Assembly (NCBI GenBank): GCA_012516175.1
Contig: JAAYWZ010000044.1
Coordinates: forward strand, 1-57,551
Origin: Bacilli bacterium
Lineage (GTDB): Bacteria; Bacillota_I; Bacilli_A; Haloplasmatales; Haloplasmataceae
Length of the DNA: 57,551 nt
Reading direction: 5' to 3'
Below are positions 1 to 57,551 of the stretch, piece after piece. How positions within the stretch are numbered: the first letter of the stretch is position 1; each line of letters begins with the position of its first letter. The notes under the pieces were generated by a model. The model saw nothing but the letters and a program-made list of their open reading frames with translations, was not told where the DNA came from and did not search any database. A program made the translations under genes and the position numbers.

Positions 1-35
1 AAATAAAACTATATCACGTAAAAGGAGAATGATTT

Positions 36-2657
36 ATGAAGAACGTTTACAGTTTTAAAGAAGGCAAAGGTTTAGGTAAAGCTTTACTTGGTGGTAAAGG
101 TGCCAATCTTGCCGAAATGGTAGGCATTGGTTTAAACGTACCACAAGGTTTCACTATTACAACTAAAACTTGCCATTTATTCTATGAAAAAGGCCAAAAA
201 TTATGGGACGAATTAAAACAAGAAGTAAATGAAGCACTTGCTAACTTAGAAAAAGAAACAGGTAAAAAATTCGGTGACCCTACAAATCCATTATTAGTAT
301 CAGTACGTTCTGGTGCACCAGTATCCATGCCTGGTATGATGGACACTATCTTAAACTTAGGTTTAAACGATGTTAGTGTACAAGGCTTAGCAACCAAAAC
401 TAATAACCCACGCTTCGCTTATGACTGCTATCGCCGTTTCATCCAAATGTTCTCCAACGTTGTTATGGGTGTTTCTTCTAGCAAATTCGAAGCTATTTTA
501 GACAGAGTTAAGGAAGAAAAACATTATACAACTGACCTTGATTTAACAGAACAAGACTTAAAGAACATCGTCGTTGAATTCAAAGAATTATACAAAAAAG
601 AACTAGGCGAAGAATTCCCTCAAGAACCAATTCAACAATTATATTTAGCTATCGAAGCAGTATTTAAATCTTGGAATAACCCAAGAGCTATCGTTTATCG
701 TAACCTTAACGATATTCCTCACAACTTAGGTACAGCCGTAAACGTTCAATCAATGGTCTTCGGTAACATGGGTGACAAGAGTGGTACAGGTGTTGCCTTC
801 ACACGTAACCCAGCTAACGGCGACAAACAATTCTTTGGTGAATACTTAATTAATGCACAAGGTGAAGACGTAGTTAGTGGGGCCAGAACACCAAAACCAA
901 TTGCGGCATTAGAACAAGATCAACCTGAAGTATATAAAGAATTCGTACGTATCATGCAAATCCTTGAAGACCATTATCGTGATATGCAAGATATCGAGTT
1001 CACTATTGAAGAAGGCAAATTATTCATCTTACAAACACGTAGTGGTAAACGTACAGTAACAGCTGCGATTAACATTGCGGTTGACATGGTTGAAGAAGGT
1101 AAAATCTCTAAAGAAGAAGCTATCTTAAGAGTCGACGCTAAACAATTAGACCAATTATTACACCCATCATTTGACCCTAAAGCATTAAAAGAACATAAAC
1201 CACTCGCAAAAGGTTTACCTGCATCTCCAGGTGCTGCCAGTGGTAGAGTATACTTCACCGCTGAAGATGTTAAAGCTGCTAAAGAACAAGGTGTTGACGC
1301 TATCTTAGTGCGTCTTGAAACATCACCAGAAGATATCGAAGGTATGATTAGTGCAGTAGGTATCTTAACAAGCCGTGGTGGTATGACTAGCCATGCTGCT
1401 GTAGTTGCACGTGGTATGGGTAAATGCTGCGTTGCTGGATGCAGTGATTTCAAAGTTGATGAAGAAAATAAAGTCGCTTATGTTGGTGACTTAGCAATTA
1501 AAGAAGGCGACTTCCTCTCAATCGATGGTACAACAGGTAACGTATATTTAGGTCATATTCCAACTGTTGATACGATTGTTTCTGATAAATATGCTAAATT
1601 CATGAGTTGGGTAGACGAAGTAAGACGTCTCAAGGTTAGAGCTAATGCTGATACACCAAAAGATGCTAAACAAGCTCTTAACTTAGGTGCTGAAGGTATC
1701 GGTCTTTGCCGTACAGAGCATATGTTCTTCGCTGAAGACCGCATCTTAGAAGTTAGAAAGATGATCTTATCTAACACTGTAGAAGAACGCCAAGTTGCAT
1801 TGGACAAGATCCTTGGTTTCCAAAAACAAGACTTTGTTGATATCTTCCGTGTAATGCAAGGCTTACCAGTTACTGTTCGTCTATTAGACCCACCATTACA
1901 TGAATTCTTACCTAAGACAGATGCAGAAATGCAAGTAATCGCAAAAGAAATGAACTTGACTATTGAAGAAATCAAGAGACGTGCAGAATCACTTGAAGAA
2001 TTCAACCCAATGTTAGGTCATCGTGGTTGCCGTCTTGCTGTAACCTTCCCAGAAATCTACGCAATGCAAGTTCGTGCTATTATTCTTGCTGCGTTAGAAT
2101 TAAAAGCTGAAGGTATTGATGTTACTCCAGAAATCATGATTCCATTAACAGTTGATAAAGCTGAATTCACATATGTTAAGAATGTCCTTGTAAAAGAAAT
2201 CGATGCTGTATTCACAGAAAAAGGTGTTACTGTACCATACACTATTGGTACAATGATCGAAACACCACGTGGTGCTCTCCTAGCTGATGAAATTGGTAGC
2301 GTTGCTGACTTCTTCAGTTTCGGTACTAACGACTTAACACAAATGACTTATGGTTTCTCACGTGATGATAGCCATAAATTCTTAGATGAATATCTTGCAA
2401 AAGGTATCTTTGAAAAGGATCCATTCCAAGTATTAGACCAAAATGGTGTTGGTAAATTAGTAGAACATGCTGTTAAATTAGGCCAAGTTGCTAATCCAAA
2501 CATCAAATTAGGTATCTGTGGTGAACATGGTGGCGAACCTAACTCAGTTGAATTCTGCCATCGTACAGGATTAACATATGTTTCCTGCTCACCATTCCGT
2601 GTACCAATTGCACGCTTAGCTGCTGCACAAGCTGCTGTTAAAGAAAAATTACAATAA
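36..2657 (+). CDS. ppdK: Pyruvate, phosphate dikinase
   Basis: Interconverts pyruvate, ATP and phosphate with phosphoenolpyruvate, AMP and pyrophosphate in the cytoplasm; in anaerobes it serves glycolysis or gluconeogenesis. The 873 aa length is normal for the family. The N-terminal ATP-grasp domain opens with LLGGKGANLAEM, the central phosphohistidine domain has GGMTSHAAVVARGMG with the catalytic His, and the C-terminal PEP/pyruvate barrel carries GTNDLTQ and GICGEHGG with the catalytic Cys. The ATG follows AAAAGGAG with good spacing. The gene stands alone and ends in a terminator hairpin. Its codons look more biased (CGT, AAC, GGT) than those of many neighbours, as expected for high expression, though this was judged by eye. 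The upstream promoter is outside the window. Confidence 0.97.
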   Translation: MKNVYSFKEGKGLGKALLGGKGANLAEMVGIGLNVPQGFTITTKTCHLFYEKGQKLWDELKQEVNEALANLEKETGKKFGDPTNPLLVSVRSGAPVSMPGMMDTILNLGLNDVSVQGLATKTNNPRFAYDCYRRFIQMFSNVVMGVSSSKFEAILDRVKEEKHYTTDLDLTEQDLKNIVVEFKELYKKELGEEFPQEPIQQLYLAIEAVFKSWNNPRAIVYRNLNDIPHNLGTAVNVQSMVFGNMGDKSGTGVAFTRNPANGDKQFFGEYLINAQGEDVVSGARTPKPIAALEQDQPEVYKEFVRIMQILEDHYRDMQDIEFTIEEGKLFILQTRSGKRTVTAAINIAVDMVEEGKISKEEAILRVDAKQLDQLLHPSFDPKALKEHKPLAKGLPASPGAASGRVYFTAEDVKAAKEQGVDAILVRLETSPEDIEGMISAVGILTSRGGMTSHAAVVARGMGKCCVAGCSDFKVDEENKVAYVGDLAIKEGDFLSIDGTTGNVYLGHIPTVDTIVSDKYAKFMSWVDEVRRLKVRANADTPKDAKQALNLGAEGIGLCRTEHMFFAEDRILEVRKMILSNTVEERQVALDKILGFQKQDFVDIFRVMQGLPVTVRLLDPPLHEFLPKTDAEMQVIAKEMNLTIEEIKRRAESLEEFNPMLGHRGCRLAVTFPEIYAMQVRAIILAALELKAEGIDVTPEIMIPLTVDKAEFTYVKNVLVKEIDAVFTEKGVTVPYTIGTMIETPRGALLADEIGSVADFFSFGTNDLTQMTYGFSRDDSHKFLDEYLAKGIFEKDPFQVLDQNGVGKLVEHAVKLGQVANPNIKLGICGEHGGEPNSVEFCHRTGLTYVSCSPFRVPIARLAAAQAAVKEKLQ

Positions 2658-2672
2658 TAAAGATAAATTAAG

Positions 2673-2711
2673 ATATTGGCTTCATATATCTAAATATGAA
2701 GCCAATATCAT
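2673..2711 (+). terminator. Terminator hairpin after ppdK
   Basis: A near-perfect inverted repeat (ATATTGGCTTCATAT and its complement) begins 16 nt after the ppdK stop. There is no long U-run afterwards, so termination may be incomplete. Confidence 0.7.
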
Positions 2712-2786
2712 ATAAATCTATCCACTTTTATATAGTAAACAAATAACTTACATATGGATGAAAATATCTTTTAAACAAGAATTTAA

Positions 2787-2933
2787 GTCTATCCTTTATG
2801 TAAACATCTTAAAATAGTATTGCATTAGTAATCGACCTAATCTAATGTGCAGGTCATTAATATTTACAAAGAGATAGACCGACAACTTAGCACATTAATA
2901 ATTTGTAAAAGGATAACATCTTGTTATCCTTTT
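2787..2933 (+). promoter_or_regulatory. Candidate structured leader RNA (riboswitch/attenuator-like) before uxaC
   Basis: The gap of 311 bases between ppdK and uxaC holds a nested set of complementarities. A long stem pairs 2787-2804 with 2863-2879 (GTCTATC with GATAGAC and TGTAAA with TTTACA). Inside it, GACCT (2834-2838) pairs with AGGTC (2851-2855). The loop of that hairpin, TAATGTGC (2843-2850), is complementary to GCACATTA (2890-2897), which would make a pseudoknot. A terminator hairpin follows at 2907-2933. The 5' strand of the long stem, TATCCTTT (2790-2797), is also complementary to AAAGGATA (2908-2915) in the terminator's 5' arm, so stem and antiterminator would exclude each other. 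I do not recognise a known class. An independent small RNA is an alternative. Seen by eye only; no folding was run. Confidence 0.4.
2907..2933 (+). terminator. Terminator/attenuator hairpin just upstream of uxaC
   Basis: A 12-bp perfect stem (2907-2918 with 2922-2933, 3-nt loop) ends in TTTT and AT-rich DNA. It lies 36 bases before the uxaC start codon and well beyond the ppdK terminator, so it most likely terminates a leader transcript rather than ppdK. Confidence 0.75.
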
Positions 2934-2968
2934 AGTATATAAAGTATTTTTTATAGGGGAGTTATAAG

Positions 2969-4378
2969 GTGAAGCCATTCTTAAATGAGAATTTTTTGCT
3001 TAATACAGAAACTGCACAAAAACTATATCATGAATATGCGAAAAAGTTACCAATTATTGATTACCATTGTCATCTAAACCCAAAGGAAATTTATGAGAAT
3101 AAGAAATATGCTAATATCACTGAACTTTGGTTAGGTAGAGGTACAACTGGGGATCACTATAAATGGCGGTTAATGCGCGCCTTTGGAATAGAGGAAAAAT
3201 ATATCACTGGTAATGCAACTTCTTGGGAACGTTTTGCGAAGTGGGCGGAAGTCATACCAAATGCGATTGGTAATCCTTTATTCCATTGGACAATGCTAGA
3301 ATTACAACGTTTCTTTAATATTTATGAAGTTCTTAATCCTAGTAATGCTCATACTATTTATGAAAAATGTAACTTAATGTTACAGAGTGATGATTTTACT
3401 CCTAGAAGACTCATGGAAAGAAGTAATGTGGAACTTGTCTGTACTACAGATGATCCGGTAGATACTTTAGAGTATCATCTTAAGCTTAAGAAAGAATATG
3501 ATAAGATAAAAGTCTTACCAACATTTAGACCGGATAAAGTAATTTATATAGAAAAAGAAGGGTATCTTGATTACCTTAAAAAATTAAGTGATGTTTCAGG
3601 GATTCGAATAAGTGATCTTACTAGTTTAGAACAGGCATTAGTGAATAGGATAAATTACTTCCACGAGGTAGGTTGCCGCATCTCCGACCATTCACTAGAA
3701 GTTGTCATGTTTGAAGACTATACGGAAGATGAAATTAGGACTATCTTATCGAGGAGAATTACAGGTTATAATCTTAGTGATTTAGAAGTTGCAAAGTATA
3801 AAGCATATATCATGGTATTCCTAGGTAAAGAATATGCGAAAAGAAACTGGGCGATGCAACTACATATGGCAGCTTTTAGAAATGTCAATTCGAAGCGATT
3901 TTTGGAGTTAGGACCGGATACAGGATTCGATGTCATAAATACTAATGTGAATATTCATAACTTGCAAAGACTTCTTGATAAGTTAGAACAACAAGATAGT
4001 CTACCTAAAACAATACTTTATTCTTTAAATCCTACTGATTTAGATTTACTAGGAACACTCATGGGTAGTTTCCAAGATGGGAAGATTCCTGGTAAACTAC
4101 AGCTTGGTAGTGCATGGTGGTTCAATGACCATATCGATGGCATGATCCTCCAAATGAAGACTTTGGCAAATGTTGGTCTTTTAAGTAAATTTGTAGGTAT
4201 GTTAACTGATTCCCGCAGTTTCTTAAGTTATCCGAGACATGAATATTTCCGCCGCATTTTATGTAACATTATCGGTGATTGGGTTGAACAAGGCTTATAT
4301 CCTAATAATGAAACATTGTTAAAGAAGATTGTTGAAGATATTTGTTACTATAATGCGAAAACTTATTTTGGTTTATAA
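2969..4378 (+). CDS. uxaC: Glucuronate isomerase (uronate isomerase)
   Basis: Isomerises D-glucuronate to D-fructuronate (and galacturonate to tagaturonate), the first cytoplasmic step of hexuronate catabolism. The 469 aa protein matches the family from its first residues (KPFLNENFLL) and keeps the metal-binding IDYHCHL motif (near residue 32), LQLHMA-like MQLHMAA and GSAWWFND. The start is GTG, placed by AGGGGAG eight bases upstream and by the usual N-terminus. It is monocistronic here: no uxaB, kdgK or kdgA is adjacent. The terminator-bearing leader directly before it suggests transcript-level control. It fits with the glycan enzymes further downstream, which would release uronic acids if their substrate contains them. 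Confidence 0.96.
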   Translation: MKPFLNENFLLNTETAQKLYHEYAKKLPIIDYHCHLNPKEIYENKKYANITELWLGRGTTGDHYKWRLMRAFGIEEKYITGNATSWERFAKWAEVIPNAIGNPLFHWTMLELQRFFNIYEVLNPSNAHTIYEKCNLMLQSDDFTPRRLMERSNVELVCTTDDPVDTLEYHLKLKKEYDKIKVLPTFRPDKVIYIEKEGYLDYLKKLSDVSGIRISDLTSLEQALVNRINYFHEVGCRISDHSLEVVMFEDYTEDEIRTILSRRITGYNLSDLEVAKYKAYIMVFLGKEYAKRNWAMQLHMAAFRNVNSKRFLELGPDTGFDVINTNVNIHNLQRLLDKLEQQDSLPKTILYSLNPTDLDLLGTLMGSFQDGKIPGKLQLGSAWWFNDHIDGMILQMKTLANVGLLSKFVGMLTDSRSFLSYPRHEYFRRILCNIIGDWVEQGLYPNNETLLKKIVEDICYYNAKTYFGL

Positions 4379-4385
4379 AAAAGTA

Positions 4386-4421
4386 GTGCCTATAGATTAA
4401 TTCTATTGGCTCTAATTTTTT
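4386..4421 (+). terminator. Terminator of uxaC
   Basis: GCCTATAG (4388-4395) pairs with CTATTGGC (4403-4410) with one mismatch, followed by a T-rich run to 4421. Confidence 0.75.
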
Positions 4422-4616
4422 GATAGATACTAGTTAAAACAAGCAATTCCCACATATGGGTATTTTAGTAATTAAGATAATCCAATCACTCTTAATCACA
4501 TTTTCTTCTTGATCCTTTGAGGAATATTAATGCACACTAAACTCAAATGGATTACCATTTTGAAGTTTTATCTGAAATACGGGGAAATTCATACATTTAG
4601 TAGTTAGGAGTTCAAG
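4422..4616. other. Intergenic stretch without recognised gene
   Basis: Part of the 478-base gap between uxaC and tnaA. I see no convincing reading frame here. A short inverted repeat (CAAATGG, ATTA, CCATTTTG, about 4545-4563) could be an operator or hairpin; nothing else was recognised. Confidence 0.5.
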
Positions 4617-4673
4617 ATGATAATAAGTTTTTCCCAATTCGTATTCATCTATTTATTATATATATTTTGCTAG
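4617..4673 (+). CDS. Possible 18-residue hydrophobic peptide ahead of a terminator
   Basis: ATG at 4617 follows AGGAG (4606-4610) with six bases of spacing. It encodes MIISFSQFVFIYLLYIFC and stops at TAG 4671-4673, which lies in the first bases of the next terminator hairpin. The peptide is almost entirely hydrophobic/aromatic and could be a tiny membrane peptide or leader peptide. It has no Trp, so it is not an obvious TnaC-type tryptophan sensor. AT-rich DNA produces such short frames by chance; the supporting points are the good ribosome binding site and the position of the stop codon. Confidence 0.3.
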   Translation: MIISFSQFVFIYLLYIFC

Positions 4674-4709
4674 ATGTTACACTTAGGTATGGTTGTAACA
4701 TCTTTTTTT
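4672..4709 (+). terminator. Strong intrinsic terminator upstream of the tnaA promoter
   Basis: AGATGTTACA (4672-4681) pairs perfectly with TGTAACATCT (4694-4703), with a 12-nt loop and seven Ts (4703-4709). It ends whatever is transcribed from the preceding gap and isolates the tnaA promoter. Confidence 0.85.
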
Positions 4710-4790
4710 ATGATCTTTTTCGAGTAAATAAGCTAAGTCTCTTAATTTATAATAGAATTAATGAAGTTTCAGAAAAATACCCAAACTCAA

Positions 4791-4819
4791 TTGAGGAAAT
4801 AGGCAATATTTGATATAAT
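4791..4819 (+). promoter_or_regulatory. tnaA operon promoter
   Basis: TTGAGG (-35) and TATAAT (-10) are separated by exactly 17 bp. The predicted start of transcription falls inside the cre-like operator that follows. Confidence 0.8.
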
Positions 4820-4822
4820 TAG

Positions 4823-4837
4823 ATGAAAGCGTTTTTA
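4823..4837 (+). promoter_or_regulatory. cre-like operator over the tnaA transcription start
   Basis: ATGAAAGCGTTTTTA matches the CcpA/LacI-type cre consensus WTGNAANCGNWNNCW at all but one fixed position. Its location just after the -10 box is a classic repression site, implying carbon-catabolite control of the amino-acid fermentation operon. Confidence 0.6.
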
Positions 4838-4856
4838 TATGAAAGGAAGGGTAAAT

Positions 4857-6242
4857 ATGGAACATAAGTACATGGCTCCTCCTTATCGCATTAAGATGGT
4901 TGAGCCGATTAGGATGACTACTAGAGAAGAAAGAGAAGAACTACTAAAGGAATGTGGTTACAATCCCTTTGCGTTAAGGAGTGAGGATGTCTATATTGAC
5001 CTATTAACTGATAGTGGTACTGGTGCTATTAGCCAAAATCAATGGGCAGCCTTAATGCTTGGTGATGAGGCCTATGCGGGAAGTCGTAGTTTTTATCGAT
5101 TGGAAAAGGTTGTAAGAGAAATAACAGGCTATAAATATATGATACCTGCTCATCAAGGTAGGGGGGCGGAACAAGTTGTCTTACCGCTACTAGTTAAGCA
5201 TCAGGGCATGTACTATATCAGTAACATGCATTTTGACACTACTAAAGCACATGTAGAACTTGCTGGTGCTAGAGCCATTGATTGTGTGATTCCTGAATGT
5301 TTTGAAACTGAGAAATATCATCCTTTTAAAGGTAATTTTGATTTAACTAAATTAGAAGAAGCAATTATTGAAAAGGGAAAGGAAAATATCGCTGGTATAA
5401 TCATCACAGTAACTAATAACTCTGCTGGTGGACAACCTGTAAGCATGGAGAATATCCGTGGGGTTAGAAAAATAGCCGATAAGTATGGAATTAAAGTTAT
5501 TATTGATGGAGCACGATATGCCGAAAATGCTTATTTCATTAAATTAAGAGAAAGAGAGTTTAAAGATAAATCAATTAGAGAGATTGCAAAGGAAATGTGC
5601 AGTTATGGGGATATCTTCCTCATGAGTGCTAAAAAGGATGGTTTAGTAAATATCGGTGGTCTCATTGTTATCAAAGATGATGAAGAGTTATATCAAAAAT
5701 GTCGAACTTATATTGTACCACTAGAAGGTTTTCCTACCTATGGAGGACTCGCTGGTCGCGATATGGAAGCTCTAGCGGTAGGACTAGAGGAAGCATTAGA
5801 ATTAGACTACTTAAATCATCGCTATGATCAAGTTCGCTATTTAGGTGATCGCCTATTAGAAGCTGGAATACCAATTCAATATCCAGTTGGTGGGCATGCA
5901 GTATTTGTTGATTGTAAGAAGATTTGCCCTCACATTCCATATTACCAATTTCCAGCACAAGCAGTAGTCAATGAGTTATATTTAGAAGCGGGGGTAAGGG
6001 CAGTGGAAATCGGTTCATTTTTATTAGGAAGGGACCCTGATACTAAAGAAAACCTCGAAAGTCCCTTAGAATTTATGCGTCTTACGATTCCACGCCGCGT
6101 TTATACCTACGCTCATTTAGATGTGGTCGCTGATGCTGTTATCGAAGTTTATAAGAGAAGAGAAACATTAAAGGGATTAGAGTTTGAATATGAACCACCA
6201 GTTTTAAGACACTTTACAGCACGCCTAAAACCAATAGATTAA
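4857..6242 (+). CDS. tnaA: Tryptophanase (tryptophan indole-lyase)
   Basis: PLP enzyme cleaving L-tryptophan to indole, pyruvate and ammonia in the cytoplasm. It is 461 aa when started at ATG 4857, which AAGGAAGG precedes; the in-frame ATG at 4839 lacks a usable site. The PLP-binding MSAKKD motif places the Schiff-base Lys at about residue 260, and [12 protein letters not shown] carries the PLP-contacting Asp. Tyrosine phenol-lyase is the close alternative, but two positions favour tryptophanase: [12 protein letters not shown] where the phenol-lyase has an Arg (MERG), and RHFTARL where it has Phe. It is first in the operon, 15 bases ahead of arcA. No tryptophan permease is adjacent. Confidence 0.9.
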
Positions 6243-6257
6243 GAATGGGGTGATTTT

Positions 6258-7481
6258 TTGGGACGCATTAACGTCTATAATGAAATTGGTAGGCTCCGCA
6301 AAGTGCTCTTACATAGACCAGGAAAGGAATTAGAGCATCTGAAACCTGAGTGGTTGGAAAGATTGTTATTTGATGATATTCCTTGGCTTGAACAAGCGCA
6401 AAAAGAACATGATGAATTTGCCCATTTACTTAAAAGTAAAGGGGTTGAAGTCGTCTATTTAGAAGATTTAATTAGTGAAACCCTAGATCAAGATATTAAT
6501 ATTAAACTACAGTTCATTGATCAGTTCTTACATGAATCCCATGTGGTAAGTGAAACTTTAAGGGGAGTATTAACTGATTATTTACTATCATTATCTACTA
6601 AAGAAATGATTGATAAAACGATGGCGGGGATTAGAAAAAAGGAAGTTCCCAATTTTCAAAAACGGACTTTAAGCGACTATATTAGTGATTATCCATTTGT
6701 TTGTGATCCCATGCCCAATCTCTACTTCATGCGTGACCCCTTTTCAACAGTAGGAGAGGGTATCACGATTAATAAAATGTTTACCCAAACTAGGAGTAGA
6801 GAATCGATATATGCTGATTATATCTTCCGCTATCATAAGGACTTTGCGGATAAGTTTGCTCGTTATTATGACAGAGATTTAACCTTCTCTTTAGAAGGTG
6901 GCGATATCTTAGTATTGTCAGATAAAGTTTTGGCGGTAGGCGTAAGTCAAAGAACGCACCCGTTTGCGATTGAAACGTTGGCTAAAAATCTTTTCTATAA
7001 TTATGAAACCAGTTTTGAAGTGGTTCTAGCCTTTGATATACCTAAGACTAGAGCCTTTATGCACCTAGATACCGTGTTTACCGCTGTAGACTACGATAAG
7101 TTTACGATGCATAGTCAAATCAATATGGACTTTAAAGTTTTTGAACTAACGCGGGATAAAGACCGTTATGGTAAACTACATGTTAAGCCCATTGTTTGTC
7201 ATTTAGATGAGATTTTAAGAAAATATCTTCATAAAGATATCACTTTAATTCCTTGTGGTGGAGATGATGAAATTACCAGTGGTAGAGAACAGTGGAATGA
7301 TGGTGCTAATACATTAGCGATTGCGCCTGGTGAAGTCATTGTCTATGCGAGGAATTATGTCACGAATGAGTTGTTAGATAAACAGGGAGTTAAGGTTTAT
7401 CCAATTATCGCAAGTGAACTATCACGAGGACGCGGGGGACCTCGTTGTATGAGTATGCCACTGATTAGAGATAACATATAA
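6258..7481 (+). CDS. arcA: Arginine deiminase
   Basis: Hydrolyses L-arginine to citrulline and ammonia, step one of the ADI pathway. The 407 aa protein has the family start [19 protein letters not shown], the FMRDPF and EGGDIL guanidine-binding motifs, HLDTVF with the catalytic His, and the nucleophilic Cys397 in [10 protein letters not shown]. It starts at TTG, supported by GGGGTGAT upstream and by the conserved N-terminus. It sits between tnaA and the carbamoyltransferase gene in one transcription unit. No ArcD arginine/ornithine antiporter lies in the window, in keeping with ornithine being consumed by the genes downstream. Confidence 0.96.
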
Positions 7482-7500
7482 CATATGAGGAGGAGTTTTG

Positions 7501-8496
7501 ATGCCAGTAAATTTAAGAGGAAGAAGTTTTTTGACATTACTTGATTTTACACCACAAGAAATCACTTACCTATTAGACCTTGCATTTAATCTAAAAAAAG
7601 CAAAGATGACGGGGATACCGCAACCACAACTTAAGGGAAAAAACATTGTTCTTTTATTCGAAAAGGATTCCACCCGTACTCGCTGTGCTTTTGAAGTAGG
7701 TGCTTATGATTTAGGAATGAATGTCACCTACTTAGGACCAACAGGTAGTCAAATGGGAAAGAAGGAAAGTATCAAAGATACCGCTAGGGTACTAGGAAGA
7801 ATGTATGATGGGATTGAGTACCGTGGTTTTGCGCAAGAAACAGTAGAACTCTTAGCTAAGTATTCTGGAGTACCTGTATGGAATGGCTTAACTGATAAGT
7901 TTCATCCGACCCAGATTTTAGCAGATTTCATGACTATCATCGAGCATAAGGGTTATTTAAAAGGAATTAAACTTGCCTTCTTAGGCGATGCTCGGAATAA
8001 TGTGGCGAATTCTTTAATGGTTGGTTCCGCAAAATTAGGATTAGATTTTCGTGCTGTTGGTCCTAAACATTTATGGCCAGACCCAACTTTAGTTGAAGCC
8101 TGTCTGAAACTCTCAGAATTTTCAGGAGCGAAGCTTACCTTCACAGAAGATGTTAAAGAAGGTACGAAAGACGCTGATGTGATATATACAGATGTGTGGG
8201 TATCAATGGGAGAACCTGATAGTGTATGGGAAGAAAGGATTAATTTATTAAAACCTTATCAAGTCAATTGGGATGTAATTAATAATGCACATCCTGATGT
8301 AATCTTTATGCATTGTTTACCAAGTTTCCATGATTTAGGTACAACAATTGGTAAGCAAATCTATGAAAAGTTTGGATTAGATAGTATGGAAGTAACTGAT
8401 GAAGTCTTTGAATCAAAACACTCAGTTGTTTTTGATGAAGCTGAAAATCGACTTCATACCATTAAAGCAGTAATGTTAGCAACATTAGGATGTTAG
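7501..8496 (+). CDS. arcB: Ornithine carbamoyltransferase (catabolic)
   Basis: In the ADI pathway it phosphorolyses citrulline to ornithine and carbamoyl phosphate. The ATG at 7501 is placed by AGGAGG seven bases upstream; a TTG just before it is less likely. The 331 aa protein carries the carbamoyl-phosphate loop [20 protein letters not shown] and the ornithine-site HCLPSFHD (more often HCLPAFHD). A catabolic role is inferred from its position between arcA and arcC, since sequence alone does not separate it from anabolic ArgF. Confidence 0.95.
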
Positions 8497-8507
8497 GAGG
8501 TTTTTAA

Positions 8508-9440
8508 ATGGCACGGATGGTAGTCGCATTAGGGGGAAATGCGCTCGGTAATACACCCCAAGAACAGTTATATCTTGTGAAAAATACAGCACAAGCCTTA
8601 GTTCATCTAATTAAAGAAGGTCATGAAGTTATTATCACGCATGGTAATGGTCCACAAGTAGGTATGATTAATCTAGCCTTTGAGTTAGCTTCCAAAAATG
8701 GGAAGGAAATACCAGATATGCCTTTCCCAGAATGCGGAGCGATGAGTCAAGGATATATTGGTTATCACCTTCAAAATGCATTATATGCTGAGTTAAGAAA
8801 ACAAAACATCGATAAGAGTATTGTGACCGTGGTTACACAAGTCTTGGTTGATCAAAATGACTCGGCATTTACTAATCCATCAAAACCAATTGGCGCATTT
8901 TTAACGGAAGAAGAAGCAAAAAGACGGGCAGAAACCCTAGGATATATATATAAAGAAGATGCTGGCAGAGGTTGGCGAAGAGTAGTACCAAGTCCAAAAC
9001 CAATAGATGTAATTGAAAAAAATGTGATAAGGACATTAGTAGAAAATGGCCACATCGTCATCGCTGGTGGTGGTGGAGGTATACCGGTGATTAGAGAAGG
9101 TGATGAACTCATCGGTGTACCAGCGGTTATTGATAAAGATTTTATCTCTAGTTTAATCGCTCAGTTACTCGATGCTGATTATCTCTTTATTTTAACAGCG
9201 ATAGATCGAGTTATGATAAACTTTATGAAACAAAATCAACAAGCTCTTGATACTTTAACGGTAGAAGATGCAAAGCGTTATATTGCCGAAGGACACTTCG
9301 CCAAAGGTAGCATGCTGCCGAAGATTGAAGCATCGATTAATTTTGCGGAATCAAAAACAGGGCGTGTAGCTGTTATCGCTGCTTTAGAAAAAACTAAGGA
9401 AGCTCTAGAAGGTAAGAGTGGTACGAAAATAACTTTATAG
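8508..9440 (+). CDS. arcC: Carbamate kinase
   Basis: Transfers phosphate from carbamoyl phosphate to ADP, giving ATP, ammonia and CO2; this is the energy-yielding step of arginine fermentation. The 310 aa protein has the amino-acid kinase fold signatures VVALGGNALG, ITHGNGPQVG and IAGGGGGIPV, all typical of ArcC. The ATG follows GGAGG with normal spacing, 11 bases after arcB. Nothing unusual was seen in the sequence. Confidence 0.97.
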   Translation: MARMVVALGGNALGNTPQEQLYLVKNTAQALVHLIKEGHEVIITHGNGPQVGMINLAFELASKNGKEIPDMPFPECGAMSQGYIGYHLQNALYAELRKQNIDKSIVTVVTQVLVDQNDSAFTNPSKPIGAFLTEEEAKRRAETLGYIYKEDAGRGWRRVVPSPKPIDVIEKNVIRTLVENGHIVIAGGGGGIPVIREGDELIGVPAVIDKDFISSLIAQLLDADYLFILTAIDRVMINFMKQNQQALDTLTVEDAKRYIAEGHFAKGSMLPKIEASINFAESKTGRVAVIAALEKTKEALEGKSGTKITL

Positions 9441-9451
9441 GGAGAGATACT

Positions 9452-10510
9452 ATGCGTAATGATAAGGTTAAGGTGGTCATTTGGGGGTTTGGAGCCATGG
9501 GTAGTGGCATGGCTAGAATGTTACTTAAGAAAAAAGGTTTTGAAATTGTCGGTGTCTGTGATAAAAACCCCGAATATATCGGTAAAAGCATCTTTACCTT
9601 ACTAAATATGGATAAGGATGAGCATCCAGATGTGGTTGTTAAGGGTAATATTGAAGAAGTTGTAACCGAAAAATGTGCTGATATTTGCTTACTCGCAACT
9701 GATTCCTTTACCCAAAAAGCTTTTCCCAAAATCAAGTTTCTTGTAGAAAAGAAAATAAATGTGATTTCCACAGCAGAAGAAATGGTCTATCCTAAAGCCA
9801 ATAATCCCGATTTAGCTGAGGAACTAGATCGATTAGCTAAAGCAAATGCTGTAACTGTCTTAGGAACAGGAATTAATCCGGGCATGATGATGGATTTACT
9901 TGTTGTTTGTCTATCTGGAGTTATGGAAGAAGTTGAAAGTATCGAAGTGAGTCGCATCAACAGTTTATCACCATTTGGGGAAGCAGTAATGGAGGAACAA
10001 GGCGTCGGACTATCAGTTGCTGAGTTTCATAGTAAGAAAGAAAAAGGTAAACTAGCTGGGCATGTAGGCTTTAGAGAAAGTATTAAGATGATTGCGGATG
10101 CGTTAGGTTGGAAACTAAGTAATTTTACCCAATCCATGGAACCCATCATTACAGAAGTTGATCGGAAGAGCGCTTATGGATTTGCGAAAGCTTTCGATGT
10201 GTGTGGCGTTAACATGGAAGGATATGGTTATATTGATGATGAGATAAAGATTAAAATGCATCATCCCCAACAAATTGAACCCCAATTAGGTGGGGTGGAA
10301 ACTGGAGATTATATTACTTTAAAAGGAAATCCTCCTGTAAATATGGCGATTAAACCAGAAGTTGATGGCGGGATTGGCACCATAGCGATGTGTGTTAACA
10401 TGATACCCCATGTTATAAATGCTAGACCTGGATTAAAAACAATGCTCGATTTGCCGGTACCGAGAGCTATTATGGGTGATGTGCGGGAGATGATTATTGA
10501 TGAAGATTAA
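9452..10510 (+). CDS. ord: 2,4-diaminopentanoate dehydrogenase
   Basis: NAD(P)-dependent oxidative deamination of 2,4-diaminopentanoate to 2-amino-4-oxopentanoate, the step after ornithine aminomutase. The 352 aa protein begins with a Rossmann motif (VVIWGFGAMGSGMARML) and resembles dihydrodipicolinate reductase-type enzymes such as Ord from Clostridium sticklandii. Identification rests on this resemblance and on the immediate neighbours ortA, ortB, oraS and oraE. The start ATG follows GGGAGAG. Its 3' end overlaps ortA by 11 bases, pointing to translational coupling. Confidence 0.9.
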   Translation: MRNDKVKVVIWGFGAMGSGMARMLLKKKGFEIVGVCDKNPEYIGKSIFTLLNMDKDEHPDVVVKGNIEEVVTEKCADICLLATDSFTQKAFPKIKFLVEKKINVISTAEEMVYPKANNPDLAEELDRLAKANAVTVLGTGINPGMMMDLLVVCLSGVMEEVESIEVSRINSLSPFGEAVMEEQGVGLSVAEFHSKKEKGKLAGHVGFRESIKMIADALGWKLSNFTQSMEPIITEVDRKSAYGFAKAFDVCGVNMEGYGYIDDEIKIKMHHPQQIEPQLGGVETGDYITLKGNPPVNMAIKPEVDGGIGTIAMCVNMIPHVINARPGLKTMLDLPVPRAIMGDVREMIIDED

Positions 10511-10805
10511 GAAAGGTTCATGGGTCCAAATTCATAAAACCATTTTAAGACCAGAAGAACGCTCCCCATTAGTTCCTGAAGATACCAAGAAGGTACCCTT
10601 AGAAATGTGGGTTAAGGGGTTTCTCGAAGAAGATGCTGAACTAGGCGAAGAAGTAACCATCAAAACATTAACAAAGCGAATCGAAAGAGGAACTCTAGTT
10701 ATGGTTAACCCTCATTATAGCCATAGCTTTGGTGAGTTTGTGCCAGAAATAGTTATTGTCTCCCAAATGGTTAGATCCTATTTAAGGGATGATGATTATG
10801 CTTGA
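10500..10805 (+). CDS. ortA: 2-amino-4-ketopentanoate thiolase, alpha subunit
   Basis: Small subunit of the thiolase that splits 2-amino-4-oxopentanoate with CoA into acetyl-CoA and alanine. The 101 aa product (KKGSWVQIH, PLEMWVKGFL, VMVNPHYSHSFGEF) matches what I recall of OrtA. ATG 10500 is preferred over the adjacent TTG at 10497; GGGAG lies ten bases upstream. The gene overlaps ord at its 5' end and ortB at its 3' end, so the three are translated as a unit. Confidence 0.9.
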   Translation: MKIKKGSWVQIHKTILRPEERSPLVPEDTKKVPLEMWVKGFLEEDAELGEEVTIKTLTKRIERGTLVMVNPHYSHSFGEFVPEIVIVSQMVRSYLRDDDYA

Positions 10806-12210
10806 TAAATCATACCAAGGAGTTATGGCAAGAAAAAATGCCATTATGAAAAGAAGTGTCGGGATTGATTATGACAATTTTGCTTTTAGTAAGATTAGTT
10901 TTGATTATGAACGGATGATGCAAGAAGCGTCCTACACTTTAGAAGAAGTGATGGCAATTCAACGTGAGTTTGGTGTAGGAAATACTCCTTTAAAGGAGTT
11001 AAAAAATATAACAAAGTTAGTGAGAAAGTTAGCTAAACCAGGTAAAGGGGCAAGAATCTTTGTTAAAGATGAAGCTCAAAATGATTCTGGTAGTTTTAAA
11101 GCAAGAAGAGCTTCTCTAAGTTGTTACCATGCGAAAAGACTAGGCTTTAAAGGGGTTATTACTGCTACGAGTGGTAATTATGGGGCTGCAGTTGCAAGTC
11201 AAAGCGCTAAGCATGGATTAAAATGTATCGTGGTCCAAGAATGTTTTGACTCCAAAGGTGTTGGGCAACCAGAGATAATTGAGAAAGCACGAAAATGTGA
11301 AGCCTTTGGAGCGGAGGTTGTCCAATTAAGTGTTGGACCAGAACTCTTTTATACCTTTTTACTACTACTCGAAGAAACTGGTTATTTCAATGCTTCTTTA
11401 TATACACCTTATGCAATCAAAGGCATTGAAACTTTAGGATATGAATTAGTAAAACAATGTGAAGCCCAAACTGGTAAAGTACCTGATGTGGTTATTTGTA
11501 CCAATGCTGGGGGTGGCAACGTCACAGGTACAGCCAGAGGAATTCGGCAAGCTACTGATAAAAAAGTGGAGTTAGTAGCTGCTTCTGTTAACTTAAAAGG
11601 TCTCCATATGGCCAGTGATACTCAATTTAACCGAAAATCCTTTACAACTGGTCATACTGGTTTTGGTATCCCATTTTCTACCTATCCTGATCGGAGCGAT
11701 GTTCCTCGCAGTGCTGCAAGACCATTACGCTATTTAGATCGATATGTGACAGTTAATCAAGGTGAAGTCTTCTTTGTGACTGAAATGTTAGCTACCCTTG
11801 AAGGAATGGAACGAGGACCAGCAGGGAATACATCGCTTGCGGCAGCCATAAGTATTGCGCAAGAACTTGACGAGGACCAAATAATTGTGGTGCAAGAAAC
11901 AGAATATACCGGAGCTGGTAAGCATCATAATGCCCAACTGGCTTTTGCCCGGGAAAATGGCATCAAGATAATGTTTGGTGATCCTCGTGATGAAGTACCT
12001 GGAGAAACGATTATCTTACCAAAAACGCCAGAACTAATTCAGGCTCAAGAATTAGATTTAACACATATAAAGAAATCATGTATCAAGAATCTTTGTGGTG
12101 AAGTTAAAGAGTTGACAAAGGATGATGTAAATTTCCTTTGTGAGGAAGTTAATGAGCGGGAAACCTTTGTCCTTAACTGTCTTAAAGAGTTAAATAAAGA
12201 GGTGATCTAA
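10798..12210 (+). CDS. ortB: 2-amino-4-ketopentanoate thiolase, beta subunit (PLP)
   Basis: PLP-dependent catalytic subunit that cleaves 2-amino-4-oxopentanoate with CoA. It has a fold-type II (threonine synthase/cysteine synthase-like) core: VKDEAQNDSGSFKARRA with the PLP Lys, the TATSGNYGAAVA loop and the GGGNVTGTARG phosphate-binding segment. ATG 10798 is chosen because AAGGGA lies eight bases upstream; the earlier ATGs at 10789 and 10792 sit on the ribosome site itself. 470 aa. It follows ortA with an 8-base overlap. Confidence 0.9.
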   Translation: MLDKSYQGVMARKNAIMKRSVGIDYDNFAFSKISFDYERMMQEASYTLEEVMAIQREFGVGNTPLKELKNITKLVRKLAKPGKGARIFVKDEAQNDSGSFKARRASLSCYHAKRLGFKGVITATSGNYGAAVASQSAKHGLKCIVVQECFDSKGVGQPEIIEKARKCEAFGAEVVQLSVGPELFYTFLLLLEETGYFNASLYTPYAIKGIETLGYELVKQCEAQTGKVPDVVICTNAGGGNVTGTARGIRQATDKKVELVAASVNLKGLHMASDTQFNRKSFTTGHTGFGIPFSTYPDRSDVPRSAARPLRYLDRYVTVNQGEVFFVTEMLATLEGMERGPAGNTSLAAAISIAQELDEDQIIVVQETEYTGAGKHHNAQLAFARENGIKIMFGDPRDEVPGETIILPKTPELIQAQELDLTHIKKSCIKNLCGEVKELTKDDVNFLCEEVNERETFVLNCLKELNKEVI

Positions 12211-12211
12211 C

Positions 12212-12589
12212 TTGGATAAGATTAATACACGGCTAGACGATTTTGAAGAAAGAAGAGAGCACCTAAAAAATCTATCTGATGAAGAACTCCATGATTATTT
12301 TTGGAAATTAGCAGAACAAGTCGTTTCACCCCTCATTGACCTAGCCTATACCCATACAACACCTTCGATTGAACGTAGTGTATTACTAAGAATGGGTTTT
12401 TCTAGCCTAGAAGCAAAAACCTTAGTTGATAAAGTCATCGATCATCATTTAATAGGTAAGGGGGCAGGTCATGTAGTCTATAAGCTTGCCAAATTAAAAG
12501 GGATAAGTATTAGAGAAGCTGGACTTGCCCTGATTGAGGATAAGTACTGGGAGGAAGTGTTAGAGGGGTTTGGGGTGATGAAGAAGTGA
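12212..12589 (+). CDS. oraS: D-ornithine 4,5-aminomutase, small subunit
   Basis: Small subunit of the adenosylcobalamin- and PLP-dependent mutase that moves the delta-amino group of D-ornithine to give 2,4-diaminopentanoate. The 125 aa protein keeps the OraS hallmarks TTPSIERSVLLRMGFSSLEA and GKGAGHVVYKLAK. It starts at TTG behind AGGTGATC. It overlaps the GTG of oraE by four bases (GTGA), as expected for subunits made in fixed ratio. Confidence 0.95.
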   Translation: MDKINTRLDDFEERREHLKNLSDEELHDYFWKLAEQVVSPLIDLAYTHTTPSIERSVLLRMGFSSLEAKTLVDKVIDHHLIGKGAGHVVYKLAKLKGISIREAGLALIEDKYWEEVLEGFGVMKK

Positions 12590-14796
12590 AACTTGATCTC
12601 AACAAGAAACTTGATATTAGAGAATTAATGAAAGATATTGAACATTACCAACCTAAACGTCGTGGTTGGACTTGGCGGAAACATGAACCTCATCTTAACA
12701 TGGATGGATATGAGTATTTAGAAGTATCTACCCCCCTCAAGCAGAGTGTCGGCTTACCTAGTTCAAAATACTTCAATAATATCGATCCGCAACCCTTACC
12801 AGTAATTACTACAGAAATCGCCTCAGGTCGCTTTGAGGATGATATTCGGCGGATGCGCATGGCGGCCGTTCATGGAGCTGATCATATTATGGTTATCCGC
12901 ACGGCTGGACAAAGTCATTTTGATGGTTTGATTGAAGGTACACCACAAGGGGTTGGTGGGGTACCTATTACAAGAAAGCAAGTAAGAATTCAAAGGAAAG
13001 CACTCGATTTAATTGAAGAGGAAGTAGGAAGACCAATCAATTATCATTCATATGTTTCTGGTGTAGCAGGTCCAGAAATTGCGGTTATGTTTGCGGATGA
13101 AGGTGTTAATGGAGCCCATCAAGACCCACAATATAATGTCCTTTATCGTAACATCAACATGGTAAGAAGCTTTGTTGATGCAGCTGAAAGTAAAAAAATT
13201 ATGGCTTATGCTAACATGTTACAAATAGATGGAGCGCATAATGCCAATGCGACGGCTAAAGTTGCTTGGAAGGTCATGCCAGAATTACTGGTCCAACATG
13301 CGATAAACTGTATGTATTCACTTAGAGCTGGTATGAGGAAAGAATATATTGCGCTTTCTACTGTTCCCCCCATTGCGCCACCAGCACCTGATTTACGGAT
13401 TAATCTCCCTTATGCGGTAGCGTTAAGAGAACTATTTAAAGGCTTCCGCATTAGAGCGCAAATGAATACGAAATATATGGAATCATCGACAAGGGAAGCT
13501 ACTGTAACCCATGTACTAAACCTTTTAATCTCCAAACTTACAAGTTGCGATATTCAATCCACCATTACTCCTGATGAGGGAAGAAATGTGCCTTGGCATA
13601 TGTATAATGTTGAAGCCATTGATACCGCTAAACAAGTCTTAATCGGACTTGATGGTTTAATGGAAATGGTGGAATTAAAAGAAACAGGTTATTTAAGGGA
13701 GAAGGTAAGAGAATTAAAAGAACGAGCAGTACTATTCTTAGAAGAGATTCTAGCTGTTGGTGGTTATTTTAATGCTGTAAACTTAGGCTTTTTCATCGAT
13801 TCAGGCTATTATCCAGAACGTAATGGTGATGGTATAGCACGGAAAATTGATGGTGGAATCGCCGCCAATACTGTATATAAACGGGATGAAGACTATCTAG
13901 CACCAGTTACAGCACATTTCGGTTATAACAATGTTAGTCAATATGATCCCAATCTAGTCCATAATCCCAGTGCCTTAATTGATGGTTGTACTTTTGAAAA
14001 GCGAGAAAAAATCATTTTTATTGATGAGTTGGATGAAAATGATAATGTATATCATAGATTAGCAGAAACAGAAAAATACCGTTCGACTTCTTTACTCAAA
14101 CCTGAAGTTGAATGGTTAGGTGATGGTACCGTAATGGTTGATTTAGTCTTACCAACGGACGCAAGGACAGCTGAATATGCAGCCATCGAAATTGGTAAGA
14201 AGATGAATCTTGAAGATGTCGAAGTGATTCATCGTGAAGTATTACATCCAAGTGAAGGAACAAGAATTCAATTTAAAGGGAAAGTAACCTTTGATATTGA
14301 TGTGAATGACCTCGTGATTCCTGAACCACCTTTTGAACTTACTGATGCCGAGATTACGGAATTTGTGAAGACCCATGGATTTAAAATAGTAGCTGCAACA
14401 ATTGGTGAGGATGAACATTCTGTGGGACTTAGAGAGATTATTGATATTAAGCATGGCGGTATTGAAAAATATGGTATCGAATGTACATATCTAGGTACAT
14501 CAGTACCAATAGAAAAGTTGGTTGATGCAGCAATCGAGATAAATGCGGATGCGATATTAGCATCAACGATTATCTCCCATGATGATATCCATTATAAGAA
14601 CATGAAGAAGCTCCACGAAGTGGCTGTGGAAAAAGGAATTAGAGACAGAATAATCATTGTTTGTGGAGGAACACAAGTTACTCCAGACCTTGCCAAGGAA
14701 CAAGGTGTGGATGCTGGGTTTGGTCGAGGAACAAAAGGTAGCCATGTTGCCTCATTCTTAGTGAAAAGGAAGAAAGAGTTACTTAATGAAAGTTGA
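12586..14796 (+). CDS. oraE: D-ornithine 4,5-aminomutase, large subunit (B12/PLP)
   Basis: Catalytic subunit of the aminomutase. The 736 aa protein combines a TIM-barrel PLP domain with a C-terminal Rossmann cobalamin domain. The B12 signature DxHxxG is read as DEHSVG (D609, H611), and the stretch NADAILASTIISHDD follows it. GTG start behind GGGGTGATG, coupled to oraS. Activity requires coenzyme B12, and no B12 synthesis or uptake gene is in the window. It ends in TGA and overlaps the next gene by 11 bases. Confidence 0.95.
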   Translation: MKLDLNKKLDIRELMKDIEHYQPKRRGWTWRKHEPHLNMDGYEYLEVSTPLKQSVGLPSSKYFNNIDPQPLPVITTEIASGRFEDDIRRMRMAAVHGADHIMVIRTAGQSHFDGLIEGTPQGVGGVPITRKQVRIQRKALDLIEEEVGRPINYHSYVSGVAGPEIAVMFADEGVNGAHQDPQYNVLYRNINMVRSFVDAAESKKIMAYANMLQIDGAHNANATAKVAWKVMPELLVQHAINCMYSLRAGMRKEYIALSTVPPIAPPAPDLRINLPYAVALRELFKGFRIRAQMNTKYMESSTREATVTHVLNLLISKLTSCDIQSTITPDEGRNVPWHMYNVEAIDTAKQVLIGLDGLMEMVELKETGYLREKVRELKERAVLFLEEILAVGGYFNAVNLGFFIDSGYYPERNGDGIARKIDGGIAANTVYKRDEDYLAPVTAHFGYNNVSQYDPNLVHNPSALIDGCTFEKREKIIFIDELDENDNVYHRLAETEKYRSTSLLKPEVEWLGDGTVMVDLVLPTDARTAEYAAIEIGKKMNLEDVEVIHREVLHPSEGTRIQFKGKVTFDIDVNDLVIPEPPFELTDAEITEFVKTHGFKIVAATIGEDEHSVGLREIIDIKHGGIEKYGIECTYLGTSVPIEKLVDAAIEINADAILASTIISHDDIHYKNMKKLHEVAVEKGIRDRIIIVCGGTQVTPDLAKEQGVDAGFGRGTKGSHVASFLVKRKKELLNES

Positions 14797-16156
14797 TGCT
14801 TTAGTATATGAAATTGGTAGTACAACTACTCTAGTAAATGCCTTTACTAATCTAAAAAGTGATAACCCTGAGTTCCTTGGTCAAGGACAGGCACGAACAA
14901 CAGTCCTCGAAGGCGATGTTACCATTGGGCTACAAGCCGCATTAGTTGACCTTAAGCATAACTTAGGAGTCAAGGAAATTGAAGCAGACGAAATTTATGC
15001 GACTAGTAGTGCTGCCGGTGGTTTAAAGATGACAGTTCATGGTTTAGTATATGACATGACTGTTAAGGCAGCACAAAATGCAGCACTTGGTGCTGGAGCT
15101 AATCTCCATTTAATTACCAGCGGTAAACTAACTGAAACAGAATTAGTCAAGATTAAGAGTATTAAACCTAACATCATTTTAATTGCTGGTGGTGTTGATT
15201 ACGGGGAGAAAGAAACAGCACTATATAATTCTGAAATGATTGCACGTTTATGTCTAAATATTCCCGTCATTTACGCAGGAAATTGCGTAATCCAAGATGA
15301 AGTAAAGAATATCTTTAGAAATTATCAGCAAGACGCATACCTATTCATTACAGAAAATGTCTATCCGCGCATCGATGAACTTAATGTACTAAAATGTCGG
15401 GAAATCATCCAGTCTGTGTTTGAAAAGCATATCATACATGCTCAAGGGATGGAGAAGGTTCGCTCAGTCGTCAATCACCACATCATTCCCACACCTGGGG
15501 CTGTGATGGAGTGTGCTATCTTGTTATATGAGAGAATTGGCGACTTAATCGTGTTTGATGTTGGGGGTGCAACGACCGACCTTCATTCTGTTACCCCTGG
15601 GAATCAAGACATAAGTAAGAAGCAAATTAGTCCTGAACCACTTGCGAAAAGAACTGTTGAGGGCGATTTAGGTGTTTACATTAATCGTCATAGTATAATT
15701 GATAAAATCGGTTTACAATCCCTAACTAATGAGTTACAATATACAGAAAAAGAACTAACGGAAATAATTAATAATTATCAAGTTTATCCTAATAATAGAC
15801 AGTTACCTTTAGTAGAAAGATTAACATATGAAGCGATAAAAATCGCTCTTGAACGACATGCTGGTAGTTTCCGTAATATTTATGGTGCTAGTGGTCGTCA
15901 AACATATGCGGAAGGAAAGGATTTAACTAATGTTAAATATGTGATTGGAACAGGTGGTGCTCTCACACGTCTACCAAATCGGATAAAAATCCTTCAAAGA
16001 GTCTTACAAACACAAAATCCGTTAAAATTAATGCCACCTAAAGAAGCAGAAGTCCTAATTGATCATGATTATATTATGGCAAGTTGTGGAGTATTATCAT
16101 TAAAATATCCAGAGGCTGCTTATAAACTGATAGTTAAAAGTTTAAAAAGTAGGTGA
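14786..16156 (+). CDS. GlmL/MutL-like reactivating factor for ornithine aminomutase
   Basis: 456 aa ASKHA-fold ATPase of the GlmL/MutL type, found beside B12-dependent aminomutases and glutamate mutase and thought to rescue enzymes with damaged cobalamin. Seen: an N-terminal phosphate loop (YEIGSTTTLVNAF), TSSAAGGLKM, the second phosphate loop FDVGGATTDLHSV, and a C-terminal GTGGALTRL. It directly overlaps oraE. Glutamate mutase subunits are absent, so its client here is most likely OraSE. That client assignment is inferred from position. Confidence 0.85.
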   Translation: MKVDALVYEIGSTTTLVNAFTNLKSDNPEFLGQGQARTTVLEGDVTIGLQAALVDLKHNLGVKEIEADEIYATSSAAGGLKMTVHGLVYDMTVKAAQNAALGAGANLHLITSGKLTETELVKIKSIKPNIILIAGGVDYGEKETALYNSEMIARLCLNIPVIYAGNCVIQDEVKNIFRNYQQDAYLFITENVYPRIDELNVLKCREIIQSVFEKHIIHAQGMEKVRSVVNHHIIPTPGAVMECAILLYERIGDLIVFDVGGATTDLHSVTPGNQDISKKQISPEPLAKRTVEGDLGVYINRHSIIDKIGLQSLTNELQYTEKELTEIINNYQVYPNNRQLPLVERLTYEAIKIALERHAGSFRNIYGASGRQTYAEGKDLTNVKYVIGTGGALTRLPNRIKILQRVLQTQNPLKLMPPKEAEVLIDHDYIMASCGVLSLKYPEAAYKLIVKSLKSR

Positions 16157-16160
16157 GATT

Positions 16161-17225
16161 ATGTATCCCTTAGTGGAGATCAATGGTGAAAAGTTACGCC
16201 ACAACGTAAGACAAATCGTCAGTAGATGTAAGGAAGCAGGTATTACCACAATTTTCGGTGTTGTCAAAGTACTTGCAGGATATCAAGAAGCAATTAATGA
16301 TCTCATTTGTGGTGGTGTAACACATATCGCTGATAGTCGGATTGAGAATTTAAAAAACATTAGTACTAAACTAAAAAAAGTCTTACTACGCATTCCGATG
16401 GAAAGTGAAGTCCATGATGTTGTAAAATACTGCGATATCTCGCTTAATTCAGAACTTGAGACCATTAAGAAACTAGATTATGCAGCTAGGATTAATCGTG
16501 TAATGCATGAAATAATCCTTATGTTTGATTTGGGGGATTTACGGGAAGGATTATGGCATGCAAGTGATTATTTAAATTTTGTTACGCATATCGTTGAACT
16601 TCCTAACATTCGTCTGGTCGGAATTGGTAGTAATCTCACCTGTTATGGTTCGGTTATTCCTACAAATGAAAACTTAGGTATCTTAGTAAGAATAAAGGAA
16701 GATATCGAACGGACATTTAATATGAAACTCGCGTATATTTCGGGCGGGAATTCCAGTAGTTTGCCACTAGTATATCGTAAAAGTATTCCTAAAGGGATAA
16801 ATAATATAAGAATTGGTGAAGCATTCTTTTTAGGACGGGAAACGGCATATGGTAAATATCTTGAAGATTGTTTCCAAGATGTCTTTATCTTAAAAGCACA
16901 AATTGTTGAACTAAAACGTAAACCTAGTTTTCCCGTAGGTGAGCGTGGCTTTGATGCGTTTGGTCGAGTTGTTCAATATGAAGATAAAGGCATGATGGAC
17001 CGAGCTATCTTAGCAATTGGAAAACAAGATGTCTATCCCGAAAATATTGAGCCCCTTGATAAAAGATTAAAAATCCTTGGGGCAAGTAGTGACCATCTTA
17101 TTATAGATTGTACCAAAACTGATTATAAAGTAGGAGATATTATATCCTTTAGGCTAAATTATGGTGGTCTCTTACAAGTTATGACTTCGAAATATGTGAA
17201 CAAAGTATATCTATATAATATTTAA
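16161..17225 (+). CDS. orr: Ornithine racemase
   Basis: PLP enzyme converting L-ornithine to the D-form required by OraSE. The 354 aa protein is of the alanine racemase/YggS-like fold-type III. The PLP Lys lies in FGVVKVLAG (K36). GEAFFLGRETAYG and an N-terminal LRHNV (as in amino-acid racemases) also fit. ATG 16161 follows AGGTGAG four bases after the previous gene. It is the last gene of the operon; the terminator at 17261-17301 follows. An alanine racemase is the alternative; position strongly favours ornithine. Confidence 0.9.
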   Translation: MYPLVEINGEKLRHNVRQIVSRCKEAGITTIFGVVKVLAGYQEAINDLICGGVTHIADSRIENLKNISTKLKKVLLRIPMESEVHDVVKYCDISLNSELETIKKLDYAARINRVMHEIILMFDLGDLREGLWHASDYLNFVTHIVELPNIRLVGIGSNLTCYGSVIPTNENLGILVRIKEDIERTFNMKLAYISGGNSSSLPLVYRKSIPKGINNIRIGEAFFLGRETAYGKYLEDCFQDVFILKAQIVELKRKPSFPVGERGFDAFGRVVQYEDKGMMDRAILAIGKQDVYPENIEPLDKRLKILGASSDHLIIDCTKTDYKVGDIISFRLNYGGLLQVMTSKYVNKVYLYNI

Positions 17226-17230
17226 TCTCC

Positions 17231-17259
17231 TTGAATTTACTAAAATACCATGATAGAAT
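17231..17259 (+). promoter_or_regulatory. Promoter for the 17315-20827 gene pair
   Basis: TTGAAT and TAGAAT are separated by 17 bp, with a TGn extension before the -10. The predicted start of transcription falls at the beginning of the terminator hairpin of the preceding operon, so new transcripts would carry that hairpin in their leader. Confidence 0.6.
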
Positions 17260-17260
17260 A

Positions 17261-17301
17261 AAGAAAACTCCTTTAATTTTACTAAAAGGAGTTTCTTTTT
17301 T
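17261..17301 (+). terminator. Terminator of the amino-acid fermentation operon
   Basis: AAACTCCTTT (17265-17274) pairs with AAAGGAGTTT (17285-17294), followed by six Ts. The Shine-Dalgarno site of the next gene (GAGGAGG) begins at the very next base. Confidence 0.85.
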
Positions 17302-17314
17302 GAGGAGGATTGTC

Positions 17315-18145
17315 ATGCGGAAATTCAAATTAGGAGTAATGGTATACTTAAATGATAATATTAAAGAAGAGTTTGCCAAGGTTAAAGACTTTGGGATTGA
17401 AACTTGTCAATTAGGCTGTTGGAATCTGGATTTATTAACAGAGTATTATGCTGAACTAGTTAATGAAGCAAAAGAAGAAATTGGTATTGAAATCACTGCT
17501 TTCTGGTGTGGTTGGCCAGGCCCTCGGGTTTGGAACTTCTATGAGGGACAGTTAACCCTCGGTTTAATTCCAGAAACCTATCGTTATGCTCGGATGGAAG
17601 CTTTAATAAAAGGTGGAAAATTTGCAAAACTAATCAATGTTAGTCATATTATTACTCATGCTGGTTTTATTCCCGAAAACCCCTTTGACCCCAACTATCA
17701 AGGTGTAGTAACAGCATTAAGACATGTCGCAAAATCATATCATGATGATAATCAGTACTTACTTTTTGAAACTGGTCAAGAAACACCAATCACGCTAAAA
17801 AGATTAATTATGGATATTAATTTACCTAACTTAGGTATTAATTTAGATCCTGCTAATCTCTTAATGTATGGAAAGGCTAATCCTGTGGATGCACTAGATA
17901 TCTTCGGTGAATATGTTAAAGGTGTTCATGCGAAAGATGGAGAATATCCAACTGACCCTCGTTATTTAGGTAAAGAAAAACCATTAGGTGAAGGACGCGT
18001 TAACTTCCCAAATTTACTGAAGAAACTTGATACTTTAGGTTATCAAGGAAGTCTAACGATTGAACGAGAAATTTCTGGTCCCGAGCAAATGAGAGATATC
18101 AAATTAGCGATTAAGTATCTCGATGAGATTATGGAATCACTATAA
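17315..18145 (+). CDS. Sugar phosphate isomerase/epimerase-like TIM barrel protein
   Basis: 276 aa member of the xylose isomerase-like TIM barrel/AP endonuclease 2 superfamily, which includes sugar epimerases, isomerases and myo-inositol enzymes. Seen: an N-terminal KLGVMVYL strand, ITHAGFIPENP, LFETGQET with a probable metal-ligand Glu, INLDPANLLMYG, KGVHAKDGEY and a C-terminal IEREISG Glu. These are the usual metal-site positions of the family, but the substrate cannot be read. ATG 17315 follows GAGGAGG; earlier in-frame starts run through the terminator. It is cotranscribed with the GH2 gene 12 bases downstream, so a role in processing a released sugar is likely. Confidence 0.8.
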   Translation: MRKFKLGVMVYLNDNIKEEFAKVKDFGIETCQLGCWNLDLLTEYYAELVNEAKEEIGIEITAFWCGWPGPRVWNFYEGQLTLGLIPETYRYARMEALIKGGKFAKLINVSHIITHAGFIPENPFDPNYQGVVTALRHVAKSYHDDNQYLLFETGQETPITLKRLIMDINLPNLGINLDPANLLMYGKANPVDALDIFGEYVKGVHAKDGEYPTDPRYLGKEKPLGEGRVNFPNLLKKLDTLGYQGSLTIEREISGPEQMRDIKLAIKYLDEIMESL

Positions 18146-18157
18146 TTGGAGGAAAAT

Positions 18158-20827
18158 ATGAAGCTAGTTGATTTACAAGGTATTTGGTACTATCGTTTAG
18201 ACCCTGAAAATAAAGGACTAGGAGAAGAATGGTTTTCGCATAAATTAACCGAAGCAATAACTCTACCAAGCACTCTAGATGAACAGCAAAAGAGTTATCC
18301 GAATACGCGAACTGATATTGAAGATTGTTTAACCAGTAATTATAAATATGAAGGTAAAGCATGGTATCAAAAGACTTTTGAAGTAACACCTGAAATGCAT
18401 AATAAGACCCTCTTTTTGCATCTTGAAAGGACCAAAAAAACTAGTGTGTGGTTAAATGATAAATACTTAGGTGATAATGACTCCCTCGCTACACCCCATA
18501 TTTATCCATTAGGCAAACTTGAGGCAGGAGTATATACTTTAACAGTATTAGTGGATAATTATTATACTGGTCCTGTCTTAGGCAGCCACATGGCAACTGT
18601 ACATACACAAGGTAATTGGAACGGAATTATTGGGGAAATGTATATTTATGGTGAAGATGACATTTATTTTGAAGATATTCAGATTTACCCTAATATCAAA
18701 GATAAGAAGTTAACTGTAAAAGTCGAAGTAACCAATTTGAGATCTTCAGGAACTGGTTTAATCAGTTTGAAAGTGTATGATGAAGTTATTAGCCATTATG
18801 TATGTATTAATAAAGGAATAAATATCTATACCTTTGAGTATCCGATATTAAGTGCTAGTTATTGGAGTGAATATGAAGCTAATCTTATTACGATGACTGT
18901 TACCTTGACTGCACAAGAAATAATGACAGAAAAAATTATAACCTTTGGGATAAGAGAGTTTACCGCTAAGGGGCACCATTTTTACATCAATGGTAAGAAG
19001 ACATTTATGCGGGGTAAGGTCGATTGTTGCGTTTTTCCTTTGACAGGTTATCCACCCATGGATGTTGACGCTTGGGTGCGTATTTTTAAGATTGCGAAAG
19101 CTTATGGAATTAACCTTTATCGTTTCCATTCTTGGTGTCCACCGAAAGCTGCTTTTATTGCGGCTGATATGGTCGGGATGTATTTACAACCAGAGTTATA
19201 CACCTTCTACTATGATTTTGTTAATGGTAATAATCAAGCCTTTAATGAGTTTCAATTAAACGAAGGAAAACGTATCTTGAAAACGTTTGGTAACCATCCC
19301 TCCTTTGTAATGTTTGCTTATGGTAATGAAAATGTCGGTAGTGAAAGTGTCTTAAGTGAGTTCACAAGAGTTTACCATTCATTAGATAACCGTAGATTAT
19401 ATGCTCAAGGTTCTAATAGTGATTTTAATAACCCTCATTATTACGCTGGTGATGATTACTGGACGATGATGCGGACGGATAAGGGTAATATTAGAGGCAG
19501 TTATGGTCATTCTGATTTACCCTTAGGATATATTCAAATTGAAGAACCAGCGACAACTCATGATTTTCATGATGCCACCAGCCACTCTCCCGTACCTGTC
19601 ATGAGTCATGAGATAGGACAGTATCAATTCTATCCAAACTTTGATGAAATTGATAAGTATACTGGAGTAATGCATCCCTATAATCTTAAAATCTTTAAGA
19701 AAAGAGTAGAAGAGAAAGGGTTACTTAATCAAGCTAAGAGTTTTCTAGAAGCTAATGGTCAGTTAGCGATAGCATGTTACAGAGAGGATATTGAAGCCGC
19801 TTTAAGAACCGATACTTTAGCTGGTTTCCAATTACTAGATATCCAAGATTTCCCTGGTCAAGGTACAGCTTTAGTAGGAATTCTTGATGCCTTCTTAGAT
19901 TCTAAAGGTTTAATTACACCGGAAAAGTGGCGTGAGTTCTGCAGTGAAATTGTAATTCTCTGCTTGTTTGATAAGTATGTATATACAAATAAGGAAGTAT
20001 TTAAAGGAATAGTAAAAATAGCAAACTATTCCCCTGATGATTTAAGAGATTTTACTGTTAAATATCGCTTAATAAGTAGTCAAGGTAGAGTTTTAAGTTC
20101 AGGTGTTTTACCAATAAAAACTGTTCCTCAAGGCACCTTATTTGAACTTGGAATAATTGAACTCGAATTAAATATTGATAAGAATGCCTCTCTTACATTA
20201 GAATTAACGGAAGAATCTACTGGTAGAAGTAATTCTTATCAAATTTGGGTTTATGAACATATTGACTATACGCCTGATTTTAAAGTAGAAACAAAAATAA
20301 CAGATGATATTATTAAGAGATTGGAAAACGGCGAAAAAGTCCTAATGTTTTATCAAGGCAAGCAAGATAATTCACTTGATCCTTTCTTTACTCCAGATTT
20401 CTGGAATTATAAGATGTTTAGTAATGCATGTAAACACAGAAATCTTCAACTTCCACCAGGAAGTTTAGGCTTACTAATAAATAATCAACATCCTATCTTT
20501 ACCAATTTCCCTACTAGTTTCCATAGTGATTTTCATTGGTTTAATATTGCGATGCATGCTCGTCCGCTAATTATAGATGAACTTAGAGATTATCAACCAA
20601 TCATTCAAACCATTGATAATATTAACCGTAATCATCGTTTAGGTATTCTGATGGAATTCATTGTTGGTAAGGGTAGATTATTAGTATCAACATTAGATTT
20701 TTCTGATGTTAAGGATAAAATCGAAGTAAAACATTTTATAAAATCATTACATTCATATGTAAACTCTGATGATTTTAACCCCACATATAAAATAAGTATT
20801 GAACAATTAAAGAAAATTTTTAGTTAA
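18158..20827 (+). CDS. Glycoside hydrolase family 2, cytoplasmic (beta-galactosidase/glucuronidase type)
   Basis: 889 aa, no signal peptide. The GH2 order is visible: N-terminal jelly-roll sugar-binding domain (about 1-170, with AWYQKTFEV), an Ig-like linker domain, then the TIM barrel (about 270-600). Predicted acid/base is Glu391 in YGNEN and nucleophile Glu485 in MSHEIGQY. A further C-terminal region (about 620-889) has no family I can name. Start ATG 18158 is set by TTGGAGG. It is a clear paralogue of the GH2 gene at 27798 (shared SHExGQY, EKYTGV/DKYTGV and DFPGQ(G/S)TA segments) but lacks that protein's CBM32. Exact sugar specificity is unknown. Confidence 0.88.
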   Translation: MKLVDLQGIWYYRLDPENKGLGEEWFSHKLTEAITLPSTLDEQQKSYPNTRTDIEDCLTSNYKYEGKAWYQKTFEVTPEMHNKTLFLHLERTKKTSVWLNDKYLGDNDSLATPHIYPLGKLEAGVYTLTVLVDNYYTGPVLGSHMATVHTQGNWNGIIGEMYIYGEDDIYFEDIQIYPNIKDKKLTVKVEVTNLRSSGTGLISLKVYDEVISHYVCINKGINIYTFEYPILSASYWSEYEANLITMTVTLTAQEIMTEKIITFGIREFTAKGHHFYINGKKTFMRGKVDCCVFPLTGYPPMDVDAWVRIFKIAKAYGINLYRFHSWCPPKAAFIAADMVGMYLQPELYTFYYDFVNGNNQAFNEFQLNEGKRILKTFGNHPSFVMFAYGNENVGSESVLSEFTRVYHSLDNRRLYAQGSNSDFNNPHYYAGDDYWTMMRTDKGNIRGSYGHSDLPLGYIQIEEPATTHDFHDATSHSPVPVMSHEIGQYQFYPNFDEIDKYTGVMHPYNLKIFKKRVEEKGLLNQAKSFLEANGQLAIACYREDIEAALRTDTLAGFQLLDIQDFPGQGTALVGILDAFLDSKGLITPEKWREFCSEIVILCLFDKYVYTNKEVFKGIVKIANYSPDDLRDFTVKYRLISSQGRVLSSGVLPIKTVPQGTLFELGIIELELNIDKNASLTLELTEESTGRSNSYQIWVYEHIDYTPDFKVETKITDDIIKRLENGEKVLMFYQGKQDNSLDPFFTPDFWNYKMFSNACKHRNLQLPPGSLGLLINNQHPIFTNFPTSFHSDFHWFNIAMHARPLIIDELRDYQPIIQTIDNINRNHRLGILMEFIVGKGRLLVSTLDFSDVKDKIEVKHFIKSLHSYVNSDDFNPTYKISIEQLKKIFS

Positions 20828-20831
20828 GATT

Positions 20832-20859
20832 AAACCTCACCAGTTTTGGTGAGGTTTTT
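20832..20859 (+). terminator. Terminator after the 18158 GH2 gene
   Basis: AAACCTCACCA (20832-20842) pairs with TGGTGAGGTTT (20847-20857); the T-run extends to 20859. Confidence 0.9.
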
Positions 20860-20865
20860 CATTAT

Positions 20866-20923
20866 ATAGTCCATGATAAATGCAACATAGTACATTTTTA
20901 TATACGCTTTCATTATTTATAAT
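20866..20923 (+). promoter_or_regulatory. GH35 promoter with AraC-type direct repeats and cre-like box
   Basis: ATAGTCCAT (20866-20874) is repeated as ATAGTACAT (20887-20895), exactly 21 bp later, the second copy running into the -35 region. A cre-like sequence on the minus strand (20899-20913, core CGCTTTCA) lies between it and TATAAT (20918-20923). The same layout recurs before the gene at 24450. The 21-bp phasing is typical of AraC-family activator sites; an araC-type gene is the next but one feature. Confidence 0.7.
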
Positions 20924-20963
20924 GAAATTATAAAATAAAAATTAATGAAACGAGGGATGACTT

Positions 20964-23285
20964 ATGTATAGCATCGATATACGTGAAAATAAGCATAAAA
21001 TCTATCCTAGTACTTTGAAAATTGGTAGCCAAACTTTAAGTAAAAAACAAATAAGTTTTACTAATTATTATATGATGATAAATGATAAACCTTACTTTGT
21101 GATTAGTGGTGAATTTCACTTTTCTAGGTATCCTCATCAAGAATGGGAACAAGAACTTATTAAGATGAAGATGGCAGGAATCAATACCATTGCGACTTAT
21201 ATCTTTTGGATTCACCATGAAGAAGTGGAAAACCATTTTGATTGGAACGGAGATAATAATTTACGCTATTTCGTGGAGTTATGTGCTAAACATGGTTTCA
21301 ATCTTCTACTTAGAATGGGTCCTTTTGATCATGGTGCATGTCGGAATTGGGGGTTCCCTGATTGGTTATATACTAAGCCTTGTATTCTACGGAGTAATGA
21401 TGAGTTATATCTTTATTATGTAAGAAGATTCTTTAATCAAATATATTATCAAGTTAAAGGGTATCTCGCTAAAGATGGAGGACCAGTTGTTGCGATTCAA
21501 TTAGAAAATGAATTTATGCATACCGCGGCTTTCTGGGAAAACACTATGACCCATACTCGTGAATTTATTACTATAGGTCAGGGTGGTCTTGACCATATGC
21601 GGAGACTAAAGGAAATTGCGCTTGAGTGTGGCTTTGATGTACCTTATTATACCTGTACGGGTTGGGGCTCACCTTTACTAAAAGATGAATTCTTACCGTT
21701 ATATGCAGCTTATTCTTATGCGAACTGGAAGATGTCACCGGGTAAACCTTATCATGACCCAACTACGGAACATCTCTATCAAAATTTTCATGATGATGAG
21801 TATCCCCATAAAGGCTTCAAACCTTCATATAAACCTAGTGAATACTTATATGGGTTTAGTGAGTTATTTGGTGGTGCTTTAAATACTTATGCCTATCGGT
21901 TTTTAGTACCATTTGAAAGTTTAGATTCCGCTGCCAATGTGAAAGTGGCTAGTGGTTGTAACTATTTGGGTTATTACGTGTTCCATGGTATAAGTCAAAA
22001 AGAAGGTATAAAAGGTAGATTAAATGATACCCATGCGGCTAATGTGAGTCATGACTACCAAGCTCCACTTGGTGAGTATGGACAAGTAAGAGAATCATAC
22101 AAACTCTTAAAATCGCAATTCTATTTCTATAATACTTTCACTGAACTCTTTACCCCCATGCGTACTGTCTTACCTGAGGGTAGTGAAAACATCCAACCAT
22201 CTGACTCTGATACCCTAAGATTTGCCTGTCGCATAAGTGATAAGCAAGGATTTATCTTCATCAATAATTTCCAAGACCATTTAGAAATGAAAGTTCATGA
22301 TAATGTGCAATTTAAGATTATTACTCATGATGAAGAGTTGCTTATTCCTCGTTATAAGGGTATTAGTATTAAGAATGGTCAAAATATCATCATGCCCTTT
22401 AACTTCAATCTTGAAGGTATTAGGCTTAAATATGCTAATACGCAATTAATCACGAAGTTAAGTGAAGAGAAGTTATATGTCTTCTTTGAAAAACAAGGTA
22501 TCAATAATGAATACTGTTTTGATAATGAAGATATTAAAGAGATTGAAGTTATCAATGGTTTAGTTACTAGAGATACTAAGTACACATATGTAAGTGTAGA
22601 AGCAAGTAAAGGTAGTTTAATCATTCTAACTACTCAACAAGATGAAGAAGTTAAGATATTAACGCTAAATGAACAAGAAGCGAAAGACTTATATAAAGCA
22701 CATCTATGGGGAAAAGAACGATTAATCATCAGTAATGGAGTAGCACTAGTAAATGATGATTATCTAACGCTCTTAAACCAAGGAAGTAATAAAATGGTAG
22801 TTGATATCTATCCAGAAGTACAAGAGGTAGTAAGTCAAGTAGGAGAGGTAAAAGGTAATACTAAAGGGATATTCAGTCATTATGAAATCGAAGTACCAGA
22901 GTATGAATGTAAGTATCAAGTAAGAAACATAATCGAAGGAAGAAGTCACCTTGATATTGAAGAAGAAGTATTTAGGAATAGCTTTATTAATGAAGTATTA
23001 GTGAAAGTAGATTATGTTGGTGATGTAGGTAATGCCTATATCGATAGTAAGTTAGTAGCGGACAACTTCTATAATGGTTCAATTTGGGAAGTAGGATTAA
23101 GAAGATTCTATCCAAAAGTAGTTGAAAAAGGTTTAGACTTCCACGTTGTACCATTAAAGAAGGGTAAGATGTTAACTAATGTATCGGTAGCAGCGAAGAC
23201 ACTAGAGTTCGTTGGTGAAGAAATAGGTAAGATTAATTCAGTAGAACTTGATTTAGTGTATCAATTAAAACTAAAGATAAAATAA
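20964..23285 (+). CDS. Glycoside hydrolase family 35 (beta-galactosidase family)
   Basis: 773 aa, no signal peptide, so cytoplasmic. The N-terminal GH35 barrel is clear: ISGEFHFSRYP, GINTIATYIFWIHHE, LLLRMGPFDHGACRNWGFPDWL and IQLENEF with the predicted acid/base Glu183. The nucleophile is probably Glu300 in GFSELFGG. The C-terminal half (about 400-773) would be the family's beta-sandwich domains. GH35 enzymes remove terminal beta-galactose (some act on glucosamine). ATG follows CGAGGGATGA. It is monocistronic: own promoter and a terminator shared with the convergent araC gene. Confidence 0.88.
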   Translation: MYSIDIRENKHKIYPSTLKIGSQTLSKKQISFTNYYMMINDKPYFVISGEFHFSRYPHQEWEQELIKMKMAGINTIATYIFWIHHEEVENHFDWNGDNNLRYFVELCAKHGFNLLLRMGPFDHGACRNWGFPDWLYTKPCILRSNDELYLYYVRRFFNQIYYQVKGYLAKDGGPVVAIQLENEFMHTAAFWENTMTHTREFITIGQGGLDHMRRLKEIALECGFDVPYYTCTGWGSPLLKDEFLPLYAAYSYANWKMSPGKPYHDPTTEHLYQNFHDDEYPHKGFKPSYKPSEYLYGFSELFGGALNTYAYRFLVPFESLDSAANVKVASGCNYLGYYVFHGISQKEGIKGRLNDTHAANVSHDYQAPLGEYGQVRESYKLLKSQFYFYNTFTELFTPMRTVLPEGSENIQPSDSDTLRFACRISDKQGFIFINNFQDHLEMKVHDNVQFKIITHDEELLIPRYKGISIKNGQNIIMPFNFNLEGIRLKYANTQLITKLSEEKLYVFFEKQGINNEYCFDNEDIKEIEVINGLVTRDTKYTYVSVEASKGSLIILTTQQDEEVKILTLNEQEAKDLYKAHLWGKERLIISNGVALVNDDYLTLLNQGSNKMVVDIYPEVQEVVSQVGEVKGNTKGIFSHYEIEVPEYECKYQVRNIIEGRSHLDIEEEVFRNSFINEVLVKVDYVGDVGNAYIDSKLVADNFYNGSIWEVGLRRFYPKVVEKGLDFHVVPLKKGKMLTNVSVAAKTLEFVGEEIGKINSVELDLVYQLKLKIK

Positions 23286-23289
23286 AAAG

Positions 23290-23313
23290 AAAACCCATCA
23301 TTTGATGGGTTTT
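23290..23313. terminator. Bidirectional terminator between GH35 and araC-type genes
   Basis: AAAACCCATCA (23290-23300) and TGATGGGTTTT (23303-23313) form a hairpin with A and T tracts on both sides, serving the two convergent genes. Confidence 0.88.
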
Positions 23314-24235
23314 ACTCATTTAAATTATTTCGATGATGTGTTAATACTGTATGGCTATTACGGTATTGGGAAGGGGGGATTCCCATTACTTTTTTAAAGA
23401 TTCTGGAGAAGTAATAGGGGTCATCATAGCCAACTCGTGAAGCAATTTCATTGATATTTAGATTCGTGAGGTTTAAGAGTTTTGCAGCTTCTTGAATCCG
23501 GATTCTAATAAAATAATCAACAGGTGAGAAGCCTGTTTTTTCTTTAAATATGAGATTTAATTGGCTTTTCGAGAGATTCATATGTTTAGCCATATCATCG
23601 AGAGTAATATTATTAGCGATGTTTTTATTCATATATTCCATGAGATTCATGAAGGTAGTATTTTTTCTGTCGACTACAATCGAAACATCATTATAGATAA
23701 ATAGACATGACAAGAGATATGAAAGTATTTGCGATGTATGAATAAGATTTCGAACAATCATCCCACTCTCGAAAGCATCAAAAATGGCGGTGAAGAGGGA
23801 AATGATTAAGGGTATTTGTGAGATATCGATGCTTTTTATATAAACATTTGTATTCTCAACATAATCTTTTAAATAATAATAGGCATTTTCACCTAAGAAG
23901 TGAACCCAGTAGATATGCCAAGGATCTTGGACATTTGCTTGGTAAATATGACCAACATGTTTGGGAATCAGGAGCATTTTGTTTTCATTTATGACGTAAG
24001 TAGTATTATCAATGGTGACATACCCCTTACCTTTGACATTGATAATTAGGATGTACTGTTCACTCCCTTCTAAGCGCTCCCGATAGTGGTATTTAGCATT
24101 AGGGAAGTACCCAACATCTGTGATGTATATATTTCTTAATAAAGGGTTAGTTGTCATGATGTTAAGTAAGTCCCGCGGAATAATATACATTTTCTCATTA
24201 ATAAAGCCATGGGGTTTTTTAATTGTAGTTTCCAT
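23312..24235 (-). CDS. AraC-family transcriptional regulator
   Basis: 307 aa: N-terminal cupin-like sensing domain (about 20-150, with KGKGYVTIDNTTYVINE) and C-terminal double helix-turn-helix (about 205-300). The HTH signatures are seen in DDMAKHMNLSKSQLNLIFKE and EIASRVGYDDPYYFSRIFKK, ending in GIPPSQYR. It is the only gene on the minus strand, convergent with GH35 and divergent from the DUF5107-TPR gene. It probably binds the 21-bp-phased repeats in both neighbouring promoters and responds to a sugar from the substrate; ligand unknown. The start codon at 24235 has no Shine-Dalgarno and lies six bases after its -10 box, so the mRNA may be leaderless. The next Met (codon 16) also lacks a good site. 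Confidence 0.93.
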   Translation of the reverse strand: METTIKKPHGFINEKMYIIPRDLLNIMTTNPLLRNIYITDVGYFPNAKYHYRERLEGSEQYILIINVKGKGYVTIDNTTYVINENKMLLIPKHVGHIYQANVQDPWHIYWVHFLGENAYYYLKDYVENTNVYIKSIDISQIPLIISLFTAIFDAFESGMIVRNLIHTSQILSYLLSCLFIYNDVSIVVDRKNTTFMNLMEYMNKNIANNITLDDMAKHMNLSKSQLNLIFKEKTGFSPVDYFIRIRIQEAAKLLNLTNLNINEIASRVGYDDPYYFSRIFKKVMGIPPSQYRNSHTVLTHHRNNLNE

Positions 24236-24241
24236 GGCTTT

Positions 24242-24270
24242 ATTATAACAATATTTGCATAATTTAACAA
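24242..24270 (-). promoter_or_regulatory. araC-type gene promoter, apparently giving a leaderless mRNA
   Basis: On the minus strand, TTGTTA (24265-24270), a 17-bp spacer and TATAAT (24242-24247) with a TGT extension. Only AAAGCC separates the -10 from the ATG, so transcription should begin at or next to the start codon. Confidence 0.65.
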
Positions 24271-24359
24271 TAAAAGATATCTCAAAAATGTAAAAAAATA
24301 TGATTATTTAGATATAGCAATGATAAATGGTTTTTATGCTTTTGAGGAAAAAACGGAAT

Positions 24360-24417
24360 ATAGTCCATTATTTACATAAGATAATACATTTTTATATGCG
24401 CTTTCAATATATATAAT
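24360..24417 (+). promoter_or_regulatory. DUF5107-TPR promoter with AraC-type direct repeats and cre-like box
   Basis: ATAGTCCAT (24360-24368) and ATAATACAT (24381-24389) are spaced by 21 bp. A minus-strand cre-like box (24393-24407) and TATAAT (24412-24417) follow. Spacings from repeat to cre box to -10 are the same as at 20866-20923, while the 12 bases between repeats differ, which indicates selected sites rather than a recent duplication. Confidence 0.72.
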
Positions 24418-24449
24418 GGTGTTGAATGAAGATAGGGAGTGATTCACTT

Positions 24450-27400
24450 ATGCAAGAAGCAAAAATTTGGGTAGAAAAAGTCACAATACCTACCTACCTG
24501 ATAGGCGAACCTGATAAGAACCCAATGTTTCTTGAAAAGCGTGTCTACCAAGGTAGTTCTGGTAAAGTATATCCCCTACCAGTAATCGAAACAATCACTG
24601 ATACAAAGGTAGATAAAGAATACACAGCAGTATTTTTAGAAAACAAATATATTAAAGTAATGATCTTACCGGAACTTGGTGGCCGTATACAACGAGCATT
24701 GGATAAAACCAACAACTTTGATTTTGTTTATTACAATGAAGTTATTAAACCAGCTCTTGTAGGATTAGTCGGTCCTTGGATTTCTGGTGGTATTGAATTT
24801 AACTGGCCACAACATCATCGTCCCAGTACTTTTATGCCAACAGAATACACAATCGAAGAAAATCCTGATGGTAGTAAAACTTGTTATGTTAGCGAAATTG
24901 ACACAATGTATGGTACTAAAGGTATGGCAAGTTTTACGATTTATCCTGATAAAGCTTATATCGAAATAAAAGGTCAACTATATAACCGCACAGAAGTGCC
25001 CCAAACATTCCTTTGGTGGGCAAATCCTGCTTTCCCAGCAAATGATTATACCCAATCAATTTTCCCACCCGATGTTAATGCGGTATTAGACCATGGTAAA
25101 AGAGCAGTATCCACTTTCCCAATCGCGACGGGAACATACTATAAGGTTGATTATTCAAAAGGAGTAGATATTTCTCGTTACAAAAATATTCCAGTACCTA
25201 CATCTTATATGGCATACCATTCAGATTTTGATTTTGTTGGTGCTTATGACCATCAAAAACGGGCAGGTATTATGCACTATGCAAGTCATCATGTTTCACC
25301 AGGTAAGAAACAATGGACATGGGGTAATGGTGATTTTGGCCATGCTTGGGACCGTAACTTAACAGATGAAAATGGACCATATATAGAATTAATGACTGGT
25401 GTCTTCACTGATAATCAACCTGATTTCACATGGTTACAACCATATGAAGAAAAAACCTTTAAACAATACTTCATGCCTTATAAGCAAGTTAGTGCGGTTA
25501 AAAATGCAACCCTTGATGCGATGGTTAACTTAGAAGTTAATGGCGATGAAGTATATGTTGGAACTTATGTAACAAGTGAATTTAAGGATGTTCGCATTTT
25601 TTTAACAGATACATTAAATAACCATGTATTATTAGATGAAACGTTAACACTTACACCAGAAACTGCTTATGAAAAGACATTAAAAGTTAGTGGTGTGATT
25701 GAAGAGAACCTTTTAGTACAAGTCATTGCTAACTGCGGTAAAGTGCTAGTTGAATATCAACCACGTGAATTTAATAACCCAGTACCTGATCCGGCAGAAC
25801 GGGCATTAGAACCAGAAGAATATAAAACCAATGAAGAATTATACTTAACAGCACTCCACTTAGAGCAATATCGTCATGCTACCTTTGAACCTGATCGTTA
25901 CTATTTAGAAGGTTTAAAACGTGACAAGACTGATTTCCGTATAAATAACGCTTATGGTTTACTTTTATATCGTCGCGGTTTGTTCCAAGAATCATTACCA
26001 TACTTTGAAGCAGCAATCAAGAAAGCTACTTGGAGAAACCCTAACCCTTATGATAGTGAACCACTATATAATAAAGGTTTAGTGTTATGGAAACTCGGAA
26101 GATTAGAAGAAGCTTATGCATCATTCTATAAAGCAACTTGGAGCAATCATCAACAAGAAGCTGGATTCTATGCGATTAGTTGCATCGATTGTTTGCTAGG
26201 TAATTATAAGTTAGCGTTAGAACATGTTGAAAAAGGCTTAATAAAGAATAGCCACAACATGAAAGCACGTGGCCTTAAAGCAAGTATCTTAAGAAAACTA
26301 GGTCGCACAGATTGTGCGCTGAAACTAGTTGCTGAAAGCGTCAAGATTGACCGCTTAGATCATTATGCTCGATATGAACTATATAAATTGACTAATAAAC
26401 CAGAAGATTTAACGGAGTTCCAACGCTTAATGCGTAATCACGTGAATAACTACTTAGTCTTAGCACTTGATTATCAACAAGCAGGATTCTTCCAAGAAGC
26501 CATCGAAGTTTTAGATTTATGTCAAGCTAAATCACCATTAGTGTTCTATTATAAGGCTTATGTTTATAACAAGATGGGTAATAAAGACTTAGCTTTAGAA
26601 AGCCTTCAAATAGCTGCAGAAGCTGATCCAACTTATTGTTTCCCTAATAAGTTAGACGAAATTCTGATTTTCCAAAAAGCTATTGAATTAAATCCAAGTG
26701 ATGCTTATGCTTACTACTATTTAGGTAACATCTGGTACGATAAAAAGCAATATCGTGAAGCAATTAAGTGTTGGGAAACTAGTGCTGAACTTAATCCTAA
26801 ATACCCAACAGTTCATCGTAACTTAGCTTTAGCATATTACAATAAAGAAAATAATCCTGAGAAAGCTAGAATAGCACTAGAAACAGCCTTCTATCTTGAT
26901 ACAACCGATGCCAGAATTCTCTTAGAACTCGATCAATTATATAAGATTACAAATGTTCCTCATGAAACACGCTTAGCATTCTTAAATAAGTACTATGATA
27001 CTGTAGTGAAACGTGATGATTTATACTTAGAATATTGTGCACTCCACAATTATGTTGGTGAATTCGATAAAGCATATGAGTTGATCATGGCAAGAAAATT
27101 CCATCCTTGGGAAGGTGGAGAGGGGAAAGTTCCTGCACAATATAAACATGCTTTAATAAAGAAATTTAAACGTGCTTATCGTAGTGAAAATTATGAAGAA
27201 GCGCTAACCTACCTACAACTTGCTAGTGTTTACCCTCATAACTTAGGTGAAGGTAAACTCTATGTAGATAGTGAAAATAACATTCATTATTACTTAGGAC
27301 TTGTATATGAAAAACTAGGTAAACTTGAAGAAGCAAAATCTGAATTTGAAAAAGCAACCTTAGGGATTGGTGAAATCACCGCAACCATGTACTACAACGA

Positions 27401-27731
27401 TGTTCCTGCCGATTATGTGTTCTTTAAAGGCTTAGCGTTAGAAAAACTAGGTAAGCTAAATGAAGCAGAAGAAATCTTTAATAACTTAGTTAAATATGGT
27501 AATGAACACATGAATGACAATGTGAAAATCGATTACTTCGCAGTAAGCTTACCAGACTTCCTTATTTTCGAAAGTGATTTAAATAAGAACAATGTTGTGC
27601 ATTGTAACTACTTAATTGGTTTAGGCCAATTAGGATTAAGAAATACAGATGCTGCGAAAGCACATCTAGTAAAAGTGCTTAAACTTGATATCAATCATTT
27701 AAGTGCAAAAACCTTCTTTGAAGAAATATAG
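24450..27731 (+). CDS. DUF5107 domain protein with long TPR array
   Basis: 1093 aa, no signal peptide. The N-terminal ~430 residues resemble the DUF5107 family (VMILPELGGRIQRALDK, GGIEFNWPQHHRPSTF, FLWWANPAF), a galactose mutarotase-like beta-sandwich as far as I recall. The rest is tetratricopeptide repeats with typical A/Y-G-Y-A pattern (for example YYYLGNIWYDKKQYREAIKC). Such proteins are common next to GH2 and other hydrolases, but I cannot state an activity. ATG 24450 is chosen over 24426 because GGGAGTGA lies between them. It has its own AraC/cre-type promoter and is followed by the GH2-CBM32 gene after an intercistronic hairpin. Confidence 0.75.
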   Translation: MQEAKIWVEKVTIPTYLIGEPDKNPMFLEKRVYQGSSGKVYPLPVIETITDTKVDKEYTAVFLENKYIKVMILPELGGRIQRALDKTNNFDFVYYNEVIKPALVGLVGPWISGGIEFNWPQHHRPSTFMPTEYTIEENPDGSKTCYVSEIDTMYGTKGMASFTIYPDKAYIEIKGQLYNRTEVPQTFLWWANPAFPANDYTQSIFPPDVNAVLDHGKRAVSTFPIATGTYYKVDYSKGVDISRYKNIPVPTSYMAYHSDFDFVGAYDHQKRAGIMHYASHHVSPGKKQWTWGNGDFGHAWDRNLTDENGPYIELMTGVFTDNQPDFTWLQPYEEKTFKQYFMPYKQVSAVKNATLDAMVNLEVNGDEVYVGTYVTSEFKDVRIFLTDTLNNHVLLDETLTLTPETAYEKTLKVSGVIEENLLVQVIANCGKVLVEYQPREFNNPVPDPAERALEPEEYKTNEELYLTALHLEQYRHATFEPDRYYLEGLKRDKTDFRINNAYGLLLYRRGLFQESLPYFEAAIKKATWRNPNPYDSEPLYNKGLVLWKLGRLEEAYASFYKATWSNHQQEAGFYAISCIDCLLGNYKLALEHVEKGLIKNSHNMKARGLKASILRKLGRTDCALKLVAESVKIDRLDHYARYELYKLTNKPEDLTEFQRLMRNHVNNYLVLALDYQQAGFFQEAIEVLDLCQAKSPLVFYYKAYVYNKMGNKDLALESLQIAAEADPTYCFPNKLDEILIFQKAIELNPSDAYAYYYLGNIWYDKKQYREAIKCWETSAELNPKYPTVHRNLALAYYNKENNPEKARIALETAFYLDTTDARILLELDQLYKITNVPHETRLAFLNKYYDTVVKRDDLYLEYCALHNYVGEFDKAYELIMARKFHPWEGGEGKVPAQYKHALIKKFKRAYRSENYEEALTYLQLASVYPHNLGEGKLYVDSENNIHYYLGLVYEKLGKLEEAKSEFEKATLGIGEITATMYYNDVPADYVFFKGLALEKLGKLNEAEEIFNNLVKYGNEHMNDNVKIDYFAVSLPDFLIFESDLNKNNVVHCNYLIGLGQLGLRNTDAAKAHLVKVLKLDINHLSAKTFFEEI

Positions 27732-27732
27732 A

Positions 27733-27778
27733 ACCTTTAGGAGTCAATCACAGTATCACTGTGATTGACTCAAGGTTA
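27733..27778 (+). other. Long intercistronic hairpin without U-run
   Basis: GAGTCAATCACAGT (27742-27755) pairs perfectly with its complement at 27759-27772; flanking AACCTT and AAGGTT (27733-27738, 27773-27778) extend the stem. No T-run follows, so it probably protects or partly terminates the upstream message rather than ending the operon. Confidence 0.7.
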
Positions 27779-27797
27779 ATGTTAAGTGGAGGGCACT

Positions 27798-30700
27798 ATG
27801 AAGATAAATTTAGCTGGCGAATGGCTATATGAGTTGGATTATACAGATCAAGGTCTAGAAGAAAAATGGTATAAAAAACAGTTGCCCAATACAGGTTTCA
27901 AGCTTCCTGGAACCACAGCGACTAATTTTGTTGGCGAGAAATTAGATATGGAACTCAATTATGAACGAGAAACGCTTAGACATCTCCGTCAACACTATCG
28001 CTATGTTGGAGCAAGTTGGTATCAACGGAAGTTTTTTGTGCCTGAAGGGTCAGATAAAGTTTATAAATTATTCCTTGAACGGGTAATGTTTGAATCGCGT
28101 GTGTATTTAAACGGACAAGAAGTAGGAAAACAAGATAGTTTATCCACTCCCCACGTTTACGACATTACTAACTATGTAATACCTGGTCAAGAAAATGAAA
28201 TTACGATTAGAATTGATAACCGTGATGTTGAAAAACTAGGACCATATCCTTCAGCATATACTGATGAAACTCAAACAATCTGGAATGGTATTGTTGGGAG
28301 AATTGAGATCTTAGTCCTAAACAGTATCTATGTTGATCAAATTCGAGTTTATCCAAATATACATGAAAGTAATATTAAAGGTAAATTTGTCTTAAATAAT
28401 CCATTACATAAACATGTTACTGTAACAATGAATATCAAGGTACGTTATCAAGATAAAGTGTTTAATACTTTAACATTAACTAAATATCTTGAACGTGAAC
28501 AAGAACAAGTTGAGTTCATTTATGAAATTGAAGAACTCCATCTTTGGGATGAGTTTAATCCTAACCTTTATGATCTTGAGATTGAGTTACTCGGTTTTGA
28601 TGTAGTAAAACAACGCTTTGGTATGCGAGAGTTTACTACTAAAGGTACCAAATTTACGATAAATGGGAATACAACCTTCTTACGTGGTACACTCGAATGC
28701 TGTATCTTTCCCTTAACAGCTCATCCAAGTATGGATAGAGCAGAATGGGAACGCATTTTTGGTGTAGTAAAAGAATACGGTTTAAACCATGTTCGCTTCC
28801 ATTCTTGGTGTCCACCAGAAATTGCCTTTACAGTTGCCGATGAAATGGGACTCTACTTGAATATTGAAGGACCAGTTTGGATGGATAACTGGAATAAGAC
28901 CTTAGTTGGTCAATATCCTGAACATTATGAGTATCTACCAGCTGAGTCATTAAGAATCGTTGATACATATGGTAATCATCCAAGTTTCGTAATGTATTCA
29001 TTAGGAAATGAATTACGTGGTAGTTTTGAACTAATGAGTGACATTATTCGTCGCTGTAAAGAACGTGACCGCCGCCATGTGTATACCTTAACTACTAATT
29101 GGGACCGCAAAGTGGATAAAGAAGATGATTATTTTGCAGCACAAACTGTTGATGGTGTACCTGTAAGAGGTCAATATAAATTACATGAAATGGTGACAAC
29201 AACAAAGTTAACCTTTGATGAAGCAGTAGCACAAAGAAGTATTCCTGTTGTAAGTCACGAAGTAGGTCAGTACTCTGTATATCCTGATATCGAAGAAATA
29301 GAAAAATATACCGGGGTACTTAGACCAATTAACTTTGAAAGTATCAAAAAGAACTTAGAAGAACATAACTTAATTAAATATGCAAAAGACTTCACCATAG
29401 GTTCAGGAAAACTAGCTCTCCATCTATACAAAGATGAGATAGAAGCAGCCATAAGAACTAGAGGTCTTGGGGGTATACAATTACTTGACTTACATGACTT
29501 CCCTGGTCAATCTACCGCTACTGTTGGTATCTTGAATTGTTTCTGGGAATCTAAAGGTATTACCACCAGTGCTTATTTCCGCAAGTTTTGTAATTCGGTA
29601 GTACCACTTGCTTTAATGGACAAAAGAATATATTCAAATACAGAAACACTAAGTGTGGGAGTTCAAATAGCCAATTACTATATAGATGCTTTAACCAATG
29701 TTGAAGTGCTTTATGAAGTATTAGATAAGCAAGATGTCTTATTTGCAGGTAATATAGGTAAAGTTGATGTAGCACAAGGTGATGTAACAACAGTTGGAGC
29801 ATTTACGCTTGACTTAACAAAGGTAACTGAAGCAAAAGAATTAACATTAAGACTAATCTTAAAGGATACTCCTTACCAAAACGAATGGCATATCTGGGTG
29901 TACCCTGATGAAATAGTAGAATTAGATGCTGATGTTTTACACAAAGAAAAGTTCGATGATGAAGTTATTAAAGCTTTAGAACAAGGCAAGAAAGTCTTGT
30001 TAACACCAAATGAACAAGAAGTATCTCGAACAACTTATGGTAAATTCTTCCCAGTTTTCTGGAGCCCAATTCATTTCATCAGTAAAGACCCTTGCGGTGT
30101 TATTGCGAATGAGCATGTCATCTTTAATGGTTTCCCTACTGATCGCTATATCAATTATCAATGGAAAGAATTAGTAGAGAAATCTTACTCGATTAACATC
30201 GATGATCTACCGCTAGATTTTGAACCAATCGTTCAGGTAATTCCTAACTTCTATAATAATGCGAAGTTAACCAATCTCTTTGAATGTAGAGTTGGTAATG
30301 GGAAACTGCTAGTTACTTCGCTTGACTTAGAAACAGATATTGATAAACGGTTAGCAGCAAGAGCCTTACGAAATAGCATCTATCGTTATTTAAATAGCGA
30401 TGCGTTTAATCCATCACAAAGTTTGGATCTAGCATATTTAAGGAAAATCTTCACACCAAAACCACCATATGAACAAGATTTGGTCGATGTTGCCCAATAC
30501 AGGAAGGCCTTTGCCTCAAGCGAGGCCCCAGGTCATCCAGCAAGTTATGGTAATGATAACAATCTAAATACAGCTTGGTGCGCAAACGACTACAACAATG
30601 GACATCATTGGACTGTTGATTTAGGTCAAGTATTAGATATTGTGGGCACAAAAATAACCTTTAATGAAGCTGCTAACTACTTATACGCTATCCACACTTC

Positions 30701-30878
30701 AGTAGATAACGTTGAGTATAAGTTAGTAGTAAATCAAACTGGACAAATTAGCACAGAACAAGAGCGGTTTGATGAATTTACTGACAAAGCTAGATTTGTA
30801 CGCATCGTCTATAATGGATTGCCGGAAAATGTGAAAGCTAGTCATAAAGAAGTTAAAGTGTTTGTCAAGAAAAAGTAA
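27798..30878 (+). CDS. Glycoside hydrolase family 2 with C-terminal CBM32/discoidin domain
   Basis: 1026 aa, cytoplasmic (no signal peptide). GH2 sugar-binding, Ig-like and TIM-barrel domains, with predicted acid/base Glu405 in LGNELRG and nucleophile Glu488 in VSHEVGQY. From about residue 895 there is an F5/8 type C (CBM32-like) domain: NNLNTAWCAND, HHWTVDLGQ and ARFVRIVYNG. CBM32 domains often bind galactose-type sugars. Paralogue of the GH2 at 18158. ATG 27798 follows GTGGAGGG; the GTG at 27786 overlaps the ribosome site. Cotranscribed with the DUF5107-TPR gene; ends at a terminator. A non-secreted CBM is somewhat odd. Confidence 0.88.
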   Translation: MKINLAGEWLYELDYTDQGLEEKWYKKQLPNTGFKLPGTTATNFVGEKLDMELNYERETLRHLRQHYRYVGASWYQRKFFVPEGSDKVYKLFLERVMFESRVYLNGQEVGKQDSLSTPHVYDITNYVIPGQENEITIRIDNRDVEKLGPYPSAYTDETQTIWNGIVGRIEILVLNSIYVDQIRVYPNIHESNIKGKFVLNNPLHKHVTVTMNIKVRYQDKVFNTLTLTKYLEREQEQVEFIYEIEELHLWDEFNPNLYDLEIELLGFDVVKQRFGMREFTTKGTKFTINGNTTFLRGTLECCIFPLTAHPSMDRAEWERIFGVVKEYGLNHVRFHSWCPPEIAFTVADEMGLYLNIEGPVWMDNWNKTLVGQYPEHYEYLPAESLRIVDTYGNHPSFVMYSLGNELRGSFELMSDIIRRCKERDRRHVYTLTTNWDRKVDKEDDYFAAQTVDGVPVRGQYKLHEMVTTTKLTFDEAVAQRSIPVVSHEVGQYSVYPDIEEIEKYTGVLRPINFESIKKNLEEHNLIKYAKDFTIGSGKLALHLYKDEIEAAIRTRGLGGIQLLDLHDFPGQSTATVGILNCFWESKGITTSAYFRKFCNSVVPLALMDKRIYSNTETLSVGVQIANYYIDALTNVEVLYEVLDKQDVLFAGNIGKVDVAQGDVTTVGAFTLDLTKVTEAKELTLRLILKDTPYQNEWHIWVYPDEIVELDADVLHKEKFDDEVIKALEQGKKVLLTPNEQEVSRTTYGKFFPVFWSPIHFISKDPCGVIANEHVIFNGFPTDRYINYQWKELVEKSYSINIDDLPLDFEPIVQVIPNFYNNAKLTNLFECRVGNGKLLVTSLDLETDIDKRLAARALRNSIYRYLNSDAFNPSQSLDLAYLRKIFTPKPPYEQDLVDVAQYRKAFASSEAPGHPASYGNDNNLNTAWCANDYNNGHHWTVDLGQVLDIVGTKITFNEAANYLYAIHTSVDNVEYKLVVNQTGQISTEQERFDEFTDKARFVRIVYNGLPENVKASHKEVKVFVKKK

Positions 30879-30890
30879 CACCTCTAACTT

Positions 30891-30920
30891 AATAATATCC
30901 GATTAAAATCGGATATTATT
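30891..30920 (+). terminator. Terminator after the GH2-CBM32 gene
   Basis: AATAATATCCGATT (30891-30904) pairs with AATCGGATATTATT (30907-30920). The T-content is moderate, so it may be leaky. Confidence 0.7.
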
Positions 30921-30930
30921 ATTCAAATTC

Positions 30931-30945
30931 ATGAAAGCGTTTCCA
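30931..30945 (+). promoter_or_regulatory. Perfect cre-type operator before the GH59 gene
   Basis: ATGAAAGCGTTTCCA fits every fixed position of WTGNAANCGNWNNCW. I see no convincing -35/-10 pair beside it, so it may act as a roadblock in read-through or leader RNA-coding DNA. Confidence 0.65.
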
Positions 30946-30973
30946 ACCTCGTAAAGAAAGGATTTGGATTAGG

Positions 30974-33034
30974 ATGAAAAAACTACTAATACTTAGCTTA
31001 TTCATCTTATTAGTAATATTAATTGGTTGTGAACAAGAGAATTTCACTACTACCAAACCAATAGCTTCATCAGAAAACACAACCACCACAACTACTACAC
31101 AGGGCAACCAAACAACAACCACAGGACAAATAATTCTGCCTGACACGATAATCGAAATTGATGGTAATGATACAGGCGCGGAATTTGCTGGGTATGGGAT
31201 TGTTGCGACAGGTACGGATGCATTGCTTGTTGATTATGATGATGAAACAAGAAGACAAATTCTTGAATATCTCTTTAAAGATAATTATGGTCCTGAACTT
31301 AAACTTCTTAAAGTGGAAATTGGTGGTGGCAGCAACAACACCAACACATCAGTAGCTAGTCATATGCCAACACGTGATAGCGAGAACTATTATGCGGGAT
31401 ATGGCTGGAAACTTTTAAAAGAAGTACATGAGATTAATCCGGATGTTAAGTTAATGGGTTTACATTGGTCATTACCAAGTTGGGTGCAAACACCTAGTGA
31501 CGAAGCCTATTACATTTATAAATGGGTTGACGGTATGAAACGTGTTCATGGCATCGATATTGATTATATCGGTGGCCAACGTAATGAAGAAGAACCTATG
31601 AATCGCTACTACACCATCGAGTTAAGGCGTTTACTAGATGAGAATGGTTATGAACATGTCAAAATCGTTGGTGGTGAAGCAGTTTATAATAAGTGGTCAG
31701 TTGCAGAGCAAATGTTTAAATTTCCCGATTATAATGTGGCTATCGATGTTATCGGTGCTCATTATGTCGCTCCTCATTATCCAAATCCTGTTTATTACAG
31801 TTTAGGTAAACCCATCTGGGAATCAGAAGCAGGTGGTTGGAACAGTGAATATAACACCTATGGTAATTTCCGAAAGTTCCTCATTAATTACGTAAATGGT
31901 GGTATGAGTGGTTTACAAACATGGGGATTATCAGCAAGTGTTTATGAAAATAGTTGGTGGCATATGATTGGCATAATAACCGCCAAGAATCCTTGGAATG
32001 GTAATTGGACTTATTATAATCAAAACTGGGCTATCGCTCATATCAATCAATTTGGTGATTTTGGTTGGAACTTTATGAAAAATGCGAGTGGTAAAACGAC
32101 ATCCCAAAAGAGTTATTATGCGACCATTAAGGCTCCTGATAATAGCGATTATTCAATCCTTATTGAAACTTTTGAAGCGAAAGCGAATGAAGAAATTCTC
32201 ATTAAAGTTAATGATAATATGCCAAAAGATAAAAAGGTTTATGTATGGTCAACAGATATCACTGGTCAAGCAGGCATCTTTGTAGAAGAAGCAGAAATTA
32301 CTCCTACTAATGGCGAATATCGCTATATATTAAAACCCAATCGAATGTATAGTTTTACCACCACTACTGGTCATAGTAAAAAAGGTCTAGATGTTGAAAT
32401 AAAGCCTGATTTGTTCTGGTCACCAAATTACACTGAAGATTTTGAATCATATGATATTGGCCACAGACCAAAATACTTCATTGATATTGAGGGTGCTTTT
32501 GAAGTAGCACCAGCCGGTGGTGGAAGGGAAGGTAAAGTACTCCGTCAAGTCGCAATAGGCGATCCGATTAGATGGTATGGGGCTTTCACAGATCCTTATC
32601 CATACACATTATTTGGTGAACCCAATTGGACCAACCTTAAAGCCAGTATCGATGTCCTTTTTGAAACAGAAGGTTATGTCGATTTAGCGATTCGTGCCAG
32701 CGAAGCAGCTATGAAGGAAAAACTTAGTCGGAAAGGTTATTATGTTAGGCTCCATAGTAGTGGTAAATGGGAAATATTGAAATACACCCTAAACCAACAA
32801 TCAAAAATGAATATGCGTACAGTTTTAGCCAGTGGTACGATTAACAAAATACCCTTAAATGAATGGAACACAATTTCGATTGCTGGCAAGGGTGGCAATA
32901 TTACTGCCTTCTTAAACGGGGTTGAACTTGCCACTGTTACAGATTATTCATATATGTCAGGAAATATCTTCTTGGCAACAAGTGGTTATAAGTATTTTCA
33001 ATTCGATAACTTAATTGTTGAACCATATAACTGA
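30974..33034 (+). CDS. GH59 galactosylceramidase-family surface lipoprotein
   Basis: 686 aa lipoprotein: signal peptide ending in the lipobox LIGC (Cys19), then a Thr-rich linker (about 35-52). The mature part follows animal galactocerebrosidase from barrel to lectin-like end: FAGYGIV, ILEYLFKDNYG, LLKVEIGGG, PTRDSENYYAGYGWKLLKE, DIDYIGGQRNE, DVIGAHY. By that alignment from memory the acid/base is Glu205 (after Asn204) and the nucleophile Glu285 (WESEAG). The C-terminal ~200 residues match the GALC lectin domain (RQVAIGDPIRW, NWTNLKASIDV, FQFDNLIVEP). The family releases beta-galactose from galactosylceramide; this bacterial enzyme's substrate is unknown. ATG behind AAAGGAT. Followed by an SGNH hydrolase 16 bases on. 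Confidence 0.85.
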   Translation: MKKLLILSLFILLVILIGCEQENFTTTKPIASSENTTTTTTTQGNQTTTTGQIILPDTIIEIDGNDTGAEFAGYGIVATGTDALLVDYDDETRRQILEYLFKDNYGPELKLLKVEIGGGSNNTNTSVASHMPTRDSENYYAGYGWKLLKEVHEINPDVKLMGLHWSLPSWVQTPSDEAYYIYKWVDGMKRVHGIDIDYIGGQRNEEEPMNRYYTIELRRLLDENGYEHVKIVGGEAVYNKWSVAEQMFKFPDYNVAIDVIGAHYVAPHYPNPVYYSLGKPIWESEAGGWNSEYNTYGNFRKFLINYVNGGMSGLQTWGLSASVYENSWWHMIGIITAKNPWNGNWTYYNQNWAIAHINQFGDFGWNFMKNASGKTTSQKSYYATIKAPDNSDYSILIETFEAKANEEILIKVNDNMPKDKKVYVWSTDITGQAGIFVEEAEITPTNGEYRYILKPNRMYSFTTTTGHSKKGLDVEIKPDLFWSPNYTEDFESYDIGHRPKYFIDIEGAFEVAPAGGGREGKVLRQVAIGDPIRWYGAFTDPYPYTLFGEPNWTNLKASIDVLFETEGYVDLAIRASEAAMKEKLSRKGYYVRLHSSGKWEILKYTLNQQSKMNMRTVLASGTINKIPLNEWNTISIAGKGGNITAFLNGVELATVTDYSYMSGNIFLATSGYKYFQFDNLIVEPYN

Positions 33035-33050
33035 TTAAGGAAGTATTGTT

Positions 33051-33704
33051 ATGATTGCAGATAGACACACATATTTAAGATCATTAGTTACAGAGTTAGG
33101 TAAGACTTGGCCACATAATCGCTTTATTAATATCGTTTTTCATGGTCATAGTGTACCTGCTGGCTATTTCCTCACTCCATATGTGAATACATATGGTTCT
33201 TACCCTTATCTTTTACACAGAAAACTAAAGGAACGCTTCCCCTTCGCGATTATTAATTCTATCGTCACCGCGATTGGGGGAGAAAATAGTGTACAAGGTG
33301 TCAAGCGTTTTGAAACAGAAGTTTTATGCCATAAACCAGATTTACTAACGATTGATTATGGCTTAAATGATCGATATGTTGATATCACAGCTTGTTTAAA
33401 TGCTTGGCAAGTTATGATTGAAAAAGCTCTAGAAAGAAACATTCCAGTAATTCTTTTAACCCCCACTTTAGATCATTCATATTATAAGCAAGATGAAAAC
33501 TGGGAGTTATTGAAGAAGCATGCTGAGCAAATCAGAAAGCTCGCGGAAAAGTACAATGTTGGATTAGTTGATAGTTTTCAAACCTTCATTAATTACATCA
33601 ATGAGGGTGGGGCATTAGAAGATTTACTATCGCAAAGCAATCATCCTAATGAAAAAGGTCATGCGTTAGTTGCCCAAGAATTGGCACGCTATTTCCCAAT
33701 TTAG
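33051..33704 (+). CDS. SGNH/GDSL-type hydrolase
   Basis: 217 aa, no signal peptide. Block I is read as FHGHSVPAG, with His in place of the usual Asp of GDS but the Ser kept. Block III is YGLNDRY with the oxyanion Asn, and block V is SNHPNEKGH supplying His. The family contains esterases that deacylate sugars, among others, so removal of acetyl groups from imported oligosaccharides is a reasonable but unproven role. ATG follows AAGGAAG; cotranscribed with the GH59 gene. No terminator was seen before the next promoter. Confidence 0.8.
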   Translation: MIADRHTYLRSLVTELGKTWPHNRFINIVFHGHSVPAGYFLTPYVNTYGSYPYLLHRKLKERFPFAIINSIVTAIGGENSVQGVKRFETEVLCHKPDLLTIDYGLNDRYVDITACLNAWQVMIEKALERNIPVILLTPTLDHSYYKQDENWELLKKHAEQIRKLAEKYNVGLVDSFQTFINYINEGGALEDLLSQSNHPNEKGHALVAQELARYFPI

Positions 33705-33729
33705 TACCTGCCAATTTCATGTAAATTAT

Positions 33730-33767
33730 CATATTTAATGAAATATGTATCATTACTATGGTATAAT
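33730..33767 (+). promoter_or_regulatory. Promoter with palindrome before the GH2-transport operon
   Basis: An extended -10 (TGG then TATAAT at 33762-33767) is preceded by the palindrome CATATTT-AATG-AAATATG (33730-33747), which overlaps the expected -35 region and could be an operator. No good -35 hexamer is visible. Confidence 0.5.
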
Positions 33768-33806
33768 CTACAAGCCTTAATTTAGACATATAAGGAAGTG
33801 ATGTCG

Positions 33807-35720
33807 ATGAAACGTTGGAAATATTTAACAGTGGAATATCCAAAAGAACCCATGGAAACCCATACAAAGAACATTGATGGAATTAATGTCTTATTCCAAT
33901 ATGATAAAGTTGTACCAAGTTTTGATACATATAAATTTAATGAACCTACCCGCAAGTATCTAAGTCTTGATGGTGAATGGAAATTTAATTTTGATTTAGA
34001 GAATCGCGGTCTTGAAGGAAAGTATTATGCAGTTGATTTTGATGACTCAACCTGGCAAAGTGTTATGGTACCACATTGTATCGATACAATGGAAAAACAT
34101 TACTTCCAAAGTTTTTCTCAAGCAGATTATGGTAAAGGACCTGGGTTTTTTGATGGATTTGCATGGTATCGTAAACATATAACATTAAATAACACTTGGA
34201 ACAATAAAGTTATTACCCTAAAATTTCTTGGTGCATATTATAGTGCTTGGATTTTTGTCAATGGTGAATATGTGGCTGTCCATGAAGGTGGTCATACACC
34301 ATTTTCCATCGATATCACGGATTATGTACATGAAGGCGATAATCTAATCGCTGTACGTATCTTACGGGATAAATGGTACGATGACTATTTGGCACAAAAA
34401 CCGCAACCAATAACCCATAGAACTCATATCGTTCATTCCCCTGTTGATTTATGGCCATATGGTGGCTTAACCCGTAATGTTTATCTCGAAGGTACGGAAA
34501 AAGTTTATATAAGTAAAATTTTAGTTAATGCACGTGATAAAAAATTAGAGATAAAAGTGATTGCCACAAATGATACAGAAGAAGAAAGGCACATTAAAGT
34601 AAGCATTAATCCAGGTGAAGGTACTAATGGTATTTTACAGGAACATGAGGTAGTTATTAGACCTAAGTCTGTAAGAGTCATCAGTGATCTTATTGATATA
34701 CCAAATGCGGAATTATGGGAACTAGATAATCCTAGACTATATGAAGCAAGAGCTACTTTAGATAATGGTGATAGTTTAAGTAGTAAGTATGGTATGCGAA
34801 CATTCAGAACCTGTGATACCAAGTTGTTATTAAATGATAAAGCAATCTTTCTTAAAGGATTAAACTGGCATGAAGAAACCTTCGAGAATGGACGAGCCAT
34901 GACGAAAAAGGAATACGATCGGGAACTTAGTTTAATGCAAGAAAGCGGTGCCATTTTTTTAAGAAACTGTGTATATAACAGACATCCTTACGCTTATGAA
35001 TACTGTGATTCTCATGGGTTACTAATGCTTGATGATATTGACCACTTCTGGATTACTTGTGAAATGCAGAAATTCCAACTTGAAGAATATGGCTTAAGTC
35101 GGGCTTTGGCATTAAAGATGGCATGGAACAATATGAACCACCCATCAGTAGTTATGTGGTGTGTCCAAAATGAATGCGACATGTCCAAACCTGATATCTT
35201 TAGAGCTTGGGTTTATGACTTAGTGAATGCGATAAGAAGTATCGATATTCAAAATCGCCCAATTACACAAGCACAACAAAGTATACGGTGGGCTGACCCA
35301 TCCCTAGATATTTGCGATGTCATCGGGGTAAATGAGTACTTAGGCACTCATCATGAAACTGATAAAGAGCATGAACTCGCACTTAGACTAGAAAGACTTC
35401 ATATGCAATATCCTCATAAACCAATTCTCATAACAGAAAATGGGGCTTGGTCGATAAAAGACCATGAAGAAACTGAAAAATGGCACATCGAACGGTTTAA
35501 TGCTCATTATGAGCAAGTACTATCAGTGAGTGAATTCGTGGTTGGTTATGTAATGTGGGTATTTAAAGATTACAAAACCCGTCACCCTTACGCTAGAAAG
35601 AATAATGGTGTTTCTGGTATGGGGATTGTAACATTTGATAAGTTAGAGAAGAAAAAGATTTTTGATGTGTACAAAAACGCTAAAGTACCAGAATACCATC
35701 TACAGAAAGTGCCTAAGTAA
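33807..35720 (+). CDS. Glycoside hydrolase family 2, cytoplasmic
   Basis: 637 aa, compact three-domain GH2 (beta-glucuronidase/beta-galactosidase size): sugar-binding domain with GEWKFNFDL and FAWYRKHI, Ig-like domain, TIM barrel with FLKGLNWHEE. Acid/base Glu456 in VQNE, nucleophile Glu544 in ITENG. No signal peptide. ATG 33807 is preferred over GTG 33798 and ATG 33801, which overlap AAGGAAG. It closely resembles the lipoprotein GH2 at 50342 throughout, so the pair look like inner and outer versions of one activity. First gene of the large transport operon. Confidence 0.88.
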   Translation: MKRWKYLTVEYPKEPMETHTKNIDGINVLFQYDKVVPSFDTYKFNEPTRKYLSLDGEWKFNFDLENRGLEGKYYAVDFDDSTWQSVMVPHCIDTMEKHYFQSFSQADYGKGPGFFDGFAWYRKHITLNNTWNNKVITLKFLGAYYSAWIFVNGEYVAVHEGGHTPFSIDITDYVHEGDNLIAVRILRDKWYDDYLAQKPQPITHRTHIVHSPVDLWPYGGLTRNVYLEGTEKVYISKILVNARDKKLEIKVIATNDTEEERHIKVSINPGEGTNGILQEHEVVIRPKSVRVISDLIDIPNAELWELDNPRLYEARATLDNGDSLSSKYGMRTFRTCDTKLLLNDKAIFLKGLNWHEETFENGRAMTKKEYDRELSLMQESGAIFLRNCVYNRHPYAYEYCDSHGLLMLDDIDHFWITCEMQKFQLEEYGLSRALALKMAWNNMNHPSVVMWCVQNECDMSKPDIFRAWVYDLVNAIRSIDIQNRPITQAQQSIRWADPSLDICDVIGVNEYLGTHHETDKEHELALRLERLHMQYPHKPILITENGAWSIKDHEETEKWHIERFNAHYEQVLSVSEFVVGYVMWVFKDYKTRHPYARKNNGVSGMGIVTFDKLEKKKIFDVYKNAKVPEYHLQKVPK

Positions 35721-35747
35721 ATTTGGTGGTTTAATAAGGAGGATAAA

Positions 35748-36158
35748 ATGGTAATCAAACGCAGTCTTGCCTACTTAGTTGATTTAGTTATATTATCGAT
35801 AGTTTACATAATTCTGTTCTTTTTACCAACATTTAAAACTAGTTTCGTTATCTCGGAAACATCTATGTACCTATTTTATACATTCTATATCGTTAGTTAC
35901 ATTCTGTATTTCTGTTTATTACCCTTTCTCTGGGATGGTTGGACGTTATCTAAACGCTTATTTAAGATCCAAATGATTATACCTAACCGAAAAATTACAA
36001 CATTCCTCATCCTTGTAGTAAAATATTTCATTTTTCGTTTCCTCTTAAATATTGTGACCTTTGGTTTATTCATTATCTTTGAGTGGATATACATTAAAAA
36101 GCATAAAGGGACATCTTTCGTCGATAAGATTCTCAAGACGGAAGTGAAAGTTCTGTAG
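35748..36158 (+). CDS. RDD family membrane protein
   Basis: 136 aa with three or four hydrophobic segments. The N-terminal RSLAYLVDLVIL matches the Arg-Asp signature of the RDD family, and WDGWTLSKRLFKIQMI fits its central conserved loop. Family roles are mostly unknown; some members act in ion transport. ATG behind AAGGAGG, 27 bases after the GH2 gene. Its place inside a sugar-uptake operon suggests an accessory membrane role that I cannot specify. Confidence 0.75.
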   Translation: MVIKRSLAYLVDLVILSIVYIILFFLPTFKTSFVISETSMYLFYTFYIVSYILYFCLLPFLWDGWTLSKRLFKIQMIIPNRKITTFLILVVKYFIFRFLLNIVTFGLFIIFEWIYIKKHKGTSFVDKILKTEVKVL

Positions 36159-36217
36159 TATTTACTCGTACCCTCTAACATCACTACTGGTGATGTTACA
36201 AGGTACTAGTAAATATT
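36157..36217 (+). other. Large intercistronic hairpin
   Basis: Three stacked complementary arms with small internal loops: AGTATTTACT with AGTAAATATT (10 pairs, one wobble), GTACC with GGTAC, TAACATCAC with GTGATGTTA. It starts in the RDD stop codon and has no U-run. A processing or stability element ahead of the solute-binding protein is likely. Confidence 0.65.
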
Positions 36218-36244
36218 GACGGTAAGTTGAAAAGGAGGTATTCC

Positions 36245-39124
36245 ATGAAAAAAAGTATTATTGCCTTAACACTAATCTTTGTATACATGTTTATAGCTTA
36301 TGGCACAATCAAACCTAATATCACAGTAGTTGCTGAAGAGGATACAAGTGGTGAGTATGCACCTTTAAATAGTTCTTTACAAGAATACATCAGTTATGAA
36401 GAATATCTAGAAACTCATAAGGATTACAACCTAGTTGATGCGCAAATACCTATTGATATATTTAGTTATGAAACCTTCAATCAACAAGTCGAGAATGAAA
36501 CCGATGGAATTGTGACTAGTGAACGTGGTAGTGTTACTTGGACATTTACAGTAAACACCAGCGGTTTCTATAATTTGCGTGTTGTTTATTATCCAGTAGA
36601 AGGTAAGAGTTCTAGTATTGAACGGAGACTCTATCTTGATGGTGTTGTGCCTTTTCAAGGTGCTGATCAATTAATTTTCACGCGTGTTTGGGTTGATAGT
36701 GAACAAGGGATCACTATTAATAACAACAATGAAGTTCGTCCTGATCAAGTTGAAGCACCTGAATGGCGGACCGTGTATGCTTCAGATTCGCAAAAATACG
36801 TTGAAGGTCCTTACCGATTTTTCTTAGAAGCAGGTGAACATACCTTAACTTTTGAATCAATTCGTGAACCAATGAAAATTGGTGCTCTCGTATTTGAAAA
36901 GGCGAAAGAAATTAAACCCTATGCGGAAATCATTGCTGAATTAAAAACTCAATATCCCATCTATACAGGAAAAACCATTAAATTACAAGCTGAACGCCTT
37001 GATATGCAAGATAAAGGTAATCAAGTCTTAGCAATAAAGAAATCGTCTCCAACCCTTTACCCCATAAGTGATTATAGCAGTCCCCGTACTGAACCATATC
37101 ATCCATATAATATTGTCTTAAATACGATTGGTGGTTATTCCTGGCGGGTGGTAGGTGATTGGATTGAATGGGACTTTGAGGCGCCAAAAGAAGGTTTATA
37201 CCAAATTTCCTTCCGCTTAAGACAAAACCAAAACCGTGGTGCTTTCTCTGCAAGAGAATTACGTGTTAATGGGGAAATTCCATTTAAAGAAGCTTATTCC
37301 ATCGCTGTAACTTACGATGCTGATTTCAAAATGTATACGCTTGGCGATAAAAGTGGTCCCTACTTACTCTATTTAAAGGAAGGCAAAAACACAATTAGCC
37401 TTGAAGTCACAACGGGACAAATGGGACCAATTATTAAAGAAGTTGAAGATAGCGCTCGTATTCTTAATGACTTATATCGGCAAATAGTGCAATTAACAGG
37501 TATTAATCCTGATAAATATATCGATTATGAATTAAGAAAGAAATTACCACATATGGAAACTACCTTCAAAGATGAAGGTGACCGTTTAACTCGTATTGTT
37601 GAACAAATCAAAGCTATTGCGAAGGAAAAAAGCGAAAAAACCGCTATTATTGAAAAAATGGCTGTACAATTAAAAGATTTGGCAAAAAATCCTGAAGGTA
37701 TTGTCAATCGGGTTAATGTATTCAAGAGTAATATCTCAGCCTTGAGCACTTGGATTCTATCAGCCAATGAACAACCATTAGAAATCGATTACATCTTAGT
37801 TGGTAGTCCTGGAATGCGTCTACCTAATCCAAAGACCAATATTTTCGAAAAGATTTACTTTGGTATCTTACGCTTTATTGCGACTTTCCTCGTTGATAAC
37901 ACCAATCTCTCATCCGATGGTTCTGGTGATGAGACTGTCGAAGTCTGGATTCAAAGTGGTCGCGATCAAGCGATGATTATCCGTAGCTTAATCGATAATA
38001 CCTTTACACCCCAACATAAAATCAATATTGATTTGAAACTTATTCCTGATGGGGTAGTCTTACCAGCAACATTAGCTGGAGAAGGACCTGATGTTGTATT
38101 AGCGGTAAATGGCAATATGACAGTTAACTTCGCGATGCGAAATGCGGCTCAGGACTTAACTATTTTCCCAGATTTTGAAGATGTGGCGAAAGACTTCCAT
38201 CCTAGTGCCTTTGTGCCTTTAACATATCAAGGTGGAATATATGGTCTACCAGAAACGCAAAGTTTCTTAATGCTCTTCTATCGTAAAGATATCCTAAGTC
38301 AAATGGGATTAGAAGTACCACGTACATGGGAAGACGTGGAAAAGATGATTCCCGTCATGCAAATTAATAATTATGAGTTCTACTTACCAGCTTCAGTAAG
38401 TATGTATGCGACATTACTTTATCAAATGGGTGGAACGCTCTATTTAGGTGAAGGCAATGACTTAGGTATTGAAAGCGGACTCGCTAGTGAAGAAGCAATG
38501 CAAGCATTTAAGACGTGGACGGACTTCTACACTAGTTATAAATTCCCAATCTCGGCAGATTTCGCGAACCGTTTCCGTACTGGTGAAATGCCAATTGGGA
38601 TTGCGGATTATACCTTATATAATACCTTATCAGTATTCGCACCAGAAATTCGTGGTTTATGGGGCTTTGCACCACTACCAGGAATAGAACGTGATGGGGT
38701 ACTCCATAATGAGTCAGTTTCAGGTGTGGGTAATACTTTAATGCTTAAAGCAGCTAAAAATAAAGAAGCTGCTTGGGAATTCATGAAATGGTGGGCAAGT
38801 TCACCAACACAAGTTGCTTATGGACGTGCTCTTGAAGGAATCCTCGGTGCTGCCGCACGATATCCCGCAGCTAACCTTGATGCCTTAAGCAAACTACCTT
38901 GGCCAAGTGAACATTATGATGCTTTAATCAACCAATTCAATAATGTTGTATGTTTACCTGAAGTACCAGGTGGTTACTTAACAGGTCGGGAAATCAATTA
39001 CGCTTTACTAGCGGTAGTAAATGATGGAATTAATCCAAGAGAAGCATTATATGAACATAAAAAGATTATTGACGTTGAACTGACAATTAAACGTAAAGAG
39101 TTCAACCTGTCAACGAAAGAATAG
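36245..39124 (+). CDS. Extracellular solute-binding protein with N-terminal CBM-like domains
   Basis: 959 aa. A hydrophobic signal or anchor segment (5-25) without lipobox Cys is followed by two beta-rich domains (about 45-215 and 240-395) that look like carbohydrate-binding modules (VTWTFTVNTSGFYNLRVVYYP; WIEWDFEAPKEGLYQISFRLR). A helical stretch of charged residues (about 420-500) follows, then a family 1 solute-binding domain (about 555-950) with VEVWIQSGRDQ, LAGEGPDVVLAVNG, GIYGLPETQSFLMLFYRKD and AAWEFMKWW. It is much longer than ordinary sugar-binding proteins (about 420 aa). ATG 36245 follows AAAAGGAGG; the TTG at 36227 does not have a site. It presumably delivers oligosaccharides to the two permeases next to it. 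Confidence 0.82.
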   Translation: MKKSIIALTLIFVYMFIAYGTIKPNITVVAEEDTSGEYAPLNSSLQEYISYEEYLETHKDYNLVDAQIPIDIFSYETFNQQVENETDGIVTSERGSVTWTFTVNTSGFYNLRVVYYPVEGKSSSIERRLYLDGVVPFQGADQLIFTRVWVDSEQGITINNNNEVRPDQVEAPEWRTVYASDSQKYVEGPYRFFLEAGEHTLTFESIREPMKIGALVFEKAKEIKPYAEIIAELKTQYPIYTGKTIKLQAERLDMQDKGNQVLAIKKSSPTLYPISDYSSPRTEPYHPYNIVLNTIGGYSWRVVGDWIEWDFEAPKEGLYQISFRLRQNQNRGAFSARELRVNGEIPFKEAYSIAVTYDADFKMYTLGDKSGPYLLYLKEGKNTISLEVTTGQMGPIIKEVEDSARILNDLYRQIVQLTGINPDKYIDYELRKKLPHMETTFKDEGDRLTRIVEQIKAIAKEKSEKTAIIEKMAVQLKDLAKNPEGIVNRVNVFKSNISALSTWILSANEQPLEIDYILVGSPGMRLPNPKTNIFEKIYFGILRFIATFLVDNTNLSSDGSGDETVEVWIQSGRDQAMIIRSLIDNTFTPQHKINIDLKLIPDGVVLPATLAGEGPDVVLAVNGNMTVNFAMRNAAQDLTIFPDFEDVAKDFHPSAFVPLTYQGGIYGLPETQSFLMLFYRKDILSQMGLEVPRTWEDVEKMIPVMQINNYEFYLPASVSMYATLLYQMGGTLYLGEGNDLGIESGLASEEAMQAFKTWTDFYTSYKFPISADFANRFRTGEMPIGIADYTLYNTLSVFAPEIRGLWGFAPLPGIERDGVLHNESVSGVGNTLMLKAAKNKEAAWEFMKWWASSPTQVAYGRALEGILGAAARYPAANLDALSKLPWPSEHYDALINQFNNVVCLPEVPGGYLTGREINYALLAVVNDGINPREALYEHKKIIDVELTIKRKEFNLSTKE

Positions 39125-39136
39125 GGGGCTTTAACC

Positions 39137-40114
39137 ATGGCAGTTAATGAATCAGTAGTGATGAAGAAAACCCCTGTCAGAGATTTTTTTAAAAAGTTTT
39201 GGGAAAAACGCAAGAAAAAGACAAAACATACCTGGCAGTTAATGAAAAAGAATAAAGAAAAGTATGTAATGGTTGCACCATTCATGATTCTCTTTAGTGT
39301 ATTTACGGTGCTACCAGTCCTAATTTCCATCTTCTTTAGTTTCACTAACTTCAATATGTTGGAATTTCCTGATTTTATCGGGTTTGAAAACTATAAGCGT
39401 CTATTTCTAGCTGATGATATTTTCCTCATCGCGATTAAAAACACCTTGATTTTAGCGATTATTACCGGACCTCTAAGTTACCTAATGTGTTTCGGCTTTG
39501 CATGGCTGATTAATGAATTAAAAAGACCACTCCGGGTCTTCTTGACAGTAGTTTTCTATGCTCCATCAATCTCCGGTAATGCTTATCTAATCTGGAAACT
39601 AATCTTCTCAAGTGATATGTATGGATACGCGAACTCTTGGCTCATGGATTTAGGTTTCATTAATGAACCTATCCTTTGGCTCCAGGATACCTCATATATC
39701 ATGCCCATCTTAATCATTGTGCAATTATGGTTAAGTTTGGGGGTAAGTTTCCTCTCCTTCATCGCAGGTTTACAAACAGTAGACAAAACACTTTATGAAG
39801 CTGGTGCTATCGATGGTATTCGGAATCGCTGGCAAGAATTATGGTTCATTACATTACCTTCAATGAAACCACAATTACTGTTTGGTGCCGTAATGCAAAT
39901 AACAACTTCTTTATCGATATCATCAATATCAATTGAATTAGCCGGTTTCCCATCAGTTGAGTATGCGGGACACACGATTGTGACACACCTTTACGACTTT
40001 GGTAGTGTGCGTTATGAAATGGGTTATGCGTCGGCAATTGCCTCACTACTATTCTTCGTAATGATCTTTACTAACTTAATCGTTCAAAAATTGTTGAGAA
40101 AGGTGGGAAGATAA
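39137..40114 (+). CDS. Sugar ABC transporter permease (MalF/UgpA type)
   Basis: 325 aa, six predicted membrane segments after a basic cytoplasmic N-terminus (about 1-45). The EAA loop that contacts the ATPase is EAGAIDGIRNRWQELWFITLP. CUT1 family inner-membrane subunit. ATG behind AGGGGG, 12 bases after the binding protein. Its stop overlaps the next permease's start by one base (TAATG). No ATPase gene is present in the window, so a shared MsmX-type ATPase encoded elsewhere is likely. Confidence 0.92.
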   Translation: MAVNESVVMKKTPVRDFFKKFWEKRKKKTKHTWQLMKKNKEKYVMVAPFMILFSVFTVLPVLISIFFSFTNFNMLEFPDFIGFENYKRLFLADDIFLIAIKNTLILAIITGPLSYLMCFGFAWLINELKRPLRVFLTVVFYAPSISGNAYLIWKLIFSSDMYGYANSWLMDLGFINEPILWLQDTSYIMPILIIVQLWLSLGVSFLSFIAGLQTVDKTLYEAGAIDGIRNRWQELWFITLPSMKPQLLFGAVMQITTSLSISSISIELAGFPSVEYAGHTIVTHLYDFGSVRYEMGYASAIASLLFFVMIFTNLIVQKLLRKVGR

Positions 40115-41028
40115 TGGATTTTGAATACATGACGTTACGTCAAAAAATACGCCGTATCTTACGCTTTGGTAAGGTCGGATCTTCAGGCAAACGCTTAAAC
40201 CGGAGTGTTTGGGGCGATATCTTCTTATTCTTTTTCTTAGGATTATTCGGTTTATTCAGTGCTTGGCCTCTCATCTTCGTTATCAATAATGCGTTTAAAC
40301 CTTTAAATGAAATCTTTCTATTCCCACCTAAGTTGTTTGTACAAAACCCAACAACTTCTAATTTCCGTGATATGTTCAATTTGATGAGTAACTCATGGAT
40401 ACCTTTCTCACGCTATATCTTCAACACTTTATTCATAACCTTAATTGGTACCTCAGGTAGCGTCTTTATTAGCTCTTTAGCAGCATTCCCGCTTGCGAAG
40501 TTCAACTTCCCAGGGTCCAAGACGATGTCAAAGATGATTGTCTATTCCCTCATGTTTAGCGGTGCTGTTACGGGTATTCCAAACTTTGTTATCATCTCCA
40601 AACTTGGATTATTAGATTCATATTGGGCTGTATTGTTACCAACATTTAGTTCCTCATTAGGGTTATTCTTAATGCGTAACTTCATGACCCAAATCCCTAC
40701 GGATCTAATTGAATCAGCCAAGATGGATGGTGCTAGTGATTTCTATACTTACTTGCATATCATTATGCCCCTTGCCAAACCAGCGTGGTTAACCTTAATT
40801 ATCTTACAATTCCAATCACTCTGGGGAGCAACTGGTGGTAGTTTCATATATAGTGAAAAACTAAAACCCCTAAGTTATGGTCTATCACAAATCGCGAATG
40901 CTGGTGTAGCACGAACAGGTGTCGTAGCTGCAGTATCACTCTTCATGTTAATCGTACCAATCTCAGTTTTCATCATATCGCAAAGTCAAGTTATCGAAAC
41001 TATGGCTTCGAGCGGTATCAAGGATTAA
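40114..41028 (+). CDS. Sugar ABC transporter permease (MalG/UgpE type)
   Basis: 304 aa partner permease with about six membrane segments and the EAA loop ESAKMDGASDFYTYLHIIMP. Translationally coupled to the preceding permease through TAATG; the two would form the channel heterodimer. Its C-terminus (IETMASSGIKD) is the usual MalG-like end. Nothing anomalous. Confidence 0.92.
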   Translation: MDFEYMTLRQKIRRILRFGKVGSSGKRLNRSVWGDIFLFFFLGLFGLFSAWPLIFVINNAFKPLNEIFLFPPKLFVQNPTTSNFRDMFNLMSNSWIPFSRYIFNTLFITLIGTSGSVFISSLAAFPLAKFNFPGSKTMSKMIVYSLMFSGAVTGIPNFVIISKLGLLDSYWAVLLPTFSSSLGLFLMRNFMTQIPTDLIESAKMDGASDFYTYLHIIMPLAKPAWLTLIILQFQSLWGATGGSFIYSEKLKPLSYGLSQIANAGVARTGVVAAVSLFMLIVPISVFIISQSQVIETMASSGIKD

Positions 41029-41040
41029 GGAGAATGCAGC

Positions 41041-42582
41041 ATGAAAAAAGTATTAGTTTTCGTACTATTTACAGTATTTAGTTTAGTTGCCTTTGTGAGT
41101 AAGCCAGCATACGCAAAGGATGAACTTAAAAATAGTTATATCTATAACTTTTGGGGTGAAGCGGTACCATCAGCACCTGGTTATGAATTAGAAAGAGTTA
41201 TCAATGTTAAAGAATATAAAGGTTTATATAATGCCTTTTCAAGTTTACAAGATATCTTTGTTTCCGATGATCGAATCTATTTAGTTGATAAATCGATTAC
41301 ACCTGATGTTCCAAGTCAAATTATCATCCTCGATCATGATTTTAACTTCATTGAGCGCTTCTATTTATTAAAAGATCAAGATGGAAAGATTTTCTCTTAC
41401 TATGACCAAGCCACAGGGCAAATGGTACAAGATCGCATTATCGGACCTGAAGGCATCTTCGTGACGAAGGATGGCGATCTTTACGTAGCTGATACAGCTT
41501 ATCGTGATAAAAGTGATGATTCTAATGCGATACCTGGAGCACGTATCATTCACTTTTCCATTGCTTACGATCGACGTGGTAATCCCTTCTACTATGTAAA
41601 AAGGATTATTCGGCAACCAGAAAATATGATTGGTAAAACCGAATTCTTACCATCAAAACTTGTTGTCGATAAAGCTGACCGGATTTACGCTGTCGTTCGT
41701 GGTGGTAATGAAGGGATAATCGAATTAAATGCTGATGGTTCATTCAGCCGTTATTTTGGGGTCAACAAGATGCGTGTAAATTTAGTCGATTACTTCTGGA
41801 AAAGGTTCGCGTCAGATGTTCAAAAAGAAAAAATGACGAAAGTATATGCTCCGCCATTTAATAATCTTGATATGGACGCTGATGGATTCATTTATGCTAC
41901 TTCAAGTGATCAAAACACGATAGATTTCATCAAACGAATTAACCCTAGTGGCGAAGACGTACTAGTTCGACGTGGTTATTTTAGCCCAAGTGGAGACTTA
42001 CAGGGTTCAACAACTACAGTCTTCGTTTCTGTATCAGTAAATGATTATGGTATGTATGCTTTACTCGATGAAACAACTGGTCATGTATTTATCTATAACT
42101 TTGATGGTGAATTACTAACGATTATTGGTGAAAAAGGTAGTACTAAGGGTAGTTCAATTCAACCAGTTGATGTCGCATGGTTAGGTGATAAGATTCTTGT
42201 TGCTGATGCGAAGAACGGACGTATAAGTGTCTATCGTCCAACAGAATTTGGGAAGTTAGTATTAGATGCGACAAAAGCATACTATCAAGGTGAATGGGAT
42301 TTGGCTGGTAATCTCTGGCTTGAAGTCATTAACCATAATGCTAACTATGATATTGCTTATGTTGGTTATGGCAAAATGCTTTATATGAATGAACAATACA
42401 AAGAAGCTAAGGATTACTTCAAATTAGGTAATAATAGAACTTATTATTCTATGGCTTTTAAGAAATATCGTAACGATATCTTACGGGATAATTTCTGGCT
42501 CTTTATAACCCCCATCGTCCTTGCAGCTGTTTGGGTAGTATATACAGAGTATAAATATAATCGTAAAGGGGGTAGCAACTAA
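41041..42582 (+). CDS. Secreted NHL/beta-propeller protein with C-terminal membrane anchor
   Basis: 513 aa. Cleavable signal peptide ending near AYA (about 25), then repeated six-bladed NHL-like segments (VSDDRIYLVDKS, KDGDLYVADTAY, DKADRIYAVVRGG, DADGFIYATSSDQ, LGDKILVADAKNGRISVYRP), a short TPR-like stretch (about 420-480) and a C-terminal membrane helix (FWLFITPIVLAAVWVV) with a basic tail. The propeller would therefore be outside the cell, anchored at its C-terminus. The sugar-metabolism link comes only from the operon. Function unknown; overlaps the YIP1 gene by one base. Confidence 0.8.
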   Translation: MKKVLVFVLFTVFSLVAFVSKPAYAKDELKNSYIYNFWGEAVPSAPGYELERVINVKEYKGLYNAFSSLQDIFVSDDRIYLVDKSITPDVPSQIIILDHDFNFIERFYLLKDQDGKIFSYYDQATGQMVQDRIIGPEGIFVTKDGDLYVADTAYRDKSDDSNAIPGARIIHFSIAYDRRGNPFYYVKRIIRQPENMIGKTEFLPSKLVVDKADRIYAVVRGGNEGIIELNADGSFSRYFGVNKMRVNLVDYFWKRFASDVQKEKMTKVYAPPFNNLDMDADGFIYATSSDQNTIDFIKRINPSGEDVLVRRGYFSPSGDLQGSTTTVFVSVSVNDYGMYALLDETTGHVFIYNFDGELLTIIGEKGSTKGSSIQPVDVAWLGDKILVADAKNGRISVYRPTEFGKLVLDATKAYYQGEWDLAGNLWLEVINHNANYDIAYVGYGKMLYMNEQYKEAKDYFKLGNNRTYYSMAFKKYRNDILRDNFWLFITPIVLAAVWVVYTEYKYNRKGGSN

Positions 42583-43220
42583 TGAAACAATTTCTTGAAT
42601 TACTGAAGTTTGCCCGCTATACGATGTTTCATCCCTTCGATGGATTCTATGAAATCAAGTATCGTGATCGCGGAAATGCATTAATCGCAACCATCTTTAT
42701 TGTGATTAATGCGATTCTCGCAGTTGTTTCAGCCCAATTTAATGGTTTCTTAATTAACTTTACTAATCCAGCGCGCATGAATAGTTTTAGCATCATTCTA
42801 TTCAATATCACGCCACTTTTAATCTTCGTTGTTGCTAACTATTCAACGACCACTTTATTTGATGGAAAAGGACTTTTTAGAGAAATCTATACTGTTGTTG
42901 GTTATTCATTACTACCTTTCATCATAATTAAACTATTCTTAGTCTTCTTAAGTAATGTCTTAACCTATGATGAGTTAGCATTATACACACTCTTCATGCA
43001 AATCGGTAGAGTATGGTTCTATTTCCTTGTCTTCTGTGGTTTAGTCGTCGTCCATGAATATGGGTTCTTCAAAACTATCATAACCTTACTCGCGACAGCA
43101 TTGGCTATTGCGATTATCACCTTCCTTGGTTTATTATTCTTTGCCTTATTCCAACAATTACTAGCGTTTATCTCAATTTTCATTGAGGAATTGTCGCTCA
43201 GATTGGAGGTATGGTTATGA
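42582..43220 (+). CDS. YIP1-family membrane protein
   Basis: 212 aa with five hydrophobic segments. The N-terminal MFHPFDGFYEIKYRDRGN and the later GYSLLPFIIIK are typical of bacterial Yip1-family proteins. It is sandwiched with one-base and four-base overlaps between the NHL and DUF5696 genes, which implies co-translation and probably a common membrane complex. Function unknown. Confidence 0.8.
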   Translation: MKQFLELLKFARYTMFHPFDGFYEIKYRDRGNALIATIFIVINAILAVVSAQFNGFLINFTNPARMNSFSIILFNITPLLIFVVANYSTTTLFDGKGLFREIYTVVGYSLLPFIIIKLFLVFLSNVLTYDELALYTLFMQIGRVWFYFLVFCGLVVVHEYGFFKTIITLLATALAIAIITFLGLLFFALFQQLLAFISIFIEELSLRLEVWL

Positions 43221-45943
43221 TAAACGTTAAAGAAACATTAGCAAAAACTAAACTAGCACTAAATAAAGGTATGAAATGGGTATTAAAACATAAACGCTTA
43301 GCCTTATTATTCATGGTCGTTGTAATCATTGCTATTTATGGTTTAAATGCCTTATTCTCCTTTAAATTAAAAGCAGATGCCTCATATCAAAAACCAGGTA
43401 GTCAGAAACTAGCCGATGCCATCGAAGTTATTGAGAATAATATCGTTGGTAACTATGAAGAAGTACTTGTATTTGAAAATGAGACCAAAGCAATGTATGT
43501 TGAAAAATCAACTACTAATGTGCGAATTCTCGATAAAGAAACAGGTGTTTCCTGGAACACATTGGCACTAGATACAATTAATTACAAAAACCTTAAGCCA
43601 CAACCTGGTTCAGATAAAGTCAATATAAGTGAAAGTATGCAAAAATATGTTAACCCCTTCAGCATTAATATCATCGCTAAAGATAACTCCCAAACCCGTC
43701 AAGAAGCTTACAAAAATAGTATTCAAGACAGAGACTTTACGATTGAAAAGATTGCTAATGGGGTAAGGTTAACCTATAACCTTCGTGATAAAACTTTACA
43801 AACATTTGAAATCTTCCCTAAGAAGATTACAGTTGAAAGTTTTGAAAAGAACATTAAGAGTAAACTTGATGCAGCATTTGAGAATGGCGATGTTACGGAA
43901 TTCTACTATAAAGAATTCTTAGAAAACTGGCCGTACTACTATGACATGATGACCGATGATAAAGGTCGGAAAATCTATGTATATAAGTTAGTATCCTTAC
44001 CAACTGTTGATAAGTTAAATGTTTTCAGACATGTCTTTGACAAGATTGGTTATACGCAAGATCAACTAATTGAAGATAACCTTGAAAACGGTGAATTAAC
44101 ATATATCTCAAAGAAAGCTAACTTTAAAGTAATTATGGAACTGACTCTAGATGGTGATGACTTCTTAATTAGGATTCCTACGGAATATCTAAAGAGTGAT
44201 AGTGCTACTTATGATATCACCGCCATATCCATCTTCCCATACTTTGGACAAAGTACGGCAAATAAATATAACAAAGATAATCCCGGTTATATGTTTATTC
44301 CCGATGGAGCAGGTGCTTTAGTAAAACTAAACAGTCAAGAAGTCAATTACTCGACATATACAAAGGCTATTTATAACAATGGTATCTACAAAACATATTA
44401 CCAAAAACCCACACCTCAAGAAGACATCAATATGCCTGTATATGGTTACTACGGAAATTACAATACATACATGCAAGGTTACTTTGCGATAATTGAAGAT
44501 GGTGCTGAAACAGCATACATAAATGTTCAACCGACTACAGTATCTGAGACAGCAAGCATGAATGCCTTATATCCACAGTTTGACTTAATGCAATTAGCTA
44601 GTGTAAAACTCTTCGGATACTATTCAACAAATACTACATCATATCTATCTCGCACACCAAGATTTAATCAAGAAGTTAATGTGCGTTATAAGCTCATAGT
44701 TGATGAAAAAATCGATTATTACGATTTTGTGGAAATTTATCGAGATTATCTAATAGATAAACTAAATCTTGTAGCTTCCTATGATGAATTCAAACCTAAG
44801 GTATTTCTTGATTTAGTAGGTAGCGTAAATATCCAGCATCATTTTCTTGGTGTACCATATGATACCCATATCTCCATGACAACATACAAAGAAGCCCAAA
44901 AGATTCTCGAACAACTTGATGGCAATCTTGTTGTAAGTTACCTTGGAGCCATAAATAAAGGGATTAATCAATCACTATTAACAGAGATTGAATTTGCCAA
45001 AGAAAATGGTACTTATGGAGAATATAAAAATTTAGAACAGTATCTAACTAATCGCGACAGTGAATTGTTTGTAAAATTACGCTTCTTAAATGTCGCCCAC
45101 AATAAAACTAATGGTTTTAACATGAAGAAGAATGCGGTGTATGGATTTGATAGTCAACCAATCACTAAATACACCTTTAATGTCGCAACTGGTCGTTTCA
45201 ATTTCTTATCGACAGCCAATAATCAATTAAGTCCAATCTTCTTAACAGATGTAGTGAACCATTTTATCAAGAACAATAACTATTTTGACAATATTTCTTT
45301 AAGTGATTTAGGTAGTACATACCTAGTTGACTACAACAAGAATAATCATATCTCACCATATGAAGGAAAGTACTACGAAGAAAAGAACTTAACCACTTTA
45401 AGTCAATATAACTTGATGTTAAATGATCCTTACATCAACAACATTCAATATGCACGATATGTGGAAAACATTAGTAGAGAAAGTACGAATTACTATCTAT
45501 TAACTGTTAATGTACCATTCAAACAATTGGTGATGAATGGCTTTGTAGAATATATATCCTTAAATGCAAATCTAAATACAGAAAAACCAATGGAATATTT
45601 CCTACTACAAGCTATTGAACTTGGACAACATCCGAAATTTACCCTAAGTTATAAGAATCCAAGTTTATTAAAAGATTCAGAGTTTAATTACTTCTATTCA
45701 GTTTATTACAAGAACTGGATTGATGATATTAATGAGATGGCTAATGCCTATGAAGCAGCATTCGAACAAATTGGCACTAACCAAATCATTAACCATGAAA
45801 TATTAGCCAATAATGTTTATAAAACAACTTATAGTACTGGTGTAAGTGTCATCGTAAACTATAACAACATTTCTATGGTTGTTGGCGAGCAAACGCTTGA
45901 ACCACTTAGTTATCTAATTATTGCCGAGGAGGTGGGAGAATGA
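43217..45943 (+). CDS. DUF5696-like membrane-anchored extracellular protein
   Basis: 908 aa. A basic N-terminus and one membrane helix (about 28-50, ALLFMVVVIIAIYGLNALFSF) precede a large extracellular part. Seen: YVEKSTTNVRILDKETGVSWNT, SIFPYFGQS, GYMFIPDGAGALVKLN and a barrel-like C-terminal half with KVFLDLVGSV and VVSYLGAI. This fits the DUF5696 family as I recall it; its activity is not known to me. ATG 43217 (GGAGG seven bases upstream) rather than 43211; it overlaps the YIP1 stop as ATGA and its own stop overlaps the next permease as ATGA. Confidence 0.72.
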   Translation: MINVKETLAKTKLALNKGMKWVLKHKRLALLFMVVVIIAIYGLNALFSFKLKADASYQKPGSQKLADAIEVIENNIVGNYEEVLVFENETKAMYVEKSTTNVRILDKETGVSWNTLALDTINYKNLKPQPGSDKVNISESMQKYVNPFSINIIAKDNSQTRQEAYKNSIQDRDFTIEKIANGVRLTYNLRDKTLQTFEIFPKKITVESFEKNIKSKLDAAFENGDVTEFYYKEFLENWPYYYDMMTDDKGRKIYVYKLVSLPTVDKLNVFRHVFDKIGYTQDQLIEDNLENGELTYISKKANFKVIMELTLDGDDFLIRIPTEYLKSDSATYDITAISIFPYFGQSTANKYNKDNPGYMFIPDGAGALVKLNSQEVNYSTYTKAIYNNGIYKTYYQKPTPQEDINMPVYGYYGNYNTYMQGYFAIIEDGAETAYINVQPTTVSETASMNALYPQFDLMQLASVKLFGYYSTNTTSYLSRTPRFNQEVNVRYKLIVDEKIDYYDFVEIYRDYLIDKLNLVASYDEFKPKVFLDLVGSVNIQHHFLGVPYDTHISMTTYKEAQKILEQLDGNLVVSYLGAINKGINQSLLTEIEFAKENGTYGEYKNLEQYLTNRDSELFVKLRFLNVAHNKTNGFNMKKNAVYGFDSQPITKYTFNVATGRFNFLSTANNQLSPIFLTDVVNHFIKNNNYFDNISLSDLGSTYLVDYNKNNHISPYEGKYYEEKNLTTLSQYNLMLNDPYINNIQYARYVENISRESTNYYLLTVNVPFKQLVMNGFVEYISLNANLNTEKPMEYFLLQAIELGQHPKFTLSYKNPSLLKDSEFNYFYSVYYKNWIDDINEMANAYEAAFEQIGTNQIINHEILANNVYKTTYSTGVSVIVNYNNISMVVGEQTLEPLSYLIIAEEVGE

Positions 45944-46845
45944 AAACCAAAAGACTACATTATCGGACTGTAAGAAGGATTAATGGCTTTCTCTTTGTAC
46001 TACCATGGATAATTGGGTTTCTCCTATTCTTCTTTATCCCAATTGTCACTACAATCGTTTTTAGCTTTAATAATGTTTCTCCAGCTCCTCAAGGTGGTAG
46101 ACAACTTGATTGGGTCGGCTTTAAGAATTACTATGATATGTTTAAAACTGTCCTTTCAAGTAATAATCAACAATATATCAGAATCTTTTATGAAGAATTT
46201 ATCAATATCATTATCAATACGCCACTTATTGTTATCTTCAGTTTATTCGCAGGATTACTTTTAAACATGAACTACAAAGGGCGCAGTGTTGTACGGGTTA
46301 TCTTCTTCTTACCTATCGTCTTAGGGTTAAACGTTGTATTAAACTTAATCAGTGTTTCTACAAGTTCAAGTTATATCGATAGCCAAACGCAAAGTCAAGC
46401 ATTCCTCCAAGCTGATTTATTCGAACGATTATTGTTGAATTCAGGATTACCACTATCAATGGTTGGATTCCTCTCAAGTAGTGTATCCCAAATCTTCATG
46501 ATCATGGCACGTTCAGGTGTGCAAATTCTCATCTTCCTAGCAGGATTACAATCCATCAACAAATCGTTATATGAAGTTGCGGAAATTGAGGGTGCTAACA
46601 AATACGAAGTATTCTGGAAGATTATTCTCCCGATGATGAGCCAGTTAATTCTCTTCGTAACGATTTATACAATCGTCGATATGTTCCTGATTTCGCGGGT
46701 TACCACAGAGATATACTACTACGCCTTCTTAAAAAGCCGTATCGGTCTCAGTGCTGCCATATCGATAGTATATCTATTATTCGTCTCAGGATTAATCGCA
46801 CTAGTATGGTTCATCTTATCGAAGGTGGTGGTGAAATTTGATTAA
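45940..46845 (+). CDS. Second sugar ABC permease (MalF/UgpA type)
   Basis: 301 aa with about six membrane segments and EAA loop EVAEIEGANKYEVFWKIILP. It pairs with the following gene, which overlaps it by eight bases. It differs clearly from the permease at 39137, so it is a second transporter rather than a recent duplicate. It is tied to the DUF5696 gene by an ATGA overlap. Confidence 0.9.
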   Translation: MKTKRLHYRTVRRINGFLFVLPWIIGFLLFFFIPIVTTIVFSFNNVSPAPQGGRQLDWVGFKNYYDMFKTVLSSNNQQYIRIFYEEFINIIINTPLIVIFSLFAGLLLNMNYKGRSVVRVIFFLPIVLGLNVVLNLISVSTSSSYIDSQTQSQAFLQADLFERLLLNSGLPLSMVGFLSSSVSQIFMIMARSGVQILIFLAGLQSINKSLYEVAEIEGANKYEVFWKIILPMMSQLILFVTIYTIVDMFLISRVTTEIYYYAFLKSRIGLSAAISIVYLLFVSGLIALVWFILSKVVVKFD

Positions 46846-47866
46846 CGAAAATATGTTCAAAATGCGGAAAGAAAAAGCTAGTTTGGCTTATCGCAATAAA
46901 GAACTCTATAAACTGCAGAGACGAGGATCTAAATTAGTCACAGGATTCTTCCTCGTCGTCATCATCCTTGGTTTGTCCTTTGTTATTATCTATCCGTTTA
47001 TGAAACTATTCCCAGTAGTGTTAAACCATTTCGATGACTTAGGAAGTCCTGAAGTAGTGTGGATACCAAAACGATTCTCACTAACTATCTTTAAAATCGC
47101 CGACTACATCGTTTACGCTGATCGCTTACTTATGGTGAAGTCCCTATTATATGCCTTTACCATTGCGATTATTCAAACGATGATGAGTGCGATGGCAGGC
47201 TATGCCTTTGCGCGAATTGACTTTAAAGGTCGTAATCTTCTTTTCGCGCTGGTCCTCTTTACATTCATCGTACCACCACAAGCATTATTAATTTCGCAAT
47301 ACTTGAGATTTAAAGAGTTTGATATCTTTGGGTTAATTCGCTTATTTACAGGTGATGACCTAGACTTAATTAATAGACCAATTACTCTATACATCTTAGC
47401 TTTCCTAGGATTCGGGATGAAACAAAGTTTATTTATCTTTATCTTCCGACAATTCTTCTTAGGAATACCAAATGAGTTAGAAGAAGCAGCCTTAATCGAT
47501 GGTTGTGGCTTCTACAAGACTTATTTCAAGGTTATGTTACCAAACTCTGTACCAGCGATGATGACGGTTATGGTCTTCTCCTTTGTATGGAACTATGGTG
47601 ATACCTATTATACTCGCTATTTCCATCCGAAGGGACCATACCTCAGTATCATCTTACTTGATCGCTTTGCGAACAATAACGAGCAGATGAACTTCGTAAG
47701 AACGATTGCATGGCGTTATTTCGGAGTTGAAACCTGGAGCGTCTTTACCTTTGATGCAGTTAAGCAAGCAGCTCTGATTATTTATCTAATTCCACTGCTA
47801 ATATTATACTTTATCATTCAGAGACGATTCGTCGAAAACTTTGAACGTTCAGGTATAGTTGGTTAA
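46838..47866 (+). CDS. Second sugar ABC permease (MalG/UgpE type)
   Basis: 342 aa. EAA loop EEAALIDGCGFYKTYFKVMLP; about six membrane segments. Start TTG at 46838 is preferred because AAGGTGGTGG ends six bases upstream; ATG 46853 is the alternative. The segment between the first membrane helices is longer than in the 40114 permease. Partner of the 45940 permease. Confidence 0.88.
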   Translation: MINENMFKMRKEKASLAYRNKELYKLQRRGSKLVTGFFLVVIILGLSFVIIYPFMKLFPVVLNHFDDLGSPEVVWIPKRFSLTIFKIADYIVYADRLLMVKSLLYAFTIAIIQTMMSAMAGYAFARIDFKGRNLLFALVLFTFIVPPQALLISQYLRFKEFDIFGLIRLFTGDDLDLINRPITLYILAFLGFGMKQSLFIFIFRQFFLGIPNELEEAALIDGCGFYKTYFKVMLPNSVPAMMTVMVFSFVWNYGDTYYTRYFHPKGPYLSIILLDRFANNNEQMNFVRTIAWRYFGVETWSVFTFDAVKQAALIIYLIPLLILYFIIQRRFVENFERSGIVG

Positions 47867-47893
47867 GGCTCAATCTAACATAGGTGAATCTTT

Positions 47894-47912
47894 GGAAACA
47901 CTCCGTGTTTCT
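47894..47912 (+). other. Intercistronic hairpin before the lipoprotein binding protein
   Basis: GAAACAC-TCC-GTGTTTC (47895-47911), one extra wobble pair outside, no U-run. It separates permease genes from a binding-protein gene that is normally needed in excess, so differential mRNA stability is the likely purpose. Confidence 0.65.
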
Positions 47913-47959
47913 GAGTTCATAAATAAAACAAAAATATTAATTCAGGAGGGATATTTTAA

Positions 47960-50104
47960 ATGAAAAAGAAGATTTTTGTTTTATTAGTTGTCGTTGTTGC
48001 GTTAATGCTCAGCGGTTGCTTCAAGAAGAATCAATCTTCAACTACTGATCCACAATCAACAACTACAACTCAATCTGGTACTACAACTACTCAATCTGGT
48101 ACTACAACAACTCAACAAACTACTACACAACCAAAACCAAGTGAACCAACTGTAATCGTATTCGCAAACCATGCGCAATCTAGTACAGATCCAACTTATA
48201 AGGATCCTACTACTGGTGAATACAATGATGCGCACATGGCTCCAGCGATTCGTCAAGCTAAATTACAGGCATTAGATACAGTCTTACAAGAACTCAATGT
48301 TAAGATTGAATTCACTCAATATCCTGGCGATGTTCGTGAAGTAATCTTACAATCTGTTCTAGCTAATGACCCAATTGGCGATATCGTGCAAATGTGGGAT
48401 GGTTCTCAAGGTACTGTCTTCGCTCAAAACGTTCTTCAAGACTTAACAGAATTCCGTCATTTATTTGATGGCGAAGAATGGATGCTTGGTGTTGCTGATA
48501 TTTATGGCAAGACCCTTGGCTTTACCCACACTGGTCCAGAAGGATTCCCATATTGGCCATTATTCTATAACATCACCTTAATTCAAGGTTGCGAATTAAT
48601 TCCTACTGACGAAGATGGCGATGCAATTCTTCCATCACAATTATGGGAAGAAGGTAATTGGACTTGGGCAACATTTAAAGATTACTTATCAAAATTAAAG
48701 CAATGTTATACTGACCGTGGTATAACTAGTCCAAACCGTAACTATGTAATTCATGCTTATGAAGAAGATTATCGTTTCGGTGCCTACAGCATGATTAGTG
48801 CTAACGGTGGTTTCTTATTAAAACCAGATGGCTCTATCGGTATCTTAGACGATAACTTTATCGAAGCAGTTGAATTCTTCCAAGAATTAAAACGTGAAGA
48901 ATTACTATTCACATGGTATAGTGGCGAAGAACCTGGATGGTTATGGAACGGTTATGACTTTGCTCGTGGTGAAACAGTCTTTACTTCTATGCCTAACTGG
49001 TATCAACAAACAGCATTAGCTAACTTAACAGGTCGTGGTGAACTCATGGGTATGGTACCATTCCCAATTGGACCAAGTGCTAAAGAAAACCCAGAACAAT
49101 ATCCATATCACTTACCAGTAACTGGTGGTAACGTACTTGGTATTCCTAAGGGTGTATCAAAAGAAAGAGCTGAATTAGCAATTAGAGCTTACATTATGTA
49201 TACTGTTGAAACATATAAAAACTTAGGTGACTATGAATCAACAACTGATTACTTTAATGCTAAAGCGAATGAAACAGCAGCTCAATTATTCCCAACATCA
49301 CATGAAAAATATGGTGAGTCACTCAAGAAATCTTATCAAGATTATCTAGCAGCTCATAGCACATTCGATGCAGGACAAATGTTAGGTATCTTAGCTCAAC
49401 CATTCTTCTATACAGATATTAATAACTTAGTCAAGACCCCTACAACAGATGCACGAACATACTTCCAAGCTAAATATGCTGAATATGAAGCTAAAGTTGC
49501 TTCCTTACGTGAAATTATCGATAGTGATGAAATCCACGATAATATGAAACCAGTTATTAAATTATTGCCTAATGCAAAACTCAACTTTGCATTGAATACT
49601 GACTTCGAAGAAGTCAACTGGGCTAACTATCTCGAAGCATATGACATTGGTGATGACAGAGAATTAACAATCGCAGATGCAACATTTAACTTTGCTAATA
49701 TTGATGCTACAAAACCTGGAACAGGTAAGTTCAAGGTAACATTAGCTGATAAACATGGTAACACGGCAGAAGCTGAGTTCAGTGTCAACATTTATGATCC
49801 AGATGAAGAAGTTGCACCTGTAATTGAATTAAAAGATCCTACTAAACCTATTCAAATTACAGTTAATACTAACTTAGCATCCATAAACATTTCTACTTAT
49901 GTAAGTGTATACGATAAATATGCTTTAGCAGATGGTACAATCCTCGAAGGTCAATTTGACTTAATTAGTTACCTCAAAGTTGATGTTTCTGGTGTAGACG
50001 TATCACAACCTGGTGTATATGATCTCATCTTATCAGTAACTGACTTTGCTGGTAATGAAACTGAACTTATAGTTGAAATCGAAGTAGTTGAGCCACAAGA
50101 ATAA
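47960..50104 (+). CDS. Sugar ABC transporter solute-binding lipoprotein with C-terminal Ig-like domains
   Basis: 714 aa. Signal peptide with lipobox LSGC (Cys20), Thr/Gln/Ser linker (about 25-58) encoded partly by a 21-bp repeat, then a family 1 solute-binding domain (about 65-510; DIVQMWDGSQGTVFAQN, FPYWPLFYNITLI, GGNVLGIPKG). From about residue 530 there are two Ig-like/DUF5011-type repeats (VIKLLPNAKLNF; VIELKDPTKPIQI). ATG behind CAGGAGGG. Codon usage looks like that of ppdK, fitting high expression. Last gene of the transport operon; probable partner of the second permease pair. Confidence 0.87.
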   Translation: MKKKIFVLLVVVVALMLSGCFKKNQSSTTDPQSTTTTQSGTTTTQSGTTTTQQTTTQPKPSEPTVIVFANHAQSSTDPTYKDPTTGEYNDAHMAPAIRQAKLQALDTVLQELNVKIEFTQYPGDVREVILQSVLANDPIGDIVQMWDGSQGTVFAQNVLQDLTEFRHLFDGEEWMLGVADIYGKTLGFTHTGPEGFPYWPLFYNITLIQGCELIPTDEDGDAILPSQLWEEGNWTWATFKDYLSKLKQCYTDRGITSPNRNYVIHAYEEDYRFGAYSMISANGGFLLKPDGSIGILDDNFIEAVEFFQELKREELLFTWYSGEEPGWLWNGYDFARGETVFTSMPNWYQQTALANLTGRGELMGMVPFPIGPSAKENPEQYPYHLPVTGGNVLGIPKGVSKERAELAIRAYIMYTVETYKNLGDYESTTDYFNAKANETAAQLFPTSHEKYGESLKKSYQDYLAAHSTFDAGQMLGILAQPFFYTDINNLVKTPTTDARTYFQAKYAEYEAKVASLREIIDSDEIHDNMKPVIKLLPNAKLNFALNTDFEEVNWANYLEAYDIGDDRELTIADATFNFANIDATKPGTGKFKVTLADKHGNTAEAEFSVNIYDPDEEVAPVIELKDPTKPIQITVNTNLASINISTYVSVYDKYALADGTILEGQFDLISYLKVDVSGVDVSQPGVYDLILSVTDFAGNETELIVEIEVVEPQE
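48070..48108 (+). repeat. Short tandem repeat encoding a Thr-rich linker
   Basis: TCAATCTGGTACTACAAC occurs at 48070 and again at 48091, a 21-bp period coding a Gln-Ser-Gly-Thr-Thr-Thr-Thr unit in the lipoprotein linker. Confidence 0.75.
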
Positions 50105-50123
50105 GCAGATACACTTTTCAATG

Positions 50124-50160
50124 GAAATTGTCACCTAAGCTTGCTTAGGTGACAATTTTC
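50124..50160 (+). terminator. Terminator of the transport operon
   Basis: A long hairpin with arms TTGTCACCTAAGC and GCTTAGGTGACAA around a TT loop, ending in TTTT within the 3' arm. Confidence 0.88.
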
Positions 50161-50278
50161 AAATCTATTAAAATTATGCTGTTCTAACTCTTAATTAGAA
50201 ATTTAATAATATGCTTATTTTTCCTCTACACATTATTAAAAATTTATTAATAAGATATTTCCATACTTTAGTATCTCC

Positions 50279-50284
50279 TATAAT
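50279..50284 (+). promoter_or_regulatory. Possible -10 box before the lipoprotein GH2 gene
   Basis: TATAAT about 57 bases before the start codon; no convincing -35 hexamer was seen in the AT-rich sequence upstream. The remaining gap (50161-50335) shows nothing else I can name. Confidence 0.35.
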
Positions 50285-50341
50285 CAGTACAATTACTATA
50301 TCTTAATTTAGTTAAACAGCAATTTTTTAAGGAGAATGCCT

Positions 50342-52456
50342 ATGAAAAGAAGGTTCTTAATCATCCTAACATTGTTATCGTTAGTTATGTTAGTAAGCTG
50401 TTTTCGTAAAAGTGAAAGTAGTACAACAACAACTAACATAAATACGACAACGACGAATCAAACTACAACAACTGAAGAAGACGACGATTTTGAATACGTC
50501 ATTAGTCATCCCAATGCGACAAAAGACTATTTTGACAAAGAACCAATGCGCACAGAGATTAAGAATATCGACGGAGTTAATGTAGTTTATCAATATGGTC
50601 AAGTAGTACCATCATTTGAAAATTATGATAAAGAAGAAGAAAAACGCATTAACATCTCGTTAAATGGCGAATGGCGTTTTACTTTTGATCAAGAAAACAA
50701 GGGAGTCCAAGAACAATGGTACAGTCCCTTCTATAACGATTCAACTTGGCAAACAGTAAATGTACCATCAAGTTGGGATTTATACGAAGTAAATCGCTTC
50801 ATGTACATGTATGGTCCATTTGGTGAAGGTACACCTTTTGTCGATGGTTACGCTTGGTATCGTAGCACCTTTAACATCGATAAAGAGTGGCTTGATAATT
50901 ATGTGAAGTTAAATTTCTTAGGAGTAAATTATCGTACCTGGATTTATATCAATGGTACTTATGTTGCAGCACATGAAGGTGGTCATACTTACTTTTCCCT
51001 TGATATTAGTCGTTATTTGAAAAAAGGAGAAAACACCATCGCGGTACGTGTATATCGTCGCCCTGATTATAAAGACTATAGTGCATTAGGTGACGCTTTA
51101 GAGCCTGTATACGATAATCGTGCAGTAGTGCAAGGACCTGTTGATTATTGGCCATATGCAGGAATTACCCGCGATGTTTATTTAGAAATAACAGATAGAG
51201 TTACCGTAAGTAAAGTTATTGCTTATGCTAAATATAATAGTCTAGATTTATATGCGGTGATTTTTAATAATTCTAATGAGACTGTGACAAGAAAAGTAGT
51301 TTTTAATCCTGGTGAAGGAACTGGTGGAGCAGTAATTCAGGACACTATAACCATTGAACCTAATCAAGTTAGGGTTATTAAAAAGACAATTGCGATCCCT
51401 TCTGCCAAAGAATGGAGTACAGAGACCCCCAATCTTTATAAAGCTAAAGTAAGTTTATACACTACAGATACTAATATTAACACTGATAATTTAAGTGCTA
51501 CTTATGGAATGCGGGAAATTAAAGTTGAGAATTCCCAAATATATTTGAATGGTCATAGCATCTTCCTAAAAGGGACAAATTGGCATGAAGAAACCGGCAT
51601 CTCAGGAAGAAGTATGACTAAGGCTGAGTATGATTATGAGTTTGAATTAATGAAGGGTATGAACATCAACTTTGTCCGTAATGCCGTATATAACAGACAT
51701 TATTACGCTTATGAGGTTGCTAATCGCATGGGTATCCTCATGATGGATGATACCGATAACATGTGGATGGGTATTGATGCGATTAGAGTTCAATATCAAG
51801 AATATAAATTGTCGAAAGCGATGGCAGCAATGATGGCTTGGAATCAAATCAATCATCCAGCAGTAATCATTTGGTGCTTACAAAATGAAAGTTCTACAGG
51901 TGGTTTCTATACACAATGGGTAAAAGAGATGTATGATGTTGTAAAGGCCATCGATGTACAAAAGCGTCCGATAACTGTTGCTAGCCATGGCAATGTAGGT
52001 GTCAATGACCCTGCGAATAGCTTCTTAGATATTTTAGGTTGGAACGAATACTATGGTTATTTTAATCCAGAAACTGATCTAGTTAGTGCTTTACAAGTGT
52101 ATAAACAACGCTTCCCTGGTAAACCAGTCATTATTACGGAAAATGGTTCTTGGAGTATCTATGGTCGCTCAGGTACCCAATCTGGTGGTGAGCATTGGCA
52201 AGCTAATCTTTTCCAATTAAATTATAATCAAGTAATTTCGCAGAGTGATTATGTCGTTGGGTACGCCTTCTGGAACTTCAAGGATTATAAACAACGGCGC
52301 GGGTATAATCAAACCTATAATGGTATTTCAGCAATGGGGGCAGTTACTTTCCACGGTGTTGAAAAAGATGGTGTATTAGAAGTATTTAAGAAAGTAGTTT
52401 ATTATCGAATTAGAGATGCGGTTAATCCTAAACCATATCCTGTAATTGAAGAGTGA
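50342..52456 (+). CDS. Glycoside hydrolase family 2 surface lipoprotein
   Basis: 704 aa. Signal peptide with lipobox LVSC (Cys19), short Thr/Asn/Ser linker (to about 46), then a full GH2 enzyme: GEWRFTFDQ, YAWYRSTFN, IFLKGTNWHEE, acid/base Glu516 in LQNESS and nucleophile Glu600 in ITENG. It aligns end to end with the cytoplasmic GH2 at 33807. ATG 50342 has AAGGAGA correctly spaced; ATG 50336 overlaps the site. It opens a new transcription unit continuing into the heparinase-like gene 10 bases later. Substrate unknown; beta-glucuronidase or beta-galactosidase activity are both possible. Confidence 0.88.
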   Translation: MKRRFLIILTLLSLVMLVSCFRKSESSTTTTNINTTTTNQTTTTEEDDDFEYVISHPNATKDYFDKEPMRTEIKNIDGVNVVYQYGQVVPSFENYDKEEEKRINISLNGEWRFTFDQENKGVQEQWYSPFYNDSTWQTVNVPSSWDLYEVNRFMYMYGPFGEGTPFVDGYAWYRSTFNIDKEWLDNYVKLNFLGVNYRTWIYINGTYVAAHEGGHTYFSLDISRYLKKGENTIAVRVYRRPDYKDYSALGDALEPVYDNRAVVQGPVDYWPYAGITRDVYLEITDRVTVSKVIAYAKYNSLDLYAVIFNNSNETVTRKVVFNPGEGTGGAVIQDTITIEPNQVRVIKKTIAIPSAKEWSTETPNLYKAKVSLYTTDTNINTDNLSATYGMREIKVENSQIYLNGHSIFLKGTNWHEETGISGRSMTKAEYDYEFELMKGMNINFVRNAVYNRHYYAYEVANRMGILMMDDTDNMWMGIDAIRVQYQEYKLSKAMAAMMAWNQINHPAVIIWCLQNESSTGGFYTQWVKEMYDVVKAIDVQKRPITVASHGNVGVNDPANSFLDILGWNEYYGYFNPETDLVSALQVYKQRFPGKPVIITENGSWSIYGRSGTQSGGEHWQANLFQLNYNQVISQSDYVVGYAFWNFKDYKQRRGYNQTYNGISAMGAVTFHGVEKDGVLEVFKKVVYYRIRDAVNPKPYPVIEE

Positions 52457-52466
52457 GAGGTTAATT

Positions 52467-54275
52467 ATGTGGAATTATAAACGCATTTATGATGCTTTAA
52501 GAAATTATAATAACCAAGATTTATTATTTCTTGATAAGCGGGAGGACAGAATTAATCTAATTAAGACACATCCTTTTTATCAAAGCAAATTAGCTGAAAT
52601 TAAGTATCTGCGGGAACAATTCCTTAAAGAACCAATTGAGACTATTAATTTTTCAATCTATCGTATCTATTCACAAACCGGTAGTCGTAAAGAATACAAT
52701 AAGGTTTTCTTTAAGCGTAGACTACGGATGGAAGTCTTTGCGATTATGTGTTTACTCGAAGATAACGAAGTTGATATCAGAGAGTTAGAAGATATTATCT
52801 TTGAGATTTGTAATGAGTATACTTGGGCACTTCCGCCCCATATTCATAGTTTAGTAAAGAAGGATAATTATTCACCGACAACCGAACTAGATTTAATCAA
52901 CTGTGAAACAGCCTTTAGTTTATCAGAAATCTGTTATCTCTTAGAACATAAACTTTCTAAGGATGTTGTCGCAAGAGTACGTGAAGAAGTATTTCGTCGT
53001 GTATTAAATCCCTTCATGGAATTCCGTAAACTAAATGGTTGGGAAGCCGTTGATAGTAACTGGGGTGCAGTTTGTGCTGGCTCAATTGGGGCAGCAGCCA
53101 TATATCAAATTAAAGACAATGAAACCTTAACACCAATTATCTTAAAAGTATTAGGTACGATGGAAAGTTATTTAGAAGGTTTTGAAACTGATGGAGCATG
53201 TAAAGAAGGTTTAGTCTATTGGTTCTTTGGCTTTGGCTTCTATGTATGTTTTGCGGAGCTATTAAGACATAGAACTAATAATAAGATTGATATCTTACAT
53301 CACCAAGCTAAACTGCAAAATGTCGCAAGTTACCTACAAAAATGCTTTTTAGTTGATAATGCGGTTGTCAGTTTCTCTGATACAATCCTGTTTGGCACCC
53401 ATCAAATTGGCTTAACGCATTTCCTCGCACAAAATTATGAAGGAATTGAAGTGTTAAGTGCCAAATATCAAATCGGTATTATGGATGATGGTTGCTATCG
53501 CTGGTGTAATTTAATTAGAGATTTTCTTTGGACAAACCCTAGTTTAGAAGAACAACCCTTCATGACAGCTAACTATTTATTAAACCAAAGTCAAATTGTC
53601 ATTAGTAAGAAACTTGTTAATGGTAAAAGAGTGGCATTTGCGGTTAAAGGTGGCCATAATTGGGAACCCCACAATCATAATGATATTAGTTCCTTTATCT
53701 TGAATATTGAAGGAGAAAGCTTACTTAATGATTTGGGTAGCGGTGAGTACACTAAAGCTTATTTTGGGGCTAAACGTTATGAAACTTTCCCGTGTGGGTC
53801 TTTAGCCCATAATATTCCGATTGTGAATGGTGCTCTTCAAAAAGTTGGTGCCCAATATCGGGCTTGTGATTTTTACTCATTAGAAACTGAAGATTATGTT
53901 GAAGTTGGTATGGACATAAGTAAAACTTATGATTTACCAATCTTAACAAAACTACAACGCACCTTTAGATTCAATAATGATATTACCTTACTGACACTAA
54001 GAGATGATTATGAGCTTACCGAACCAGGTAAGATTATTGAACGGTTTGTCTCTATATATGAAGCAGAAATCTTAGAAGATAATACAGTCATTGTCTATGG
54101 CGAAAAAGGAAAACTACGTATTGACTATAATAAAGAGCTCTTTACCCCTAGTATAAGTACAGAATACTTTATCGATCATGGTTTAGTTGAACATCGGGTA
54201 AGAGTAATAGATTTTACGTTAAATAAACTAGTTGATAAAATTAGCGTAAACTTTAATTTTGTGATGCTAGAATAG
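52467..54275 (+). CDS. Heparinase II/III-family protein, cytoplasmic
   Basis: 602 aa. N-terminal alpha-toroid (about 1-340) and C-terminal beta-sandwich with the family signature GGHNWEPHNHND (395-406), followed by LNDLGSGEYTKAYF with a conserved Tyr and SLAHNIPIVNG. These correspond to the His/Tyr catalytic region of heparinase II/III-like lyases. The family also includes oligo-alginate and other uronate lyases, so the substrate cannot be assigned. No signal peptide: it would act on imported oligosaccharides. ATG 52467 (GAGAGG upstream) rather than the TTG at 52446 inside the GH2 end. Some members may not be lyases. Confidence 0.8.
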   Translation: MWNYKRIYDALRNYNNQDLLFLDKREDRINLIKTHPFYQSKLAEIKYLREQFLKEPIETINFSIYRIYSQTGSRKEYNKVFFKRRLRMEVFAIMCLLEDNEVDIRELEDIIFEICNEYTWALPPHIHSLVKKDNYSPTTELDLINCETAFSLSEICYLLEHKLSKDVVARVREEVFRRVLNPFMEFRKLNGWEAVDSNWGAVCAGSIGAAAIYQIKDNETLTPIILKVLGTMESYLEGFETDGACKEGLVYWFFGFGFYVCFAELLRHRTNNKIDILHHQAKLQNVASYLQKCFLVDNAVVSFSDTILFGTHQIGLTHFLAQNYEGIEVLSAKYQIGIMDDGCYRWCNLIRDFLWTNPSLEEQPFMTANYLLNQSQIVISKKLVNGKRVAFAVKGGHNWEPHNHNDISSFILNIEGESLLNDLGSGEYTKAYFGAKRYETFPCGSLAHNIPIVNGALQKVGAQYRACDFYSLETEDYVEVGMDISKTYDLPILTKLQRTFRFNNDITLLTLRDDYELTEPGKIIERFVSIYEAEILEDNTVIVYGEKGKLRIDYNKELFTPSISTEYFIDHGLVEHRVRVIDFTLNKLVDKISVNFNFVMLE

Positions 54276-54287
54276 GTGGTATTGGTT

Positions 54288-55256
54288 ATGGTACGTGTCG
54301 CAATTGTAGGTTGTGGTGGTATGGGTAGTGTACACTTTGAAGTTTATAAGAAACTTCCTGATGTTGAAATAGTTGCATTAGTCGATATCAGAAGAGAAAA
54401 GGCTGAGGAGAAAGCTAAGGAATCAGCCATTCATGTTTATACTGATATTGATGAGATGCTAACAAACGAAAAAGTCGATATCGTTGATATCTGTACACCT
54501 AGCTATTTACATAAAGAGCTTGCTATAAAGGCAATGAAAATGGGCTGCCATGTCCTATGTGAAAAGCCTATGGCTTTAAGTAGTCAAGATGCCCTAGAGA
54601 TGAAAAAGGTAAGTGAAACCAAGCAAGTTTATTATATGACTGCCCATGTAATACGCTTTTGGCCAGAGTATCGTTATCTAGAAAGAATTCTCAAGGAAGG
54701 AACTTTAGGTAAAGTCTATCATGCCCATTTTTCCCGTATTGGTTTAAAACCTGCGTGGAGTTGGAATAACTGGATGCAGGATGAGAAGATGAGTGGCCGG
54801 GTGCTCTTTGATTTACATGTACATGATGCTGATTTTATTTTTAAACTTTTTGGTACACCAAAAAGTATTACACCATTAAGGGTTGATGAAGGCGAAAACA
54901 TCTGTTATTGGCATAATTTATATCAATACAATGACTTCTTCGTTACTGCTGAAGCTAGTTGGTATGATTGCTTATATCCTTTCCAAATGGCTTTCCGAGT
55001 AGTCTTTGAAGGTGGAATTGTCGAATATAAGCAAGGTAAACTCTATGTCTATGAAAAAGGTAAAGAAGGCAAAGAAATAATGATTGTTGCGGAGTTATTA
55101 GAAAAACTCGGGTTATTCGCTAAAGGTGGATATGAAAATGAAATCCGCTATTTCATCCAATGTGTAAAAAATAATACACCACCTGCAGTAATTACTACTG
55201 ATGAAAGCATTCAATGTTTAGAAATATTAGAAAGCATTAAGGCTCGCTTTAATTAA
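54288..55256 (+). CDS. Gfo/Idh/MocA-family oxidoreductase
   Basis: 322 aa NAD(P)-dependent sugar oxidoreductase type. N-terminal Rossmann motif VAIVGCGGMGSVHFEVYKKL, VDIVDICTPSYLHKELAIKAM, the conserved CEKPMA Lys, then an alpha/beta domain with LFDLHVHDADFIFKLFG. Family members oxidise or deoxygenate many sugars, and some are NAD-dependent glycosidase helpers. ATG 54288 follows AGGTGG; the upstream GTG 54276 lies within that site. Tightly packed after the heparinase-like gene, so it probably works on the resulting monosaccharide. Confidence 0.88.
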   Translation: MVRVAIVGCGGMGSVHFEVYKKLPDVEIVALVDIRREKAEEKAKESAIHVYTDIDEMLTNEKVDIVDICTPSYLHKELAIKAMKMGCHVLCEKPMALSSQDALEMKKVSETKQVYYMTAHVIRFWPEYRYLERILKEGTLGKVYHAHFSRIGLKPAWSWNNWMQDEKMSGRVLFDLHVHDADFIFKLFGTPKSITPLRVDEGENICYWHNLYQYNDFFVTAEASWYDCLYPFQMAFRVVFEGGIVEYKQGKLYVYEKGKEGKEIMIVAELLEKLGLFAKGGYENEIRYFIQCVKNNTPPAVITTDESIQCLEILESIKARFN

Positions 55257-55276
55257 TTACAGGGAAGGAGTTCGTT

Positions 55277-56410
55277 ATGAAATTTAAAAAGTTTTATTTG
55301 ATTATTGTACTGCTATTGTTAATTGTGGTGACAAGTTGTAAAATATCTAATGATACCAAAGAAAAAACAACTACTCAAACAACCACTGCAGAGAGTACTA
55401 CGCAAAGCACAACGACAGAACCTGTTGTCGAAGTTTGTGAAGAAGATGGTACTCATCCAGAGTTCAAGATGAAGAAATGTACCTATGTGCTTGCGGTTAT
55501 TCCTGACACCCAATATTATACGGAAACATATCGCCAAGCAGAAATCTTCTTTAGCCAAACTAACTGGATAGCCAATTACTATGATGAATACAATATGAAA
55601 TTTGTAGCTCATGTTGGGGATTTAGTTAGACATGCTTATAGTAAACCACAATTTGAATTTGCTGATAAAGCAATGAAAGTCTTAGATGATGCAGGGATTG
55701 CTTATGGTGTAACAGCGGGCAACCATGATGTAAATGGTAACATGGGTGAATATTACAAGTATCGTGATGATCAAAGAAGTGAAGATGAATACTATCTCAA
55801 ATTCTTCTCACCAGCCCGTACTTCAAAAGTACCTGAACAATATGGTGGTCATTCTGAAAATGGGTGGAATTCTTACTATTACTTTGAAGGAAATGGTCGT
55901 AAATATATGGTACTCTTCCTTGACTATGCACCATCAGAAGGAACCATCCAATGGGCTAATCAAGTATTAGAAGAAAACAAAAACTTGCCAACCATTTTAG
56001 TAACGCATAACTTAGTAAAACCAGTAAGTAATACCGGGCGTGCTGTTATCGATGGTGCTGAATGTGAGTATATTTGGGATAATGTTATTAAAAACCATAA
56101 TCAAATCTTCTTAACTATTAATGGTCACCATACTGGTAGTGGTTACATGACACGAAAGAATTCCGCTGGAAATGACGTAATTATGATGGTAGTAGACTAC
56201 CAAGGTTATTATCGTGGTGGTAATGGTTATATGCGATTATTAGAATTTGATGAAGTGGAAAACAAAATTTACAACTTTTCAATCTCACCCTATGTCATAA
56301 ACATGCCTGAAAAAGCTCGTAGTGAACAAGATTTAGTGGAACTTACTACTAATGACCAAAAATATGCGATTGATTTGAACTTTGCCGAAAGACTAAACTT
56401 TAGTAAATAA
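55277..56410 (+). CDS. Calcineurin-like metallophosphoesterase surface lipoprotein
   Basis: 377 aa. Signal peptide with lipobox VTSC (Cys21), Thr-rich linker (about 28-50), then a metallophosphoesterase domain: VIPDTQYY, HVGDLVRH, GVTAGNHDV, ILVTHNLV and NGHHTG give the expected metal-ligand Asp, Asn and His residues. It acts outside the cell on phosphate esters; removal of phosphate from a glycan or glycolipid would fit the locus but is inference. ATG follows GGGAAGGAG. Fourth gene of this unit. Confidence 0.87.
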   Translation: MKFKKFYLIIVLLLLIVVTSCKISNDTKEKTTTQTTTAESTTQSTTTEPVVEVCEEDGTHPEFKMKKCTYVLAVIPDTQYYTETYRQAEIFFSQTNWIANYYDEYNMKFVAHVGDLVRHAYSKPQFEFADKAMKVLDDAGIAYGVTAGNHDVNGNMGEYYKYRDDQRSEDEYYLKFFSPARTSKVPEQYGGHSENGWNSYYYFEGNGRKYMVLFLDYAPSEGTIQWANQVLEENKNLPTILVTHNLVKPVSNTGRAVIDGAECEYIWDNVIKNHNQIFLTINGHHTGSGYMTRKNSAGNDVIMMVVDYQGYYRGGNGYMRLLEFDEVENKIYNFSISPYVINMPEKARSEQDLVELTTNDQKYAIDLNFAERLNFSK

Positions 56411-56454
56411 TTTTAAATGTATAATAGTGGAATAGTGGGATGGAGTTTGATAAG

Positions 56455-57551
56455 ATGTTAGTCCTTGATATGTTGATAAAACCAGCTAGTGGATTATGTA
56501 ATATCGACTGTGAATACTGTTTCTATAAAGACATTATGAAACATCGTAAAACAGCAAGTTTTAGCCATATGACACGGGAAACATTAGAAAACATAGTGAA
56601 AAAAGCCTATGAAGAAACAGAATATGTTGTTACCTTTTCTTTTCAAGGCGGTGAACCCCTCCTTGTGGGATACGACTTTTATCAAGACTTTTTTGACTAT
56701 ATAGATAAATACAATGTTAAGAAAATTACTACAAATGTTTCTGTTCAAACTAATGGTTTACTTATAACAGAGGAGTTTGCGAAGTTATTTAAGAAACATA
56801 ATGTTTTAGTAGGTATATCACTTGATGGAACTAGTCATGTTCATAATCTATATCGTTATGATTATCAAAAACATCCCACTTTTTTCCAAGTTATAAAAGC
56901 GATTGAGATATTAAAAAAACATGATGTTGAGTTTAACATATTAACTGTGCTTACGAAACATGTAGCACGTAATATTGAGGAAATCTATCGTTTTTATAAG
57001 GAACAAGGTTTTACTTATTTGCAGTTCATTGAAGCGATGGATAAAAACCCATATCAAACTGGTAAAGAACGCTATTCCTTAAATAATAAGGATTACTATA
57101 AATTCCTAAAGGACTTGTTCACACTTTGGTATCATGATCTTATGAATGGTAAGTATATATCGATTAGATTATTCGATAGTATCATTCAAAACCTTTTAGG
57201 TAACTTACAGGTGCTTCCTTGTTTTTATCTCGGTAAGTGTCAAAATCAACGGGTTATTGAGGCTAATGGCGATGTCTACCCTTGCGATTTCTATTGTTTA
57301 GACGAGTATCGTTTAGGAAACATTAATGAAAATAGTTTTACCGAACTAAATGAAGCCCCTCTTCTAAAAGGTTTTATTGAAGATAGTATTGATTTACCTG
57401 AGAAGTGTAAACAATGTCCTTATTTGCGTTTATGTAGAAATGGATGTAAAAGATATCGGGTTAACAATAAATATTACTATTGTGAAGCAATTAAAACGTT
57501 CTACGATAATTATCTACCAAAACTAATAAAAATAGCGGAAATGGTGAGAAA
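56455..57551 (+). CDS. Anaerobic sulfatase-maturase-like radical SAM/SPASM enzyme (3' truncated by window)
   Basis: 365 codons are present; the frame is open at the window end, and only a short C-terminal piece should be missing. The radical SAM cluster motif CNIDCEYC lies near residue 19 after KPASGLCN, followed by SFQGGEPLL, TNVSVQTNGLL and GISLDGTSHVHNLYR. The C-terminal SPASM Cys cluster (LPCFYLGKCQN, DVYPCDFYC, KCKQCPYLRLCRNGCKRYR) is typical of anaerobic sulfatase maturases that make formylglycine. No sulfatase is in the window; clients would lie beyond it. ATG behind GATGGAG; TATAAT at 56420-56425 might be its own -10. Other SPASM enzymes are possible. Confidence 0.85.
   Translation, partial: MLVLDMLIKPASGLCNIDCEYCFYKDIMKHRKTASFSHMTRETLENIVKKAYEETEYVVTFSFQGGEPLLVGYDFYQDFFDYIDKYNVKKITTNVSVQTNGLLITEEFAKLFKKHNVLVGISLDGTSHVHNLYRYDYQKHPTFFQVIKAIEILKKHDVEFNILTVLTKHVARNIEEIYRFYKEQGFTYLQFIEAMDKNPYQTGKERYSLNNKDYYKFLKDLFTLWYHDLMNGKYISIRLFDSIIQNLLGNLQVLPCFYLGKCQNQRVIEANGDVYPCDFYCLDEYRLGNINENSFTELNEAPLLKGFIEDSIDLPEKCKQCPYLRLCRNGCKRYRVNNKYYYCEAIKTFYDNYLPKLIKIAEMVR

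Follow-up and report, generated by a model that had tools for sequence, protein, structure and literature searches.

The window, as the whole 57,551-nucleotide stretch of DNA analysed here is called, contains a block of eight genes, SBP1-P1a-P1b-NHL-YIP1-DUF5696-P2a-P2b, with the trio of NHL, YIP1 and DUF5696 genes at its centre (Table 1). It sits within a cluster of carbohydrate genes that includes GH2, GH35, GH59 and GDSL families as well as a regulator of the AraC type. The genes named in a preliminary description of this DNA were all found at the positions it gave, with Pfam families as it stated, and its claim of tight coupling holds for the seven genes at 39137-47866. P1a and P1b overlap by 1 base, as do NHL and YIP1, with a 12-base gap between P1b and NHL; YIP1 and DUF5696 overlap by 10 or 4 bases (depending on whether the first or second ATG of DUF5696 is used), DUF5696 and P2a by 4 and P2a and P2b by 8. 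A scan for promoters and terminators found sites no more numerous than in shuffles. The description correctly placed the trio between two permease pairs and left uncounted SBP1, a constant member of the set, whose 965-residue product starts at either 36227 (TTG) or 36245 (ATG).

Table 1. Genes of the block and its neighbours in the window.
Feature	Position	Strand	Evidence
SBP1, long substrate-binding protein, 965 aa	36227..39124	+	Pfam SBP_bac_1 6e-25, AF2, Foldseek
P1a, permease 1 of pair 1, MalF/UgpA type	39137..40114	+	BPD_transp_1 6e-9
P1b, permease 2 of pair 1, MalG/UgpE type	40114..41028	+	BPD_transp_1 2e-13
NHL beta-propeller protein	41041..42582	+	Pfam NHL E 1.3e-7
YIP1-domain membrane protein	42582..43220	+	Pfam Yip1 E 7e-14
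DUF5696 protein	43211..45943	+	Pfam DUF5696 E 4.5e-122
P2a, permease 1 of pair 2	45940..46845	+	BPD_transp_1 1.3e-5, below cut-off
P2b, permease 2 of pair 2	46838..47866	+	BPD_transp_1 4e-12
SBP2, lipoprotein, presumed second binding protein	47960..50104	+	lipobox LSGC; Ig-like domain 2e-5
Upstream cargo genes DUF5107-TPR, GH2, GH59, GDSL esterase, GH2	24426..35720	+	Pfam
Downstream cargo genes GH2, 609-aa protein (no clear family in Pfam), GFO/IDH/MocA oxidoreductase, metallophosphoesterase	50336..56410	+	Pfam

Of the four permeases flanking the trio, P1a, P1b and P2b score above the BPD_transp_1 cut-off and P2a just below it (25.4 vs 26.4 bits) with its EAA loop intact. The ATPase-coupling glycine of this loop is invariant, being present in 99/99 P1a, 106/106 P1b, 112/112 P2a and 109/109 P2b sequences, and because it is kept in all aligned permeases both pairs look like working, ATPase-driven importers. 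Two MalK-type ATPases are encoded elsewhere in the genome, outside the operon.

The NHL protein is made up of a signal segment, propeller, TPR-like stretch and C-terminal TM helix. It scores 31.7 bits against a Pfam cut-off of 20, and its profile matches solved NHL propellers and TPRs in the PDB. The C-terminal anchor previously attributed to it is general, with a segment present in 72 of 73 unfused NHL proteins; where NHL and YIP1 are fused, this helix runs on into YIP1. The YIP1 protein matches Yip1 (PF04893) at 52.4 bits (curated cut-off 28.6), and its five predicted TM segments agree with the polytopic protein proposed earlier. NCBIfam gave no match for the YIP1 or DUF5696 protein of the window.

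SBP1 has an N-terminal hydrophobic segment followed by β-sandwiches (residues 74-224 and 251-395), a helical region (399-514) and a MalE-type domain (569-933). In the AF2 model (pTM 0.85) this last domain, which carries the SBP_bac_1 match, superposes on MalE with Foldseek TM-scores of up to 0.82. A lipobox is present in only 17 of 88 SBP1 sequences but the N-terminal hydrophobic segment is found in all of them, so that an uncleaved anchor or the complex itself probably keeps most SBP1 proteins in place. SBP2, a variable partner of the block with C-terminal Ig-like domains, groups with the annotated solute-binding proteins of two other loci (L014 and L015), in a profile of which it is itself a seed member.

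Conservation of the block

The sample comprised 122 DUF5696 loci from Bacillota and Treponema, drawn from the window's own genome, its relatives, two plasmids and 80 public contigs. At essentially every locus of sufficient length the block is kept, nearly always in the same order. It is complete with separate NHL and YIP1 genes at 51 loci and complete with the two fused at 23, while P2a and P2b are fused as well at 4 of the 122; most of the remainder are interrupted by contig ends or ORF calling. At two loci DUF5696 was absent from the ORF table and yet was found by tblastn; long minus-strand ORFs are present there, and the gene was most likely masked by these longer antisense ORFs (L120 and L149). 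In all, 39 YIP1 proteins are fused to NHL and 78 are separate, so that about a third of loci carry the fusion.

The genome of the window itself, which escaped the preliminary description in this respect, holds seven copies each of DUF5696, SBP1 and NHL-YIP1 at the same seven places, each set complete. Among 40 relatives, the carriers of DUF5696 are the carriers of NHL-YIP1, the exceptions being a single truncated remnant and some matches that are weak and partial. The nine-gene order of the window recurs unchanged on a plasmid of Butyrivibrio fibrisolvens, and the eight-gene core on one of Paenibacillus cellulosilyticus, where NHL and YIP1 form one fused protein. The 80 contig loci, from a one-genome-per-species scan, belong to Haloplasmataceae, Acholeplasmataceae, Paenibacillus, Lachnospiraceae, other Clostridia and Treponema; they are biased towards the clade of the query, a four-sequence alignment used because the broad DUF5696 alignments (A1 and A3) lacked a sufficiently conserved stretch. 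No relative was found in viral contigs by tblastn.

Across 392 genomes of the phylum, strong matches to DUF5696 occur in 48 and to the SBP1 N-terminus in 46, as compiled by reading the two match tables. Both occur in 46 genomes, SBP1 alone in none and DUF5696 alone in two. In one of these two the match lies where a contig starts; the other retains a truncated C-terminal half, with GH30 and permease genes next to it. Fisher's test on this distribution gives p = 5e-58, a value inflated by the kinship of the genomes and useful as a guide only, which is nevertheless decisive as to direction. The co-occurrence of the trio outside its own genome, on which the earlier proposal depended, is wide, and SBP1 is an obligatory member of the set. 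A chance neighbourhood is ruled out by the gene order at some 120 loci together with the genome-level co-occurrence.

Do the two permease pairs belong to one machine or to two? On balance, these sequence data favour one assembly, in which two import pores would be arranged around a core of NHL, YIP1 and DUF5696 and the whole would serve as a multi-subunit oligosaccharide importer of the CUT1 type. The membrane assembly of fixed ratio suggested previously would fit both the tight gene coupling and the NHL-YIP1 and P2a-P2b fusions. The subunits also diverge in step, which counts in favour of one assembly; in mirror-tree comparisons that are uncontrolled for background, r for DUF5696 is 0.92 with NHL, 0.89 with P2a and 0.79 with P1a. 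The main rival is that one operon encodes two cooperating ABC importers, the first made of SBP1 and pair 1 and the second of SBP2 and pair 2 with the trio as its accessory, which would share a pool of cargo and form no single complex. Two rearranged loci (L124 and L145), where the SBP1-P1a-P1b and P2 blocks have moved as units and the pairs are separated, argue for such an arrangement. So does sequence divergence, which for the trio tracks pair 2 slightly better than pair 1 in the same comparisons (r 0.82-0.89 vs 0.70-0.83 for NHL, YIP1 and DUF5696). However, the SBP1 N-terminus never occurs without DUF5696 in the 392 genomes, which would not be required of independent transporters, and separate importers are considered rather unlikely.

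Fold and catalytic residues of DUF5696

The DUF5696 (domain of unknown function) family is often multicopy and occurs in bacteria of plant biomass and the gut (Paenibacillus, Lachnospiraceae, Treponema). The protein in the window has an N-terminal TM anchor, as first described and as matched by a hydrophobic segment in 112 of 116 family members, followed by a GH129-like β-sandwich (approximately residues 84-500), a TIM barrel (approximately 531-850) and a C-terminal β domain. The relationship to GH129 and the apparent loss of catalytic residues had both been missed. When a profile of 35 DUF5696 members was searched against the PDB, it matched the Zobellia enzyme DagB with E 6e-12 to 1e-11 and the Bifidobacterium enzyme NagBb with E 2e-7. 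Foldseek gave the same result for the predicted structure (pTM 0.82), with DagB (5opq) at E 5e-29 and NagBb (5wzr) at about E 2e-22; target TM-scores for these GH129 matches are 0.70-0.73 over the whole ectodomain at about 10% identity, and GH101 and GH36 enzymes are the next matches. On the model and the profile match together, the overall GH129 fold is shared by DUF5696.

The reference catalytic acids are Asp435 in NagBb and Asp486 and Glu517 in DagB. In a profile alignment of 97 dereplicated DUF5696 sequences, no conserved acid was found in the segment aligned to DagB Asp486, which reads SDLGS, NQLGN, DSIGS, EGITN, AGFDR and the like. A further 30-45 residues on, N741 and Y743 are conserved and again no acid is. 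The invariant residues of the first DUF5696 alignment were G, P, Y, T, N and L. Judged by this alignment, DUF5696 looks like a membrane-anchored pseudo-glycosidase, and the simplest reading would be that of a former glycosidase turned non-catalytic binding or scaffold subunit.

A plainly active glycosidase was dropped as the leading view on the same grounds, the aligned catalytic positions having no conserved acid. The enzyme could instead have a shifted active site and trim glycans where they enter the importer. Its three-domain fold is that of active GH129 enzymes, acids are common at E803 (acidic in 91% of sequences, the best conserved in the barrel) and D534 (82%), and the catalytic residues of DagB and NagBb themselves differ (PMC5698469). 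Conservation of the barrel acids at 91% at most counts against it, as does the Asp486-aligned segment with N741 and Y743 beyond it, and such an activity is thought improbable.

A putative two-pore importer and its cargo

The single complex that we infer would transport cargo of oligosaccharide size through two CUT1-type heterodimers, P1a/P1b and P2a/P2b, each driven by a shared MalK-type ATPase encoded elsewhere. A fixed core would join the pairs: YIP1 would lie in the membrane, with the NHL-TPR propeller attached to it on the outer side, and DUF5696, also outside, would be held by its N-terminal anchor. DUF5696 itself, as a GH129-type glycosidase that would have given up catalysis, may act as a glycan receptor, a dock for binding proteins or an assembly scaffold. 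SBP1, with a MalE-type domain and two extra β-sandwiches, would bring cargo to the complex, and ordinary lipoprotein SBPs may supply the second permease pair.

It is very doubtful that the trio is a sensor or regulator whose propeller and DUF5696 bind glycan outside and signal via YIP1, gating the permeases or expression: transporters can be gated by accessory membrane proteins to which they are joined and AraC or LacI regulators also lie at the loci, but none of the subunits has a recognisable cytoplasmic signalling domain (Pfam, topology) and the trio occurs in a fixed one-to-one relation with both permease pairs.

Judged from sequence, the parts are clearly those of an ABC importer, and no description of the architecture was found in freely accessible literature. 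The block resembles CUT1 importers with a shared ATPase (MalFGK2, MsmEFG-MsmK type) in its EAA-loop permease pairs, its MalE-type domain and a MalK-type ATPase in the genome outside the operon. It differs in having two permease pairs in a fixed set, two extra β-sandwiches in SBP1 and three obligatory accessory membrane proteins. The Sphingomonas alginate ABC importer (AlgM1M2SS with AlgQ1/Q2) is a CUT1-like system for long acidic glycan oligomers; it has one permease pair and is not known to have equivalents of NHL, YIP1 or DUF5696.

DUF5696 is like GH129 and GH129-like glycosidases (NagBb, 5wzn; DagB, 5opq) along its whole chain of β-sandwich, TIM barrel and C-terminal β domain, and differs in its N-terminal membrane anchor, aligned catalytic positions that lack conserved acids, and approximately 10% identity. 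A parallel in concept may be found in animals. The SLC3 proteins 4F2hc and rBAT of amino-acid transporters are anchored by one TM helix close to the N-terminus, have a large ectodomain of glycosidase fold and are bound to a transporter (PMC8537225). Like them, DUF5696 looks like an anchored protein of glycosidase fold and would be the constant partner of a transporter; this is an analogy, and homology is not claimed. SLC3 heavy chains combine a GH13 fold with an SLC7 carrier, whereas DUF5696 combines a GH129 fold with ABC permeases. More tentatively, four permeases might be held in one assembly on an NHL-YIP1 core with a dead GH129-type glycosidase as integral receptor or scaffold, a possible bacterial counterpart of 4F2hc/rBAT.

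The trio had been described as lacking an established function, and within freely accessible literature none was found: searches recovered no paper mentioning DUF5696 and none that brings together NHL repeat, Yip1, permease and ABC transporter. YIP1 is not mentioned in papers on GH161 clusters or on Paenibacillus SBPs. The analysis supplies DUF5696 with a fold, an ancestry and a constant set of partners, and its role becomes directly testable. If the proposal is true, Gram-positive glycan uptake includes a two-pore ABC machine with a retired enzyme among its subunits, and revision would be needed for many annotations of sugar importers that treat the genes of the block as unrelated neighbours.

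What might such a machine carry? That it generally does no more than capture whole polymers at the surface is unlikely, since the block occurs in Treponema, a diderm, where the ectodomains would be periplasmic. Other copies in the window's own genome adjoin genes for GH16, GH13, GH3 with LacI, GHL10/DUF4127, GlcNAc-epimerase or FAD-oxidoreductase. As different carbohydrate genes lie beside different paralogues, the module looks like a general-purpose uptake machine whose specificity can be exchanged. The neighbouring hydrolases would predict beta-1,3-glucan as cargo at the GH16 locus and alpha-glucans at the GH13 locus. For the copy in the window, the neighbouring genes weakly suggest a cargo of β-galactoside-rich oligosaccharides.

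DUF5696 protein of the window, and the loci L028 and L143

In the DUF5696 protein of the window, encoded at 43211-45943, residue 391 is Gly, whereas 92% of relatives have Asp there. An insertion within the beta-sandwich domain, absent from most fused-type members, is a further feature, which this protein shares with the other members whose NHL and YIP1 are unfused.

The L028 gene (see table) is flanked by GH30 and permease genes, and neither NHL-YIP1 nor SBP1, the long substrate-binding protein, was found in the genome that carries it. It could represent either a short relative or a module with an internal deletion. At L143, from Paenibacillus sp. OVF10, DUF5696 and SBP1 are each spread over several reading frames while the majority of the block's other genes look intact; frameshifts or assembly errors are candidate explanations for the split genes.

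Loci resembling L008

At L008, a phosphodiester glycosidase (NAGPA) precedes a paralogous module, and two GHL10 proteins and one DUF4127 protein come after the module. ORF sizes are similar at the related loci L044, L046, L047, L076, and L077, and loci of this type are possibly a distinct subtype.

Other genes of the window

Coordinates of the genes and loci discussed
Feature	Sequence	Position	Description
DUF5696-matching gene	L028	1219-2238	339 aa; match to C-terminal 40% of DUF5696 only
Paralogous module locus	L008	12815-18592	
Arginine/ornithine fermentation cluster	window	4839-17225	
DUF5107-TPR gene	window	24426-27731	1101 aa; DUF5107 and many TPRs
GH59 enzyme	window	30974-33034	galactocerebrosidase-type; C-terminal lectin domain
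609-aa protein	window	52446-54275	

The GH59 gene shares its cluster with GH2 and GH35 genes, and the DUF5107-TPR gene lies directly 5' of the hydrolases. The 609-aa protein matched nothing above cut-off in Pfam or NCBIfam, its sole resemblance being a weak one to heparinase II/III C-terminal (E 0.0019). The fermentation cluster encodes arginine deiminase, ornithine carbamoyltransferase, carbamate kinase, 2,4-diaminopentanoate dehydrogenase and ornithine aminomutase subunits, together with a MutL-like and an alanine-racemase-like protein.
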